From assembly GCA_902800305.1 (NCBI GenBank), contig CADCDP010000001.1:124001-188000 (forward strand): a stretch of 64,000 bases of DNA, given 5' to 3'. This DNA is from an uncultured Bacteroidales bacterium (GTDB lineage: Bacteria > Bacteroidota > Bacteroidia > Bacteroidales > Bacteroidaceae). The stretch's first letter is position 1. The number at the start of each line of letters is the position of its first letter. The notes beneath the pieces are model-generated. The model saw only the letters and a program-made list of their open reading frames with translations. It was not told the origin of the DNA and did no database searches. Both the position numbers and the translations under genes were made by a program. This document shows, in pieces, positions 1-64,000 of the stretch.

Positions 1-425
1 AGCGTAAGAACTTCTTTCCTGAAAGCGGACGGATGGTTGACCTTATCCCCCTGATGGTGAAGCATAAGGTGGAGAAATACTTTGTACCTCAGTCGTCGGC
101 GCATAACGATGACATGAAGAATATGCTTGATGAAGCAGAGCTGGATCATGACGAGGCGGTGATGTACTATACGGTGCCCAACGACTTTGCCCCCGATGAG
201 AAGTTTGACTATAATATGCTCGTGTTCTTCTCGCCCGAAGGAATCCATTCGTTGGTGAAGAACTTCCCTAAATTCAAGCAGGGTAAAATCAAGGTGGCTT
301 GTCTGGGAACGAAGACGATTAAGGCGGCAGAGGAAGTGGGCTTGCATGTAGATTATCAACCTACACCCGAGCTTCGTTCTGTGCCTGCCATTATAGAGGC
401 ATACGCAAAAACGCTCAAGAAGTAG
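1..425 (+). CDS. hemD: Uroporphyrinogen-III synthase, C-terminal part (5' end outside window)
   Basis: The reading frame is open from the first bases of the window (frame starting at base 3) to a TAG at 423-425, so the gene begins upstream and only about 140 C-terminal residues are seen. The visible part has the features of the C-terminal lobe of HemD: a conserved stretch around VFFSPEGIHSLVKNFP, then KVACLGTKTIKAAEEVGL and the ending PTPELRSVPAIIEAY. HemD closes and rearranges hydroxymethylbilane to uroporphyrinogen III in tetrapyrrole synthesis. The rnpA gene follows 17 bases later on the same strand, an order common in Bacteroidales. The family is low in sequence identity, so the call rests on the pattern and the neighbours. 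Confidence 0.8.
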   Translation, partial: RKNFFPESGRMVDLIPLMVKHKVEKYFVPQSSAHNDDMKNMLDEAELDHDEAVMYYTVPNDFAPDEKFDYNMLVFFSPEGIHSLVKNFPKFKQGKIKVACLGTKTIKAAEEVGLHVDYQPTPELRSVPAIIEAYAKTLKK

Positions 426-442
426 TTCACGATGAATTGCTG

Positions 443-892
443 ATGGACAATACGTTGACCAAATCGGAGCGACTGACCAGTAAGCTCCAGATAGATAAAC
501 TTTTTGCAGGAGGAAATGCGTCGATGGCGGCTTTCCCCCTGCGAGTTGTTTATATGAAGAATACGGAACGGAAGGTTGCGGAGGACGGGCAACGGACAGC
601 CGGTGAGGAACAAGGCATGAAGGACACCACGCAACGCCCTCCCGTGTCCATCCTTGTGTCCGTTCCGAAGAAACGCTTTCGCCATGCAGTTGACCGCAAT
701 CGCATGAAGCGTTTGGTGCGAGAGGCTTATCGCCTCAACAAGAAGATGCTTTGGGACGCGCTTGCCGACAAAGACTATTCCCTTGTGATGGCTTTCGTCT
801 GTATCACCGACCAGCTCCCTTCGTTCTATGCTGTCAACAAAAGCATGAAGAAAGCGATTACCCGAATTGCCGAGAGTTTGAACAAACCATGA
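443..892 (+). CDS. rnpA: Ribonuclease P protein component
   Basis: Protein subunit of RNase P, which helps the catalytic RNA remove 5' leaders from tRNA precursors. The diagnostic basic helix is present near residues 85-97 ([15 protein letters not shown]), preceded by the strand [14 protein letters not shown]. The protein is about 149 residues, longer than the roughly 120 of E. coli RnpA, because of a polar insertion (about residues 37-62) before the second strand; insertions here are usual in Bacteroidales. I chose ATG 443; an in-frame TTG at 437 would add two residues. The stop overlaps the start of yidD (ATGA), so the two are probably translationally coupled. Confidence 0.93.
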
Positions 893-1155
893 AAAGACGT
901 GCGTCGGTAGGCTCTCGCATCGTTTCGCTGATAGCTTACCTCTTCCTTCTTCCCATCTATTTCTATCGCATGGTCATTTCGCCCATGCTACCACCCACAT
1001 GCCGCTTCACCCCCACTTGTTCCCAATACGCCATCGAGGCCATTCGGCGACACGGTCCCTTCAAAGGACTCTATCTGGCATGTCGCCGACTGTTGCGATG
1101 CCATCCTTGGGGAGGAAGTGGATATGACCCTGTCCCAGAAACGTTCCATTGGTAG
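889..1155 (+). CDS. yidD: Membrane protein insertion efficiency factor YidD
   Basis: Small protein of 88 residues with the YidD signature: a hydrophobic amphipathic N-terminal segment (residues 11-28), then [15 protein letters not shown] and the C-terminal [13 protein letters not shown]. YidD supports membrane-protein insertion together with YidC and is nearly always next to rnpA, as here. The ATG at 889 overlaps the rnpA stop by four bases. A longer frame beginning at 751 is open but overlaps most of the rnpA 3' half, so the internal ATG was chosen. Confidence 0.93.
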
Positions 1156-1160
1156 TCGCC

Positions 1161-1841
1161 ATGTTCAATTTCCATACACATAACGTGGACGATGTTCCGT
1201 GCATCCTGAACGTCCGTCTTGACGGTGGTGTCGCACAGGATGCTGCTTGTTCTGCCCCTCAGAAGAGCGGAGTGGCCTTGTCGGTAGGGCTGCATCCTTG
1301 GAATGTCGCCTCCGATTGGCAAGAACGAGTGGAGAAAGTGCGCTCTATGGCTGCGTCCGACAGGGTGTGGACAATCGGCGAATGCGGCTTGGATAAGGTT
1401 CGTGGTGGGGCTTTCTCGCAACAAATGGAGGCTTTTCGTGCTCAAGTGGCTCTTGCGGAAGAGCTGGAGAAGCCGATGGTCATCCATTGTGTCAAGGCAT
1501 TCGACGAACTATTGGCCTTGCGCCGCGAACTGTTGGAGCAGCATCGACGAGAGGGTAGGGGAGTGCAGCCTTGGGTTGTTCATGGTTTCCGTGGAAAGCC
1601 AGAACAGGCAAAACAACTGATGGCCAAAGGATTGTTGCTGTCCTTCGGCCATCACTACCACGTTGAAACGTTACGTTTCGTTTTTACTACTTCTTGTCCT
1701 TTTTATCTCGAAACGGACGATTCTCCCTTTTCTGTCCGTCAAATTTACGGTCAGGTCGCTCGCCATCTCGACGTGGACGTCGCTCGTCTCGAAACTCTCT
1801 GCGACCCTCGTCAAACGCTTTTTCGCCACGCGATTTCTTGA
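1161..1841 (+). CDS. TatD-family metal-dependent hydrolase
   Basis: A 226-residue protein of the TatD deoxyribonuclease-like branch of the amidohydrolase superfamily. The metal ligands are all visible: H-x-H at residues 5 and 7 (FNFHTHN), the Glu of GECGLDK, His in MVIHCVKAFDE, His in WVVHGFRG, and the late Asp in FYLETDDSPF. It is shorter than E. coli TatD (about 260). ATG 1161 starts six bases after the yidD stop; a TTG at 1149 would overlap yidD and is less likely. The last 155 bases, including the ETDD motif, are also coding on the opposite strand for the tail of the RNA methyltransferase. Substrate is not predictable; bacterial relatives act on DNA ends or D-aminoacyl-tRNA. Confidence 0.88.
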   Translation: MFNFHTHNVDDVPCILNVRLDGGVAQDAACSAPQKSGVALSVGLHPWNVASDWQERVEKVRSMAASDRVWTIGECGLDKVRGGAFSQQMEAFRAQVALAEELEKPMVIHCVKAFDELLALRRELLEQHRREGRGVQPWVVHGFRGKPEQAKQLMAKGLLLSFGHHYHVETLRFVFTTSCPFYLETDDSPFSVRQIYGQVARHLDVDVARLETLCDPRQTLFRHAIS

Positions 1842-3474
1842 ATCCGCCTTGACCAGCGAAAAACTCTTTGCGAGCAGCTTGACGTGACTCCCGATTATCG
1901 GAATCTCGCCTCTCGGAGTGCTCGAAACGGTCGCCCTTCCTGTCTCTGAAGTCATTTCTTCGTTCGTCCCTGAAGTCGTTTCTCCGTTCGCCTCGATCCC
2001 ATCTGCGTTCATCTCGTTCATCCCAATCTTTCTTCACGTGAATCTTTCGGTCACCCCACTTTCCTAAATGGCGGTTGATAATCTCAGCTTCTTCTTCATC
2101 GGCTGCCTCAAACATCCGCATGTGTCTTTCCCCACGCTTTTCCTTCCATTCGTGTTCGTCGCTTGAGGCTCGTCGTTCGTTGTCCTTAAAGGGCTTCGAC
2201 TTGAAGTAGTGGCTCTCGTCATCCGTCTTTTGTTCACCACCCCATTCGCCATCCTCGTTTCTCTTGTGCGGCTTGAATTTTAGGTTACGCTGACGGTCTT
2301 CGTCCGACTTGATGTCAAGCCCTTCCTCGCGGCGCTCACGCAGCGAACCATCGAAAATCTGGTACTTACGGAACTCACATTCGAGTGAGCCGTTGAACAG
2401 GGCAAACTTTGTGGATGGACGGAAGCCTATCTTGTCGAATAGCTCCTCATGGTGGCTGATAATCCAAGCATCATTGCCCACAAAGTTGCGTTTCAGAATC
2501 CGTCCGATGGTCTCGTACAGCTCGAAGATGTCGTCCGTCGTGATGCGGTCTCCGTATGGCGGATTAGTCACCATAATGGCCTTGTCGAGTGGCTTCTCAA
2601 ACTCGTAGAAGTCGCGCTGTTCCACACTCACCACGTCCTTCACGCCAGCGTTCAGCACATTGTCGGTGGCTATCTGTACCGCCTGACGGTTGATGTCGTA
2701 GCCGTAGATTTTATGCTCAAATTCCCGTTCTTGGCTATCGTCGTTGTAGATGCGGTCGAAGAGGGCGCTATCGAAGTCCTTCCACTTCTCGAAAGCATAC
2801 TCCTTGCGGAACACACCCGGATAGACATTCTGAGCGATGAGTGCCGCCTCGATGAGGATGGTGCCCGAACCGCAGAAGGGGTCGATGAGGTCGCACTCTC
2901 CGTCCCATCCCGTCAGCAGGATGAGGCCAGCAGCCAGCACTTCGTTGATGGGGGCGGGCACTGTGGCTGTCTTATAACCACGCTGATGCAGACTTTCACC
3001 CGACGAATCGAGCGAAATCGTCACCTCTTCTTCTGCAATGTGTACGTTGATGCGCAGGTCGGGGTTGCTGATGCCCACGTTGGGACGGTCGCCGCCTGTC
3101 TTCTCACGCCAGTAGTCGGCTATGGCATCCTTCACACGGTATGCCACAAACTTCGAGTGTCGGAAGTTCTCGCTGAAGACGACAGAATCTACCAAAAACG
3201 TGTTGTGTACGTCCATGTACTTCGACCAGTCGATTTTCTTTGCCGCTTCATACACTTCATCGGCATCGGTTGCCTTAAACACCTTGATGGGCTTCAGAAT
3301 CTTCACGGCCGTGCGTGTACAGAAATTCGCCTTGTAGAGCATTTCCTGGTCACCCGTGAAGGCCACCATGCGACGGCCAATCTCTACATTGTTGGCTCCG
3401 AGGTTGATAAGTTCCTTCGCAAGGACTTCCTCCAGTCCTTGGAACGTTTTAGCTATGATTCGAAATTCTTGCAT
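1687..3474 (-). CDS. THUMP-domain class I SAM-dependent RNA methyltransferase with long charged tail
   Basis: 595 residues. The N-terminal 160 residues match the THUMP/ferredoxin-like RNA-binding region of the RlmL/YpsC family (start MQEFRIIAKTFQGLEEVLAKE). A Rossmann methyltransferase follows, with SAM motif I DPFCGSGTILIEAAL near residue 195 and the catalytic NPPYGDRI near 305, typical of base-N methylation; the 23S rRNA N2-guanosine enzyme RlmL is the closest well-known relative. Residues from about 385 form a low-complexity tail very rich in Arg, Asp, Glu and Lys, with local repeats such as DERRNDFRDERRNDFRD. Such a tail may bind RNA (inference). Third gene of a tdk-cysE-methyltransferase transcription unit, 32 bases after cysE. 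Its 3' end overlaps tatD. Confidence 0.88.
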   Translation of the reverse strand: MQEFRIIAKTFQGLEEVLAKELINLGANNVEIGRRMVAFTGDQEMLYKANFCTRTAVKILKPIKVFKATDADEVYEAAKKIDWSKYMDVHNTFLVDSVVFSENFRHSKFVAYRVKDAIADYWREKTGGDRPNVGISNPDLRINVHIAEEEVTISLDSSGESLHQRGYKTATVPAPINEVLAAGLILLTGWDGECDLIDPFCGSGTILIEAALIAQNVYPGVFRKEYAFEKWKDFDSALFDRIYNDDSQEREFEHKIYGYDINRQAVQIATDNVLNAGVKDVVSVEQRDFYEFEKPLDKAIMVTNPPYGDRITTDDIFELYETIGRILKRNFVGNDAWIISHHEELFDKIGFRPSTKFALFNGSLECEFRKYQIFDGSLRERREEGLDIKSDEDRQRNLKFKPHKRNEDGEWGGEQKTDDESHYFKSKPFKDNERRASSDEHEWKEKRGERHMRMFEAADEEEAEIINRHLGKWGDRKIHVKKDWDERDERRWDRGERRNDFRDERRNDFRDRKGDRFEHSERRDSDNRESRQAARKEFFAGQGGFKKSRGEKAFDEGRREFRDERRPRRDGERPDRKFDGQKRENRPFRDKKDKK

Positions 3475-3506
3475 ATTCTTGTTGATATCTATAAGAAGCG
3501 TGTGTG

Positions 3507-4424
3507 TTACCTCTTTTGGGTCAAGCTGGCTCCAGCAGGCACATCCTGCGTCACCCAGATGTTGCCGCCTATCACGGCACCCTTGCCAATCGTGATGCGT
3601 CCCAAGATGGAGGCATTGGAATAGACAATCACGTCGTCCTCCAAGATGGGGTGGCGCGGAATGCCTTTGATGGGGTTGCCGTCCTTGTCCAAGGGGAAGC
3701 TCTTTGCTCCCAGCGTCACGCCTTGGTAGAGCTTGACATTGTTGCCGATGATGCAGGTCTCGCCAATCACCACACCCGTGCCGTGGTCGATGGTGAAATA
3801 CTCACCGATGGTGGCTCCAGGATGGATGTCGATACCTGTTTCCGAGTGTGCCATCTCCGTCAGCATTCGTGGAATGAGCGGCACCTCGAGCATCCACAGT
3901 TCGTGGGCGATGCGGTAGACCGTCAGTTCCTTGATGACAGGGTAGCAACTGATGATTTCCCCATAGTTCTTTGCTGCCGGGTCGCCGTTGAAGGCTGCCA
4001 CCACATCGGTGGCGAGCACACGGCGCAATTCGGGCAGATGACTGATGAATTTCTCTGCTCGTTCCTCCGCCATGCGGCGCATCTCAGTGTTGATGGTGTT
4101 TTGGTTGTAGGCAGCAAAGACCGCTGTTCTCTCCTCGAAATTGGAGAACGAAAGTCCCGCTTGTATCTGCTTGACCAAAAGGGAGTGAAGTAGCTCGATA
4201 TCTACACCGAGGTGATACTTCAGCGTGTTTGTGTTGATGCAGGGCTGACCGTAATACCCCGGAAAGATAATGCCTCGCACAAGGTCAATGATTTGCCTTA
4301 GCACATCGCTTGATGGCAATGGCACACCGTCGCTGTGTTCGTGATAGAGGTCTTTGTAAGATGCCGGACATGCCAACTCGTCAACCGTTTTGGACAATGT
4401 CTTCGTGAAAGTTTTGATGCTCAT
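3507..4424 (-). CDS. cysE: Serine O-acetyltransferase
   Basis: Transfers acetyl from acetyl-CoA to L-serine, the first step of cysteine synthesis. The 305-residue length is typical of the Bacteroidota form, longer than the 273 of E. coli. An alpha-helical N-terminal half is followed by a left-handed beta-helix of hexapeptide repeats, with the active-site region DIHPGATIGEYFTIDHGTG and then VVIGETCIIGNNVKLYQGVT and LGAKSF. ATG 4424 lies nine bases after the tdk stop, so the two are co-transcribed. Confidence 0.93.
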   Translation of the reverse strand: MSIKTFTKTLSKTVDELACPASYKDLYHEHSDGVPLPSSDVLRQIIDLVRGIIFPGYYGQPCINTNTLKYHLGVDIELLHSLLVKQIQAGLSFSNFEERTAVFAAYNQNTINTEMRRMAEERAEKFISHLPELRRVLATDVVAAFNGDPAAKNYGEIISCYPVIKELTVYRIAHELWMLEVPLIPRMLTEMAHSETGIDIHPGATIGEYFTIDHGTGVVIGETCIIGNNVKLYQGVTLGAKSFPLDKDGNPIKGIPRHPILEDDVIVYSNASILGRITIGKGAVIGGNIWVTQDVPAGASLTQKR

Positions 4425-4433
4425 TTTCTCCAG

Positions 4434-5015
4434 TTATCTATGCATTTCTCGCTGATAGCATTCGCGGCACAAAGGTTCATATTCGTTTGTCGCACCCAGC
4501 TGAACCTGTTGGTCGCCAGCCACTTTGCGGTGACTGATGTAGGCAAGGCTGCCGCAGCGCACACAGATGGCATGGACTTTCATCACCTCGTCGGCAATGG
4601 CACACAGATTCGGCATTGGGCCAAAAGGCTTACCCATATAGTCCACATCAAGTCCTGCCACAATCACGCGGATGCCCTTCTCTGCCAGCCGGTTGCAGAT
4701 ACTGGGAAGATTCTCGTCGAAGAACTGCGCCTCGTCGATGCCGATGACATCGCTGTTGCTGCCCAAGAGCAGGATGCTGGCAGAGTTCTCCACAGGTGTC
4801 GATGGAATCGCCACACCCTCGTGGGTCACCACATCGTCGTCGCTGTAGCGCGTGTCGATGGCTGGCTTAAAGATTTCCACCTTCTGATGGGCAAACTGAG
4901 CTCGTTTCATGCGGCGTATCAGCTCTTCCGTCTTGCCCGAAAACATGCTGCCGCAAATCACTTCCACTCTGCCTCGGTGGCTCATCTCTCCACCTCGGTA
5001 TGACAATGTTGACAT
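4434..5015 (-). CDS. tdk: Thymidine kinase
   Basis: Type II thymidine kinase of 193 residues, salvaging thymidine to dTMP with ATP. P-loop GSMFSGKT at residues 22-29, the Walker B/catalytic region [12 protein letters not shown], and a zinc ribbon made by CVRCGS and the C-terminal CRECY pair. The start at 5015 ([13 protein letters not shown]) is favoured because it sits about 18 bases from the predicted transcription start; Met11 is a possible alternative. First gene of a unit with cysE and the RNA methyltransferase. Confidence 0.94.
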
Positions 5016-5038
5016 GATGCTTGGAATGAAATTTTCGG

Positions 5039-5069
5039 CAAAGGTAGTTAGTAAAATTCGAACTACAAA
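5039..5069 (-). promoter_or_regulatory. Bacteroidota-type promoter of tdk-cysE
   Basis: On the minus strand a -33 element TTTG (complement of 5066-5069) is followed after 19 bases by TACCTTTG (complement of 5039-5046), an exact TAnnTTTG -7 box. Transcription would start roughly at 5033, giving a leader of about 18 bases before the tdk ATG. Confidence 0.75.
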
Positions 5070-5226
5070 ATTTTAGAGGAACAAAATAGGGTGGGGGTGG
5101 CATCAAAATAGATTGCTGAGCCATTTTTTTCTTTTCCTTTACTACAAAAAAGTCTCATTACGTACCGCAAAAAACACGCCCTCTTCACCCCCAACCCCAC
5201 TCTCTTTTCATCCCCACCTCCCCTCG

Positions 5227-5325
5227 GCTCGTCACCCTAAAAACGGTCTGAGTCACACCGCCACCCTCGGTGTGACTCAGACCGGCACCCTCGGTGTGAC
5301 TCACACCGTTTTTGAAGTGACGAGC
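5227..5325. repeat. Nested palindromic repeat element, copy A (upstream of fimbrial operon)
   Basis: A 99-bp nested inverted repeat. Outer 9-bp arms (GCTCGTCAC at 5227-5235, GTGACGAGC at 5317-5325) are perfect. A second pair AAAAACGGT (5239-5247) and ACCGTTTTT (5305-5313) lies inside. A perfect 16-bp stem with core GAGTCACACCG spans 5245-5260 and 5268-5283 around a 7-base loop, and the unit CACCCTCGGTGTGACTCA is then repeated with a 24-base period. A related element lies at 20026-20107, on the other side of the + strand fimbrial operon. The rest of the 550-base gap between tdk and the first fimbrial gene holds the two promoters listed here and nothing else that I recognise. Function unknown. 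Confidence 0.9.
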
Positions 5326-5479
5326 GTAAGGTTTAGGGGCTTCTTTCTGAAGGACAGAAGGGGTGAAAGAGAAAGGTGGACGGAAGATAGCAAAAATGGG
5401 GCATAAATGTCTAATGCAGTTATCAGAACACGAAAAAAGCTTGGAAAAATGCCGTATGGCATCAGATTTTGTTCGTTTT

Positions 5480-5512
5480 TTTGGGCAGTTTGAACGAAAA
5501 GCTTTAATTTTG
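5480..5512 (+). promoter_or_regulatory. Predicted promoter of the + strand fimbrial operon
   Basis: TTTG at 5480-5483 is followed 21 bases later by TAATTTTG at 5505-5512, an exact TAnnTTTG -7 box. Transcription would begin near 5518, about 48 bases before the preferred ATG at 5567. No other strong promoter is evident until the end of the operon near 20.0 kb. Confidence 0.7.
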
Positions 5513-5566
5513 TATTGATGATATCATGGGAAGGGCATCTTGTGCCCGTGTGAGTTGTGGCATAAA

Positions 5567-7081
5567 ATGACAAAGAGAAAAAAGACACATCGATTGTCAG
5601 GCAGAATATTGATGCTTTTGTTGGCCATAGTGGGGGGAGTATCGTGTACACAGACGGAAGTGGTGACAGGTGACTCCATCGATAGCGCCCCTGCTGAGGT
5701 CTCATTCAGTGTGTCCACCGTTGCTGACCCATTGCCAACCCGTGCAGGAGCGATGGGCTTCATCTCTTCCACCGATATGCTGAAAGGTGCAGATTACGGA
5801 TTTGGCGTTTTCGCGTTTTATACTGACGGGAATGTGTGGGACTACTTCGATGGCACATCGGGGAAGGAGCTGCCACCTCCCAACTTCATGTATAACCAGC
5901 CCGTCGAGTGGACTGACATGGAAGGAGAGGAGGGCGCTTGGCTCTATAACCCCGTGAAATACTGGCCTAATGACAACACACCAGCTGACGACGAGGGTGC
6001 CACGGGTTCGCAGGAGCATAGTTATGTGAGTTTCTTTGCTTACGCCCCTTACGTGGCAGAGGCATCATTGGTAGGGACGGAAACAGGCATTTATGCCCTG
6101 TCTGGTAATGCGGAGGTGGGTTCTCCCTTTCTTTGTTATCGCTTAGATACGAAGGGGGGCAATCTCTTGAAAACGGGAGAAGAGCAAGTGGACCTGCTGT
6201 GGGGGCTTCGTGGCAAATACACCTATCAGGAGGCTGATGGAACCGACAATACCATCCCCACATTGGGAAATGCCTACAACACCGATTTGACCAAGCAGAC
6301 GGTGAACGAACAGGTGAAATTCCTCTTCAAACACGCCCTGTCGAGGTTCACCATCACGGTGCAGGGGCTTTTCGACCACATCAACAACGAGGACGAATCG
6401 CCCAACTATCCTATCGATGTGAATGAGAACACAAAGATTTTGATTGAAAGCGTCGATTTCGATGGGTCACCCCTGTTTAAAGAAGGAAAACTTTACATCG
6501 CCCCTCGTGTGGGGAGTACGGATGTACCTGAATGGGATGTGACGGGATCGGCCAATTTGAACATGAAGGTGGAAGGGACGGACATCAATCCTGAGATGAG
6601 CGACACCTACGAGGTCGAAGGGGGTGGAGCAACAGAAACATACCATAGCGATGCGCTCATCGACCGAACTGATGCAGCCGATGCCTTGACCGACTTTGAG
6701 GCCCTGCCTACGGGTGTGACACATACGGAACGGTCGCTTTTCATTTCGGAGGATACCTATTATCTGGTGATTCCCAACAAGGGACAGGTGACAACCGACA
6801 CACCCATGAAGATTCGGATGGTTTACTACGTCATCACCTACGACCCTCAGCTGAAACTGAACACCCCGAAATACTACTCCATCGTGAAGAACGACGTGAC
6901 TGCCACCTTCTCCACCGCCTTCGCCTTCGAAGCCAACAAGTCCTACAAACTGCGCTTGCAGCCAGGCTTGACCACGGTGAAGTTTGAGGTTGTGGAAATC
7001 GACGAATGGGGCAGAAGCGTAGTGCTGGATGCCGTGGTGAAGGATTGGGTGGTGGAGACACACGAATATAATGTGGAATAA
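5567..7081 (+). CDS. Fimbrillin-family lipoprotein 1 (Mfa/FimA-like)
   Basis: 504 residues, secreted. The N-terminus is basic, then hydrophobic (ILMLLLAIVGGVSC), with a lipobox-type Cys at residue 27 that should be acylated after signal peptidase II cleavage. Three markers of fimbrillin-like beta-sandwich proteins are visible in order: SFFAYAPYV, VDLLWGL and FKHALSRFTITV. A T-R-A site at residues 58-60 (PLPTRAG) lies 32 residues after the Cys, where type V pilins are cut by an arginine-specific protease. ATG 5567 was preferred over an in-frame TTG at 5540, since it gives a normal signal peptide. First gene of the operon; its stop overlaps the next start (TAATG). Subunit role, stalk or accessory, cannot be assigned. 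Confidence 0.85.
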   Translation: MTKRKKTHRLSGRILMLLLAIVGGVSCTQTEVVTGDSIDSAPAEVSFSVSTVADPLPTRAGAMGFISSTDMLKGADYGFGVFAFYTDGNVWDYFDGTSGKELPPPNFMYNQPVEWTDMEGEEGAWLYNPVKYWPNDNTPADDEGATGSQEHSYVSFFAYAPYVAEASLVGTETGIYALSGNAEVGSPFLCYRLDTKGGNLLKTGEEQVDLLWGLRGKYTYQEADGTDNTIPTLGNAYNTDLTKQTVNEQVKFLFKHALSRFTITVQGLFDHINNEDESPNYPIDVNENTKILIESVDFDGSPLFKEGKLYIAPRVGSTDVPEWDVTGSANLNMKVEGTDINPEMSDTYEVEGGGATETYHSDALIDRTDAADALTDFEALPTGVTHTERSLFISEDTYYLVIPNKGQVTTDTPMKIRMVYYVITYDPQLKLNTPKYYSIVKNDVTATFSTAFAFEANKSYKLRLQPGLTTVKFEVVEIDEWGRSVVLDAVVKDWVVETHEYNVE

Positions 7082-7956
7082 TGGTTATGCGGTTTTACGG
7101 AAAGCAATGCTTACATATTATCCTGCTACTGACCCTCCTGCTGCTTGGGGTGGGTTGCACCGACGATGCGCCATCGGCAGAAAGTGACGTGCAGCAAGCC
7201 ATCACGTTTGAAGTGACCGAGGAAGCGTGGAAAGATGAGAGGGTGCAAATCACACGGAGCGATGCCACGATGCTGGAAGGGTTAAAAGCCGCAGACTTTG
7301 GACTTTACTGTTCAGAGTTCCATCTGAAAGACAGGGTTGTCAGGTGGAATGGTTCAAAATGGGACTATGGTAATACGTTTTTGTTGCCTGTCGGGAAAAA
7401 CCTTACCATCAGCGTCTATGCCTACGCTCCCTTTTATTGGGGTGGATATGACCCTATGGATATGGGTTCTGTGGAAGACAAGACCATCGAATTTCCTTGT
7501 GGAGCAGGCAACTGGGTAGACCTCCTGTGGGCAAACCAAGAAAACGTGGTATGCACAGGTGAGGTCACGCTCAATTTCCAACATGCCTTAGGAAAACTAA
7601 CCCTTGGCACCATCACTAATAACTATGGACGCTCCGTCACCTTGACCAACATATCGCTATCTGGATTCCACGACAAAGGAAATTTGTCATTGGTCAATGG
7701 AAATTGGACGAACAAAACAGGCACTCACGCCATCACACATTCACTTGGCTTAACGGTAGCCGATGGAGAAGCCAAGAACATCGGTGTCTTTAGTGTCATG
7801 CAGATACCTTGCGATGCTGTTGCGGTTGTGCTCAACTTCACCTGTGATGACTTCGGCACAGAAACGGTCACCTTCAATACTACCTTGGAACAAGGAAAGA
7901 ATAAAACGCTCAACATCACCATCACTAACAATTTCGAAGTGGTCATTGCCCCGTAA
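7081..7956 (+). CDS. Fimbrillin-family lipoprotein 2 (short)
   Basis: 291 residues, the smallest of the group. Signal peptide with lipobox LLLLGVGC (Cys26). Reduced forms of the family markers: ISVYAYAPF, VDLLWANQ and FQHALGKLTLGT. The putative processing site is T-R-S at residues 58-60 instead of T-R-A, 33 residues after the Cys. The ATG overlaps the stop of the previous gene by one base; Met3 at 7087 is an alternative start. At about 290 residues it is close to the size of a minimal two-domain pilin or an accessory subunit. The order and overlap suggest joint expression with lipoprotein 1. Confidence 0.78.
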   Translation: MVMRFYGKQCLHIILLLTLLLLGVGCTDDAPSAESDVQQAITFEVTEEAWKDERVQITRSDATMLEGLKAADFGLYCSEFHLKDRVVRWNGSKWDYGNTFLLPVGKNLTISVYAYAPFYWGGYDPMDMGSVEDKTIEFPCGAGNWVDLLWANQENVVCTGEVTLNFQHALGKLTLGTITNNYGRSVTLTNISLSGFHDKGNLSLVNGNWTNKTGTHAITHSLGLTVADGEAKNIGVFSVMQIPCDAVAVVLNFTCDDFGTETVTFNTTLEQGKNKTLNITITNNFEVVIAP

Positions 7957-7968
7957 AGACGTAAAAAC

Positions 7969-9255
7969 ATGAAGCATATTCATTCCTACATATTATCTCT
8001 TGTGGTTGCTGCTTCAGTACTGATGGTCAGTTGTTCGAACGACGATGTCTCGTCGGAGGGAACGAACACCTCCATCACATTCGGTGCACAGGTGGAGGGG
8101 CTTTCCACTCGTGCAGGACAGACGGGAGTGATGGACAACACGACGTTAGCAACAACGGGCTTCGGTGTGTTCTCCTATTCTACATCCAGCGACTACGACC
8201 AATGGCTGACTAACGCGACTGAGATTTCCTACACTCAGTCAGGTTCAGACCTTACCGACGTACACCTTCACCCCAGCAACTGGACGTATGGCACTCAAAA
8301 GGAATGGACGAAAAACACAAAGATTTCCTTCTTGGCATACGCTCCGTATGTAGCGGCAGGTGCAAGTGGAGCTGGTATTACGAGCGTGAGTGGAACCTCT
8401 CTCGGCGAAACCACCATTGGCTATCAAGTCGCCACCAAGCCCAGTGAGAGCGTTGACTTGTTGTGGGGTATCAACGGAACAACTGGAAAGCCATGGATAG
8501 ATGCCACAGCCGAAAAGACAGGAGGTCTTATACTTTTCACCTTCCACCACGCCCTTGCCGCCATAGGTTTCCATGTACAAGCGATGGTGGACAGCGAAAA
8601 CAACCTCGTTGACTTAGGCGACGAATCGAAGACAGGTTTGTTGGGTACCGACTGCAAGGTGACCCTCAAAAGCATCACGCTAAAACCCAATTCAGGAGGT
8701 TTTTATGGGAGTGGAGTGTTGAATCTGAACAACAATGTGGATTATTCGCCTTACTGGACAACGAAATCAGGAACAATCGCAGAATTGAAGGTGGACAATG
8801 TGGAAGGGGGGGATTATGAAGATATAGATGAAGCATTGAGTGATCAAGGAGATAAAAAACCGTCTGGAGAAGGAGGAATGACGAACTCGGGCATCACCGA
8901 AATTGCTAATTTCCAAACCGTTATTGCTAAAAAGGATGACAAGGAGCAATTCTTCATGCTGATTCCCGATGTGGCCAAGGACTACACAGCCACTATCGAG
9001 TATTATGTCACCTATAAAACCTCGAACGATACCTACAAACGGCTCGACTATACAGGAATTAATGCTGGTACTGCCAATATCACAGGACTCGCCCTCCAAG
9101 CTGGCATCAAATACTACCTCAACTTCGTCATTGGCCTTACCACCATCAAACTCGATGTCACCGCCACCGACTGGACTAACACCCCCGTTAATCTCAATGT
9201 CACCATTGAACGAGGCACCAGTGCCAACTCCTCGTTGGTAAAGGAACGTCCATGA
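7969..9255 (+). CDS. Fimbrillin-family lipoprotein 3
   Basis: 428 residues. Signal peptide ending in lipobox VLMVSC (Cys22). Family markers in order: ISFLAYAPYVAAG, VDLLWGING and FHHALAAIGFHV. Processing-type site T-R-A at residues 47-49 (GLSTRAG), 26 residues after the Cys. A run of seven G at about 8806-8812 lies inside the coding region. The gene starts 12 bases after lipoprotein 2 and ends 19 bases before the giant secreted gene. Of the six it is nearest in size to a typical pilus stalk subunit, but this is only a guess. Confidence 0.85.
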   Translation: MKHIHSYILSLVVAASVLMVSCSNDDVSSEGTNTSITFGAQVEGLSTRAGQTGVMDNTTLATTGFGVFSYSTSSDYDQWLTNATEISYTQSGSDLTDVHLHPSNWTYGTQKEWTKNTKISFLAYAPYVAAGASGAGITSVSGTSLGETTIGYQVATKPSESVDLLWGINGTTGKPWIDATAEKTGGLILFTFHHALAAIGFHVQAMVDSENNLVDLGDESKTGLLGTDCKVTLKSITLKPNSGGFYGSGVLNLNNNVDYSPYWTTKSGTIAELKVDNVEGGDYEDIDEALSDQGDKKPSGEGGMTNSGITEIANFQTVIAKKDDKEQFFMLIPDVAKDYTATIEYYVTYKTSNDTYKRLDYTGINAGTANITGLALQAGIKYYLNFVIGLTTIKLDVTATDWTNTPVNLNVTIERGTSANSSLVKERP

Positions 9256-9274
9256 CTCAAACTCCAATACTGAT

Positions 9275-12200
9275 ATGAACGAGAAGAACAACATCATAAC
9301 TCCAAAGGCACTCCGCCTCACTCTGCTCCTGCTGCTGATGGTGGGAGTGAGTGGAGCATGGGCTGGTATCCCTTTCGAAGCAAAAAGCCGAATCATAAAT
9401 AATGGTGATGGGACATATACAACGGCTTCTAATGCAGGCAATGGGTATGCGTTAGCCATCGCTGACTTGAGCGAAATAGCAGGGATAACTGATGCAAACG
9501 CTCTGGTGAAGGTGGAGTTCGACTGCAAAATATCGCAAGGTAGTCGTTGGATAATAGGTGTGGGCAACAAGAGCATTCGAGGCGAGAATGCAAAAAACTC
9601 TTCGGGCAATACCTACGAGACAGATGGTATTATGCACATGTTTGGCTGTGGTTCAAGTGGCGGTGCTTACTACCAATCCAAACAAGGAAGTGGCAATAAC
9701 TATGACAATGGAACCAACAACAGTACTGCTTATAATGATGCTTTTGATAAGGTCGTTCATGCAACCTTCACTTTCGACAAATCGACGCTCAAATATAGCT
9801 ATTCATTGACTAATGGGGAAACCACCTATTTTTCTGTTACAGACCGTACAACTACAGTGGACAACTTAACCATTATTGAGGTGTATTCATGGCAAGGTAA
9901 TTCTACCATCTCTTTGAGCGATATAAAAGTCAACGACGGTTTCTACTTCCCAAAAGGTACCGACGTGATGTATATAGAAGACTTGGAATACAACTCCCCA
10001 TTGGTGAACGAAACAGGGCAAGGAGTCTCCTATACTGTCTCTGACTATGATGAATCTGGTGGACGGTTTCGTTGTGGTGATGGTTGGACATTCCCCTATT
10101 ATCCTATCAAAACATCGGGTAATGATCCTGCTGATCTCACAGAAGGAACCGCTATGACGGTTACGGCAACCACGACAGGTAGTCCAACATACACTACTTC
10201 GATGCAACTGCGTATCAAGACCCGTAATTTCATTACTGCCCCATCACTGGTGAAGGGAGATAACTTCAACGTAGGGTCAAGCGTTGGACTTATCAATGAA
10301 GAGAGTGTGAATATCAATGGATTAACGATGGTCTTTGGTGCTAATTACATTAATAATGGTAAAGATGAACAACAGGTAATACGCAGTATTAACGGTGGCT
10401 ACGGAACAACTTGTATTGATGTTAATGGCTATACGTTCGGCAATGTCGTAAACTTTGCTGATAATGGGGAATATTGGGGAACTTATTATAACCTTCAGAC
10501 AGGTGGGGATCTAAAGGATATTGTTATTACAGGATATTTCGGTGGGAATGGCGGTTTATATGATACGAGTGGAAATAACATTTTCCCGTTCAATTCTTCT
10601 AATGGTAATTTAGCCGTGGTTCGAATCCCAAGGGATAATCTTTCGGAAAATACTTCGTATGTTCTTTACTGCCCGATGAACTTATTGGCTATCAAGTCGC
10701 TGGCCTATACCAATATCGAAGTGGATTTCCGTTATGGCACACGTGATGAGGCTGTTGCTTTTATAGGTGAGACATTGGCTGCTCCCACCTTTACCATTAC
10801 CACCACAGAAGGCACAGATATAACTTCTCACTATACCAAAGGAGGTTTTTCTTCCTCCAATACAAGCATTGCTACTGTCAACACTACGACTGGTGAAGTT
10901 ACCACAGGCTCTACGAAAGGTAAGACCGTTATTTCATGTACGTTGACTTCGGACGATGCAACCAAGGCTACTTACCCGGATATCACGGTTACTTTTAATC
11001 TTTATGTGACAGATGGTGTGTGGGATATTAAGAACCAATCCACTTATACAAGTATGGATAATGGTCTGGACGACAGCCAATGGAGCACCAGAGGGGGAAG
11101 CCACATCCGAAATAAACTCTACACTAATACAGACTTTGAGTATATTTACAATAAAAACAGTGATTTATACAATGTTTCTTATGGTTTGCAAACTAAAGGA
11201 CATACTCGTTTCTATTCCAATGGATTCTATGAGAATTCTTGCAATGCCTCATTCACGATGTTTGCCACAGGCGATAATGCCGCATTGCGCATTCCTGCTC
11301 GTAAAGGAATGTTGATAGAGATTACAGCAACAGCCTCCGACGAGGAGACTTCGCTCGAAATAGAAGGTGTGAAAAATCTTGATGGTACCCCCACCAATAG
11401 TTACACAACAGGAAAGGAGGAAAGCACTACACAGTATTTGTGCAATACCGATGAAGGTTATGTCACACTCTATAATAGAAACGCATCATTATCTGTTGAC
11501 ATTAGGAAAATTACGGCTACCTTCCAAATTGTGTTACACGATGGTAATAAGGGGGAAACGATTTATGTGGAAAAAGGCACAGCATACCAAAATGAGATAC
11601 TGAATGCCACAGACTTAGGCGGTCCTTTCACTTATAACATAACTGCGGGTAATGGCCTTGTCACTCAAGATGTTGGTTTTAGTAATAATGGGAAATTGAC
11701 TAGTGTTAATGATTTCGGAACCGTCACCATCCAAGTTTCGGCTTCTGGAGTTCCAACCAAAACATATACATTGCAGATTGTAGAGATGGTATTAGTTCAT
11801 ACATCTGCACGAATAAGAGTCATCAATGGTACAACAGATATAGACGAACATTATTGGGCGAACGATTTGAAACAATATATTAGGGTTTATACAACGCAAG
11901 AAGAAAAGGATAATCCAGAGATAGAGACAAATGTCGAGTTACAAAGTCAAGTGGTATTTTCTCTGAAGAGTTGTTCTTATCCCACGACTACAGCCATTGT
12001 CTCCAAAAATAGCAGTGGGGTGTATTCTTTTTCAGCTAATGGCATAGGTGATGCTGTGCTTAATGTAAGTTTGGGAACTATAAAGAAGGAATTTACATAT
12101 CACATACGGGGCGTGGAATTCTCGACGATGAATCCTGTTATTCCTAATACCTTGGAATCTTATAGCTTAACCCTCACGCAGTTGGGTAGCACCATCAACT

Positions 12201-15028
12201 CGACTAAGGCCCCTGAAATCGTAGCTACTTATGGGAATCTGAATACTCCTACCGTTGACAAAGTAGAAAGTGGAGGAACTATTACGCTCAATATCTCAGG
12301 CATTACTATACAGTCTGACACATACGGAGCATCCGACATCCCTTCAAGTAAAGGTGGGGCATTTGTTGTAAAGATTCCTGTTAATTATACTGACGAAGCA
12401 GGCGAAAATCACAATGTAGAGGTAAAAACGGTAGTTACCGTAGCATATTCACAGCATGTATGGAACTTTCAAGGCGGAGATGCTGGATTGTCGCCTGATG
12501 GTATAAGCGAAACAATGTATGATTATGAATCTACTCCTAATAGTTACAATGCTCGCCCCTTGCCTATAGATGAGCATGACTACTATGTTGCTCGCAACAC
12601 TTCTTGGGAATACCAAAAGAAATTCCGTTCACCAGACTCCAATGGCGGTTATGTGTATGCATATTTAAAGACGGTGGATGGCAATAATGCTACTGTTATA
12701 GAGCAGTCGGCTGGCCTACAGATTTATGCTACTGGAACAATGGGGGTTTCGTCGTATGCCACCTACACAGAAAATGGGTTCACAAGAAATGGTGCCACAC
12801 TTACCGACGTAACCTATACTGACCCTCAAGGTAAAAAATATTCTTCCACCGATACGAAGCGGGAACTCGATTTCAAAAATGGATGTCGTATCATTATTCC
12901 ACAAGTGAAGCCAGGGCAGCAAATAGATTGTTATTGGCATAGGCACGACCCTGACCATGGTGAACGTTTACGTATGAACAATCTGCTGGATGCCAGTGGT
13001 GAGGAAATTACCGACATCTATAAAATAGCCTTTACGGGATTGGGGCACGATGTGCCAAAAGCCTCTACGGGTGCAGGCTCTTATAGCTTTATTGTGGCTG
13101 GAGAGGGTGACACTCCTGTTGACGTAGTGATTTGGAGCGTTGACGAAACTTGGACTCGTATTCATGAGATTGTGCTTTGGGATAAACCCAACAACAATTA
13201 CGACGAAACGCAATCTACTTATAAGTCAACGATGACAAGTATGGATGCCAGTCGTTATCTGCATGTGGACTACGATGAATCGTTCACTATCAATATGAAC
13301 GATGCCGCTTGGCAGTTGAACGTTCACAACGGAGGTTCACCTACATACACCGTCGAACAGGATGAAACTTTGGGTGCTACGGTTGATATGAGCAGTGGGC
13401 ATCCTATCTTCCATTATAATAGTGGAGGATGGGGAAAATTTTACGTTACGTTAAGCAATTGTACCCAAGATGGCAAGTACATTTCTACGTGGAAGAGTTA
13501 CACGATTACCGTAGGTAAGAAGCCTGGTCAGACTTACCCCTACACATGGGACTTCTCCAAATATAAGACAAACACCAAGATTAATATTGCAGACAATGAT
13601 CGTGAAGAGAATACGATCACTATTAAAGTTCGTAATGATAAATCCAAAACCGTTACACGATCGACACAGACATGGGGAATCAGTAACAATGATTGTACAG
13701 CTCAAACCACTTACTATGGTGGTAGTAATTATGAGTCTTATTTTGTCGATGGTGCCCAATTGGTGTCACGTGCTTTGGATGCGCCTCTTCCTGAAACAGA
13801 TGGTTTGGGTTTCTCCATCACCAACAAATCAACTGGTGGACTGACCCTTGATATGCAAAGTACTGTGGCTGCTACTGGAAGTGGAGCATCGAATGGAGGA
13901 ACATGGAAGTCTGGTAAATTGACCATTACAGGGGGAGGTACAATTATTGTGCCCAAACCAGGCGATGGCTTTACTAACTTCTACCTTTATGTGCGTGCCA
14001 ATGTCGAACCTACAGTTGATGTTACAATCGTGGAGAAGCAGACAACCGATGTTGATGAGTCTGGCACTATGAAACAATTCCGCTACCATTTTCTACAGAA
14101 TGCCGATGCAATCCTTACTTTCAGCGGTGATGCTAACATCTACGCCATAGGTGTGACCAACATCTTCAAAGGTCTGACCCCTTTGAGTGGCACGGCATGG
14201 GCAACGGAAAGTCGCGATGTGGCTATCGACCACTCACTGACTGGTTATCTAACTAAAAATCCAGTGAAGGCATACGCCATTATCGAAACGGAAGATAATC
14301 CTATTTATTCAGTAGATAAGAGGAAAACATCGGTGGCTATTAATGACCAACGTTACGTGGTGCCAGAGAATATAGGGTTAGTACTGAAACAGACAGGAGT
14401 TCCCATGGATGCTACCGCTTATAGTGTACCGCTTTTCTATCCAGCAGTCACCACAAAGACCGACGATAGTCATGACTTCGATGACAACTTAATGCAGCCA
14501 AGTATTAGCCCTACCATTTTTAATTCCGAAACCGAGACCTTCAATGGTAAAGAATACGCTCGTTTCATCCTTGGCCAACGCTATATGACATGGAAAAGAG
14601 AAGATGGTATAGTAACAAATCCCACTCAATTTGAAACAAGAAATGTGGCTGCTTTCTATAGGATGCATATTTATGGTAGTGCTGAGAACCTGAAAGAGTC
14701 AGATGGAACATTCCTTACTGCCCACAAAGAAGATGCAAATGCTACAAAACTCAATACTCTTGGAGCCAACAAAGCTTACCTTCTGTTAGAAACCGCCAAG
14801 ATTGAGCCAGCCATTTGGAATACAAATTCTCCTTCTCCTCGCCGTTACATCGCCATCGAAGGTGTTAGCGATATGGAGGAGTTGGAGTTGCTGGAGGAGG
14901 CTGAGCGTGAGGCGAATCGGGGGGATGGTCGCATCTTCAACCTGAACGGACAGGTGGTGGGTGGTGACGAGAAGACGCTACCGGCAGGTATTTATATCAG
15001 AAATGGAAAGAAACTCATGTTAAGGTGA
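9275..15028 (+). CDS. Giant secreted surface protein, 1917 residues, with Ig-like region and sorting-like tail
   Basis: Secreted through a type I signal peptide (LRLTLLLLLMVGVSGAWA, cleavage expected after AWA near residue 30). The body is Thr/Asn/Ser/Gly-rich and beta-rich. A BIG2-type Ig-like unit is visible around residues 505-575 (TSIATVNTTTGEVTTGSTKG). Several segments begin with a W-[DN]-[IF] motif (VWDIKNQSTYTS, VWNFQGGDAG, YTWDFSKYKT), a pattern often seen at the start of carbohydrate-binding-like domains in Bacteroidota. The C-terminus (GRIFNLNGQVVGGD, then LPAGIYIRNGKKLMLR) resembles type A sorting domains of the type IX secretion system. It sits within a run of fimbrillin lipoproteins on the same strand, 19 bases after lipoprotein 3. 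I infer a surface adhesin co-expressed with the fimbriae; no enzyme motif was recognised. Confidence 0.75.
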   Translation: MNEKNNIITPKALRLTLLLLLMVGVSGAWAGIPFEAKSRIINNGDGTYTTASNAGNGYALAIADLSEIAGITDANALVKVEFDCKISQGSRWIIGVGNKSIRGENAKNSSGNTYETDGIMHMFGCGSSGGAYYQSKQGSGNNYDNGTNNSTAYNDAFDKVVHATFTFDKSTLKYSYSLTNGETTYFSVTDRTTTVDNLTIIEVYSWQGNSTISLSDIKVNDGFYFPKGTDVMYIEDLEYNSPLVNETGQGVSYTVSDYDESGGRFRCGDGWTFPYYPIKTSGNDPADLTEGTAMTVTATTTGSPTYTTSMQLRIKTRNFITAPSLVKGDNFNVGSSVGLINEESVNINGLTMVFGANYINNGKDEQQVIRSINGGYGTTCIDVNGYTFGNVVNFADNGEYWGTYYNLQTGGDLKDIVITGYFGGNGGLYDTSGNNIFPFNSSNGNLAVVRIPRDNLSENTSYVLYCPMNLLAIKSLAYTNIEVDFRYGTRDEAVAFIGETLAAPTFTITTTEGTDITSHYTKGGFSSSNTSIATVNTTTGEVTTGSTKGKTVISCTLTSDDATKATYPDITVTFNLYVTDGVWDIKNQSTYTSMDNGLDDSQWSTRGGSHIRNKLYTNTDFEYIYNKNSDLYNVSYGLQTKGHTRFYSNGFYENSCNASFTMFATGDNAALRIPARKGMLIEITATASDEETSLEIEGVKNLDGTPTNSYTTGKEESTTQYLCNTDEGYVTLYNRNASLSVDIRKITATFQIVLHDGNKGETIYVEKGTAYQNEILNATDLGGPFTYNITAGNGLVTQDVGFSNNGKLTSVNDFGTVTIQVSASGVPTKTYTLQIVEMVLVHTSARIRVINGTTDIDEHYWANDLKQYIRVYTTQEEKDNPEIETNVELQSQVVFSLKSCSYPTTTAIVSKNSSGVYSFSANGIGDAVLNVSLGTIKKEFTYHIRGVEFSTMNPVIPNTLESYSLTLTQLGSTINSTKAPEIVATYGNLNTPTVDKVESGGTITLNISGITIQSDTYGASDIPSSKGGAFVVKIPVNYTDEAGENHNVEVKTVVTVAYSQHVWNFQGGDAGLSPDGISETMYDYESTPNSYNARPLPIDEHDYYVARNTSWEYQKKFRSPDSNGGYVYAYLKTVDGNNATVIEQSAGLQIYATGTMGVSSYATYTENGFTRNGATLTDVTYTDPQGKKYSSTDTKRELDFKNGCRIIIPQVKPGQQIDCYWHRHDPDHGERLRMNNLLDASGEEITDIYKIAFTGLGHDVPKASTGAGSYSFIVAGEGDTPVDVVIWSVDETWTRIHEIVLWDKPNNNYDETQSTYKSTMTSMDASRYLHVDYDESFTINMNDAAWQLNVHNGGSPTYTVEQDETLGATVDMSSGHPIFHYNSGGWGKFYVTLSNCTQDGKYISTWKSYTITVGKKPGQTYPYTWDFSKYKTNTKINIADNDREENTITIKVRNDKSKTVTRSTQTWGISNNDCTAQTTYYGGSNYESYFVDGAQLVSRALDAPLPETDGLGFSITNKSTGGLTLDMQSTVAATGSGASNGGTWKSGKLTITGGGTIIVPKPGDGFTNFYLYVRANVEPTVDVTIVEKQTTDVDESGTMKQFRYHFLQNADAILTFSGDANIYAIGVTNIFKGLTPLSGTAWATESRDVAIDHSLTGYLTKNPVKAYAIIETEDNPIYSVDKRKTSVAINDQRYVVPENIGLVLKQTGVPMDATAYSVPLFYPAVTTKTDDSHDFDDNLMQPSISPTIFNSETETFNGKEYARFILGQRYMTWKREDGIVTNPTQFETRNVAAFYRMHIYGSAENLKESDGTFLTAHKEDANATKLNTLGANKAYLLLETAKIEPAIWNTNSPSPRRYIAIEGVSDMEELELLEEAEREANRGDGRIFNLNGQVVGGDEKTLPAGIYIRNGKKLMLR

Positions 15029-15031
15029 GTG

Positions 15032-15113
15032 GTAAAGTTTAAAGGTTAGAGGTTAAAGTTTAAAGACCATGCAGCTTGTAAAGTTTACTGTGTAGAGTTT
15101 AATGTTTAAAGAC
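15032..15113 (+). repeat. Degenerate heptad repeat spacer with decoy start codon
   Basis: The gap between the 1917-residue gene and lipoprotein 4 consists largely of imperfect 7-base units of the type TTAAAGT/TTAGAGG. Within it AAAGACCATGCAGCTTGTAA (ATG at 15069) closely resembles the true start region of the tip-like gene at 16722; here it encodes only an eight-codon frame. See the similar spacer at 16633-16735. Confidence 0.75.
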
Positions 15114-15131
15114 AGTAAAAACCAAACAAAG

Positions 15132-16625
15132 ATGAAGAAACTACACATATATATATTATACGCATGTGCGTGGATGCTAATGGCTTGTTCCGACCATGAG
15201 AGGAGCGATGTGCTGCTTCTTGATGGCGACGTGCCCATCCAGTTCACGACGGATGTGGAATGGCTTGACACACGTGCCTCTGCCAGCAACATTGCCAATA
15301 CAGACGCGCTGAAGAATTTAGGTGAAGGTTTTGGCGTGTTTGCTTACAAGACAGGTTCCGACAACATCGACGATGCCAACTTTAGCCGTAAATGGGAAGA
15401 GGCTACCACTGGACTTTCAAGTAACGAGCTTGCCTATCCCACTCCCGACTTCATGTACAACCAGCAAGTCACATGGGGCATTCAGTATGTCAAGGACACC
15501 TCCGACCCTGACCATCCCGTCGTGGAGCGCAACTGGGTGTATGAACCTCCCAAGTATTGGCCCAACAGTTCAGCGAATGCCACTCCGCGCTACATCAGTT
15601 TCTTCGCATACGCCCCCTACACGGCAGAGGGAGCCACGACGGGGGTGACAGGCTTCCCTACCGAGGTTAACAAAAGCCCCCATATTGACTATACGATGGG
15701 AGAGCCAGGTAACTCTATCGATTTGCTTTGGGCAAACTGCATAGATGCCACTCGCAATGGAAACGGACTCATTGAGGTGAACGAAGATGGCACCATTCGG
15801 AAGTATCAGGATGTACCACTACGTTTCCATCACGCCCTTGCCCGTGCTGATGTCTATGTGCAGCGCATCTACGACGAACCCACCTATTCGGGTAAGAAGC
15901 CCGACTCGGAGGAACACACCAAGCTCTTTGTTAGTCAGTTGGTGCTTGATTCTGGCACTGATGCCAGTAAAGCTTTCTCTGGTTCTGGCACTTTGAATCT
16001 GGAGACAGGCGTGTGGACAGAACAATCTGCCATTGCTGCCACCGAAGGCAAATACCTTCGTACATACGGGGAGACAATTCTCAACGATACCATTGGTGGA
16101 ACCCTTCAACCCACGCTTTCTTACATCCGTGCCCGTGAGTTGGACAAGTGGGGACTCATCTATGACAGCCAGACGAAAGAGTGGGTAGAGCGTAGCACCA
16201 TTACGGCAGAAGAATGGGATAATCCTGCCAATAAAGACCGTTGGAGTGATTCATACGGAGTGACAGATGTGGAGCATCTTCTTTTTGCCGACGACTCCCC
16301 CCTCATCCTTCTGCCGCAAACACTCACGCTCACGCCTACTCTCACCTATTCTATGGTGACGCGCGATAACGAGTTGCTTCTAAGCGACCTTACTGATACG
16401 GAAGGCAACAAGTACAGCCGCATTGTCAACACCATCACGGGCAATCCCGTCACCCTCACTTTCGAGGCGGGCAAACGGTACAAGTTGCTCATCCATATCG
16501 GGGTAGAGCACATCGAGTTTGAGGTGGTTAGCGTGGTCGATTGGGATTTCCCCATGCGCTTCAGCCCTTCCGTGCTCGAAGACTTCAAAGGTGAAGAAAA
16601 ACCCAAAACGGTGAATGAAGAGTAA
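15132..16625 (+). CDS. Fimbrillin-family lipoprotein 4
   Basis: 497 residues from ATG 15132, which gives a clean lipoprotein signal (lipobox MLMAC, Cys19); an in-frame upstream start at 15102 lies in the heptad repeat and was rejected. Family markers: ISFFAYAPYTAEG, IDLLWANCID and FHHALARADVYV. Processing-type T-R-A at residues 47-49 (WLDTRAS), 29 residues after the Cys. The region around PPKYWPN and the marker spacing are close to lipoprotein 1 (VKYWPN), so these two may be paralogues with the same role. Followed by another heptad-repeat spacer and then the tip-like gene. Confidence 0.85.
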   Translation: MKKLHIYILYACAWMLMACSDHERSDVLLLDGDVPIQFTTDVEWLDTRASASNIANTDALKNLGEGFGVFAYKTGSDNIDDANFSRKWEEATTGLSSNELAYPTPDFMYNQQVTWGIQYVKDTSDPDHPVVERNWVYEPPKYWPNSSANATPRYISFFAYAPYTAEGATTGVTGFPTEVNKSPHIDYTMGEPGNSIDLLWANCIDATRNGNGLIEVNEDGTIRKYQDVPLRFHHALARADVYVQRIYDEPTYSGKKPDSEEHTKLFVSQLVLDSGTDASKAFSGSGTLNLETGVWTEQSAIAATEGKYLRTYGETILNDTIGGTLQPTLSYIRARELDKWGLIYDSQTKEWVERSTITAEEWDNPANKDRWSDSYGVTDVEHLLFADDSPLILLPQTLTLTPTLTYSMVTRDNELLLSDLTDTEGNKYSRIVNTITGNPVTLTFEAGKRYKLLIHIGVEHIEFEVVSVVDWDFPMRFSPSVLEDFKGEEKPKTVNEE

Positions 16626-16632
16626 GAGAATG

Positions 16633-16735
16633 TAAAGTTTAAAGTTTAGAGTTTACAGTTTGAAGACCATGCGGCACGTAACGTTTATAGTTTACTGCTT
16701 AGCGTTTAAAGTTTAAAGACCATGCGGATTGTAAA
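16633..16735 (+). repeat. Degenerate heptad repeat spacer with a second duplicated start region
   Basis: About 100 bases of imperfect GTTTAAA-type heptads. GAAGACCATGCGGCACGTAA (ATG 16669) is a near copy of the real start AAAGACCATGCGGATTGTAA (ATG 16722), 53 bases later. The upstream copy opens a 15-codon frame that stops at 16714-16716, just before the real start. Together with the copy at 15069 there are three versions of the same start block. Confidence 0.78.
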
Positions 16736-19700
16736 GTATATTTCCTTTTTGTCGCTCCTTCTGCTCACCGCTTCGTGCAGCGACCATCTTTTCGAAGACC
16801 TTATCATTACCAACGAAGAGGACTCCGATGGTATGTCCTTTACTGTCAGCACCGTCGAGATGGCCGACCAGATAGTCAACATGGGCGGTACAAGAGCGAA
16901 TAGGTCGGAGAACTCCGAAGGCACAGTGTGTTCCGATGCCTTTGCTTCCCATCCTCTTACAGGCGATGCCTCCTACGGGTTGCAAGTGCATCGAATGCCC
17001 CTGCCTTATGTGGGTATTCACCGAAAAGCCGTGAATGTGCCATGCGTAGAGCCGTCTGAAAGTGCCGATCACTCCACCCGTGCTCCTGTAGCTGCTATCG
17101 TTGATGCCAGTGCCACCAACTTCCACGATTCCCTATCCATCTGGGGGTACACCAATGCTGTCTATAAAGACACAGGTGAGGGCGTTGAAGCAAACAAGAC
17201 CATCTTCAAACAAACCCTACTGAAGAAGGTGAACAACTGGCGCTCCTCCGCCCACTGGCCTTACGGCACCGATTCCGACAAGCCCACCAAGATGCGCTTC
17301 TATGCCATTGCGCCAGCCGTCGAGAACCTTGACGTACAGATGACAGGCTCTGAACCTAACTTCACCACTTCCCCTACGTTCACCTACACCCTGCCCGAAA
17401 CAGCAGGCGAGATGCGCGACTTGCTCTATGGCGAATCGGAAGAAATCGCGGTGCAGCCAGGCCCTACAGGTTCCACCAATGGTGACCCCAAGGCTGAGAA
17501 CCTTGGCAAGGACAACAAGTTAGTAGGACTCACCTTCCAGCACATTCTCACCTGCATCCGCTTTGCCATGGGTACCATCCCCAATGGTATCACCATTCAG
17601 CAAATCGCCATCGAAGGAGTCGGCACTTCTGCCACCTTCACCCCCTCCGCTACTGATGCCTCCACCGCCACCTCTGGCGCATGGTCTGCTTCCAGTGGCT
17701 CTGCCACCTACACCCTTTGGCCCCAAGGTGTCACTTCCACATCTGGCAGTAATGTCTATATCGACGGCGATTCGTGTTTCTTCATGATTCCCCAAACCCT
17801 GTCTTCGTCAGCCAAACTCACCGTCACTCTCAGTTCTCCACAGCACTATGAGGTCGATGATAACGGTGTTTACACACCTAACGATGGTGAGCGTACCTCT
17901 GCATCTTCTGGCAATTCCCGCACCCATACCCTTTCCTGTTCCCTTTCTGGCGACATCTGGAAGAAGGGTTACACCGTCACTTACAAACTCACTGTCGGGG
18001 AAGTGGAGGATGGCTATTACCTTATTGCCGAAAATCCTGAAGCCCACGAGCACAGCAACGCCTCTATCAACGGCGCTTTCCCTGTGCATAGCTACCGCAG
18101 TTATTTCGACTATTCCAACCCTGCCTATTCCGACGGAAAGGAGGTAGAGACCCATGCGGTTAATTGGAATGTGGTGGGCTATTCCACTACGGGCGAAGAA
18201 GATTCTTTTACGGTCGATAAACCTGATGCTGTTAGTTGGCTGACAGACATACATGGTACAAGTACAACCTCTGCTACATCCTACGAAGGTGGCTATGGTG
18301 CTATAGCTAACTATTCTATCGATGCTCAGTCATACACGAAAAGAGGAAATCATCAAACGATTTTAAATGGCAATTCTTCTTCTGAATTACCCTCGAACTT
18401 ATCATCTACTAATGGAACAGCGAATAGTTATATAGTCAATCGGATTGGTAGTTTTGAGTTTCCTTTGATTTATGGAAACGGTAATGTGAACACCTCCTCT
18501 CCAGACCCTATTTTCAAAGATCATGTAGGAGCCACTATTACTTCTCCTTCTATCAAAACACAAATCAAGGCGAAAAATACAGGTGAAATCACGGCAGACC
18601 CATCTGACCCTACCAGTGGAACACGTCGCGAATACGATTGGAGTACCAGCAACCTAAGAGCTACCGTCCTGTGGCAGGATACGCCCGAACTCATCTCATT
18701 GCTTAGTGTCGCCCCTTCCAGTGGTGATAATGGTGCGATTTCTTTTACGGTTAGTAAGTCCACCCCAGCCAATGCCGTGATAGCATTACAAGGGAGAAAA
18801 GTCATAGTTACCTACACTAGGACAGACAATGGAGAAGGTAATTACACAGACTGGTCTTCAACTGGAGGAAGCCCGACATTGGTGGATGGAGGAAACAATT
18901 GGGAAACCTTCTGGACATGGCACATCTGGATGACTGATGAAGTCTATAAAAATGAAGGTTCGGAGAATGGTGTTGATTTCGACAAAATGTACCTGAATTG
19001 GGATTGGGATGGAACAAACCATCTTGTTTCGCTTCAAAACAAAGCTAATAACCAGAATACAATTCTTCCCGTCAACCTCGGCTGGGTGCCCGATGACAAC
19101 GATTTTGGCTTCTACGACCACCGTGAAGTGTGGGTAAAACTTGAACAAGAAGAACCCGCTATCGTGGGAGCCTCTAAGCAATCTACCATCGTGAAGATAG
19201 AGCAACATGCCCGTCAGCCGCTCGTTACAGGCACCAGCACCATTTATCAGTGGGGTCGTCCCACAGCGTTGCCCATGCTGAAGAAAGTGGATGGTACCTT
19301 ACGCCCTATCTACGGAGCTTCAGGCAACACCGACATCAGCGCCAACTTCACAGGAAAGAAAGTGACTAACTATTGGGAGTTCATCGAGTCGCCTTACAAT
19401 CTTTTGAAAGATAACAGCAACTCCAAAGGTTGGTGGCCTAATGGCACAGAATACGCCTTTTGGAGTGCAGCCAGTGGCGAAAAGACTATCTACGACCCCT
19501 GTCCTCCGGGTTTTCAGATGCCATCTTATGGAGTTTTCACAGGTACCTCGCGTCATCCCTCGGCTGATGTAGCCACGAAGGGACTCTACCTCAATATATG
19601 GCCAGATGCTACTAACGATGAAGGACAGACCGTGAAGAGCGGTGAACAGCGCAAGGGTGCCTACCTCTATACTAAATATCACGAAGCGACCACTGAAACG

Positions 19701-19997
19701 ACAACGATTCCAACAGATCATCGTTATGACCAGCTTTTCTATCTGCCAACCACAGGTCGCTGGTCGGGCGACGCAACCGAGGGCGAAAGTTATGCCAACA
19801 AGCAAAGTGACACCTCTACGGGCATCTATTGGTGTGCCGAACATGATGGCACTACAGGTGGTAAAGCCCTTTGGTTGAAGCCCGAATGGAGTGAAGAGTA
19901 CACTTATTCTGGCACAGGTGAAGACAAATCGCCCGTACAGCGTCAAAAGACGCTCAACTACAATATAGCTCTCCCCATCCGTCCTGTTCAGCCATAA
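16722..19997 (+). CDS. Large fimbrillin-family tip-like lipoprotein, 1091 residues
   Basis: Lipoprotein signal (LLLLTASC, Cys19). The N-terminal 350 residues keep fimbrillin markers in weaker form (MRFYAIAPA, MRDLLYGES, FQHILTCIRFAM) and a T-R-A site at residues 57-59 (MGGTRAN), 39 residues after the Cys. A middle region contains ATVLWQDTPELISLL and WTWHIWMTDE, and the C-terminal third contains IYDPCPPGFQMPSYGVF followed by LFYLPTTGRWSG and ALPIRPVQ. This PCPPG-type C-terminal domain is common on large Bacteroidales pilus tip or accessory adhesins, so I infer a tip adhesin. It is the last gene of the + strand operon, with the palindromic element B 28 bases downstream. ATG 16722 is the third of three similar start blocks; only it opens the long frame. 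Confidence 0.8.
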   Translation: MRIVKYISFLSLLLLTASCSDHLFEDLIITNEEDSDGMSFTVSTVEMADQIVNMGGTRANRSENSEGTVCSDAFASHPLTGDASYGLQVHRMPLPYVGIHRKAVNVPCVEPSESADHSTRAPVAAIVDASATNFHDSLSIWGYTNAVYKDTGEGVEANKTIFKQTLLKKVNNWRSSAHWPYGTDSDKPTKMRFYAIAPAVENLDVQMTGSEPNFTTSPTFTYTLPETAGEMRDLLYGESEEIAVQPGPTGSTNGDPKAENLGKDNKLVGLTFQHILTCIRFAMGTIPNGITIQQIAIEGVGTSATFTPSATDASTATSGAWSASSGSATYTLWPQGVTSTSGSNVYIDGDSCFFMIPQTLSSSAKLTVTLSSPQHYEVDDNGVYTPNDGERTSASSGNSRTHTLSCSLSGDIWKKGYTVTYKLTVGEVEDGYYLIAENPEAHEHSNASINGAFPVHSYRSYFDYSNPAYSDGKEVETHAVNWNVVGYSTTGEEDSFTVDKPDAVSWLTDIHGTSTTSATSYEGGYGAIANYSIDAQSYTKRGNHQTILNGNSSSELPSNLSSTNGTANSYIVNRIGSFEFPLIYGNGNVNTSSPDPIFKDHVGATITSPSIKTQIKAKNTGEITADPSDPTSGTRREYDWSTSNLRATVLWQDTPELISLLSVAPSSGDNGAISFTVSKSTPANAVIALQGRKVIVTYTRTDNGEGNYTDWSSTGGSPTLVDGGNNWETFWTWHIWMTDEVYKNEGSENGVDFDKMYLNWDWDGTNHLVSLQNKANNQNTILPVNLGWVPDDNDFGFYDHREVWVKLEQEEPAIVGASKQSTIVKIEQHARQPLVTGTSTIYQWGRPTALPMLKKVDGTLRPIYGASGNTDISANFTGKKVTNYWEFIESPYNLLKDNSNSKGWWPNGTEYAFWSAASGEKTIYDPCPPGFQMPSYGVFTGTSRHPSADVATKGLYLNIWPDATNDEGQTVKSGEQRKGAYLYTKYHEATTETTTIPTDHRYDQLFYLPTTGRWSGDATEGESYANKQSDTSTGIYWCAEHDGTTGGKALWLKPEWSEEYTYSGTGEDKSPVQRQKTLNYNIALPIRPVQP

Positions 19998-20025
19998 TCC
20001 ACTTTGGGGAGCTACGGCACAAAAA

Positions 20026-20107
20026 AAGCGGTGTGAGTCACACCGCTTTGTCGATGTGAGTCACACCGAGGGTATCGGTGTGACTCAGACCGTTTTTGAG
20101 GCATCGA
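20026..20107. repeat. Nested palindromic repeat element, copy B (between convergent fimbrial halves)
   Basis: Related to the element at 5227-5325. First a perfect palindrome AAGCGGTGTGA / TCACACCGCTT around one base (20026-20048). Then a 13-bp stem TGAGTCACACCGA (20057-20069) / TCGGTGTGACTCA (20075-20087), with outer TCGAT (20051-20055) / ATCGA (20103-20107). The segment ending ACCGTTTTTGA is shared with copy A. It lies between the 3' ends of two convergent genes, so it could also act as a bidirectional terminator, although the match to copy A in a divergent intergenic region argues for a broader repeat family. Confidence 0.88.
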
Positions 20108-20142
20108 GTGGGGGGATGCGTTGGGTAGCGTGCCCCGTTTTT

Positions 20143-21807
20143 TCACCATTGGTCTGTCCAGCTACGAGGGTCGAATACAACGGTGATGCTTTCGGGGCCT
20201 TTCACCTTGTCGTCGCCTGGCATCAGTTCGTCGAGGAAAGCGTAGCAATAGATGAAACCGCTTTCCCATTTTAACTGCATGTTGAGCATGTTGATGGTCA
20301 CACGGGCAGAGACATCGTTGTTGTTTGTGTCCTTGCCTTTGGCGGTGATGACGATGTGTGGCACGTCTTCGTCCTTGAGCACCTGTGGCACTGCCATGAT
20401 GATGTTGCCAGGGAAGTAGTTGTAGTGCTTCGTGTCGTTGTCGGGGTCTTCTGTCTCTTCTGTTAGCTGATAGCCCAACGTGTTATCGCCTTCTCCAAAG
20501 GAACCATTCTTATTGTCGTCGTTCACATTTTCAAAGAAGCCGTACATGTATTGATCGTTCAGCATCACTCGCTCACCGTCTTGGAAAGTGAACCAATAGG
20601 GATTCATGATGTAGTGATTCACGGTGGCAGAACCGAGTGTCTCGGCATTGGTGTAGTTGAGGGTGGCATTACCGCTTGCGTCATATTCGGGTGTAAAGGT
20701 GCATTCCGTCTTGATGTTATTGAACGACATTGAATAGGTGATGTCGGCCATTAACGTCTCATCCACATCAGTAATGGTGGTGCGTGACCAGCGGACAGTC
20801 TCACCTTTCTTTTCATAGCTGTCCAACCATTCCGTGTCATCAGGAATAGGTTCGCCTTCCACAGCATCATGAGCTACTCCCCATGCATCCACAATCTGCT
20901 TCGTTTCATCTGCAGCTTCTTCCGCTGTTACTCTGCGAATCTTGTCGTCTGCAGCATTATCTACAGCATACACAATCTTGTCAGTTCCTCGGATAAACGC
21001 ATACAGCCTCACTTGTGCCAGTAAATGGTGGAAGACGAAAGGCACGGGTTTAGGGGAATAGGTGTTCACAGCCGTGCCCACCAATGGATAGGCATCGCGG
21101 TTGCAGTCGGTCACGATGTCGCTTATCATGAAGTCGCTCTGTTGTGCTGCATCGGGGTGCATGGTGAACTTCATGCTATCCATACCTTTGCCCTTGCCCT
21201 GACTTGCTGCCGAGATGCTGATGCCGTAAGCACCTGGGTCTGCCGTCTCGTTATAGGGGTAGTAAGCCCAGAAAGTGCAGTACTCATGTTGTGTAGCATC
21301 ACTTTCCAGCAGGTTGTTGGGCCAGAAGCGGAGTGGCGTATATTCCAAAGTATTCGTTCCACGGGAAGAAGGTTCAAGAATCTTGGCTTTCTGGTTGTAA
21401 AGCAGATTAGCGGAGTAGTAGTCTTGTAGCGTGGCTGTTTCCTCATCGGTAGGTGATGCCTTCTCAGACAAGTCCACAAGTTCATTCCACTTGTTTTGCC
21501 CAGTGTAGCATCCAAACACCCCCACATAATACTCTTTGGTGGTTTTCTCCACTGTACCTTCTTCATTGGCACGCCAATAATCACGCATTTTAGTTTCGGG
21601 TAGCGTGTACTCATTCAGGTTCACGATGGAACCATCGGCACGGGTGTCTTGCACCATCCGACTACTCGACACCGTAGCTGTGAAGCTGATGCCTTCTGCC
21701 TCTTCTTCATGCTTGGGGGTGAAGTCGTCCCAGTGGTCGGCACAGGAGGCGAGTACCAGCAACGCCACGCCCCCACACACATTACCTATTTTTATTCTTA
21801 TTTTCAT
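20143..21807 (-). CDS. Fimbrillin-family lipoprotein 6
   Basis: 554 residues with lipobox LLVLASC (Cys22). Family markers in weaker form: CTFWAYYPYNETA, SDFMISDIV and FHHLLAQVRLYA. Processing-type T-R-A at residues 55-57 (VQDTRAD), 34 residues after the Cys. It is transcribed toward the + strand operon and lies 80 bases downstream of the giant gene on the same strand, so the two probably form a separate transcription unit. This repeats the pairing of fimbrillin-type lipoprotein and giant secreted protein seen on the + strand. Confidence 0.82.
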   Translation of the reverse strand: MKIRIKIGNVCGGVALLVLASCADHWDDFTPKHEEEAEGISFTATVSSSRMVQDTRADGSIVNLNEYTLPETKMRDYWRANEEGTVEKTTKEYYVGVFGCYTGQNKWNELVDLSEKASPTDEETATLQDYYSANLLYNQKAKILEPSSRGTNTLEYTPLRFWPNNLLESDATQHEYCTFWAYYPYNETADPGAYGISISAASQGKGKGMDSMKFTMHPDAAQQSDFMISDIVTDCNRDAYPLVGTAVNTYSPKPVPFVFHHLLAQVRLYAFIRGTDKIVYAVDNAADDKIRRVTAEEAADETKQIVDAWGVAHDAVEGEPIPDDTEWLDSYEKKGETVRWSRTTITDVDETLMADITYSMSFNNIKTECTFTPEYDASGNATLNYTNAETLGSATVNHYIMNPYWFTFQDGERVMLNDQYMYGFFENVNDDNKNGSFGEGDNTLGYQLTEETEDPDNDTKHYNYFPGNIIMAVPQVLKDEDVPHIVITAKGKDTNNNDVSARVTINMLNMQLKWESGFIYCYAFLDELMPGDDKVKGPESITVVFDPRSWTDQW

Positions 21808-21830
21808 TGCTTGGGTTGTTTATTTAGTTT

Positions 21831-21887
21831 TATTCTAGGCTTTCTAGGTTCTCCTAGGCTATCCTAAATTATTTAAGGTTTTCTCGG
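21831..21887. repeat. Degenerate 10-base tandem repeat in the giant gene/lipoprotein spacer
   Basis: Six imperfect 10-base units in register (for example TATTCTAGGC, TTTCTAGGTT, CTCCTAGGCT, ATCCTAAATT, ATTTAAGGTT, TTCTCGGCTA) fill the gap between the stop of the giant gene and the start of lipoprotein 6. The last unit runs into the giant gene's stop codon. No hairpin terminator is evident, which is consistent with read-through into lipoprotein 6. Confidence 0.7.
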
Positions 21888-24800
21888 CTATTTCACCACC
21901 ACCTTCTTATGCCCGAAGATATACACACCTTTGGGCAAACCAGGGTTGTTCTGGCGGAGTGTCTGCGGAGTCTCGTGGGTAGCCACTTTGCGGCCGGAAA
22001 GGTCATAGACATCGCATGGCCAAGGAGTCCTTTCGGTTATCGTATCTTCAATGTCCTTGTCTTCTTCGAAGTCGTAGTCTTCCTCGTCGAAGATGGCCAC
22101 GATGTGCGGCTTAGCTCCACCGCCTGGGGCTGTGTAGTTATAGATATAGTATGCTTTGTTGTGGTACACATAGCGGTTGTCGCGCTGAGCATCGGTGGCT
22201 GAGCGAGCATCAGCCTCATAAGCATTGTCATTTTCACGTGCCCAATTCTCGTTGGTGTACCAACCGACACGCTTTGTGTAGTCATACTCGTGTGTACCGT
22301 GTGGATCAGCGAATGGCAGACCGAATACCATCACACGATTTTCCGTGTTATCAGGCTTTTGTATCAAGTCTGATGGCTCCGAAAGTGTCTTCTCTAGATA
22401 CTCACCCTTCAGCAGTATCTTCGATTTATCGACGCTCTTGGCTTCGTCGTAAGGTAGGTAGAGGTCCACATAGTGCTTGGTGGCATAGGGGGATTTATCC
22501 TGATTCTTCAGCTCGACAGAGCCTGTGTTGTTGGAACGGATAACCACAGGCCAAGTAGCCGGAATGTACTGTGGGTTACCCATGTTATTGAATTGGCTTA
22601 CGGCTTGCATCGTGACACTCTGATTGCCCGTTTCGCCCTTGGGCATCGTCATGGTGAAGGCCACATCCACGGTCTTACCCAATCGGGTGTCGAAAGGCAC
22701 ATAGAGTGTTCCGTAATAGTAGGAATCATCTGCTCCAGCAGCATTTTTGCCACCCTTCTGTACTTCCACACGCAACGGCATCTGGTTGTAAGGCCAAGCG
22801 GTCTTCGTGCCCACAGGCTGGAGCAGCCACTTAGTATCTTGGATGCCGTTCTCACCGTCGGAAACGTAGTGGTCGCCTATTTCCTCCATCTCGTTGTTGG
22901 TGTGGTTGGTGATGCGATAGCGGTGGTTCGGGTCGATACAGATGTAGTTTGTCTGTATGTTTTCTGCCACGATGTCATCCCAGCCACTCAACGTTGCCCC
23001 CGAACCGTTCGTCTCGCCAATTGCATACTTGCGTGTGCGGATGGTGAAGGCGGTGCCACCGACATCTTCCAGACGGAACTTGTCGTCGAACCCTTCGTTT
23101 CCTGATATCGAAGAGAAGTCTGCATTGTCTGAAAGTTCCGTCTTTCCGAAGGTTGCATCGACGCCCTCCGTACCGCCTGCACGTGCCCAAAGCTTCAGCC
23201 CTTGGGTGTGGATGCTGTAGCGCGTGTACTTCTCTGTATTAGGTGTGGCATCCACAAACTGGAAGATGCTCGATGGGTCGTATTCGGCGGGCAGAATCTC
23301 GATGTTGCCACGCATGGCCTGATGGTCAGTCAAGTCGCGGTTTGTTCCTGCTGCTGCTATCTTATCCCTCAACTGTCCGAAGGTGTGGAGGGTCGAGTGC
23401 TCTTGGTCGGTCTCGAAGAAATGGAGCCAGCGGCCTCCATTGTTGTTCGGGTCGAGTGCATCGGTTTTCTCACTCTCGAAGCGATAGCCACTGATATAGC
23501 GTGGACCTACGATGCCCTTCTCATTGGTTCCATCACCCTTCAGGTCGTTGCCGTCAATGTCGAGTGCCTTCTGCGAGAACGCACGGATGCGATAATAGCC
23601 AGGCTTCATGTTGACGAGGTTGGTGGACTCAAAGGTCATCGGCAAGAGGGATGGTTCAGGACGTGCATCCCCTTCTGCCACTTCAGCACCTGTATTATCC
23701 TTAAACGTACCACTATACACTAACTCACGAGCCTGATTCAGCACTCGATATTCGCGTGGCAGCGTTGGGTCGTTCACATACTCTCCCAGACGGTTATACA
23801 GTTCCTTGTTGGCGAAGGTGTTAGCTTTCGCGGGGTCGAGACCACCCACATAGCCAGCCCTGTCGAAGTATGGCCACAACTGCTCGGCAGAAGTGAACAA
23901 TCGCCAGTTGGCATCGGGATTGCCGCGTAGGGTTCTGGCCGATGCGCTGGTGAGCGACGTGGTGTTTCCCGTGGTGTTGTGTACCATGTAGTAGCTCACA
24001 AACTCCGTGTCGTCGTTGTCGGTCCAAGCTGAGGTGGGGTGCATGAGGAAGGAACTTGGGTAGTCGCCTGTGAACATCTCATAGACGGCGTTAGTGGCTC
24101 CGTCGGTTGCCACGTCGTTACCCTTCAGACTGTGTACCACCTTTTTTCTGTTGAACGAAGTGCCGACAGCAGTGTTGGCTTTGCTCGTGTAGGTCGCTTG
24201 ATACATGGGCACTTCTCCTGGTACATTGTTAGACTCCATGAAAGTGTTGCCGTTGTTGTCAAGCAAGTCATTATTTGTCTTGTTCTTGCCCTTCGGCAGT
24301 TCTCCCTTGGTGGTCATAGCCACATCGTCCCAACCCGTACCGTTGATGGTGGCATAGCGCGAACGGAGCACGAAACCGTAGGGGTCACCTTCGGGAGCCC
24401 AAAGGTAGTTATTGGTGTAGTGCTCGGTGTGGTCGAGTCGGGCACCGATACCGTCCTTGTAGGTGAAGTTCAGCAAACCGTCCTGTTTATTGTTGGTCAT
24501 CATCTGGTACCATGCCGTGGTGTTGCGCCCCTTGTCGGCAAAGCGGAACTGCTCGGGGTTCACCTCATAGACCACATCGATAATGACTTTGCGGTTGTAG
24601 TGGCAGTCTTCCAGCTTCTCCAAAATGGTACCCTGTAGTGCCAATGCTCGGTCGTAGCCGCTGGGTTGCTTCTTGTCCACACCATTCACTGTTTCCTTGA
24701 CATCGGTTTCCTTGGCGGTATCGTCCCAATCAGCCCATTGGTTCTTGTCGAAGATGGACACCCACTTGATGCCGTATGCCTGTTTCGTCACATCATTTTC

Positions 24801-27800
24801 GATGAAGGTGGTGGGGATGGGATTCGTACCGTCGTTGGACTTGTAGGTCTGTCCAGCGTAGTAGTCGTCGTTGATGGTGATGGTGCCGCCATAGTAGCTG
24901 TATGTGTTACCCTCTACGATGGTGCAGGTCAGCCCTGTCCATGTTTCGTCTGCCACTTGGAAAGCTGGGTGTTCCGTGTCGGTCACAGAACGTTGAACGT
25001 CGCGCTGATACAGACGGTAGGTGCAGAACTGTCGGCGCATATACCAAGGTACAGCTGGACGGTTGCCGATACCCACACGACTAACGTTGTAGTCTGCCAC
25101 AGGATAGCTGACGATATCGCGCAACGAGGTTGTTTTCAGCAGGGTCTTGATATCGGTTTCTTTGCTCGTTTCCCATGCTGTTGGTGTTAAGAGACCAGGA
25201 ACATTGGTTTTGGTACTGTAGGTCGAAATGTAGTAATCCTTGTTGTGCTGGCGGTAAATGCCTTGATACATCAGGTATTCCAGCAGATGGTCTTTAACGA
25301 TTTGGCGAGCTTCAGCCTTGGTCACATTGTTGAATCCGCTCACCACAGGGTCGTTGCCCGTTACGCCCGAAGGCAGGTCATCACTGCTTAATGTTTGCAA
25401 ATAGTCCTCCTCTGCATCGAGCGAATGTTGATGGGCAATGATGAGGTGGTATTGCAGGATGTCGGCATATTTGATCAGGTTAGCCAGGAAGAACGGCTTG
25501 GCACCGCCCGTGTCGAGCGTGTTGCCCGTTGGGTCGTAAAGTGCAGTACCAGTACCCATGGTCGTGAGGTTCTTATCGGATGTACTTGAGTAGTCGAAGC
25601 TGACACACTTGATGACCTCGCCATTCTCATCAACGAGTGAGAGGTAGGTGTTACCGTTCTTGTCGATGGCCAGCGTAAAGTTCTGTGCTTCTTCCTCGAT
25701 GATGGACGTGGTGACATTCTTGCCCTCCACGATGACCGTTGCGCCTCGGTTCTTCAGGAACTGGGCATAGTTCTTCATGTTGAAGCTGTAAGGGTCTCCG
25801 ATGAGGCTCCACTTCTGTCGGTCGTTCTCACTCTGCGCACCTTCGTCGGCGTATGTCGGCTTCTGGTCGGTGTGGGTGTTCACGTAGGCAGTCGGATAAT
25901 AAGGAGTTGGGTCGTTGGAGACAATCTTCGTCTTCTTCTCATACCGATATACTTCATCGATGATGTGACCGTCGGCATTATAGACATAGTGGTCGAACAC
26001 GGGTTCGTAGTATTCCACCTCCACGTTGGTTCCTTTATAATACTGTGTCCACTGGTAGTAGGTGTTCAACCAAGTGTAGTCCTCCGTCTCGGCATCCAAC
26101 TCGGTAGTGAAGAACGGCGACACGTTGTCCTGGACGGTATAGACGTAGGTGAGTAGGAGGTTGATGCTCGATTCTTTTTCTAACTCACGGAAAGTTTTTC
26201 CATTCTTGATTTTCTCATTGCTGTCGAAATCCGTAATCTCGATGCCTCGGTTATCGTTGTCCACGTAGTCGAGATAGCACTTGTAGGTACAGCCGTAGCG
26301 CTTCAGGCTGATGGGCAGCGATTCGGTAGCGTTGCCGTAACGTAGTTCCAGATTCTCCCGCTTGATGCGCAGCACGAATGGACTTTGGTCGGTGACGATT
26401 TGTACATCGGCATCGAAGCAGTCATTGTCGGCACCATCGTTGTCTTTCGCCACAGCGGTGCGGATGGTGAGCAGCTGTTGCTTCACGCCCATATCGGCCA
26501 TGGTTTGCGAATAGTTTACGGCATTGACGTTGTTGCTGTAGGTGTCGAAGTCGTTAAGCGAGTAAGGCACCATCTCAAAGTAGCTGGTGTAGTTGGAAGT
26601 TCCATTAGGATAAGCCTTTGACACCAGTCGCCAATAGTTGTTGGTCTGGTTGATGATGCCTGGGCCGGTCTGGTCGTTGCTGTAGTCGCCGATTAGTCCA
26701 CCTGCGCCATTGTCTGGCGAGGCTTGCTTGAGTGAGGCGGTACGCAGGAAGTAGTTGCTGTCGCTATTACCCATCTGACTGAGGTTGCTGCCCGTCTTGG
26801 TCATCTGGAGCGAGAAGTGTGTGTTGATATCGCCTTCGACCAACGCAGCCGTTCCCGTCGAGGTCTTTTCTGTAGCGGCATCATACGTTGTTTGGTCAAT
26901 CAGGCTGGTAGTCCAAATGACACTGTCGGCAGGTTCGGTTTTATTGTAATCCAGAATGGTTGCCTTCGTGACAGCCAACCACATCGGGTCGGTGTTGGCG
27001 GTGCCGTCCTCCGAGCGTCGGCGGTTCAGGATGGTGAAGTCGTAGGGGTCGCCGATGAAGGCCCAGTGCAGACCTTTCAGACCATCGTTCCATCCGTTGG
27101 CTTCGTTGTTCCAGCCTGTCTTACCGTTGCTCATGGCACGTCGGTAGTTGCTCACCAGTGTGGTTTGGTTCTCGACGGCAGGCGAACCGCCCACATTGGT
27201 CTTGTCATAGTAGAGCCAGTTTCCATTGCCCACCATCATGTCAATCCATTGCGGGCTGCTGGGATCGGTGGTGAAGAGGTGTACCTGCTTGCCCTCCTCG
27301 GTGTTGGTGAGGTCGCTGACAGTGTAAGTGACACGGAACTTATACGAGGCGCGATGCTGGGTGCCATCGACAAACACAACGCTGTTGTGCTCTGTGCAGT
27401 CCTCCATGTTGTAAGCCGCTACGTCTTTGCTCTTATCGAGCACGAAGGGGAAACTGCCGCTGTTCCATGTGGAATTATTATTTTTCTGATACTCTAGATT
27501 ACCATATTCCACGAACTTGCGTTGCAGGTGGCGCGGCACTTCGTAGATGGTCTCGCCTACACCGAAATACTCGCTCAACTCCTCTTTCACCACAGGGTTG
27601 CCACTATAATTATCCTTATAGGCACTAAAGTAAACCTTTGACGGTTGGATGAGGCGGATGACCGTGGAATCGTTGTTGGCTTCGTGGTAGCCGATGTACT
27701 TACCCGAAAGATGACGTTCGTTGTGCGTGCGGTAGTTCAGGTTGATGTCGTAAGTACCACGCCGGTTTTCGTTGGCTTGTCGGTACTCACGCTTCAAACC

Positions 27801-30800
27801 GTCGTGAGTTAGGTAGTAGTACACGTTGCGGTAGCCTAATATCTGGTTGTCGGCGCGGAAGCGCAGGGCGAAGCCATCCTCCACGTCGGTGGCCGATGGC
27901 ACCACTTCCCAATAGAAGTCGTCGTAGTAAGGTTTACCGTAGTGGTTGTTGTCGATGGTTCCCAGCTCTTCACCATTCTCGTCGGTAAAGGTTACCTTTT
28001 TCCGGTTATCGGTGATGTTTTTGTCGGGCACACGCAGGTGTACGCAGTCCACTACAAACTGGAATTGGCTTTCCGTCGGGTCGAAGCGGGCTAAGTTAGC
28101 GGCATTGGTACAGTTGGGCTTATCATTCTCAAACTCGCTGTTGGTGTTGTAAACTTGTACACGATAAGGGTCGCCTACGAAGTACCACTTCAAGTCTTCC
28201 GGCACTGATGTCATGCGGTTGGTTGTGGTGCGGTACTGGCAGTTGTTATACACCTTTTTTTCGTCGCCCACGAATTGGTTGGTGCTTTCGTCCCATATCA
28301 TCTTCTCCGTCACGCCATGTAGGGTACCTACCTGTGGTTGGAAGGTGGCTCTCTCGTCGAAGTAGGCATGATGACCAGTGTTGTAGCCTTCTAATTGGTT
28401 GCCCAGCATCTTCGGATTGGGGAAGTCCATAAAATAGACATGGTCGTTGTTGGACTTCATTTGTGCCACCTGTGCCTTTGTGGGTCGCTCCTTCAAGAAG
28501 ATGTCGCTCGTCACCTCATAGCTGGCATAGACGGTTTGTGGGCTAACTTCCTCGTTATTATCGTTCCAGTAAATATAAACAGGGCGTCCCGTTTCGTCGT
28601 AGATGGGTTGTCCATCACTGTCACTGATCTTTTGGTTTCCGCGTGTAGGGCCTTCTATCACCGTGTAGTTTTCATTGGCATGGCGGAAGTCATCATTGTA
28701 AAACGTGTAGTTGCAGAAGGCGCGGCGCACTTCAAAGGGGATAGACGACTGGTCTTGGGAATCAATCACGTCGCCAGCCACGAACATACGGTCTTCGGTG
28801 GAGAAATACATACGCGAAATGCCTGTGGTCATGGCATTCAGTGCTTCTTCATCCTTCGAATTGTGGTCATGCAGATAAGTGGCCACCTCATCATCGCGTC
28901 GTATCATCAATCGCACATCCTCGTACTTCTTTGGCTCGTAGGGTAGCAATTGGATATTGTAATCCAATGCGGTGAAGTTGTCGTTGCGTGGTTGCAACAT
29001 CACCTCGTTGGCATTATCTCTGTTGCTGCGCTTCATCTGCCAGTATAGCAACTGCCCGTTATCGTCGGTCGGCTCAAAGTTGCCATCTGTGTCGGTTCTT
29101 CCAGCCACAAGGCTAAATGTATGGTCGGCATTGCTACCTTTGCCTTCAGCCATGCCCCAGCTGTACTTAGGTGGCGAAGTGTTGGTATAGTCGGGTGTGT
29201 AAGCCACCACCTCCGTTGACGATAGTCGGTGCCAACTGGTCAGATGTTCACGGTGTGTAGTGACGGTCGTTTCCTCGGTAATGTTGTTATATTTCTCTTC
29301 TATTACAGCACTGGCATTATAGATATAAAGGTCGTAGGGGTCGCCAGCAAAGGCCCACAACCAGCTTTTCTCTTCGAATGCCGCATGGTCATTCTCTCGG
29401 TACGCCTCGGCACAACGGCTGTAGTCCCATTTGTTCACGTTGTTATCGCGATTATAGTGAGGTTGCGCCCCATTTTGTAGCCATGCGATACGTCCGTTGT
29501 CCTTCCGTTTCAGGAAATATTGCGAACCGGCTGAGAAGTCGTCGTTGGTATTGAGCACCATGAAGTAGAGGAAATCCTTTCGGGCACGGGTGCCATTAGT
29601 GAAAATCTTCTCTGTGAGCTTCTCGTAACTCGACAAATTGAAAAAGATGTCTGTCCAACCTCCAGTGTTATTCAACAGCGCATTGACGGTAGCTTTGTCG
29701 GTTGCCATGAGGTTGAAGGGGATGCCATCCTCCACGCCGTTGGTTTCATGTCCCTTGGGTAACACTTCGTACTCCACATAGATGTCCACCCACGTATTGG
29801 CCTTGTCATCATCGGTCAATGCGTCAATGCCATCGATAAGAGGGTAGAAGAGCAGACCGTTAGCATCTATTGCGTCGGTGATGTCGTAACGGGTGACAGT
29901 CTCTGTGTTGTCTTCGTACTGGGCTTGTGTGCGCGGCAGTCCATCCTCTCCTAAATAGTAATAGTAGTGAGGATAGACGCAGTACTTGCGTTTTATGCTT
30001 TCCGGAAGTTCAAGCACTGAGTTAACCGCTGTGGTAGGCTTCTCTGTCACATATTCGCGCTCCTCAATGTGGGTAGTCAGGTGGAATCGGTAATTGTGAT
30101 AAGTGGCGGGGGAGAAAACTAAACGCAGGCCTCCGCCTGGACCTGTGGCAAGGTTATAATGTTTAGGCTCCCATTCTCCATTATTAGTAATAGAGTTGAT
30201 ACCGAAATAAGTGTACTCCTTCGCTCCTGATCCACTACGGGAGTCTCTCCACGTTTCAGGGGTAACACCCAGAATACGGTAGTCACCATCAGTATGCCCC
30301 AGTAGCATATAACGCTGTGTAAACCAATACTCTGCGCTTGAATAGTCTTCCTTAGCTAACCCCATAGGGTATGTTTCTATGCCAATATAACGGCGATAAA
30401 TATTCTGCACCACATAGTCAGGATACTGCACACTTCGAATCTTTACATAATAAGGATCACTATTTTCCAAACGGAACAAGAACTGCGAAGAGGAAACATC
30501 AACAGGATTGTCTGTTCGATTTAAAAAATTTCCTGCACCATTATTTCTCATATAGTAACGGTGCTTACCATTAGGATTATAAATTTGGTATTTCACAGTT
30601 CCTCCTAAATCCAGTCCGTTGACCTGTGGCACATATTGATAACGTACAAAAACTAATGTACCATCTGTTTCAGGCAGAAGTGTTAGTTGATTATCTACAT
30701 TAATAGGGGCGAAGACATCTACATACTGACCATCGGCTGTCACATTAACTTGACTCTCATCATAATATATGAAGTTATCTATGCTGATGAGAGGTGTACG

Positions 30801-33800
30801 TATCTCTTCTGGTATCAGCGGTTTGTCACCAGACTCCTGGGTCACTTTCTGACGGATGGACTCACACAGGCTGTTGTTGATAACCACGTATGTATAGCTA
30901 TACTTAAATGGCACCAGTTCCACCTTGATGCTGGTCATGTCCTTGGCATAAATGGCACCACGTACTAACTCTGGCTCGGAGAGATTATTTACGTCGCGTC
31001 CCAAGTAGGCAAAAATGTTATCCTGAATCACGTCGCCTGTGGCGCACATCAGCTCATAGTTGCCGTCGGTGCGGTCAAGCAGAATAAACGACTGAAACTC
31101 GCCCTCACCAGCAGTAGCTGCCATCTTCAATGCGTTCTGGCCAGCAGCACAGCTGACGGCAGTCAGCGACATACCATCATCAAGCGTACGCAAGCGGATG
31201 TCGTAGGGATCTATTTGCGGCGAAGTATAAGAGTTGCCTGAGGCTAAGTTGCCATCCACATGCCATTTGCCGTCATTGTCGGTGTAGTTCGTGGTGGTCT
31301 GGTTGCTCGCGCCAGTATTGACTTCGGTGACAGTGACCGTCGTGCCTGAGTAGACGGCGTAATACTGGCCACCTATCTTCATGTTGTATTTCTTTTGACC
31401 CACCAGATTGGGTTGCATGATTCGACTCTCATCGAAGTCGTAGGTCACATAGACCACGTTCGACCCTTCACCATCGATAACGGGTAGAAGACGCATGGGC
31501 ATGGTGAAATCTTCGTCCTGCCAATAGTGGAACTCATTCACCATCGGACTGCTGATGATGGCAGGTAGCATAGGAACCTCGCCAGCATGACCAGCAGCCG
31601 TAGCTTGGATAGCCAATTGACCTGAGAGATTGTACACTTTGTAGATGTACTCATTGCCAGGTTGCGAGAGGAGCACTTGTACATTGGCACTACCTGTCTG
31701 TGTGTCATTGCGGCGTAACAGCGAGGGTTGTGTGTCGCTGTCGTCGAGGGCGGCGTAGGCCAGTATATTGTCGGTAATACTACTGCCCGAAGTGGCCACC
31801 AGTTCAAAGGGGCCGCTGGCAGATGTCCCCACAAGAATATAGGTCAGTTGAGCGGTGCTGTTAGAAGAAGCATAGAGTCCCATTGTGCTCTTCGTGGTGC
31901 TGGTATAATCGAAGGTAGAACCCACATACTGTGAAGCATCACCCTTGTTCACCAAATGTATGGCGTATGGATCCACATCGTTTGCTCCTACGGCATCAAA
32001 ACCCCATAGGTAATCGGAACCATTGGCTTGGGCCACGGTTGGTTGGTCGCTACTATTGGCCATAAGGCTTGTGGTACCAGTGTCGGCGTCGGTTTCAAGG
32101 GTAAGGTAGTTGCCGCCTATTTGAAGGTTGTAGAAGTTGTTGCTATAGAGGTCAATGGCATCAATCGTGGAGGTGTCATATTGGTAGGTCACGTAGATAT
32201 CGTCATCATCGTGAGGGATGGAAGTCATCTCATTACTTACAGCACCCGTGGCAGGGTCATAGTCGTGCCAGTAGTGCCAGCCTGTGGCCAACGGACTTTT
32301 GATTGCGGCAGGAACTTCAAGCGAAGCTGCTGACAGTTCGTCGCTTGTGGCCTCCCATGTGTACTGAATGGCCTCGCGCCCCGAAAGGTCTATGATGTGG
32401 TAGGTCAGCTTTGTTTTCACTGGCAGCAAGCGCACCTGCACCTCAGCCATGCCACTTAAAAAGACTGGATGGTTTGGGGTGCTTCCCGCACCAAGCAATG
32501 CTATGCCATTATCATTTCGCCCCAAAAAGAACTGGCGATCGTCTATGGGCTGGCTGTCTGTTCCTAAAGCCGTTTCACCAGTAGCTGCCATCAACTCCAA
32601 ACGTCCACTCTGACCGTTCATCAAGACAAAGCGATTTACTGTTCCAATACCAGAGCTTAGGGTCAAAGCGTTGGCAACATTATCTTCATGAAATGACAGA
32701 GTCTCTATATCCGCCAAGGCAGAAGCACTCATCAACTTCACATCATACGGGTCTGTGGCTGTAATAGTCCATTCAAAAGTGGGAACATTCAAATGATCAG
32801 GAGCAGTAACTGCTGTGACACCACCCTCATCCTCTTTTGCATACAGTCCGTTTACCCACAGATTATACTTCTTAGTGCCAGTTATGTCAATGTCAAGGTT
32901 AGTGGTATTGGCGATGTAATCACGTACGTAAATTGTCCTATTGTCTGTCATCAATGTCTCTGCATTCAACGACGTAATCTCTGTTCCACCAGTCTTTTCT
33001 GTATAATAACTAAAATTTGTTGCGTATGGACTCCGAATGGCATCGGGAATTACAGGAGGTAATCCCACTGCCCCTACTACTGTAGTACGTATCGCCTCTT
33101 GTCCCCTCTTGTTGATGACAACATAAGTAAACGTACCGATCTTTTGTTCTGTCAACTTCAACATATTAGGTTCACCGTCAACGCCTCCATTTTCCCAAGC
33201 ACCAAGAGCAATTTGATTAACACCTCCAGTTGTTGCATCATGTCGATTGTTAGTGGCCATTTCAAAATAGTAAGCATTTCTTGTTGCTTCGCCGCATCCC
33301 ATCAGTTTGTAGTCATAGTCCGTATAAGTCTTCAGGCTAGGCAGCAGGACAAACGACTTTACGGGGTCTGCATCCGTACCATTGAAAGTGAAAGAACGTT
33401 GATAGCCGGATTCATAGTTGATATCGTTAGATACTGTTATGTTCTTTGCAGGATAGGCCACACTATAAACTTTAATGTCATAAGGATCGTTGCCCTTGAA
33501 CTGCCACAAATACGCATTTGTGGTAAGCACTGAAGCATTGTCAGCAACATTTACGGCAGCCCAAAGATTATTATTACTGAAATATGCCGTCTTTACATAG
33601 TTTACATCTTTCGTTCGTGCTGTAATATTATAAGCCTTCTGCCCTGTCAAATCTATTGGCGACGATACACTGGCTTGTGTATAATAGACGTAAATATTGG
33701 GAGAGGTGGCATCACGGATGTCAGAGAGTGGCACAGCACCATCCTTTAATACATAAGTGTCACCGCTTACGGTAAAAGCAGAAGCATCGTAATAGCTGAA

Positions 33801-36800
33801 ACCTCCATCCGTGATGGCCTGACTCTTGATGATAGCAGGGATTTCGGGAGGGGTGACACCTGTTGCTGCGCGTGGTTCAATAGCACGAATGGCCACCTTA
33901 CCGTTTAGATTTATCACATTGTAAATATATGCTGGTTGTATGTGAGTTTGTATGATGGTGGATTTATGCGTATAAGAAGAACCTTGTCCCATTCTTAATC
34001 TCACCTTACCTGCACTGTCGCAATAAATATACTGTAACTTAGTTATATCATCGGGCCTTCTCACCGCAATTTCATAAAATCCAGGATTCCCACCCAAAAT
34101 CATAAAATCACTTAATGGATAATTTGCATTTGGCTCAAATCTGACATCAATGTCTCCATTATCTTTTTTACCTGTCAGCAAATTTCTACTTTCATGAAGA
34201 TTCCATATTTTCACAGCATAAGGGTCGTATTGTGAATTTGCATTAGTACCAAGCAGTTTGAACATATACCATCGTGCCTGATAGCTGGTTTTGATATTCG
34301 CATACAACCAACGCTCACTATTGGATTGTTCACCTAACAAGTGCTGTGTATCACTATTCACGTGGAGTTCATAATACTGAGAGCCGTCAAGTTTGATTTC
34401 CGTATCCATCGGATTCTTTGCCGTATAGGTCACGAAAATCTTGCCTGTCACTCCTTCAATTGAGGAGCATGGTATTGTACAGTCAGCATCGGTCCAATAA
34501 TAATATGTTTCAACCAATGGGCTACGCATATATTCTGGCAAGTCTGGCTGTACACCTGTAGGACTGGACGTCGCACCCTCCAAGGCTGGCACACCAGAGA
34601 GATCATAAATAAAATAGGTGTATGGCCCCACAGTCTGTTCTGTCAATGCAATGCGCACGGGATTGGCGGCACCATCCTCATGCTGTGTGTCAGCATCACG
34701 CACAAGACAAGCATTGCTACTGCTATCCAACGTAAGATAGCCGAAGGGTTGTTCACCCATCTGGTCGCTGTTTTGTACAAGCAGTTCCAACGGTGAATCA
34801 TAAGTGCCTTGTCCAGTCAGGATAAAGCCCTGCTTGGCACCTCCTATAGTGAGTAGCTGCCCGTAGTTGGTAGAACCGAGAGGCATTGTGTTGTCGTAGA
34901 ACGAGTAAAGGCTTACATCGTAGGGGTCGTAGTTATGGGCTACGATACGGAAGAGGTTCTTGAATTGTGTCTCAGTACCTGTGATGCTGGTCTCAGTGCC
35001 GAGGGTAGCATTGCTGTTGTTGTAGCTGAGCCATGAGGTGCCAACCAGCTGCACATTGAACAACTTCTCGCCATCGAGTCCTAAAGAACGGAGAGTAGAG
35101 ATGTTAAGGTCGTACAGTACGTAGATGTCGTTGATTCCATCAGCAGACGATAGAGTGGTAAGCGATGTGTGTACCTCCCCCGTTGTCAGCTTATAAATGC
35201 CTATAGCAGCTTTGGTTGCATCAAAATCTGTATATTGATAATATCGGAAATTGGTAGCTCCAAGAGCACGAAGTGAAGCTGGAAGGTTTACTGTATAAGA
35301 AGCAGACTTCTCAACCTTGTCTTTGTATGTGAATACATTTTCTCCTTTTTGGTTGATAATATGATAGACGTATCCTTCCTCAATCGGGTGGAATTGAACT
35401 TGAAGGTGTGCATGGGTGGGACTATAGTCTGCTCCTCTTAACAATTGCAAGCTGTTTCCGTCCGAATAGCCCATATAGACCAAGTTACCGTCTGCTGTCT
35501 CTGCCCCTAATGCTGCGGCAAGAGTATAGCAGCCCTCGCTATTGCCATAGAGAAGTGCAAACGGCGTAACGTTAGAATCGTCATAGAGCTGCAACTGGCT
35601 TCCAGATATGGTGGGTGTGGTTGTACCCAGGTAATTGGATGCATTGCCTGACGGATTTAGCAGAATGGCATAGGGGTCGTCATTTGCATGTAACTGCCAA
35701 GTATAATGATCTATCTCGTCTCTTGGAGTGGAAGTAGTCGCCACTTGTCCACTAGGATTAATATATGCATACTGGTTGTTGACATTAAGTTGATAATAGG
35801 CTGCTCCAGACAAGTCTATTACGTCGGTTTCTGTTATGTAGCGCACATAGATGTCGATAGGAGTGTTTTCGTCGGCAGATGTGGGTAGTAAGGTAATCTG
35901 ACTGGTCGGAGCATTGCCGTCCGTCCAGCTGCTCCAAAAAGTGTAAGATTCCACAGCAGGTGACTTCAGTATGTTTGGAATCATATCTACGGTGATATCG
36001 TCTCCCATACCAAGAGGCGTATTGTTGAGTGCCTGCAACGCCTCATGACCTGCATTATTAATGATATGGAAACGATACTTTCGTTTCGGTAGTTCATCTA
36101 ACCATGCCTTGCTATTATTGTCATTATATTGGTTGCTGTTATATCGCAATTCCGACAAATAATACAAGAAATAATCCGTGGTGCCATGAACGCGAAGCCT
36201 AAACTGACTGTCAGTATAACTATCTCCATCTATCAGTTCATAGTTGATGATTGGATTAGTTGCACGAGCGTAGAACCAAGGCTTCTTTTCGCCAGTTGAG
36301 CCACTTGGTACACCAAGGAATAAACCATCGCCAGCTGCCTTATTGATGATTTGTATATCATACGGATCTCCTATGAAAGCAAAATGATAATTGTGGTTGA
36401 CCGACGAACTCTCCTTCGAAATATGTGACACTTTGCTGCTACCAGCATCACGATACATATACCCATCGTCTTGAAGATGCAAGGCATACCAATGGGCTGT
36501 GGCGTAGTCGGTACTGATTTCAAAGGGCAACAGGCTGTTTCCTTCCACATCAGTAGTATAGTACTTCACGTAAAGATCTGTCGCCCCATTGGACTTTGCT
36601 CCATTTAAATAAGCCTCGGCATAAGTCGTCACTTTGGAACTAACCGAAAAATCTGCGCTGGTATAGAATTCATATCGGCAGAACTTACGCCATAGATTGC
36701 TTAATTCACCTGAATTAGCAATTGCTAAAGCCGTATTGGAGTTAGAAGGTGCGCTAGTAAAGGCCGTCAGTTCTTCATTGTTAATGTGGGTGTTCAGATG

Positions 36801-39707
36801 GAATCGGAATAGCGTCTGGTCGGTTGGTGTTATTTTCATCAAATACTTTTCATCTGACGCCCTATATGTATTATTACTAATGACAACAAATTCCATCTTA
36901 GGGTCATTACTCCACATTGCCCTGACATAGTTTTCTGTGCCAAACACGGCATTGCGTGTCAACGTCAGAATGTTGAACCACCCCTCAACAGGGCTGTTAA
37001 CTATAATACACGAATAACTGTCGCTTTTCTTCATTTCACATTGATACCAACCATAGGAGGAATAAGTTGTCACATTTCCGCTATATGAAAGGAAATACAG
37101 GTCACCATCGTTTTTTGATACAAACGTTCCAAGGTTTGTAATCTTGATATCGTAAGGATCATTATTTGCAGAATAGAATCCCCACATATAGGGAGAGGTG
37201 TTGATTTCGCTGGTCGAATTTGTTGCTGAAGTACTTGTGTTATTAGTACCTGAAGTAAAAAAATAGCGGCCATTCTTACCCTTTTCCTCCATCTGATACC
37301 ATACGGAGGCATCGAGCACGGGCAAATGGCTTGGACGTGAGGCTGGGTCATAATGGTAGCCCACATATACATTCTTATCTTTGTCTGTTACCTGAGAGAC
37401 AAGGGTGATTGCTGTAGAAGCAGGAGTCTCGCCACGGGAATACTTTGCCGCATCCTCCATTGAATTGAAGAATTGGTAGTTTGTTCCTTCATTGGCAATA
37501 TAGGGCGAAGTGATGGCTGTAGGCATGGACAGCGAGGTGCCCGTTGGCTCTAAACGGGCTATAGCCTCCCCCCCCTGCTTGTTGACAACATGATAGACAA
37601 CATTGAAAGGTGTATTACTAAAATTACCTTTGACACTGATGTCATTGATTCCTTGCCCCACCACGCTATTCTCTGTCTGTGTGTCTCCTGTTGCTGTAGT
37701 ACCATTGTAGTAAGACAGTCCTCCTGCAGGTGATGGAATGTAGTCTGGAAGTGTGTACTTTCGTAACCTAGTTTCGACTGTGTATATTTCTTCATTACTA
37801 CTATTGAATACGTGAATAGTAAGAGGGTCAATGGCATCAATGAAAATTTGTACTTCCTCATCATCATATTTAAACACCTTGTATGTATTATCTGTATTGT
37901 ATTTATCATCTGTCTTGGTAACATCTTTTGTCAGATAGAGTCCTGCCTGATTGGCATGACACCCAGCACTGGGATAGAGTCCCCAGACATATTGTGCGCC
38001 ATGTTGATTAAGCCATGGAAGCATCAGGAGATAATAATCTCCTGTCGTAGCCCCTTCAAGCAGCATCCACGTTTTAACATATCCATTTCCAGTAGATGTG
38101 TTGTTTATCTTCCAATACCAGTCATTCTTCATATCAGATTTTGGACTCTGGCTTCTTGACGGTCGCGTGAGAGTAGCCCAGTTTGTGCGATTATTATCGT
38201 TACTATTCTCATATTGACTATAGATACTTACATTATAAGGATCATTGCCATAAAAACGGAAAACAGCACTATTGGCGTATTTCCCAGAATACGCTTCTTC
38301 CCATGTGTGTTTCAAGTTACTCAAATCATTTTCAGCATTGCTAATGTATCGCCAGCTGTTGGGGTTACTGTTGATGCGCATACGGTAGTTTGTAGTTCCA
38401 TTAAGGTCAATGTCACTTTGTAGCGGATCGTAGGTATATGTGACCACAATATCCGTCTCTTGAGGGGACAGCGCATGAATGTTCATACTTTCCTCTCCGC
38501 TTTTCAAAGTATATGTATAGCCAATATTGTCGATGGCTGTTTTTAGTTCCGTCTTTGTATAATCATTATTGGCCGCAGCCCAGCTGGGCGCGGCAGAAGC
38601 CACACGGTCGAATTGATTCAAAGTATAGAACTTGTAGTTGGCATCGGGAATAAGGTTTGACTTTAAATGTGTTTTCTCGAAAGCAACCATAGGTGCTGTA
38701 CCTCCTTTCACGGATATGGTATCAACCATAGCTATGGTTCCGTCCAAACGTTTTACATAGAATGTGTATTTTGTGTAGATTGGTGGGAAACTGACAAAAA
38801 GATTGTTGTCTAGACCTACATAGTCATCAGCGTTACCAGCATACAAGGCAATGTTGCCAACACCGCCGTTAGCATTCCAATACCCTTGACGGGCAATGAT
38901 GCCTTTGCCTTGCAACTTTAGTTGGAAAGCGTACGTGTGGTCTTTGCCTGTGCGGGCAGTCCATAATGAATTTCCTTCTGAATAATTCTGAATGAGCACC
39001 CAACTACCATCATAGGTAGCACACTTGCCTGTTGCCGCTCGGTTGATGACCTTCATCTTGTAGGGGTCACCGATAAAGGCGAACTGGGCATTCTCTGCCG
39101 TCTTGTTACTTTCTGCCGTACTGTTATCAAGAGTCTCTATACGACCTGTTGCCAAATAACGAAGATACCGCTTATTGTTGTTCACCATTAGGTTATACCA
39201 GCGCGGATTCTCTTCTGTAGAGAAGATTAGTCCCGTTGCATTCTTCAATGCCACAGGGTCGAAGGTGTAGGGAATATAAACATCGGTCATTCCCAGTGTA
39301 TAGTTTGTTACCTCCAAGGTACATGCCGCATCTGAGTAATATTTTGACGAAAGGGTACACCCGATGCGCTCTAAACGACTACGATTTGGCAAACTGAGCG
39401 CCCCTTCCGAATCATACGTCACCTCCACATCTTCCACCGATTCGCCAGAAGAATTTACGATGTGGTAAACAAGAGGGGCTGTTTGGGCCATTATCTGGGT
39501 ACGTGGAGTCCAAGTCTCGTCATACTGATTTTTATTATGCCCTCCCCAATATGTAGTAAGATTTGAACTATAATTATTTGGACGATTATCCGTTGCCCAC
39601 GCCCCATTCACTTCTCCCATAAGCATCAGTAAAAGCAGAATGGTGGTGCGGAGGAGTTGGCTGCGTAAGGTTGTTACATTCATCTCTCGGCTTGATTTAT
39701 TCATCAT
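21888..39707 (-). CDS. Giant modular secreted protein, about 5,940 residues
   Basis: One uninterrupted frame of about 18 kb. I chose ATG 39707 because it directly precedes a signal peptide (LRTTILLLLMLMGEVNGAWA) and follows GATAAGAAG; frames open from 39893, and ATG 39764 or 39683 are alternatives. The body repeats a module: an opening strand such as YVVINKRGQEAIR or YHIIDLSGREAIQ, then LPxxIxSP and an aromatic YY-D segment, then xIYVxYxYD, then DLxGxxxYNLxVN, then DPYDxKIxN, then FxLLxxxxGxYEL. D-P-Y motifs occur 17 times (minus strand, near 39060, 38235, 37155, 36360, 35672, 34922, 34222, 33483, 32748, 31968, 31205, 30453, 29337, 28165, 27045, 25793 and 24382). The C-terminus (CDVYDLSGRKVATHE, then LPKGVYIFGHKKVVVK) is a type A sorting-like tail. 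Likely a surface adhesin or filament; no catalytic motif was recognised. Confidence 0.78.
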   Translation of the reverse strand: MMNKSSREMNVTTLRSQLLRTTILLLLMLMGEVNGAWATDNRPNNYSSNLTTYWGGHNKNQYDETWTPRTQIMAQTAPLVYHIVNSSGESVEDVEVTYDSEGALSLPNRSRLERIGCTLSSKYYSDAACTLEVTNYTLGMTDVYIPYTFDPVALKNATGLIFSTEENPRWYNLMVNNNKRYLRYLATGRIETLDNSTAESNKTAENAQFAFIGDPYKMKVINRAATGKCATYDGSWVLIQNYSEGNSLWTARTGKDHTYAFQLKLQGKGIIARQGYWNANGGVGNIALYAGNADDYVGLDNNLFVSFPPIYTKYTFYVKRLDGTIAMVDTISVKGGTAPMVAFEKTHLKSNLIPDANYKFYTLNQFDRVASAAPSWAAANNDYTKTELKTAIDNIGYTYTLKSGEESMNIHALSPQETDIVVTYTYDPLQSDIDLNGTTNYRMRINSNPNSWRYISNAENDLSNLKHTWEEAYSGKYANSAVFRFYGNDPYNVSIYSQYENSNDNNRTNWATLTRPSRSQSPKSDMKNDWYWKINNTSTGNGYVKTWMLLEGATTGDYYLLMLPWLNQHGAQYVWGLYPSAGCHANQAGLYLTKDVTKTDDKYNTDNTYKVFKYDDEEVQIFIDAIDPLTIHVFNSSNEEIYTVETRLRKYTLPDYIPSPAGGLSYYNGTTATGDTQTENSVVGQGINDISVKGNFSNTPFNVVYHVVNKQGGEAIARLEPTGTSLSMPTAITSPYIANEGTNYQFFNSMEDAAKYSRGETPASTAITLVSQVTDKDKNVYVGYHYDPASRPSHLPVLDASVWYQMEEKGKNGRYFFTSGTNNTSTSATNSTSEINTSPYMWGFYSANNDPYDIKITNLGTFVSKNDGDLYFLSYSGNVTTYSSYGWYQCEMKKSDSYSCIIVNSPVEGWFNILTLTRNAVFGTENYVRAMWSNDPKMEFVVISNNTYRASDEKYLMKITPTDQTLFRFHLNTHINNEELTAFTSAPSNSNTALAIANSGELSNLWRKFCRYEFYTSADFSVSSKVTTYAEAYLNGAKSNGATDLYVKYYTTDVEGNSLLPFEISTDYATAHWYALHLQDDGYMYRDAGSSKVSHISKESSSVNHNYHFAFIGDPYDIQIINKAAGDGLFLGVPSGSTGEKKPWFYARATNPIINYELIDGDSYTDSQFRLRVHGTTDYFLYYLSELRYNSNQYNDNNSKAWLDELPKRKYRFHIINNAGHEALQALNNTPLGMGDDITVDMIPNILKSPAVESYTFWSSWTDGNAPTSQITLLPTSADENTPIDIYVRYITETDVIDLSGAAYYQLNVNNQYAYINPSGQVATTSTPRDEIDHYTWQLHANDDPYAILLNPSGNASNYLGTTTPTISGSQLQLYDDSNVTPFALLYGNSEGCYTLAAALGAETADGNLVYMGYSDGNSLQLLRGADYSPTHAHLQVQFHPIEEGYVYHIINQKGENVFTYKDKVEKSASYTVNLPASLRALGATNFRYYQYTDFDATKAAIGIYKLTTGEVHTSLTTLSSADGINDIYVLYDLNISTLRSLGLDGEKLFNVQLVGTSWLSYNNSNATLGTETSITGTETQFKNLFRIVAHNYDPYDVSLYSFYDNTMPLGSTNYGQLLTIGGAKQGFILTGQGTYDSPLELLVQNSDQMGEQPFGYLTLDSSSNACLVRDADTQHEDGAANPVRIALTEQTVGPYTYFIYDLSGVPALEGATSSPTGVQPDLPEYMRSPLVETYYYWTDADCTIPCSSIEGVTGKIFVTYTAKNPMDTEIKLDGSQYYELHVNSDTQHLLGEQSNSERWLYANIKTSYQARWYMFKLLGTNANSQYDPYAVKIWNLHESRNLLTGKKDNGDIDVRFEPNANYPLSDFMILGGNPGFYEIAVRRPDDITKLQYIYCDSAGKVRLRMGQGSSYTHKSTIIQTHIQPAYIYNVINLNGKVAIRAIEPRAATGVTPPEIPAIIKSQAITDGGFSYYDASAFTVSGDTYVLKDGAVPLSDIRDATSPNIYVYYTQASVSSPIDLTGQKAYNITARTKDVNYVKTAYFSNNNLWAAVNVADNASVLTTNAYLWQFKGNDPYDIKVYSVAYPAKNITVSNDINYESGYQRSFTFNGTDADPVKSFVLLPSLKTYTDYDYKLMGCGEATRNAYYFEMATNNRHDATTGGVNQIALGAWENGGVDGEPNMLKLTEQKIGTFTYVVINKRGQEAIRTTVVGAVGLPPVIPDAIRSPYATNFSYYTEKTGGTEITSLNAETLMTDNRTIYVRDYIANTTNLDIDITGTKKYNLWVNGLYAKEDEGGVTAVTAPDHLNVPTFEWTITATDPYDVKLMSASALADIETLSFHEDNVANALTLSSGIGTVNRFVLMNGQSGRLELMAATGETALGTDSQPIDDRQFFLGRNDNGIALLGAGSTPNHPVFLSGMAEVQVRLLPVKTKLTYHIIDLSGREAIQYTWEATSDELSAASLEVPAAIKSPLATGWHYWHDYDPATGAVSNEMTSIPHDDDDIYVTYQYDTSTIDAIDLYSNNFYNLQIGGNYLTLETDADTGTTSLMANSSDQPTVAQANGSDYLWGFDAVGANDVDPYAIHLVNKGDASQYVGSTFDYTSTTKSTMGLYASSNSTAQLTYILVGTSASGPFELVATSGSSITDNILAYAALDDSDTQPSLLRRNDTQTGSANVQVLLSQPGNEYIYKVYNLSGQLAIQATAAGHAGEVPMLPAIISSPMVNEFHYWQDEDFTMPMRLLPVIDGEGSNVVYVTYDFDESRIMQPNLVGQKKYNMKIGGQYYAVYSGTTVTVTEVNTGASNQTTTNYTDNDGKWHVDGNLASGNSYTSPQIDPYDIRLRTLDDGMSLTAVSCAAGQNALKMAATAGEGEFQSFILLDRTDGNYELMCATGDVIQDNIFAYLGRDVNNLSEPELVRGAIYAKDMTSIKVELVPFKYSYTYVVINNSLCESIRQKVTQESGDKPLIPEEIRTPLISIDNFIYYDESQVNVTADGQYVDVFAPINVDNQLTLLPETDGTLVFVRYQYVPQVNGLDLGGTVKYQIYNPNGKHRYYMRNNGAGNFLNRTDNPVDVSSSQFLFRLENSDPYYVKIRSVQYPDYVVQNIYRRYIGIETYPMGLAKEDYSSAEYWFTQRYMLLGHTDGDYRILGVTPETWRDSRSGSGAKEYTYFGINSITNNGEWEPKHYNLATGPGGGLRLVFSPATYHNYRFHLTTHIEEREYVTEKPTTAVNSVLELPESIKRKYCVYPHYYYYLGEDGLPRTQAQYEDNTETVTRYDITDAIDANGLLFYPLIDGIDALTDDDKANTWVDIYVEYEVLPKGHETNGVEDGIPFNLMATDKATVNALLNNTGGWTDIFFNLSSYEKLTEKIFTNGTRARKDFLYFMVLNTNDDFSAGSQYFLKRKDNGRIAWLQNGAQPHYNRDNNVNKWDYSRCAEAYRENDHAAFEEKSWLWAFAGDPYDLYIYNASAVIEEKYNNITEETTVTTHREHLTSWHRLSSTEVVAYTPDYTNTSPPKYSWGMAEGKGSNADHTFSLVAGRTDTDGNFEPTDDNGQLLYWQMKRSNRDNANEVMLQPRNDNFTALDYNIQLLPYEPKKYEDVRLMIRRDDEVATYLHDHNSKDEEALNAMTTGISRMYFSTEDRMFVAGDVIDSQDQSSIPFEVRRAFCNYTFYNDDFRHANENYTVIEGPTRGNQKISDSDGQPIYDETGRPVYIYWNDNNEEVSPQTVYASYEVTSDIFLKERPTKAQVAQMKSNNDHVYFMDFPNPKMLGNQLEGYNTGHHAYFDERATFQPQVGTLHGVTEKMIWDESTNQFVGDEKKVYNNCQYRTTTNRMTSVPEDLKWYFVGDPYRVQVYNTNSEFENDKPNCTNAANLARFDPTESQFQFVVDCVHLRVPDKNITDNRKKVTFTDENGEELGTIDNNHYGKPYYDDFYWEVVPSATDVEDGFALRFRADNQILGYRNVYYYLTHDGLKREYRQANENRRGTYDINLNYRTHNERHLSGKYIGYHEANNDSTVIRLIQPSKVYFSAYKDNYSGNPVVKEELSEYFGVGETIYEVPRHLQRKFVEYGNLEYQKNNNSTWNSGSFPFVLDKSKDVAAYNMEDCTEHNSVVFVDGTQHRASYKFRVTYTVSDLTNTEEGKQVHLFTTDPSSPQWIDMMVGNGNWLYYDKTNVGGSPAVENQTTLVSNYRRAMSNGKTGWNNEANGWNDGLKGLHWAFIGDPYDFTILNRRRSEDGTANTDPMWLAVTKATILDYNKTEPADSVIWTTSLIDQTTYDAATEKTSTGTAALVEGDINTHFSLQMTKTGSNLSQMGNSDSNYFLRTASLKQASPDNGAGGLIGDYSNDQTGPGIINQTNNYWRLVSKAYPNGTSNYTSYFEMVPYSLNDFDTYSNNVNAVNYSQTMADMGVKQQLLTIRTAVAKDNDGADNDCFDADVQIVTDQSPFVLRIKRENLELRYGNATESLPISLKRYGCTYKCYLDYVDNDNRGIEITDFDSNEKIKNGKTFRELEKESSINLLLTYVYTVQDNVSPFFTTELDAETEDYTWLNTYYQWTQYYKGTNVEVEYYEPVFDHYVYNADGHIIDEVYRYEKKTKIVSNDPTPYYPTAYVNTHTDQKPTYADEGAQSENDRQKWSLIGDPYSFNMKNYAQFLKNRGATVIVEGKNVTTSIIEEEAQNFTLAIDKNGNTYLSLVDENGEVIKCVSFDYSSTSDKNLTTMGTGTALYDPTGNTLDTGGAKPFFLANLIKYADILQYHLIIAHQHSLDAEEDYLQTLSSDDLPSGVTGNDPVVSGFNNVTKAEARQIVKDHLLEYLMYQGIYRQHNKDYYISTYSTKTNVPGLLTPTAWETSKETDIKTLLKTTSLRDIVSYPVADYNVSRVGIGNRPAVPWYMRRQFCTYRLYQRDVQRSVTDTEHPAFQVADETWTGLTCTIVEGNTYSYYGGTITINDDYYAGQTYKSNDGTNPIPTTFIENDVTKQAYGIKWVSIFDKNQWADWDDTAKETDVKETVNGVDKKQPSGYDRALALQGTILEKLEDCHYNRKVIIDVVYEVNPEQFRFADKGRNTTAWYQMMTNNKQDGLLNFTYKDGIGARLDHTEHYTNNYLWAPEGDPYGFVLRSRYATINGTGWDDVAMTTKGELPKGKNKTNNDLLDNNGNTFMESNNVPGEVPMYQATYTSKANTAVGTSFNRKKVVHSLKGNDVATDGATNAVYEMFTGDYPSSFLMHPTSAWTDNDDTEFVSYYMVHNTTGNTTSLTSASARTLRGNPDANWRLFTSAEQLWPYFDRAGYVGGLDPAKANTFANKELYNRLGEYVNDPTLPREYRVLNQARELVYSGTFKDNTGAEVAEGDARPEPSLLPMTFESTNLVNMKPGYYRIRAFSQKALDIDGNDLKGDGTNEKGIVGPRYISGYRFESEKTDALDPNNNGGRWLHFFETDQEHSTLHTFGQLRDKIAAAGTNRDLTDHQAMRGNIEILPAEYDPSSIFQFVDATPNTEKYTRYSIHTQGLKLWARAGGTEGVDATFGKTELSDNADFSSISGNEGFDDKFRLEDVGGTAFTIRTRKYAIGETNGSGATLSGWDDIVAENIQTNYICIDPNHRYRITNHTNNEMEEIGDHYVSDGENGIQDTKWLLQPVGTKTAWPYNQMPLRVEVQKGGKNAAGADDSYYYGTLYVPFDTRLGKTVDVAFTMTMPKGETGNQSVTMQAVSQFNNMGNPQYIPATWPVVIRSNNTGSVELKNQDKSPYATKHYVDLYLPYDEAKSVDKSKILLKGEYLEKTLSEPSDLIQKPDNTENRVMVFGLPFADPHGTHEYDYTKRVGWYTNENWARENDNAYEADARSATDAQRDNRYVYHNKAYYIYNYTAPGGGAKPHIVAIFDEEDYDFEEDKDIEDTITERTPWPCDVYDLSGRKVATHETPQTLRQNNPGLPKGVYIFGHKKVVVK

Positions 39708-39875
39708 CTTCTTATCGAAAAAGCAAGTATTCTTTGTTTGTTGAAAAAAACGTGTTGTTTTCATGTTGGAGAAATATATCTTTCGAAGTCTTTCCCTTGG
39801 GTTGGTGGTTTCGGAAAAGGCTTGCAATTCTAAGTTAGTGTTATATCGTGGTGTTTCCATTTTCTTTGTCTTCCC

Positions 39876-39902
39876 GTACGCACATGCGTACAATAAATGT
39901 AC
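39876..39902. promoter_or_regulatory. Overlapping palindromes upstream of the giant gene (operator candidate)
   Basis: GTACGCA-CA-TGCGTAC (39876-39891) is a perfect palindrome with 7-bp arms. It overlaps GTACA-ATAAA-TGTAC (39888-39902). They lie 170-195 bases upstream of the preferred start of the giant gene. This would suit a dimeric repressor site, but I see no canonical TAnnTTTG box next to it, so the promoter of the giant gene is unassigned. Confidence 0.4.
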
Positions 39903-40050
39903 TAAGATACGGCAAGTTTATTGAAATGGCAAATGTTTGGGCATAAAAATGGAGGAATGTGGTGCGGAGATGCGGTTTCCGTCTGGTTTTGGCATATACA
40001 GCTTTCAAAAAAGCGCATTACACAACACACTTACTGCGCAACCTCCCGAT

Positions 40051-40136
40051 GAGTCTTCGTCGTTGAGTCTCGAGGGGCAACGACGTAGAGTCACAAGGGG
40101 CAACGACGAAGAGTCATGCGAGGCAACGACGTTGCC
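40051..40136. repeat. 23-bp-period repeat element, copy C
   Basis: Tandem units GGGGCAACGACGTAGAGTCA+CAA (40074-40096) and a near copy at 40097-40119, then a partial third unit from 40120. An inverted copy (TCTTCGTCGTTG at 40054-40065 against CAACGACGAAGA at 40101-40112) makes a long hairpin possible. It lies in the roughly 585-base gap between the divergent giant gene and purD; apart from this and the palindromes near 39.88 kb I see no gene in that gap. A related copy lies inverted at 56018-56056. Confidence 0.85.
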
Positions 40137-40235
40137 TTTAGGGAAAGTGTTGGCAAAATGGAAATAAAAGGGGAAGTTATAAGCTACTGAAAGTCGATAA
40201 TTTGTTCCATTCACAGAAGTTTTTGATGGGACAGG

Positions 40236-40265
40236 CTTTTAAATCAATATTTTTATGTACCTTTG
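40236..40265 (+). promoter_or_regulatory. Predicted purD promoter
   Basis: TACCTTTG at 40258-40265 is an exact -7 box, 27 bases before the purD ATG. The -33 position holds only a weak CTTTT at 40236-40240. Confidence 0.6.
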
Positions 40266-40292
40266 CCGCCAAATACTCAAAGGACAAAGAAG

Positions 40293-41591
40293 ATGAAATT
40301 ACTTTTGCTTGGTAGTGGCGGCCGTGAGCACGCCTTGGCTTGGAAAATTGCACAGAGCCAGAAGATTGAGAAATTGTATATCGCACCAGGAAATGCTGGT
40401 ACAGCTTCTGTGGGTGAGAACGTGCCTCTGAAGGCTGACGATTTTATTGGCATCAAAGTTTTTGTGCTGGAGAAAGGTGTAGATATGGTGGTGGTGGGGC
40501 CAGAAGACCCACTGGTGAAGGGTGTCTATGACTTCTTCAAGGAGGATGAGCAGTTGAAGGACATTCCTGTGATTGGTCCCTCGAAGGCTGGTGCTGTGTT
40601 GGAGGGGAGTAAGGATTTTGCCAAGGGTTTCATGGGGCGTCATGGCATCCCAACAGCCGCTTACCGTTCGTTCAATGGTACCAATATTGCCGATGGAATC
40701 GCCTTTTTGGAGACATTGCAACCTCCATACGTGTTGAAGGCCGATGGTCTTTGTGCAGGTAAGGGAGTGCTGATTGTGCCGACGTTGGAAGAGGCTAAGA
40801 ATGAGTTTCGTGGGATGCTCGATGGAATGTTCGGACAGGCCAGTGCCACGGTGGTCGTGGAAGAATTTCTCTCCGGCATCGAGTGTTCCGTCTTCGTATT
40901 GACTGATGGCAAGCACTATAAGATTCTTCCTGAAGCGAAAGACTACAAACGCATTGGTGAGGGCGATACGGGCCTGAACACGGGTGGCATGGGAAGCGTG
41001 TCGCCTGTGCCATTCGCTGATGCCGCGTGGATGAAGAAAGTGGAGGAGCGCATTGTGAAGCCTACGGTGGAGGGATTGGCTGCTGAAGGTATTGACTATA
41101 AGGGATTTATTTTCTTCGGACTCATCAAGGTGGATCGCGACTATGCTTACGCTAAGAAGGGCGATCCTGTTGTGATAGAATATAATGTACGCATGGGCGA
41201 CCCTGAGACGGAGACGGTGATGCTCCGTATCAAGAGCGACCTGGTTGATTTGTTGGAGGGTGTGGCAGAAGGTAATCTGGACACCAAGACTTTGGAGTTC
41301 GATCCACGTTCGGCTGTGTGTGTGATGATGGTGAGTGGTGGCTATCCGCAGGAGTACAAGAAGGGTTTCCCCATCACTGGCATCGATGCGGTCAAGGATT
41401 CCGTTGTCTTCCATGCTGGCACGGCAGAAAAGGAGGGCGACATCGTCACGGCTGGTGGTCGTGTCATTGCGGTTAGTTCCTACGGACAGACGCAGAATGA
41501 AGCTTTGGTCAAGTCTTTCACGGAGGCCAATAAAATCCAGTTCGAAGGTAAGTACTTCAGACGGGACATTGGTCAGGACTTGCTGAAATAG
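40293..41591 (+). CDS. purD: Phosphoribosylamine-glycine ligase (GAR synthetase)
   Basis: ATP-grasp enzyme of de novo purine synthesis joining glycine to phosphoribosylamine. 432 residues, normal for the family. Visible landmarks: N-terminal [28 protein letters not shown], the ATP-grasp segment [32 protein letters not shown] and the metal/ATP site [15 protein letters not shown] 40293 gives the canonical N-terminus; an upstream start at 40263 overlaps the promoter. Stands alone between a divergent giant gene and a terminator. Confidence 0.95.
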
Positions 41592-41613
41592 AAACTTTTA
41601 GGTTTACAGAAAT

Positions 41614-41657
41614 AGGGCGAACCTTTAGCCATTGTGCTATAAGTTCGCCCTTTTTTG
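41614..41657. terminator. Bidirectional terminator between purD and dacB
   Basis: Inverted repeat AGGGCGAAC (41614-41622) / GTTCGCCCT (41643-41651) followed by a run of T on the + strand. It lies between convergent genes and fits rho-independent termination of purD; in the other direction the U-tract is poor. Confidence 0.75.
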
Positions 41658-41677
41658 TTTTCGTCAATTTGTGTGTT

Positions 41678-43036
41678 TCATCGTGCCAACTCCTGACACA
41701 CGCGGTCTTGGTAGTCGCGGGCGACTTTGGCCGTAAGCACCCCATTGATGAGGATGGAGAAGGCAAGTTGGTGGCCGTTGGAGGCAGTGACGTAGCCAGA
41801 AAGGGCAATGACCCCTTCGAGTGTGCCCGTTTTGGCATGGACATTGCGGTAGGCGTTGCCTGTGCGCATCCGCTCATCGAGTGTCCCGTCCACACCAGCG
41901 ATGGGGAGGGCAGGGTAGAAGTATTGGTAGATGCTGGGCGTCTTGTAGGCGTAGCGCAACATGGCCACTTGGGCGTCGGGGCTGATGTAGTTGTAGAGCG
42001 ACACGCCGCTGCCGTCGGCCACTTCTACGTAGCTGGTGGCCACCCCTGCTTTGCGGAGTACATTCTCCACTTGTCTTGCGCCGTCTTTCCATGAGCAATG
42101 GCGACCTGTGTTGAGGTTGGCGAGTTGGAAGAAGACGGCCTCGGCATGGAGGTTGTCGGAGTTTTTCAGCATCCGCTGCATCACTTGTTCGATGGTGCGA
42201 GTGTTGGTGTAGAAGTTGCGACCATTGTGACCGTACTCCTTCATGCCGTAGTCGATGGCGATTCTGTCGTCGGCAGGATAAATGTTCAGGCTGCTGAGCT
42301 CTTGGCTGAGCACATAGGCGAAGTGGGTGGCGGGATGGAAAGAGGCATCTTTCGAGTATCCGCTGAAATTGGGATAGGTCTTGCCGCGTTCCACCATCAA
42401 TGCACAGAGGTATGGCTCATACTTGCTGGGCACATCGTCCCAGCACCAACCGTTGCCGTAGAGGTCGGAGTTCTTCATGCTAGCATCGGCATAGATTTTG
42501 CCGTTGATGCGCTGGATGCCAAGGTCACTAATGGTTTGAGCCAACTCTTTCAGGTCGCTGTAGGTGTACATGGGGTCGAAGTCGCCCACCACGTAGATGT
42601 CGCCGTTGAGGGTTCTGTCGGAAGTGATGCTGCCCGTGTAGTAGGCACGGGTCTTGAACTCATGTTGTGCCCCGAGCACACTCAACGCAGAGATGGCAGT
42701 GAGCACTTTCTGGGTGGAAGCAGGGCGCATCACTTTCCGGTTGTTGTAGCCCCACAGAAAAGCGTCGGTGGTGAGGTCCCACACGCAGATGCCCGTATGA
42801 TAGTAGGCATGGTCAGCCTCGCGAGCCAGTTTGTCGAGCTGTATCTTCACCCGTTCTTCCCAAGGCATCTCCACTTCTTCGGGTGGCAGAGATTCGAGAT
42901 CGGCAGAATTTTTAATGGTCACATCTTCTTGTGCATGGAGTGGCAGGAATAAGAAGAGTAACAAGGCGGTGAGGGAAAGACTCAGTAGCCTTTTCACTCT
43001 TCTGAATCCTTTTTCTTTCTTCGTTGTTGAATACAT
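41678..43036 (-). CDS. dacB: D-alanyl-D-alanine carboxypeptidase/endopeptidase (PBP4 type)
   Basis: Periplasmic S13-family penicillin-binding protein that trims peptidoglycan peptides and crosslinks. All three active-site motifs are present: SxxK in RPASTQKVL, SxN in KNSDNLHAE and KTG in HAKTGTLEG. The signal peptide is LLSLSLTALLLFLFLPLHAQ. With ATG 43036 the protein is 452 residues and overlaps the upstream PH-like gene by 43 bases. A GTG at 42997 overlaps that gene's stop as GTGA and would give a compact signal peptide starting KRLLSL, so it is a credible alternative. Last gene of the nadB/M16/PH/dacB cluster. Confidence 0.92.
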   Translation of the reverse strand: MYSTTKKEKGFRRVKRLLSLSLTALLLFLFLPLHAQEDVTIKNSADLESLPPEEVEMPWEERVKIQLDKLAREADHAYYHTGICVWDLTTDAFLWGYNNRKVMRPASTQKVLTAISALSVLGAQHEFKTRAYYTGSITSDRTLNGDIYVVGDFDPMYTYSDLKELAQTISDLGIQRINGKIYADASMKNSDLYGNGWCWDDVPSKYEPYLCALMVERGKTYPNFSGYSKDASFHPATHFAYVLSQELSSLNIYPADDRIAIDYGMKEYGHNGRNFYTNTRTIEQVMQRMLKNSDNLHAEAVFFQLANLNTGRHCSWKDGARQVENVLRKAGVATSYVEVADGSGVSLYNYISPDAQVAMLRYAYKTPSIYQYFYPALPIAGVDGTLDERMRTGNAYRNVHAKTGTLEGVIALSGYVTASNGHQLAFSILINGVLTAKVARDYQDRVCQELAR

Positions 43037-43428
43037 TTTATAAAATCTTCTTCGTTATTAGGGTTGATGTAATATTCTGTGTTGTCTTTTAGCACGATCA
43101 CCAAGCTTGTTCGCAGAGGTTTTTGTCCTACTCTCCAATGGTTAATGCGGTCGATTTTGGCGATTTCATCGAGGGAAATGACCCGCTTCTTTGCGAATCG
43201 CCCTTTGCTGATGATGAGCGTCCGGTCGGTTGTGATGGTGTAGGTCGAGTGTATCATTCTCTCGATGATGATGACCATGGCAAGCAGGTCGATGGTGAGC
43301 AGCAAGCCGCTCCCCTGTCGGGTCAGCATGTCGGTATGCCACACGAAATAAATGGCTACTGACAGCAGGGCTGCCAGTAGCACATAGTTTCCAATCGCGA
43401 TTTTCGTATGGAAGAGCCTGTTCATCAT
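42994..43428 (-). CDS. Small membrane protein with PH-like domain
   Basis: 144 residues. Two hydrophobic helices (about residues 15-31 and 40-56) form a hairpin, followed by a cytoplasmic beta-rich part (STYTITTDRTLIISKGRFA, VISLDEIAKIDRI, SLVIVLKDNTEYYINPNNEE) that looks like a bacterial PH-like domain. The tail is basic (QQRRKKKDSEE). Function is unknown; such proteins are common single-copy envelope proteins in Bacteroidota. Its ATG overlaps the stop of the M16 protease gene, and its end overlaps dacB, which suggests tight co-expression. Confidence 0.7.
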   Translation of the reverse strand: MMNRLFHTKIAIGNYVLLAALLSVAIYFVWHTDMLTRQGSGLLLTIDLLAMVIIIERMIHSTYTITTDRTLIISKGRFAKKRVISLDEIAKIDRINHWRVGQKPLRTSLVIVLKDNTEYYINPNNEEDFIKCIQQRRKKKDSEE

Positions 43429-46223
43429 TCAATCGGGCTGGTCATGCCGACCTCAATGTGGTTGCCACTCTTGAAGATTTTGCGTGCCATCTCCTGAATG
43501 TCGGCGGCGGTGATGCTGTTGAGGGTTTCCTCGAAAGGAGTCACGTTGTCTTCACCGTAGCGAGCGTAAGTGACCATCTGCCCCATCCAATAGCCGTTGT
43601 TCTTCACGCTTTCAGCATGGTGGCGCGTCATATATTCCTTCACCTTTTGGAGGTCTTCTTCCTTCGGACCGTTGTTCATCATGTCTTCCACGCCCTTATA
43701 GACGATTTCGGTCATCTTTTCGCGCTTCTCAGGAGCGGTGGGTAACTGAATCTGCACCGTCGCTTCCTCGATGGGGTAGCGGCTGAGACCAGCGCTGACG
43801 GGCACACCGTAGGCACCGCCTTCGTCTTCACGCACCGTTTCGGTGTAAGTCATGTCCATGATTTGTTCCAGCATGTCGATGACGAGGCTGTTCTTCAAGT
43901 TCACCTTCATAGGTGTGTGGTAAATGAAGAGTACGATGGCATTGGGTGTCTCCTGCTTCTTCTCGAACACATTTTTCACGATTCCATCGGTCATCTTCAG
44001 GTCAATGATGTTGTACTTCTCCGAGCCCTTCTTGGTGGGCAGAGCACCGAGATATTTGGCCAACAACGGAGTAATGGTGTCGAGGTCGCAATCTCCTACG
44101 ATGAAGAACTCAAAGTCGTCGCCATCGGCGAAACGTTCTTTGTACAGTTCGATGATGCGGTCGTAGTTAATCTTGTCGAGGTCTTCGGCCTTGGTGCGAA
44201 CGGCACGTACATTATTATTATATAGCACTTTGGCGATGGTGTCGCGCAGAGCTGTGGTAGGTTGCATCTCTTGGTTCTGCAGGCTGGCCTTGCTGCGCTG
44301 AAGTGCGGAGTTGAAAGCCTCTACATCCTTGCGAGGTGCGGTGAACTTGAGGTAAGTGAGCTGCATGAGGGTCTCGAAGTCCTTCTTGACACACGAACCC
44401 GACACACTTTCCCCATCGCTGTTCACGCTGGTGCTCACGCCTGCCTGAATGCCCGCCAGTTTCTTGTTCAGTTCTGTGTTGCTGAAGTTACCCCAGCCAC
44501 CGTTGCCGACCCAGTCGATGTTGCCCGTCTGGTCGTATTCTTCGTTAGGATAGAGCGATGTGCCACCCCAGCTGACGGCTCGCAACTGAATCTGGTTGGG
44601 CGAGAAGTCCGTCTTTTTTACGTGTACCTTCACGCCGTTTTTGAGGGTGATGAGCTTGGCATCAAACTTATCGTCCTCCACCTTCTTCACCTTGCCGGGC
44701 TTGGGCATCTTGGCAATGAGAGGTTCGTTGTTCACTTCTTCTTTCAGCGGCTCGATGTTTTCGGCCTCCACCTCTGCCATCCAGTTGAGAATGTCCTCTT
44801 TGGAAGGCAGAATGTTGTCTTCCTTGTCGGCAGCGAAGATGGTTGCGGCAAAATTGTCGGATGGCATCTGCTGGAGCATTTGGTTCACCATGTCAACATT
44901 CGTCATCGGAACCAGTTGATTGGCTGTAGCGTATGCCCACTCGATGCCAGGCATTGGCTCGTTGTCGATGAAGTGGCGTACACATTCGTTCACGTAGCTG
45001 TTGCTATACACCTTGTCGCGGTGCAGGTAGGCACTCTCTATCTGTGAGAGGTATTCTGACTTGAAGCGTTCGTATTCTGCAACCGTGAAGCCATGCTTCT
45101 TGGCACGGAGGATTTCGCGGTAGAGTGCCTGAATACCTTTCTTATATTCGTTGTCCTTGCAGATAACGTCGCCACTGAAAGCAGCCTTGGTGTTAGCCAC
45201 GATATAATCTCCATATCCGAAGTCGGCAGAGATGAACGGTGGATTCTCTTTTTGGAGGATGTCGCTGATACGCTCGCTGAACATACTCGACATGGCGTTG
45301 GTCATAAGGTTCACCATGAGGTAGGGGAGGGTGCCCTTCTGTTCGCGTGGGAAAGCTTCGTCTTTCCACATCAGTGAAACGATGTTTCGGGGTTGTTCCT
45401 TGTCTTTGTTGATGGACACGAGCGGTTCCGTGGTGTCGGGTACAGGAAAATACTCAAACGGAGCGGCATCGGCTCCAGCTGGCTGGATGTCGGCGAACAC
45501 CTTCTGAATCTTCTGCTCTATCTCGTCCACGTCAATGTCGCCCACGATGACTACGGATTGCAAATCGGGACGATACCACTTGCGGTAGTAGCTGCGCAGA
45601 GCTTCGTAGGGGAAATTCATCACGATGTCCATGGTACCGATGGGCAGACGAACGCCAAACTTACTGTTGGGGTACAGTTCTGGCAGTGCCTTCTCATACA
45701 TGCGCATCATGGCAGAAGAGCGCATTCGCCATTCCTCGTTGATGACACCACGCTCCTTGTCTATCTCCTTGTCTTCGAGCAGGAGGTCATGGCTCCAGTC
45801 GTGCAGGATGAGGAGGCAGGAGTCGATGGCTCCAGCTGTCTCCACGTTCACGTTGTCGATGTTGTAAACGGTTTCAGTGAAGGAGGTGTAGGCATTGAGA
45901 TTCTCACCAAACTTCACGCCAATAGTTTCCAGATACTTCTTCAGACGGTCGCCGGGGAAGTTCGTGGTGCCGTTGAAACACATGTGCTCCAAGAAGTGTG
46001 CCAGTCCTCGCTGGTCTTCTTCTTCCTGCACCGAACCCACTTTCTGGGCGATGTAGAAGAAAGCACGTTTTTCTGGCCACTCATTGTGACGCAAGTAATA
46101 AGTCAGTCCGTTGGGCAGTGTGCCTTTACGCACAGCAGGATCCATCGGAATGTTCATGTCTTGTGCAACGGCACTGCCTATTGAAGCAACTGCCATCACT
46201 AATGCAAACAAAAACTTTTTCAT
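43425..46223 (-). CDS. M16-family zinc metallopeptidase, two-domain, secreted
   Basis: 932 residues with a signal peptide (FALVMAVASIGSAVAQ). The inverted zinc motif HxxEH is at residues 76-80 (LAHFLEHMCFNG), with the downstream Glu in KERGVINEEWRMR. Two M16 halves are present, the second starting about residue 515 (TLKNGVKVHVKKTDFSPNQ) and lacking the zinc motif, as in pitrilysin-like and PqqL-type enzymes. It probably degrades peptides in the periplasm. Starts about 107 bases after nadB, with an inverted repeat in between, and couples to the PH-like gene by overlap. Confidence 0.9.
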   Translation of the reverse strand: MKKFLFALVMAVASIGSAVAQDMNIPMDPAVRKGTLPNGLTYYLRHNEWPEKRAFFYIAQKVGSVQEEEDQRGLAHFLEHMCFNGTTNFPGDRLKKYLETIGVKFGENLNAYTSFTETVYNIDNVNVETAGAIDSCLLILHDWSHDLLLEDKEIDKERGVINEEWRMRSSAMMRMYEKALPELYPNSKFGVRLPIGTMDIVMNFPYEALRSYYRKWYRPDLQSVVIVGDIDVDEIEQKIQKVFADIQPAGADAAPFEYFPVPDTTEPLVSINKDKEQPRNIVSLMWKDEAFPREQKGTLPYLMVNLMTNAMSSMFSERISDILQKENPPFISADFGYGDYIVANTKAAFSGDVICKDNEYKKGIQALYREILRAKKHGFTVAEYERFKSEYLSQIESAYLHRDKVYSNSYVNECVRHFIDNEPMPGIEWAYATANQLVPMTNVDMVNQMLQQMPSDNFAATIFAADKEDNILPSKEDILNWMAEVEAENIEPLKEEVNNEPLIAKMPKPGKVKKVEDDKFDAKLITLKNGVKVHVKKTDFSPNQIQLRAVSWGGTSLYPNEEYDQTGNIDWVGNGGWGNFSNTELNKKLAGIQAGVSTSVNSDGESVSGSCVKKDFETLMQLTYLKFTAPRKDVEAFNSALQRSKASLQNQEMQPTTALRDTIAKVLYNNNVRAVRTKAEDLDKINYDRIIELYKERFADGDDFEFFIVGDCDLDTITPLLAKYLGALPTKKGSEKYNIIDLKMTDGIVKNVFEKKQETPNAIVLFIYHTPMKVNLKNSLVIDMLEQIMDMTYTETVREDEGGAYGVPVSAGLSRYPIEEATVQIQLPTAPEKREKMTEIVYKGVEDMMNNGPKEEDLQKVKEYMTRHHAESVKNNGYWMGQMVTYARYGEDNVTPFEETLNSITAADIQEMARKIFKSGNHIEVGMTSPIE

Positions 46224-46254
46224 CTTTGTACTTAATTATGTTCTTTTATTTTTT

Positions 46255-46330
46255 AACAACGGATTTCACGGATTACACGAATTTTCTTGGAGTGTGTGGA
46301 TAATCCGTATAATCCGTGCAATCCGTTGTT
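46255..46330. repeat. Inverted repeat of AATCCGT units between nadB and the M16 gene
   Basis: Perfect 11-bp outer arms AACAACGGATT (46255-46265) / AATCCGTTGTT (46320-46330) are continued by CACGGATTA (46267-46275) / TAATCCGTG (46310-46318). The inner sequence repeats ATAATCCGT. It ends at the last base before the nadB stop. It may reduce read-through from nadB into the M16 gene. It resembles the larger palindrome at 55854-55994 in design (AACAACG-AATT outer arms). Confidence 0.8.
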
Positions 46331-47920
46331 TTACTTCTTGTCCAATGCGTGTTTTGCATAATCCACCGTATAGTGCAGTCCTCGGCTTTCCTTGCGTTCG
46401 AGTGCCTGTCGCGTGATGAGATAGCCCACGTTAATCATGTTGCGAAGCTCACAGATGTCGCGGGTGGGTTTCACACGCTTGAACAGATGCTCCGTCTCTT
46501 CGTAGAGCAGGTCGAGACGCTCCCAGGCACGGTGCAGACGGAGGTCACTGCGCACAATGCCTACGTAGGTGGACATAATCTGGCCCACTTCCTTCACGTC
46601 CTGAGCGATAAGTACCTTCTCCTCGTTTGACATCGTGCCTTCGTCATTCCAAGCGGGCACCTTGTCATTGAATTCATACTGGTCAACCACTTCGAGCGAA
46701 TGCTTGGCAGCAGCGTCAGCATACACCACTGCTTCTATCAAAGAGTTGGAAGCCAGACGGTTGCCGCCATGAAGCCCAGTGCAAGAGCATTCTCCTACTG
46801 CATAGAGTCGCTTGATGCTCGACTGCCCGTCCAAGTCCACCTTGATGCCGCCACACATATAGTGCGCACTCGGCGCCACAGGAATGTACTCCTTCGTGAT
46901 GTCGATGCCGATGCTGAGGCACTTCGCGTAGATGTTGGGGAAGTGATGCTTTGTCTCTTCGGGGTCTTTGTGTGTCACGTCCAGACACACGTGGTCGAGC
47001 GCATGAATCTTCATCTCATTGTCGATGGCACGTGCCACGATGTCGCGTGGAGCCAGCGAAAGCCGCTCGTCATACTTTTGCATGAACTCTTCGCCGTTGG
47101 GCAGTCGCAAGATGCCACCGTAGCCACGCATGGCCTCCGTGATGAGGTAGGCGGGATGCGTCTCGGCAGGGTTGAATAGCACCGTCGGATGGAACTGGAC
47201 AAACTCCATGTCCTTCACCTTGCCTTTTGCACGATATACCATTGCGATGCCGTCGCCCGTAGCGATGTTGGGGTTCGAAGTTGTCGCATAGATGGCACCT
47301 GTTCCACCTGTTGCCATCAGTGTCACCTTCGACAGGTAGGTGTCCACCTTCCCCGTATTCGGGTTCAGCACGTAAGCCCCGTAACATTCGATGTCGGGTG
47401 TGCGGCGCGTCACACGGATACCCAGATGATGCTGCGTGATAATCTCCACGGCGAAATGATGCTCCAATACCTCGATGTCGGGGTGGTTGCGCACTGCTTC
47501 CATCAAGCCACGCTGAATTTCGGCACCCGTGTCGTCGGCATGGTGCAGGATGCGGAACTCCGAGTGACCACCCTCGCGATGCAAGTCAAACGAACCGTCC
47601 TCCTTCTTGTCGAAATTGACACCCCATTTTAAAAGGTCTTTGATGCCGGCAGGACCGCCCATCACCACTTGCTTCACCGCCTCTGGGTCGCTGATCCAGT
47701 CGCCCGCAATCATGGTGTCTTCAATGTGCTTTTCGAAGTTATCGACGAGCAGGTTAGTCACTGACGCAATGCCACCTTGCGCCTTTGCCGTATTGGCTTC
47801 CTCCAACGAAGTCTTGCAGATGATGGCAATCTTGCCTTTCTTCGCTTCTGCCACCTTCAGGGCATAACTCATCCCAGCTACACCAGAGCCGATGATGAGG
47901 AAATCGTATCTCTTAGTCAT
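46331..47920 (-). CDS. nadB: L-aspartate oxidase
   Basis: FAD enzyme oxidising aspartate to iminoaspartate for NAD synthesis. From ATG 47920 it is 529 residues. Landmarks: FAD-binding IIGSGVAGMSYALKVAE, AKAQGGIASV, the active-site block REGGHSEFRILHHADDTGAE, EFVQFHPTVL and GLHGGNRLASNSLIE. An in-frame start at 47971 was rejected because it lies upstream of the predicted promoter. No nadA or nadC lies nearby. Confidence 0.94.
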   Translation of the reverse strand: MTKRYDFLIIGSGVAGMSYALKVAEAKKGKIAIICKTSLEEANTAKAQGGIASVTNLLVDNFEKHIEDTMIAGDWISDPEAVKQVVMGGPAGIKDLLKWGVNFDKKEDGSFDLHREGGHSEFRILHHADDTGAEIQRGLMEAVRNHPDIEVLEHHFAVEIITQHHLGIRVTRRTPDIECYGAYVLNPNTGKVDTYLSKVTLMATGGTGAIYATTSNPNIATGDGIAMVYRAKGKVKDMEFVQFHPTVLFNPAETHPAYLITEAMRGYGGILRLPNGEEFMQKYDERLSLAPRDIVARAIDNEMKIHALDHVCLDVTHKDPEETKHHFPNIYAKCLSIGIDITKEYIPVAPSAHYMCGGIKVDLDGQSSIKRLYAVGECSCTGLHGGNRLASNSLIEAVVYADAAAKHSLEVVDQYEFNDKVPAWNDEGTMSNEEKVLIAQDVKEVGQIMSTYVGIVRSDLRLHRAWERLDLLYEETEHLFKRVKPTRDICELRNMINVGYLITRQALERKESRGLHYTVDYAKHALDKK

Positions 47921-47941
47921 GGTTAGATAATATTGACGTTG

Positions 47942-47972
47942 CAAAGGTACAACTATGTGAGAGAAAAACAAA
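47942..47972 (-). promoter_or_regulatory. nadB promoter, inside a repeated promoter module
   Basis: On the minus strand TTTG (complement of 47969-47972), 19 bases, then TACCTTTG (complement of 47942-47949). The surrounding 47942-48027 is similar to the argB upstream units at 55455 and 55541, including the shared stretches GAGTTTTTCCGAA and CGAAGTCAAA. Confidence 0.75.
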
Positions 47973-48097
47973 ATTTATTTGAGTTTTTCCGAATGTGAGT
48001 ACTTTCGGCGAAGTCAAATCTACATAAAAAGATTGATTTAGAAGCTTGAAATGATGTTATAGTGTGTTAATGTGGAGAAAAAGAAGAGTTTTTGTGT

Positions 48098-48105
48098 TAC
48101 CTTTG
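48098..48105 (+). promoter_or_regulatory. -7 box of the TPR gene promoter
   Basis: TACCTTTG, an exact -7 box, lies 27 bases before the ATG at 48132. No convincing TTTG is seen at the -33 position. Confidence 0.55.
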
Positions 48106-48131
48106 CATTGAAATTCTAATTGTATAAAGTT

Positions 48132-50126
48132 ATGATGAGAAACAAGAGAATGTTGTTGTCGTGCTTGATGGCTGGTGTGGCTTTGTGCCTACAGGCGCAG
48201 CAGACAGCGGTGAGGGCATTGGCTGATGGCCACTATGAGGGGGCAAAGCAGCAGTTGGAGCGTCTGGTGGACGGAAGAAGTGGGGGTGGAACGGTGTCGG
48301 AAGAGGCTGAAGCGCTTATGTTGGTGTGCGACTATGTGACGGACGTGCCAGGCACGGCTGACCGCATGGGGAGCTACGTGGAGGCGCATCCGCTGTCGCA
48401 GTATGCAGATGTGTTGTGTGTGTTTCGGCGCAATTTGTTGGTCAAGGAGTCTCGTTTCGACGAAGCGCTGGAGGTATTCTTCGCTGATGAAGCCGAAGGT
48501 CGTAGGGTGGCTACTCCTTTGGCTTTTCCGTTGACAGGATTGAGCGACGAGGTGGACAGTTACAATGACGTGGTTTATCGTCTGGCTGGCGAACGTCTGT
48601 ATGACGAGGGACAGTGGGGACGTGCATTGCCTTATTTGGAGGCAGGCGAGAAGACCCGCACTTCGTTGTATAAGTTGGGTATGTGCCACTATCGTGGGGG
48701 CTTGTTCGATAAGGCTCACGACGTGTTGGTGGAGTCGGCTGGAACCGACGAGGATGAGATGGCGCAGAATGCTTGGCTTCATGCTGGCATCGCTGCCTTG
48801 CAGACGGGCAGGAAGCAGGATGCGCAGGTGGCTTTCAGGAATGCATCGCAAATGTCGGTCGCTCCCGTGCTTCGTGAACAGGCTTTGTATAACTATGCGT
48901 TGACCTTGCATGAGCAGTCATCGCCTACGACTATCACAGTGATGGAGCAGTTTCTGCATGATTTTCCTACGTCACAGTATGCCTTGCCTATCTCGCAATG
49001 TCTGACGGAGGTGTATATGACGAAGAAGGACTATTCGAAGGCACTCAGTGCCATCAATAAGGTGCAGACACCGAATGCCGATACACAGGCCGACAAGCAG
49101 AAGGTGCTCTATAACTTAGCATTTGAGGAACTGAACAAGAACCATGTGCAGGAGGCACTCACCTACGCTACACAGGCTGTCGCATTGGGTGGACAGGATG
49201 TTGAGGCACAAGCGGAATCTTACTACATCAAGGGTGACTGCAACTATCGGTTGGGCAACTATGCGTTGGCTGCCAACGACCTCAACACAGCCATCAATCT
49301 GGGAAGGCAGATGGCTGGTGGACAACTGAAGAATCAGGCGTATGCGGTGTATAGCTTGGGTTATGCACAGTTTAAGCAACAGAAGTATAATGCGGCCATC
49401 ACACAGTTTGGAAAGGTGGCTGAACTGACCGATGCGAGCATGGGGATGAAGGCCGATGCCTACAACCGTATGGGCGACTGCTATTTGAATATGCGCAGCT
49501 ATGACGAGGCGAACGCTTGCTATGTGAAGGCCAAGGCGACCGACCGCACGTTGGGCGACTATTCGATGTTGCAACAGGCGTACATCGAAGGTTTGCGAGG
49601 CAACTATGACAAGAAGGTGCAGATTATCAACCAAATGAATGCCGAGTATGCGGGTTCTTCGCTTGCGGCCAAAGCTCTCTATGAACAGGGCAGGGCTTAC
49701 GTATTGTCGGGCAGGGAAGACGAAGCGGCCACGACGTTCAGTTCCCTCGCTATGCAATACCCTCAAAGCGAATACGCTCAGAAGGCAAGGGAAGAGTTGC
49801 AGACCATGGCGACGAACATTGCCATGCAGGATTCCATCGCGGCGGCGCAGGACTCAATAGAGACAGAGGCGGCCAAAGCTCCCGTGCTGGCAGCTCAGAA
49901 GCTGTATGAGGCAGGGCAATATGAACAGGCGGAGCAGCAACTGAACGCTGCCATCGATAAAGGCATCAGCAAACCTTATTGGTTGGCTCGTGCATTTATT
50001 TTGCTGAGCGACATCTACAAGGCTGAGGGTCGCGATGTGGAGGCACGGCAGACGCTGGAGTCGCTGAAGGCAAACTACAAGGAGGATGACGACATTAAGG
50101 AAATGATACATCAACGAATGAATTGA
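48132..50126 (+). CDS. Periplasmic tetratricopeptide-repeat protein
   Basis: 664 residues with a signal peptide (MLLSCLMAGVALCLQAQ). The rest is mainly TPR-type helical repeats, for example EALTYATQAVALGG, SYYIKGDCNYRLGNYALAAN, AYSLGYAQFKQQKYNAAITQ-like units and AKALYEQGRAYVLSGREDEA. No catalytic motif is seen. It is probably a periplasmic or outer-membrane-associated scaffold. It directly precedes the outer-membrane barrel gene with one base between stop and start, so the two products may interact. ATG 48132 or 48135 gives a normal signal peptide; a TTG at 48120 is unlikely. Similar TPR/barrel pairs are common in Bacteroidales but have no agreed function. Confidence 0.82.
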   Translation: MMRNKRMLLSCLMAGVALCLQAQQTAVRALADGHYEGAKQQLERLVDGRSGGGTVSEEAEALMLVCDYVTDVPGTADRMGSYVEAHPLSQYADVLCVFRRNLLVKESRFDEALEVFFADEAEGRRVATPLAFPLTGLSDEVDSYNDVVYRLAGERLYDEGQWGRALPYLEAGEKTRTSLYKLGMCHYRGGLFDKAHDVLVESAGTDEDEMAQNAWLHAGIAALQTGRKQDAQVAFRNASQMSVAPVLREQALYNYALTLHEQSSPTTITVMEQFLHDFPTSQYALPISQCLTEVYMTKKDYSKALSAINKVQTPNADTQADKQKVLYNLAFEELNKNHVQEALTYATQAVALGGQDVEAQAESYYIKGDCNYRLGNYALAANDLNTAINLGRQMAGGQLKNQAYAVYSLGYAQFKQQKYNAAITQFGKVAELTDASMGMKADAYNRMGDCYLNMRSYDEANACYVKAKATDRTLGDYSMLQQAYIEGLRGNYDKKVQIINQMNAEYAGSSLAAKALYEQGRAYVLSGREDEAATTFSSLAMQYPQSEYAQKAREELQTMATNIAMQDSIAAAQDSIETEAAKAPVLAAQKLYEAGQYEQAEQQLNAAIDKGISKPYWLARAFILLSDIYKAEGRDVEARQTLESLKANYKEDDDIKEMIHQRMN

Positions 50127-50127
50127 T

Positions 50128-51771
50128 ATGAGACACATAACAACAATATTGGCAACAATGTTTGCTGTGCCCATGATGGCACAGTTGGACAACACGGTGG
50201 AGGTGACGAACGAAGTAAAGCCTGTGGTGACTGATGCGCAGAAGGTGGAGGTGAAGACACAGGCGGCAGAGACGAAAGTGAAGCACTACACGATGACGTA
50301 TGCGGTGCAGGGGCAGCCTTTGAACGAATATACCCCCGAACCGCTGGGCGACTACAGCAGTGAGGCGGTGTGGAAGGGCAACAAGAGGGGTTATATCCAC
50401 TTGAGTGGTGGCAGTCATGGGAACATCGACGGAGAAGTAGCCTATCGCTTTGACTTGACTGACCACGATGCGTTGGACGTTGACCTTTTTGCCCAAGGAT
50501 TCAACGGGAAGGTGAAGGACAACGAACACTATGGCATCAAGAAGTGGACGAGCCGCGACTACCGCAATCGTTCGACCTTGAAGTATAACCACCGTTTCGA
50601 CAATGGAGTGGACTTCTTTGTGAAGGGAGGCTTCGAGAACCGTGTGTTCAACTACATGGGAGGCAATAATGTGACGGACAAGCAGCATGATGTGCTGGGA
50701 GATGTGGAGGTGGAAATGACACCTTACAAAGTGGAAAACTTCACGATAGGGGCAACGGCAAACGTGGATTTCTTTAGTCAGAACTATCTCACCAGCCTCA
50801 AGGACAAACTGGGCGAGACACTGATTCGATTGGGGGCTGATGCGGCCTATAACTTCACCGATGAGCATAGTGTGGGGCTGGGATTGGGCTTCCTGCATTC
50901 GGCCTACGGAAACGATGAACTGAAGGGCATCACTCGTCTGCGCTTCACCCCACATTATATATATAATACGGAACAGATGCAGCTGAAGCTGGGTGTATTT
51001 GTCAGTACCAAGGGAAACGTGGCTCCCGATGTGGCCTTCACCTACCACATCAACCCTCGGAGCGACGTGTATGTAGAGGCGAGTGGTTATGAACAAGACA
51101 ACGACTTTCGCCGTTTCTCCAGTATCCATCCTTACTTTGCGCTGGAAAGTCCCTTCGGTAGCACTTTGGATATGGAGGCAGAGTTCCACCAAATAGACGC
51201 TCGGGTGGGGTATCGCTTCAAGACGAACGGATTCACGGGAGACCTCCATACGGGATTCGACCTCTCGAAGAATGCACCCGATACCGATTGGATTTCCAAC
51301 AGCCTGAACGGCATCTATTATCCTTGGATAGATTTCTCGAAGAGCCGCCGCTTCTATCTGAACGCCGATTTCACATACGCCTACAAGGACATCGTGAAGG
51401 TGACGGCTAAGCATCAGGTGAATGTGGAGAGCAACAAGAGTGGCGATAAATGGGTGGATGGGTCGTATGTCGCTCCCGACATTGCCATGCTGTGGAATGT
51501 GGATGTGAAGCTGGTGAAGGATTTGTACTTTGGGCTGGATTGGGAATACGCGCACTATAGTATGCCGGACATCGACGTGGTCGGTGGAACACAGTATGAA
51601 CGCCCCAACACGGTGAATCTCGGTGCAAATCTCCGTTACACCCTGCCAATCAAACTGCCCCTGACGGTGTTTGTGAAGGGAGACAACCTGTTAGACCAGA
51701 AGTTTGACCGCTACTTTGGTTATCGCCACATTGGAGCGAACTTTTTGGGTGGTTTTGCCCTTAGCTTCTAA
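50128..51771 (+). CDS. Outer-membrane beta-barrel protein, TonB-receptor-like without plug
   Basis: 547 residues with a short signal peptide (ITTILATMFAVPMMAQ). After an N-terminal segment (TVEVTNEVKPVVTDAQKVEV), the protein is a series of alternating amphipathic strands (GYIHLSGGSHGNIDGEVAYR, FTIGATANVDFFSQNYL, KFDRYFGYRHIGANFLGGF) and ends with Phe, the usual mark for BAM-dependent barrels. Late DNLLDQKFDRYFGY resembles the last strands of TonB-dependent receptors, but there is no plug or TonB box. Likely a porin or an anchor for the TPR partner encoded immediately upstream. Confidence 0.8.
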   Translation: MRHITTILATMFAVPMMAQLDNTVEVTNEVKPVVTDAQKVEVKTQAAETKVKHYTMTYAVQGQPLNEYTPEPLGDYSSEAVWKGNKRGYIHLSGGSHGNIDGEVAYRFDLTDHDALDVDLFAQGFNGKVKDNEHYGIKKWTSRDYRNRSTLKYNHRFDNGVDFFVKGGFENRVFNYMGGNNVTDKQHDVLGDVEVEMTPYKVENFTIGATANVDFFSQNYLTSLKDKLGETLIRLGADAAYNFTDEHSVGLGLGFLHSAYGNDELKGITRLRFTPHYIYNTEQMQLKLGVFVSTKGNVAPDVAFTYHINPRSDVYVEASGYEQDNDFRRFSSIHPYFALESPFGSTLDMEAEFHQIDARVGYRFKTNGFTGDLHTGFDLSKNAPDTDWISNSLNGIYYPWIDFSKSRRFYLNADFTYAYKDIVKVTAKHQVNVESNKSGDKWVDGSYVAPDIAMLWNVDVKLVKDLYFGLDWEYAHYSMPDIDVVGGTQYERPNTVNLGANLRYTLPIKLPLTVFVKGDNLLDQKFDRYFGYRHIGANFLGGFALSF

Positions 51772-51786
51772 AAAATGCGGAAAAAT

Positions 51787-51817
51787 TTTGCAATATAAAG
51801 GAAAATCCGTAACTTTG
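51787..51817 (+). promoter_or_regulatory. greA promoter
   Basis: TTTG at 51787-51790, 19 bases, then TAACTTTG at 51810-51817. An exact match to the Bacteroidota consensus. The predicted transcription start is near 51823, leaving a leader of about 120 bases before the greA ATG. Confidence 0.75.
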
Positions 51818-51841
51818 CATCTGAAAAAGATGTTTAGGGTT

Positions 51842-51872
51842 CCGACATTTAGCAGATGTCGGGATTCTTTTT
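51842..51872 (+). terminator. Leader hairpin with U-tract before greA (attenuator candidate)
   Basis: CCGACAT (51842-51848) pairs with ATGTCGG (51856-51862) around TTAGCAG, followed by GATTCTTTTT. It lies about 20 bases downstream of the predicted greA start site, so it would end a roughly 45-50 base RNA unless read through. Confidence 0.55.
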
Positions 51873-51942
51873 GTTTCGTCCGAAAGTAAAACCTTTAGAT
51901 AGAAATTAGTAAATATCCTAAATAGTAAATTGTAATATCACT

Positions 51943-52413
51943 ATGGCTTATATGTCACAAGAGGGCTACGACAAGCTTCGTGCCCAAATCAAGCATCTGG
52001 AAGAGGTGGAACGCCCTGAAGTCATCCGCCAGATTGCTGAGGCTCGCGAGAAAGGCGACCTCTCGGAGAACGCAGAGTATGATGCGGCCAAAGAAGCGCA
52101 GGGCAAATTGGAAACGAAGATTGCACAGCTGAAGGCAACGCTTGCCGACACCAAGATTCTTGACCCTTCGAAATTGACAAAGAAAGGTGAGGTGCAGATT
52201 CTTTCGAAAGTGGAACTGAAGAACGTGGAGAACGGCATGAAGCTCACCTACACGATTGTGAGCGAGGGAGAGGCCAACCTTCGGGAGAACAAGATTTCCA
52301 TCAAGACCCCCATCGCACAGGGGCTGTTAGGGAAGAAGGTGGGCGAAATTGCCGAGGTGACCGTGCCACGCGGTGTGATGAAGTTTGAAATTATGAACAT
52401 TAGCTTCGACTAA
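51943..52413 (+). CDS. greA: Transcription elongation factor GreA
   Basis: 156 residues. Rescues backtracked RNA polymerase by promoting transcript cleavage through the secondary channel. The N-terminal coiled coil carries the acidic tip GDLSENAEYDAAKEAQ; the C-terminal FKBP-like domain ends with SIKTPIAQGLLGKKVGEI. Full length and normal. Its leader contains a terminator-like hairpin. A HIT-family gene follows on the same strand. Confidence 0.95.
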   Translation: MAYMSQEGYDKLRAQIKHLEEVERPEVIRQIAEAREKGDLSENAEYDAAKEAQGKLETKIAQLKATLADTKILDPSKLTKKGEVQILSKVELKNVENGMKLTYTIVSEGEANLRENKISIKTPIAQGLLGKKVGEIAEVTVPRGVMKFEIMNISFD

Positions 52414-52464
52414 ATCGTAAATATCCCAAAATCGTACACATCGTACATCAATCATCGTACATAT

Positions 52465-52860
52465 ATGAGCATTTTCTCTAAAATTGCAGCAGGCGAGATT
52501 CCTTCCTATAAATGCGCTGAGAACGAGGAGTTCTACGCTTTTCTCGACATCAATCCCCTTGTGAAGGGACACACTCTGGTCATTCCCCGTCGAGAGATGG
52601 ACTACATCTTCGACATGGAGGACGACGAGCTGGCACGTTTCGAAGTGTTTGCCAAAAAAGTGGCTGTTGCCATCAAGAAGGCATTCCCTTGTGTGAAAGT
52701 AGGTCAGGCCGTGCTGGGTCTGGAAGTGCCTCACGCACACATCCACCTTATCCCCATGCAGAGCGAGAAGGACATGAACTTTGCCAATCCCAAGCTTAAC
52801 CTCTCCAGTGAAGAGATGCAAGCCATCGCCGACAAGATTTTTTCAATGTATAATGTATAA
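52465..52860 (+). CDS. HIT-family (histidine triad) nucleotide-binding protein
   Basis: 131 residues with the histidine triad VPHAHIHLIP near residue 95 and the typical start FSKIAAGEIPSYKCAENE. These proteins hydrolyse nucleoside phosphoramidates or related AMP adducts (HinT group). It lies 51 bases after greA; the spacer holds three imperfect ATCGTACA(T) repeats. Probably in one transcription unit with greA and the thioesterase. Confidence 0.92.
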   Translation: MSIFSKIAAGEIPSYKCAENEEFYAFLDINPLVKGHTLVIPRREMDYIFDMEDDELARFEVFAKKVAVAIKKAFPCVKVGQAVLGLEVPHAHIHLIPMQSEKDMNFANPKLNLSSEEMQAIADKIFSMYNV

Positions 52861-52871
52861 CATACATTGTC

Positions 52872-53294
52872 ATGTTGACGCAGCAAGAATGTGATTTTCT
52901 CCACTCCCGTATGCAGGGAACGATTATCGAAGCCTTGGGCATCCGATTTGTGCCGACGGAAGATGAGTATGCTGTGGCAGAAATGCCTATAAGCCCCACC
53001 ACACGTCAATATTTAGGAGTGCTGCATGGGGGAGCATCCCTCACCTTGGCAGAGACCATCGCAGGGGTTGGTTCCCTCCATCTGACCAACTATGATGAAT
53101 CGCTTGCTGTGTGTGGCACAGAAGTGAATGCAAGCCATGTCTCCATGTCGGCCACAGAAGGTAAAGTGTACGGAAAAGCACGTCTTGTCTATGCAGGGAA
53201 GAGCACCCACGTTTGGAACGTTGACATTGTAGGCGAAGATGGCACTATCATTTCTGCCGAACGTGTGACTAATCGCATCATCAAGCGAAAGTGA
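52872..53294 (+). CDS. Hotdog-fold thioesterase, PaaI/MenI-like
   Basis: 140 residues. The hotdog signature YLGVLHGGASLTLAETIAGV contains the HGG turn and the catalytic acid in LAET. Typical of the PaaI/YdiI group that hydrolyses acyl-CoA thioesters such as DHNA-CoA or phenylacetyl-CoA intermediates. Substrate is unknown; menaquinone synthesis is a reasonable guess for Bacteroidota. It starts 11 bases after the HIT gene and ends at a strong terminator. Confidence 0.85.
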   Translation: MLTQQECDFLHSRMQGTIIEALGIRFVPTEDEYAVAEMPISPTTRQYLGVLHGGASLTLAETIAGVGSLHLTNYDESLAVCGTEVNASHVSMSATEGKVYGKARLVYAGKSTHVWNVDIVGEDGTIISAERVTNRIIKRK

Positions 53295-53312
53295 AAGGTG
53301 AATAGAAGTAAC

Positions 53313-53348
53313 AAAAAAGGGCATCTCGACGTTGAGATGCCCTTTTTT
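53313..53348. terminator. Strong bidirectional terminator
   Basis: Perfect 15-bp arms AAAAAAGGGCATCTC (53313-53327) / GAGATGCCCTTTTTT (53334-53348) with a 6-base loop. It follows the thioesterase gene. A second, weaker hairpin (AATTGAAC/GTTCAATT, 53379-53398) with following T residues lies 30 bases on. The remainder up to 53553 shows no gene. Confidence 0.9.
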
Positions 53349-53553
53349 CGTGCCGAAGCACGAAGTTGTTGTTGAGAGAATTGAACCATTGTTCAATTTT
53401 TGCCTGTAGAGAATCCTCTTTCGGCAGAAGGTGGTGGGCTTCACAGCTTCACCCTCAATAGGTTTTTTGGTTTAGTTAAGCATTAATTGTTTATCGTATT
53501 GTAAAAGCAAAAGTTCGATGAGTTTTTAAGTTCTTGAGTTATTAAGTAAACTC

Positions 53554-54075
53554 TTATTGGATTTCATCCTTGGTGGTTCTGCTGATGATGGAGTCGTTGG
53601 TTGCTTTTGTTTCAGCTTGACTTACATCCTTCACGCGAATGGCTTGCTGCACATCGCTTGTCTTGATGTATGGGTCAACAGCCACCATATTGTTCTTCTC
53701 CTCCGCTTCCTGCTCTCCGATGGCATGTTCGGCGGCACGTCCAATGGTGAGTGCCATGGCCACTACAGCTGCAGCTTTGAAGAATGGTGCAAAATGGCGA
53801 GTGGTCATCTTGACGATACGAGCCTTGGGCTTTTCTTCGGTCATCGTAGCCTTTTCTTCAGTAGCTTCGATACGTGCCATCATGCGTTGATCGAAATCCT
53901 CACCCAATGTATCCTCCTTCGCTGCTGTTGCATACTGGAAGAGTTCTGCATATTGAACCAGATGCCCAGGTACATCTTCTTGCGAGAAGAACGAACGCAG
54001 AATCTGCTCCTCCTGCAACGTGGTGGTGCAAGCGAAGTAGTTCTCCAATAGTTGTTCTATGTACTTGTAATCCAT
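53554..54075 (-). CDS. Probable anti-sigma-type membrane protein
   Basis: 173 residues. The N-terminal cytoplasmic part (MDYKYIEQLLENYFACTTTL, EEQILRSFF) is the common start of small Bacteroidales proteins encoded next to ECF sigma factors. A single membrane-spanning segment lies at about residues 98-112 (FKAAAVVAMALTIGRAA), followed by a polar, probably periplasmic, tail. No classical zinc anti-sigma motif (HxxxCxxC) is seen, so the anti-sigma role is inferred from topology and from its position right after the sigma gene. Confidence 0.65.
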   Translation of the reverse strand: MDYKYIEQLLENYFACTTTLQEEQILRSFFSQEDVPGHLVQYAELFQYATAAKEDTLGEDFDQRMMARIEATEEKATMTEEKPKARIVKMTTRHFAPFFKAAAVVAMALTIGRAAEHAIGEQEAEEKNNMVAVDPYIKTSDVQQAIRVKDVSQAETKATNDSIISRTTKDEIQ

Positions 54076-54131
54076 CTTGAGTGAGTTTTTTTAGATGCTT
54101 CTAATTATACGACGGGTGAAAGGCGAAAAAG

Positions 54132-54635
54132 TTACAGAAAAAGTGATTTTTTTTGCAAGATTTTTTCTTTTAGTTGGTTGCGGGCACGAAAGAGCGTTAC
54201 TTTTACGTCTGATTCTGAAATGCTTAACGTCGTTGCTATTTCCTTATAGTTTTTACCTTCAATGTCTCTCATTTGCAGGATGGTTCGTTGTTTTTCGGGT
54301 AGCGCATTGATGATGTCGGCGATGAAACCTTGGGTCTCCCGATGCATCAGGGATGCGTCCGTCCCTCCTTGTCCTTCAGGTTGGTCGTGTACTTCTTCGT
54401 CCAGCGACACAAGCTGGTTATCCATCCTTTCTTTCCTGTCAAGGGCAAGATGGCGGGCGGCAGTAAGGGCGAAAGACTCCATGTTGTCCACCTTCTCCAG
54501 TTCCTCGCGCCTCTCCCACAGTTTCAGGAGCGTATCTTGCACGATGTCTTCCGCTTCCTCCCTATTCAGGACGATGCGCAACGCAACACGGAAGATAATG
54601 TTCTTCAGCGGAAGTATGTCGTGCTTAAAATCCAT
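54132..54635 (-). CDS. ECF-type RNA polymerase sigma factor
   Basis: 167 residues with region 2 (ILPLKNIIFRVALRIVLN, EEAEDIVQDTLLKLWERR) and region 4 (LPEKQRTILQMRDIEGKNYK, ATTLSISESDVKVTLFRARN). Its neighbours are argB two bases upstream and the likely anti-sigma gene 56 bases downstream, all on the minus strand. The target promoters cannot be read from this window. Confidence 0.9.
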   Translation of the reverse strand: MDFKHDILPLKNIIFRVALRIVLNREEAEDIVQDTLLKLWERREELEKVDNMESFALTAARHLALDRKERMDNQLVSLDEEVHDQPEGQGGTDASLMHRETQGFIADIINALPEKQRTILQMRDIEGKNYKEIATTLSISESDVKVTLFRARNQLKEKILQKKSLFL

Positions 54636-54637
54636 TC

Positions 54638-55435
54638 TTAATTGATTCGAGTCCCCTTGCTGCCGTCGATGGCATCGGCCTTGGTGATAACCACTTGTTT
54701 CACACCAGCCCTAACCGCCTCCAGCGCATTCTCAATCTTGGGAATCATGCCACCGTTGACGATGCCGTCTGCCTTCAACTTTTCAAAACTTTCGGCGGTA
54801 ATGTGAGGAATGACAGACGTTTCATCCTCTGGGTCGGTCAGCACACCAGCGTGTTCGAAGCAGTAGATGAGGGTCACGTCGAAGAAGGGAGCCAACGCCT
54901 TGGCCGTTTCGCCAGCAATGGTGTCAGCGTTCGTGTTCAGGAGGTTGCCTTGTTTGTCGTGCGTGAGTGGAGCCATCACGGGGACGATGCCCTCGCCGAT
55001 GAGTGTGGCGAGCATCTGCCCATCGCATTTATCCACATCGCCTACAAAACCAAAATCCACCATTTGCTCCGTTCCGTCCTCCATCTTCATCGCTTTCAAG
55101 GGGCGTTTGTGCGACAGCATCACGTTCATGTCGGCACCCGTCAGTCCCAAAGCATTGATGCCACAAGCTTGCAGTCGAGCCACGATGTTCTTGTTCACCA
55201 AGCCGCCATACACCATCGTCACCACACGCAGCATCTCCAAGTCCGTCACCCTTCGGCCACCCACCATGGTGCTCTCGATGCCTAATTGTGTTGCCACCTT
55301 CGTGGCCGACCTCCCACCGCCATGCACCAGTACCTTGGCACCCTCGATGGCAGAGAAATCCTTCAAAAGTTGTTGCAGGGAGTTTTCGTCTTCCACGATT
55401 TTACCTCCCACCTTCACTACAGTCAGTTTCTTCAT
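54638..55435 (-). CDS. argB: Acetylglutamate kinase
   Basis: 265 residues. Phosphorylates N-acetylglutamate in arginine synthesis. Landmarks: VVKVGGKIVEDENSL, KVLVHGGGRSATKVATQLG, GINALGLTGADMNVM, LLNTNADTIAGETAKAL and VNGGMIPKIENALEA. First gene of a unit with the sigma and anti-sigma genes; three tandem promoter-like units lie upstream. Confidence 0.94.
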   Translation of the reverse strand: MKKLTVVKVGGKIVEDENSLQQLLKDFSAIEGAKVLVHGGGRSATKVATQLGIESTMVGGRRVTDLEMLRVVTMVYGGLVNKNIVARLQACGINALGLTGADMNVMLSHKRPLKAMKMEDGTEQMVDFGFVGDVDKCDGQMLATLIGEGIVPVMAPLTHDKQGNLLNTNADTIAGETAKALAPFFDVTLIYCFEHAGVLTDPEDETSVIPHITAESFEKLKADGIVNGGMIPKIENALEAVRAGVKQVVITKADAIDGSKGTRIN

Positions 55436-55454
55436 GTTCTTTTCAATTTTTCCA

Positions 55455-55645
55455 CAAAGGTACGATTAAGTGAGCACAATACAAAAGGGAAAAAGTTTTT
55501 TTTCACTTTTATTGTCGAACGTGAGTACCTAAGACGAAGTCAAAGGTACGATTAAGTGAGAGAAAAACCAAATTATTTTGAGTTTTTCCGAACGCAAAGA
55601 TAAACAATGACAGGTGCGCAAGTACCTAAGACGAGGTCAAAGGTA
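55455..55645 (-). promoter_or_regulatory. Three tandem promoter-like units upstream of argB
   Basis: On the minus strand TACCTTTG boxes occur as the complements of 55455-55462, 55541-55548 and 55638-55645, spaced 86 and 97 bases. The first two have TTTG at the -33 position (complements of 55482-55485 and 55569-55572, spacers of 19 and 20). The 20 bases from 55455 and from 55541 are identical, and AAGTACCTAAGACGA-type sequence recurs between units. Similar DNA drives nadB (47942-48027). Confidence 0.7.
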
Positions 55646-55735
55646 GCGATGGTTTCCGACACCGTCAAGAGGAGTTGCTGATTTTTTATAACTATCCGCA
55701 AACGTACAACCAAATGCTTATTTAAACACTCCAAG

Positions 55736-55822
55736 ATGGAGATTCCCATCTACACTGGCAGCCAGCCGCTCATCCCGCTCTATCAGTTGGGCAACTATCG
55801 GTTCACCATTTATTGGAAATAA
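55736..55822 (+). other. Possible gene remnant, 28 codons
   Basis: A short frame reading MEIPIYTGSQPLIPLYQLGN, then YRFTIYWK, ends at TAA 55820-55822. Its amphipathic beta-strand pattern and more GC-rich base use differ from the AT-rich surroundings and look like the end of a secreted beta-rich protein. It may be the 3' scar of a lost gene. No family can be named. Confidence 0.3.
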
Positions 55823-55853
55823 GATAAATGGCTAAAGTCACCCCAAAACCTGT

Positions 55854-55994
55854 TTTCAACAACGAATTAAGACGAATTTCACTAATTTGCTACCAAACAA
55901 CAATGTTTGGCAATCGTCGCTTGCGACGAATGTTTTGTGTAATTCGTTAATAATTAGAGTAATTCGTATAATTTGTATTCATTCGTTGTTGAAA
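55854..55994. repeat. Large nested palindrome in the argB/kinase intergenic region
   Basis: Perfect 14-bp outer arms TTTCAACAACGAAT (55854-55867) / ATTCGTTGTTGAAA (55981-55994). Inside are CCAAAC/GTTTGG (55893-55898, 55905-55910) and TCGTCGC-TT-GCGACGA (55914-55929), plus AATTCGT repeats. It shares the outer AACAACG-AATT design with 46255-46330. It is part of the 885-base gap between argB and the kinase-like gene, which otherwise holds the promoter units, the remnant, copy D and the kinase promoter. Confidence 0.82.
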
Positions 55995-56017
55995 GTAAAG
56001 CTAACCCTTTTACCCTT

Positions 56018-56115
56018 GTGCCGTTGCCACCTGTGACTCTGCGCCGTTGCCTCCTCTGGGTCAACGGGTGTACTAAAACCAATCGCAACCTACGATTGTA
56101 CTATCGAAGGTTGCG
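56018..56115. repeat. 23-bp-period repeat element, copy D, followed by a hairpin
   Basis: Read on the minus strand, 56029-56051 is GGCAACGGCGCAGAGTCACA+GGT, followed by a second partial unit GGCAACGG (56021-56028). It differs from copy C (40075-40097) at four of 23 positions. Next to it CGCAACCT (56084-56091) pairs with AGGTTGCG (56108-56115). Confidence 0.78.
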
Positions 56116-56205
56116 CTCCTTTTCACCTGCAAAGATACAACATTTGTACGAAAAATTATACTTTCGTCGAAAAAAATCCCCCTTCGTGTTTTTTTTGTGT
56201 TTATA

Positions 56206-56237
56206 TTTGTCTGAACTCAAATATTTACCTAATTTTG
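56206..56237 (+). promoter_or_regulatory. Promoter of the sensor-kinase-like gene
   Basis: TTTG at 56206-56209, 20 bases, then TAATTTTG at 56230-56237. The ATG lies at 56321; the leader contains imperfect GCGCTAACGCTAAATGA repeats. Confidence 0.7.
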
Positions 56238-56320
56238 CACGACAAAAGCGCTACGCTAAATGATAGAAGCGCTAACGCTAAATGAAAAATGATAAATGAA
56301 AATTGATAAAGGAGAAAAAA

Positions 56321-57826
56321 ATGAGAAAAAAGTTATTTGTTTTAGGTCTGAACCTGCTCTTCTGCTGTATGGCGGCTCTTGCCCAAGGAGCGGCAAAGAG
56401 CGATTTACAGAAGCGTGCAGAATCTGAGTATGAGGCAGGCAAGTGGATTTCTGCCCGTGCGTTGTACATCAAAGCTTTTGAGGACTATGTCAACAAGGGA
56501 CAGATGCGGGAAGGTGTGGAATGTGGCGTGAAAGGTAATGCGCTGTATTACACCAAGGACAATCTCTACAAGGAGGCGTTTGACCTGTTGCGCCGTATTG
56601 ACCAGACGATAGAGGCGAAGGGACAGGGAAGTGCCAAGGCCGCGATGCACTATCTGACCTCGAAGGAGCGTTTTCAGATGTACATGAAGATGCGGAAGGG
56701 TGCCAGCATCACGGAGCAGTTGGGCAATATGGAGCGGTATGCTAATGCTTCGGGCGATGAGGCTGTGAAGAATGATTTTCTTTACAACAAGACGATTTAC
56801 CACTATACGTTTGGGCAGAATGAGAAGGGCAATGCCACGTTCAAGGAAATGGCGAACCGACTGACTGCCTCGAAGGAGTATGGTAAGGTGGAAGATGTGT
56901 ACAAGACGCTGATTGCCAGCGGTCGTAAAAGCAACAGTGCGAATATGGTGGCAGAAAGCTACAAGAGTTATGTGGCTTGGAAGGATTCTGCCAATGCCTT
57001 GGTGTTGGCTGACACGGTGAAGGTGCTGAAAAAGCAGATTGCGGATAACGAGGCCGAGATAGCCGAGAAAGACAGTTCGCTGACAGCACGTCAGGCGGTC
57101 ATCGTTGGCTTGAGCATCCTTGCGGCGGTGTTGGCGGCTGCATTGGTGTTGGGCGTATTGGTGCTGGTACGCTACATCTTCTTGACCCGTAAACAGAAGA
57201 AGACGATTCGATTATTGAACGAAAATAATGCCTTGAAAGCGAAGTTTATCAGTAATATCTCCGCTCAGTTGTCGCCGACTTTACAGAAATTGGACAGCAG
57301 CATCCCAGAGGTGAAGGCATTGCAGGACTTCTCCCATCACATTCAGACGCTCTCGGAACTGGAAAACTCGGTGGATACCCCTGTGGAGCGTGAAGAGGTG
57401 CAGGTGTCAGCATTGTGCGAGGGCTTGATGAACCAGATTCGCGACAAAGTGAAGAGCGGTGTCGTTTTGAAGGTGGATGCTCCCAAGATGATGGCGAACA
57501 TCAATAAGGAATATGTCTCACATATCTTGCTGCATCTGCTGAAGAACGCGGCAGAATATACCCCAGAAGGTGGTCACATCACATTGGGGTACAAGAAGAG
57601 GGGTGCGCACAAGCATCAGTTCATCGTGTCCGATACGGGTTGCGGCATTCCCGAAGAACAGCGTGAGGAAGTGTTCAGGGCTTTCCGCGAAATCCGAGAC
57701 CTCACGAAGGGCGACGGTTTAGGTCTGCCCATTTGCAAGCGGATGGCGTTGAACATGAATGGCGACCTCGATATTGACCCAGCCTTTGCGAAGGGTGTCC
57801 ACTTTGTGCTGAGCCTACAAGACTGA
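56321..57826 (+). CDS. Membrane sensor histidine-kinase-like protein lacking the phospho-acceptor His
   Basis: 501 residues. Signal peptide 1-22, a periplasmic helical TPR-like sensor (about 28-230), a coiled stretch, and one transmembrane helix (259-284). The cytoplasmic part has a dimerisation helix and a HATPase_c domain: N-box HLLKNAAEYTP (N409), G1 SDTGCGIPEE and G2 GDGLGLPICKRM (464-475). At the H-box, where relatives read S-H-E-[LI]-R-T-P, this protein reads S-A-Q-L-S-P-T (residues 314-320), so the phosphorylated His is replaced by Ala315. The ATP-binding site seems intact. ATG 56321 follows AAAGGAG and was preferred over 56303. No response regulator gene is adjacent. Confidence 0.85.
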   Translation: MRKKLFVLGLNLLFCCMAALAQGAAKSDLQKRAESEYEAGKWISARALYIKAFEDYVNKGQMREGVECGVKGNALYYTKDNLYKEAFDLLRRIDQTIEAKGQGSAKAAMHYLTSKERFQMYMKMRKGASITEQLGNMERYANASGDEAVKNDFLYNKTIYHYTFGQNEKGNATFKEMANRLTASKEYGKVEDVYKTLIASGRKSNSANMVAESYKSYVAWKDSANALVLADTVKVLKKQIADNEAEIAEKDSSLTARQAVIVGLSILAAVLAAALVLGVLVLVRYIFLTRKQKKTIRLLNENNALKAKFISNISAQLSPTLQKLDSSIPEVKALQDFSHHIQTLSELENSVDTPVEREEVQVSALCEGLMNQIRDKVKSGVVLKVDAPKMMANINKEYVSHILLHLLKNAAEYTPEGGHITLGYKKRGAHKHQFIVSDTGCGIPEEQREEVFRAFREIRDLTKGDGLGLPICKRMALNMNGDLDIDPAFAKGVHFVLSLQD

Positions 57827-57847
57827 GATAAAAGGTAAAAGTGAAGA

Positions 57848-57930
57848 GTGAAAAGTGAAAAATTTGCTACCGCACACTTGCACGTCAACAGGCGGCAAAC
57901 AGTTGCGGTAGCAAATTTTTCACTTTTCAC
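57848..57930. terminator. 83-bp element with perfect 27-bp inverted repeat between convergent genes
   Basis: The arms 57848-57874 and 57904-57930 are exact reverse complements over 27 bases (core AAATTTGCTACCGCA), separated by 29 bases. It lies between the 3' ends of the kinase-like and DPP-IV genes and can end transcription in both directions, but the arms are much longer than a terminator needs. Confidence 0.85.
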
Positions 57931-57951
57931 TTTTACTTTTTCCCTTCTCCT

Positions 57952-60126
57952 TTACTTTAGATGGTCTTCAAAATAGCGAGTGATGGTGTTGTGGAGGTGG
58001 ACGCGGTCGGTACCCATCATGTTGTGCCCATCGCCTGGATAGGTGAAGAGGTCGGGGTAAGTGTCGGCATCGATACAGGCTCGCATGAAGGAGAGCGTGT
58101 GTTGAGGCACACAGACGGGGTCGTTACCTCCGTAGATGACCATGAGACGGCCACGCAAGTTTTTGGCTTTGTTTAAGAGGGAAGTCTTTTCGTAGCCTTC
58201 TGGATTGGTTTGGGGAGTGTCCATGTAGCGTTCGCCATACATGACTTCGTAGAAACGCCAATCGATGACGGGGCCACCGGCTACACCTACCTTGAAGACA
58301 TCGGGGTAAGTGGTCATCAGGCTGGTGGTCATAAAGCCACCGAAGCTCCATCCGTGTACACCGAGACGGTTGCCATCCACGTAGGGGAGGCTCTTGAGGT
58401 ATTCCACACCTTTCATCTGGTCTTTCATCTCTTCCACACCCAAATTGCGGAAAGTGACTTGCTCGAAAGCGAGTCCACGATGCTCGCTGCCACGGTTGTC
58501 GAGACAGAACATGACGTAGCCTTGCTGTGCCATCCAGATGTCCCAACCCCGTGCGCCCCAATGACGAGAGGCATCGATGTTGTGGGCATGTGGCCCTCCA
58601 TAAACGTACACCACAGCAGGGTACTTCTTCGTTGGGTCGAAGTCAGTAGGCAGGATGAGACGGTAATAGAGGTCGGTCACACCATCAGCTGCTTTGAGCG
58701 TTCCCGTCTTGATTTCTGGCACTTGGAAGTCATCCCACGGGTTGGCAGCCGTTAAGAGACGCTGTGTCTTACCGCTTCGGGTGTCGATGAGGTCGATGTT
58801 ACGAGCGATGTCGGGCGAGGAGTAGTTGTCGAAGAGATGACTACCCGATGCAGAAAGGGTGGCGGAATGCCAGCCTTTTTTGTCGCCAAGGAGCATTCGC
58901 TTACCGTTCATATTCACGCTGTAAACATTTTTTTGTAGGGGGTGTTGCTCGTTTGAAGTATAGAGGATGGTTTTCTGTGCTTTGTTGAAGCCGAGCACCT
59001 CAATCACTTCGAAAGTGCCAGTAGTCAGCTGCTTGACGAGTTCTCCCTTTATATTATAGATGTATAGATGATTGTAGCCGTCCTTGCGTGTCTGATAAAG
59101 GAACATAGTGTCATCCCACGGAAGGAACTGGATGGGAGTGCGAGGCTCAAAATATTTGTCGTTTGTCTCAGTGAAGAGGGTACGAAGTTTTTCTCCTGTC
59201 TGGGCATCGTATTCGTCGAGCGAACCATGGTTTTGGTCACGGTTAAGTTCAATGAGATAGAGTTTTTTGCCGTCAGGTGACCATGTGATATTGGTGAAAT
59301 AGCGGTCGGTGGGGTCGCCTGTGTTCAGGTAAATCGTTTTGTCTGTCTGTGGATTGAAGATGCCCACATACACTTTGTGGGATGTTTCGCCAGCCATGGG
59401 GTAGGGGTCGGGGGCTGGTGTGGCACAACGGGAAAGCCCTTCTTTTGTCTCGGAAGGAAGTGTGATGTTTACCTGTGGGTATTTGGACACCATGCTTTGA
59501 TCCATCTTGTAGAAGGCAAGAAGTGTGCCGTTAGGACTCCAGAACGTGCCTTTGTTGATGCCGAACTCGTCGCGATGCACACTTTCGCCATACACGAGGT
59601 CGATGTTTCCATCGGAAGAGACTTGGTGTGTCTTTCCGTCGGTGGTAAGGACAAAGAGGTTGTGGTCGATGGTGTAGGCTGTGGCTTTGGATTGTTTCTC
59701 CCAATCCGTGCCGTTACTTCGGGGGTCGAGCGTGACGTGCCACACCACCTTGTTCTCTTTCCAGTCAATCAGGGTTTGGTCGCTATCGTTGGAAAGGAGG
59801 ATGAGCGACTTCTCCGGATAGGGGAAAGAGGCGTTGTATAAGTGGTGGATGGGCTTCTGGTCGGCTGCCAAAAGGATGTCGTTCAGTTGTTCCGTCGTGA
59901 CAAGTGTTTGGGCGGTTCCGTCTTTCTTGCTGATGATGCGGCACTCGTGGATGTCCTGTTCTATACATTCGTCGCCCCACCACGTAAGGTATTTGTTGTC
60001 TGGAACAGAAGACCGAAAATAAGTGCTGCCACCAGGGATAAGGTCATTGATGCTGAAGAGTGTTTTCTGTGCCATAAGTGGGAGGGGAAGGAGGGTGAGT
60101 AGTGTAAGGAGTGTTGCTGTTTTCAT
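57952..60126 (-). CDS. Dipeptidyl-peptidase IV-type serine peptidase (S9)
   Basis: 724 residues with a signal peptide (LLTLLPLPLMAQ). The N-terminal beta-propeller (DPP-IV_N) includes the DEFGINKGTFWSPNGTLLAF and ITWSPDGKKLYLIEL blades. The C-terminal alpha/beta-hydrolase carries the triad Ser in HGWSFGGFM, Asp in YGGNDPVCVP and His in PGDGHNMMG. It releases X-Pro dipeptides from protein N-termini in the periplasm or at the surface. Its ATG overlaps the folK stop by four bases, so it ends the long uppP-truB-queA-folK unit. Confidence 0.94.
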   Translation of the reverse strand: MKTATLLTLLTLLPLPLMAQKTLFSINDLIPGGSTYFRSSVPDNKYLTWWGDECIEQDIHECRIISKKDGTAQTLVTTEQLNDILLAADQKPIHHLYNASFPYPEKSLILLSNDSDQTLIDWKENKVVWHVTLDPRSNGTDWEKQSKATAYTIDHNLFVLTTDGKTHQVSSDGNIDLVYGESVHRDEFGINKGTFWSPNGTLLAFYKMDQSMVSKYPQVNITLPSETKEGLSRCATPAPDPYPMAGETSHKVYVGIFNPQTDKTIYLNTGDPTDRYFTNITWSPDGKKLYLIELNRDQNHGSLDEYDAQTGEKLRTLFTETNDKYFEPRTPIQFLPWDDTMFLYQTRKDGYNHLYIYNIKGELVKQLTTGTFEVIEVLGFNKAQKTILYTSNEQHPLQKNVYSVNMNGKRMLLGDKKGWHSATLSASGSHLFDNYSSPDIARNIDLIDTRSGKTQRLLTAANPWDDFQVPEIKTGTLKAADGVTDLYYRLILPTDFDPTKKYPAVVYVYGGPHAHNIDASRHWGARGWDIWMAQQGYVMFCLDNRGSEHRGLAFEQVTFRNLGVEEMKDQMKGVEYLKSLPYVDGNRLGVHGWSFGGFMTTSLMTTYPDVFKVGVAGGPVIDWRFYEVMYGERYMDTPQTNPEGYEKTSLLNKAKNLRGRLMVIYGGNDPVCVPQHTLSFMRACIDADTYPDLFTYPGDGHNMMGTDRVHLHNTITRYFEDHLK

Positions 60127-60548
60127 TGTATTGTTTCTTTTTGGAGCAAGATTTCTTTGAGTGGAATGAGCACAAAGTCGCGCTCGTACATGAGGGGATG
60201 GGGAATGGTGAGTTTTGGGGTATTGATGTGGAGGTCGTCGTAAAGAAGGATGTCGATGTCGATGATGCGGTCGTGATACTTGCCGTCCACTGACTTTTGG
60301 GTGCGTCCCATGTCACGCTCTATCTGTTGGGTCTTATTTAGCAAGTCGAAGGGGGACAACGCTGTTTCGACTCGCACGGCGGCATTGAGGAAGGTGTTCT
60401 CGCTCTCGAATCCCCACGGCTCAGTGGTAAGAAAGGCGGATTGTGCCCTGACGGGACCAATCCGCCTTTCTATTTCTGTGATGGCGGACACGAGGTTTTG
60501 TGTCTTGTCGCCAAGATTGGTGCCGAGGGAGAGATAGACGGTGTGCAT
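60123..60548 (-). CDS. folK: 2-amino-4-hydroxy-6-hydroxymethyldihydropteridine diphosphokinase
   Basis: 141 residues. Pyrophosphorylates 6-hydroxymethyl-dihydropterin in folate synthesis. Landmarks: VYLSLGTNLGDK, TTEPWGFESENTFLNA, the HPPK signature KYHDRIIDIDILLYDD and IPHPLMYERDFVLIPL. Overlaps queA by one base at the 5' end and the peptidase gene by four bases at the 3' end. Confidence 0.94.
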   Translation of the reverse strand: MHTVYLSLGTNLGDKTQNLVSAITEIERRIGPVRAQSAFLTTEPWGFESENTFLNAAVRVETALSPFDLLNKTQQIERDMGRTQKSVDGKYHDRIIDIDILLYDDLHINTPKLTIPHPLMYERDFVLIPLKEILLQKETIQ

Positions 60549-61630
60549 CAGTCAATAATCAGCATGGCATCGCCGTAGGTGCCGAACATGTAATCTCCTT
60601 TGAGTGCTTCTTTGTAGGCTTCCATGATGAGGTCGTAGCCACCAAAGGCTGTGACGAGCATGAGCATGGTGGAGAGGGGTGGCTGGAAGTTGACAACGAA
60701 GGCATCGGCTACGGTGAAGTCGTATGGTGGGAAGATGAACTTGTTGGTCCATCCCTCGAATTCCTTGATGATACCTCCAGGACCAGCGGCTGTCTCGGTG
60801 GCACGGAGTGTGGTGGTGCCTACAACACAAATCTTGTGCCCACCTTCCTTTGCCTTGTTCACGATGTCGCAAGCCTCTTTGGTGACGAACATCTGCTCGG
60901 AGTCGGTCTTGTGCTTAGTCAGGTCTTCCACATCGATGCTGCGGAAATTGCCCAAACCTGCATGGAGGGTAATGAAAGCTTGTTCGATGCCTTTGATTTC
61001 CATGCGCTTCATCAGTTCGCGCGAGAAGTGTAAGCCTGTAACTGGTACTGTGACAGCACCTTCGTTGCGAGCAAAGATGTTCTGAAAACGCTCGTGGTCT
61101 TCTGGTTCTGCAGGCCGATGGGAACGGATGTCGTCGGGGATGGGAGCCTCACCAAGGGCATAAAGCATTTCCTTGAACTCGTCATGTGGCCCGTCGTAGA
61201 GGAATCGGAGAGTGCGTCCACGGGAGGTCGTGTTGTCGATGACTTCCGCAACAAGCGATTCGTCGTTGCCAAAATATAGTTTGTTGCCAATGCGGATTTT
61301 ACGCGCTGGGTCAACCAGCACATCCCAAAGGCGCAAATTTTCGTTGAGTTCACGCAGCAGGAAAACTTCAATACGGGCACCTGTCTTTTCTTTGTTGCCG
61401 TAGATGCGGGCAGGGAACACTTTTGTGTCGTTGAAGACAAACGCATCACCCTCTTCAAAATAGTCAGCAATGTCTCTGAAAATCTTATGTTCTATTTCTC
61501 CCGTTTTCTTGTGGACAACCATGAGTTTGGCTTCGTCGCGGTTATAGAACTTGGTTTGGGGGTTGTAGGTGCGAGGATAGAGGGCTATCTTCTCGTCGGG
61601 AAGTTTGAATTTGAATTGTGAAAGCTTCAT
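60548..61630 (-). CDS. queA: S-adenosylmethionine:tRNA ribosyltransferase-isomerase
   Basis: 360 residues. Makes epoxyqueuosine at tRNA position 34. Landmarks: [57 protein letters not shown] and [10 protein letters not shown]. Full length. Lies 15 bases after truB in a unit of tRNA and envelope genes. Confidence 0.95.
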
Positions 61631-61645
61631 ATATATACGATTTTA

Positions 61646-62449
61646 TTATTCACTTTTACCATTTATATTTTCGTCCTTCTCTAAAGTTTGAGTGTCGAGC
61701 CATGCTGGGAACTGCTCGATGTCCAGACAGTCTCGGAGGGTGTATTGGCCAATACGGGTACGGACGAGGTCGGTCAAATAACCTCCAGAGCCAAGTGCTT
61801 GACCGATGTCGCGAGCCAACGCACGGATATAGGTGCCTTTGCTGCACACCACACGGATGGTCAGCGAGAGGTGTCTGCCTTGTAGGTTACCATGCTGATA
61901 CTTAATGCGCTCATACGGGTCGCTGCTCATTTCCTCGGCATAGTTCTCCACCTCGCCAAAATGCAGGATTTCCAGTTCATCGATGACCAGCACTTTGGGC
62001 TTTAACTCCACCTCTTCCCCTTGTCTGGCATACTTGAAGGCTCGTTTACCATCGACCTTGACAGCAGAAAAGGTAGGGGGAATTTGTTCGATGCGTCCTA
62101 AGAAGTCCTTGAGCTTCTCTTCCACGAATGGTCGGGTTATGTGCGCTGTGGGGTAAGTGGCGTCTTCTGCCGTTTCCATGTCGAAAGAAGGGGTCGTGGC
62201 TCCCAACTTGATGGTGGCCACGTATTCTTTCGTGTGGGCTTGAAGCTCGTCAATCTGCTTCGTGCATTTACCTGTACAGACGATAAGCACGCCCGTAGCA
62301 AGTGGGTCGAGGGTGCCAGCGTGTCCCACCTTCAGCTTTTTCACACCTAACCAGTGCGAGAGTTCGCCTCGCACTTTTGCCACCAAATTGAATGATGTCC
62401 ACCGGTAGGGTTTGTTGAAGATGAGTATTTCGCCAGCTTGTGGGTTCAT
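61646..62449 (-). CDS. truB: tRNA pseudouridine(55) synthase
   Basis: 267 residues. The catalytic Asp is in GHAGTLDPLATGVLIV; further blocks are ILIFNKPYRWTSFNLV, QIPPTFSAVKVDGKRAFKYA and VVCSKGTYIRALARDIG. Modifies U55 of the T-loop. Lies 15 bases after uppP. Confidence 0.95.
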   Translation of the reverse strand: MNPQAGEILIFNKPYRWTSFNLVAKVRGELSHWLGVKKLKVGHAGTLDPLATGVLIVCTGKCTKQIDELQAHTKEYVATIKLGATTPSFDMETAEDATYPTAHITRPFVEEKLKDFLGRIEQIPPTFSAVKVDGKRAFKYARQGEEVELKPKVLVIDELEILHFGEVENYAEEMSSDPYERIKYQHGNLQGRHLSLTIRVVCSKGTYIRALARDIGQALGSGGYLTDLVRTRIGQYTLRDCLDIEQFPAWLDTQTLEKDENINGKSE

Positions 62450-62464
62450 GCCTCGGAGAATAGT

Positions 62465-63310
62465 TTAGGAGATGGTGAGTTCGTGACCCGTAAAGAGCAA
62501 GGCCAGAATGAGGCCTCCCACGATGATTCGGTACCATCCGAAGGCCTGAAAGCCATACTTCTGCACGAAGCTGATAAAGAACTTGATGGCCAGCAAGGCA
62601 ACGATGAATGCCACCACGTTGCCGATGATGAGCGTGTCGAGATTGTTGAGAATCAGTTCTGAACCTCCGTCCTTGAACAGCTTGTACATCTTATATACCG
62701 TAGCACCAAACATGGTCGGCACAGCTAAGAAGAAGGAAAACTCGGCAGCGTCCTTGCGGGTCAGCTTCTGTGCCATACCTCCTACGATGGTGGCCATGGA
62801 ACGTGATACGCCTGGTATCATGGAGATGCACTGGAAGAGGCCAATCATGAAGGCTCGTTTTTCGGTCAGCTTGGTGTCTTCGCTGCCTTTGTTGAAGATT
62901 TTATCGCAGAATAGCATGAAGATACCACCGAGGACGAGCATGATGGCCACGACCTCGACGCGTTCCAGCATAGCATCGATGGCATCGCTGAAGAGAAGAC
63001 CCAGCACAACGGCAGGGATGAAGGCAATGAGCAGTTTCCAGTAGAAGTCGAACTTGTGGATGAATGACTTGAAGGCAGATGTGCCTTCGGGCAGGGGCGT
63101 GTTGTTGAGTCGGAAGAAGCGTCGCCAATAGAGGCACACGACTGAAAGGATGGCACCAAATTGGATAATGAAGGTGAAAGCCTTCACGTATTCGGTGCTC
63201 TCCACTCCCAACATATTCTGTGCGATAATCATGTGGCCAGTGGAGGAAACGGGTAAAAACTCCGTGAGTCCTTCGACAATGGCGATGATGACGGTTTGAA
63301 TCCAATCCAT
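62465..63310 (-). CDS. uppP: Undecaprenyl-diphosphatase
   Basis: 281-residue polytopic membrane protein of the BacA/UppP family, recycling undecaprenyl pyrophosphate for wall synthesis and giving bacitracin tolerance. Landmarks: [19 protein letters not shown] with the essential Glu and the SSTGH block, and [16 protein letters not shown]. Normal length; 30 bases after the DUF3098 gene. Confidence 0.95.
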
Positions 63311-63340
63311 TTTTTAATTTTTAATTTGACGATTTACAAT

Positions 63341-63577
63341 TTATTCAGCATTTGGGTTGGTCTTCTTGGAAGGCCAAAGGATAGCGACAATCTCGAAGAG
63401 GAAACCGAAGAGGCACACCATCGGGGCTACCTTGATGCGTCGGTCACTAAAGATTTCGGGGTTGAAAGCTTCTTCGGTGGTAGCATCGCCAGACATCAGC
63501 ATGAATCCAGCGATAATGATGAGAAATCCCACGACGAGCAGGATGTAGTTCATCTTTGTGAATGCAAAGTTGTTCAT
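63341..63577 (-). CDS. Small DUF3098 membrane protein
   Basis: 78 residues with two membrane helices (about 11-28 and 52-67) and the family block NPEIFSDRRIKVAPMVCLFG. Function unknown. In Bacteroidota it is typically encoded just before uppP, often after ftsX; here the gene before it encodes a Y_Y_Y-domain protein instead. Three bases separate it from that gene. Confidence 0.85.
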   Translation of the reverse strand: MNNFAFTKMNYILLVVGFLIIIAGFMLMSGDATTEEAFNPEIFSDRRIKVAPMVCLFGFLFEIVAILWPSKKTNPNAE

Positions 63578-63580
63578 TTT

Positions 63581-64000
63581 CTATGTTGTTTTTAATGTTG
63601 TACTTACTTCCGAAGGTTGAGTTTTATCATTTAACATTGAGTCATTTAGCGTCGCACTTTCAGACTCTTCCTCACATTCATCCGTCTGTTCCTGTGTTTC
63701 CGCTTGTTCTTGCTTTTTATACCTATGTTTAGCTATAGTCCTCTTGATGTACCATATAACACCAACCACCAACAGGGCAAGCAGCAACACATAAATGAAG
63801 ATGGCAAACGGGCTGCTCCATATCGGCGGCTCTATGGTGATGCGCAATCTTGCCACATCGCCATCCCACACCTCAGGATTGAAGCTGGCTTGTAGCTCCA
63901 GGTCGTAAGTGCCAACAGCCAAGTTAATCAGTTGTAGCATTTCTGCACGGTTAATAACCGTCCAAGGCTCATCCGGATTGAGGCGATACCTGTACCACAC
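63581..64000 (-). CDS. Y_Y_Y-domain membrane protein, C-terminal part (5' end outside window)
   Basis: The frame is open to the window edge; 139 C-terminal residues are seen. It begins in a Y_Y_Y-type Ig-like domain (YRLNPDEPWTVINRAEML, LAVGTYDLELQASFNPEVWD), as found at the end of periplasmic two-component regulator propellers. A transmembrane helix follows (FAIFIYVLLLALLVVGVIWY), then a basic patch and an acidic, Glu/Ser/Thr-rich tail ending in ...TTLKTT. No kinase or DNA-binding domain follows the membrane helix, so it is not a complete hybrid sensor kinase. Confidence 0.75.
   Translation of the reverse strand: MWYRYRLNPDEPWTVINRAEMLQLINLAVGTYDLELQASFNPEVWDGDVARLRITIEPPIWSSPFAIFIYVLLLALLVVGVIWYIKRTIAKHRYKKQEQAETQEQTDECEEESESATLNDSMLNDKTQPSEVSTTLKTT

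What the first reader, a model, noticed from the sequence alone, without database searches (positions are those of the whole stretch)
21888..39707. An 18 kb gene for a roughly 5,940-residue secreted modular protein
Seen: one uninterrupted frame with signal peptide, at least 17 D-P-Y motifs and a sorting-like C-terminal tail. Between about 37.2 and 30.5 kb the motifs are 690-795 nt apart (nine intervals); in the C-terminal part they are 1.12-1.41 kb apart. At least a dozen opening strands of the type [YF]-x-[VI]-[IV]-[ND]-x-x-G precede them. I cannot assign the module to a known family with certainty, and a single-chain protein of this size made only of such units would be exceptional.
Basis: seen in the sequence. 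Interest (0 to 1): 0.85.

Follow-up and report, generated by a model that had tools for sequence, protein, structure and literature searches.

The report
Giant secreted β-trefoil surface protein
A ruminant-gut-type Bacteroidales bacterium encodes a single 668-kDa secreted surface protein whose N-terminal half is a string of about twelve units, each with a β-trefoil fold; it sits beside fimbria-like genes and recurs, divergent at its outer end, in at least a dozen related gut bacteria, so it is most likely a giant adhesin, though its binding partner is unknown.

Summary
Window 21888-39707 (-) is one open frame of 5,939 aa (668 kDa) with 17 D-P-Y motifs (shuffles average 1.2) at the stated spacings. 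It is a real gene: frames of 5,216-5,904 aa with no internal stop occur in other assemblies, dN/dS is 0.23 between two of them, and it holds no DNA repeats. Each ~250-aa N-terminal unit is a short β-domain (A) plus a β-trefoil (B): AlphaFold2 pLDDT 87, Z about 15 to HA17, HA33 and ricin-B-like lectins. The (QxW)3 lectin signature is absent. About twelve units are detectable by profile. The last 2,700 aa are different and keep only the DPY core. The tail is a type IX secretion (T9SS) type A sorting signal, and the genome has the translocon and sortase. Known domain libraries match nothing else. The gene sits in a conserved locus with fimbrillin-like lipoproteins: 8 of about 10 Mfa_like ORFs in this genome lie at the two giant-gene loci. 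The C-terminal half is conserved and the N-terminal half diverges fast, as expected if the tail is at the cell and the modules point outwards. Most likely it is a T9SS-displayed giant adhesin, working like SprB or Mfa5 but built from different modules. Ligand and pilus coupling are inferred.

The parts
21888..39707 (-). giant gene, 5,939 aa, 668 kDa, pI 4.8, T9SS cargo
   Evidence: homologues; purifying selection between two homologues
39594..39707 (-). putative signal peptide (by inspection; start codon uncertain)
   Evidence: sequence only
36078..39470 (-). divergent N-terminal modules 1-4 (DPY at residues 214, 489, 850, 1114)
   Evidence: hhalign probability 94, 99, 96 and 92 to the trefoil profile; these four were not in the profile
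30102..36077 (-). regular modules 5-12, ~235-265 aa each, A domain + beta-trefoil B domain
   Evidence: structure
30900..31421 (-). beta-trefoil domain of the modelled unit (residues 2763-2936)
   Evidence: AlphaFold2 pLDDT 86.9, pTM 0.87; Z 15.2 to HA17 4lo8_F, 134 residues, 2.6 A
31422..31649 (-). A domain of the modelled unit: four strands with a short helix, fold not assigned
21891..30101 (-). C-terminal ~2,700 aa, five more DPY cores in longer, different units; the conserved half of the protein
   Evidence: AlphaFold2 failed for the last 940 aa (pLDDT 44)
21918..22016 (-). T9SS type A sorting domain (Por_Secre_tail)
   Evidence: tail conserved in the aligned homologues
20143..21807 (-). 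554-aa fimbrillin-like lipoprotein, co-directional partner; invariant lipobox-position Cys and C-terminal TDQW
   Evidence: homologue beside the giant gene in 12 of 13 loci; Mfa_like_1 in 10 of 13 members; invariant residues
16722..19997 (+). 1,091-aa convergent lipoprotein-like protein with invariant Cys19; contains an Mfa_like_1 match
15102..16625 (+). 507-aa Mfa_like_1 fimbrillin
9275..15028 (+). 1,917-aa large secreted-looking protein of the same locus, tail resembling a sorting signal (by eye)
   Evidence: homologues in 8 related loci; no Pfam or NCBIfam hit
5540..7956 (+). two Mfa_like_1 fimbrillin-like proteins (513 and 291 aa; the first below the curated cut-off)

Best explanation
A giant cell-surface adhesin of a Prevotella-like gut Bacteroidales bacterium. 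It is exported by Sec and then by the type IX system, its C-terminal tail is cut off by the PorU sortase, and it stays on the outer surface by that end. About twelve tandem [A + beta-trefoil] units form the outward, fast-evolving binding part, and the conserved C-terminal 2,700 aa form the base. It is made together with a neighbouring set of fimbrillin-like lipoproteins, with which it probably shares a surface structure. Shown: the open frame, the module repeat, the trefoil fold (by prediction), the sorting tail, the secretion genes and the conserved locus. Inferred: surface display, adhesion, the nature of the ligand, and physical coupling to fimbriae.
For: T9SS type A tail above cut-off; SprA/Sov over the family cut-off in 44 of 45 genus genomes and PorU sortase in this one. 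Trefoil fold pLDDT 87 with Z about 15 to many solved trefoil lectins; independent weak RicinB_lectin_2 hints in 2 of 27 B domains. Five-gene neighbourhood conserved across divergent genomes; 8 of about 10 Mfa_like ORFs of the genome lie at the two giant loci. Base conserved (about 0.3-0.8 identity per 100 aa over residues 3400-5939) against a variable N-terminal half (0.07-0.3). Purifying selection in a homologue pair.
Against: No binding data. The (QxW)3 signature of ricin-type lectins is absent (1 QxW in 27 B domains). The beta-trefoil fold also serves non-lectins such as FGF1, which ranks equally in the searches. The C-terminal region has no confident model. No expression data.
Confidence: 0.7

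Rival explanations
1. The giant protein is the tip or accessory subunit of a type V (FimA/Mfa-like) fimbria, as Mfa5 is in Porphyromonas gingivalis, so the fimbrillins carry it rather than merely accompany it.
For: Mfa5 is the one Mfa protein found to depend on T9SS and is a tip protein in a fimbrillin operon (PMC7835359). Here a T9SS giant is tied to a fimbrillin-like lipoprotein in 12 of 13 loci, and the shorter giants of C24, G039, G042 C56 and G388 also sit beside an Mfa_like_1 gene.
Against: No vWA domain was found. Neighbourhood does not show contact. A type A tail could anchor the protein by itself.
Confidence: 0.35
2. The module array is a substrate-capture device for diet or mucus polysaccharide rather than an attachment device to a cell.
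For: Beta-trefoil fold shared with carbohydrate-binding modules such as that of exo-beta-1,3-galactanase 3vsf (Z 14.7); most named homologues come from rumen or other gut compartments.
Against: No catalytic domain was recognised in the chain; the neighbours read as fimbrial genes, not carbohydrate-active enzymes; fold does not show ligand.
Confidence: 0.25
3. Assembly join or chimeric open frame rather than one gene.
For: The genome is fragmented (70 contigs) and most named homologues are metagenome-assembled.
Against: Several other assemblies hold uninterrupted frames of 5,216-5,904 aa with the same order of parts; dN/dS 0.23 over 5,014 codons in a homologue pair; no DNA repeats long enough to mis-join.
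Confidence: 0.02

Closest known systems
SprB, Flavobacterium johnsoniae gliding adhesin (6,497 aa; PMC9870892)
   Same: giant single-chain surface adhesin of Bacteroidota whose secretion depends on T9SS; similar size
   Different: SprB sequence was not compared here; SprB works in gliding motility, whereas this one has fimbrillin neighbours and a type A tail (SprB's tail type is from general knowledge, a different one)
Mfa5 of the Porphyromonas gingivalis Mfa1 fimbria (1,228 aa; PMC7835359)
   Same: T9SS C-terminal domain, encoded in a fimbrillin cluster, modular
   Different: Mfa5 has vWA and Ig-like domains; none were found here; this protein is about five times longer and made of beta-trefoil units
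Ricin-B-type beta-trefoil lectins (HA33/HA17, MOA, CNL, MPL)
   Same: fold of the B domain, Z 14-15
   Different: no (QxW)3 signature, ~10% identity, a single conserved DPY hairpin, tandem alternation with an A domain

Membership tests
T9SS type A cargo | C-terminal Por_Secre_tail domain over the curated cut-off | tested here: met
   27.7 bits against 23
T9SS type A cargo | host encodes the T9SS translocon (SprA/Sov) and sortase (PorU) | tested here: met
T9SS type A cargo | N-terminal Sec signal peptide | tested here: inconclusive
   hydrophobic stretch by inspection only
T9SS type A cargo | T9SS-dependent secretion and tail removal | not testable with these tools
   needs mutants and proteomics
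Beta-trefoil fold (B domain) | three-fold beta-trefoil structure | tested here: met
   predicted model, Z up to 15.2 over 134 residues at 2.6 A
Ricin-type (QxW)3 lectin family | QxW motif in the trefoil subdomains | tested here: not met
   1 QxW in 27 B domains
Ricin-type (QxW)3 lectin family | profile match to a ricin-B Pfam family over its cut-off | tested here: inconclusive
   RicinB_lectin_2 reported in 2 of 27 members, best E 0.0056; cut-off not shown for those members
Mfa5-like fimbrial tip protein | encoded in a fimbrillin (Mfa_like_1) cluster and bearing a T9SS tail | tested here: met
Mfa5-like fimbrial tip protein | vWA domain | tested here: not met
   no Pfam match at E 1 in either half
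SprB gliding adhesin family | sequence homology to SprB and its CTD type | not tested
   no SprB sequence was compared

The most novel reading that the evidence does not exclude
A previously undescribed class of giant Bacteroidales appendage: a single-chain string of a dozen or more beta-trefoil receptor-binding units mounted on, or co-assembled with, a dedicated type V fimbria, with a conserved base and a quickly changing outer array.
Probability: 0.3. Interest if true: 0.7.

Novelty: new variant of a known kind. Interest (0 to 1): 0.52.

Why it matters
Giant T9SS adhesins are known mainly from SprB. This one supplies a second architecture in gut Bacteroidales, with a module whose fold predicts a binding surface, no entry in the domain libraries searched, and a dedicated fimbrillin locus. 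It makes two questions testable: what tandem trefoils on a commensal surface bind, and whether T9SS cargo and type V fimbrillins build one structure, as Mfa5 hints.

Tried and rejected
Assembly artefact: rejected. Known adhesin family by sequence: Pfam 0, NCBIfam only the sorting tail (plus a sub-cut-off match to a related tail model), PDB sequences 0 (only the N-terminal half was searched against the PDB). Profile searches with A and B domains against the PDB: nothing useful. Structure of the last 940 aa failed (pLDDT 44). Profiles of the partner proteins against the PDB gave nothing useful. A three-domain alignment (A3) misregistered and was dropped. In the related-locus scan with the first module alignment no stretch was conserved enough; the C-terminal alignment worked. 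Paper searches for trefoil plus T9SS adhesins or giant Prevotella surface proteins found nothing in the held library, which is not proof that none exists.

Full report
Observation. The minus-strand frame 21888-39893 is open for 6,001 codons; from the ATG at 39707 it gives 5,939 aa, 668 kDa, pI 4.8.

Modules. Eight regular units (residues 1211-3203) align at 20-30% identity and define a profile of 233 positions. Each unit is an A part (Y-x-[VI]-[IV]-N-x-x-G ... P ... [YF]-Y ... I-Y-V-x-Y) and a B part (Y-N-[LM] ... W-x-F-x-G-x-D-P-Y-D-[IV]). Profile-profile comparison places the four divergent N-terminal DPY units, which were not used to build the profile, in the same B family (probability 92-99). 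Of the last five DPY units, units 13 and 17 match at 94% and 71% over short stretches and the others only around the motif (24-39%), so the C-terminal 2,700 aa are a different kind of region.

Fold. An AlphaFold2 model of one unit from 32 aligned units has pLDDT 86.9 and pTM 0.87. Residues 77-250 are a beta-trefoil: Foldseek's best matches are HA17 and FGF1, and VIA-align gives Z 14-15 to HA17, HA33, MOA, CNL, MPL and a galactanase module. The (QxW)3 signature of ricin-type lectins is missing, so this is a trefoil but not a demonstrated member of that lectin family. The first ~75 residues (A) have four strands and a short helix; their fold was not separately tested.

Secretion. The C-terminus is a T9SS type A sorting domain over cut-off. 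The genome carries SprA/Sov and PorU and about a dozen other sorting-tail matches.

Relatives. Among 45 genomes of the genus, 9 have the module, in frames of 2,970 to 5,904 aa without stops besides the 6 k frame here. Sampling gives 7 of 251 in the family, 2 of 393 in the order and 1 of 395 (only this genome) in the phylum. A pattern scan of 84,980 species genomes finds 13 loci, all uncultured or metagenome-assembled Prevotellaceae/Bacteroidaceae or unnamed, most from ruminant or deer gut; some of these are the same genomes as the genus members above. Homologues are 31-39% identical to this one where aligned; identity is low in the N-terminal half and rises over the last 2,500 aa, up to 0.81 in the tail. 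Between two homologues dN/dS is 0.23.

Locus. Downstream lies a 554-aa lipoprotein-type protein whose homologue is beside the giant gene in 12 of 13 loci; convergent to it a 1,091-aa protein and a 507-aa Mfa_like_1 protein, found in all 10 loci with enough DNA, and a 1,917-aa protein, found in 8. The 554-aa family is Mfa_like_1 in 10 of 13 members, with an invariant lipobox-position Cys and an invariant C-terminal TDQW. In the whole genome about 10 ORFs carry Mfa_like_1 and 8 of them are at the two loci with giant genes (this one and a 3,490-aa paralogue on contig 24). The smaller giants of four other loci also sit next to an Mfa_like_1 gene.

Mechanism. With the sorting tail as the anchored end, the conserved C-terminal half would lie at the cell and the divergent trefoil array would point outward, as expected for an adhesin under changing selection. 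That is inference from conservation and from how T9SS type A cargo is anchored in general. Whether the fimbrillins carry the protein (as with Mfa5, PMC7835359) or only share its regulation is open.

Compared with what is known. SprB (6,497 aa, PMC9870892) shows that single-chain giant adhesins of this size exist in Bacteroidota, so the size is not without precedent. The tandem beta-trefoil build, the fimbrillin locus and the lack of any domain-library entry make this a new variant of that kind.

Noticed in passing
G000 contig C24:23719-34191 (L036): A second giant (3,490 aa) with the same modules and a run of Mfa_like_1 genes just upstream, in the same genome; next to it a further 3,170-aa ORF (C24:40326-49838).
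   Followed up: partly
G000:C1:98018-110134 and 113610-120308 (L073/L074): 4,038-aa and 2,232-aa ORFs, the first with a sorting tail; the 2,232-aa one is 60% identical over 2,143 aa to the C-terminal part of another genus member's module-bearing giant (G037), which ends in the same YGGGN-rich region.
   Followed up: partly
window 20143-21807: Every member of the 554-aa partner family ends in TDQW; shorter partner fimbrillins of other giants end in TEQW or AEQW. An invariant C-terminus suggests a functional end, perhaps a donor strand or docking motif.
   Followed up: partly
window 16722-19997: The 1,091-aa family has a conserved C-terminal YW-x-G-x-TKT-x-YDPCPPGF-x-VP motif and ends in [LP]-[IV]-RP, reminiscent of Fib_succ_major-type domains; Pfam scan by protein gave nothing, while a genome search found an Mfa_like_1 stretch inside it.
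   Followed up: partly
L044:13026-15906: In this relative the partner fimbrillin gene is inverted relative to the giant gene and a 360-aa ORF lies between; L043 lacks the partner in the DNA held.
   Followed up: no
G004 vs G005 giants (L029/L030 vs L031/L032), residues 2500-3000 of the G004 frame: This stretch is 91% identical with low synonymous divergence (dS 0.195) while the rest is 40-72%: looks like recent recombination between species within the gene.
   Followed up: no
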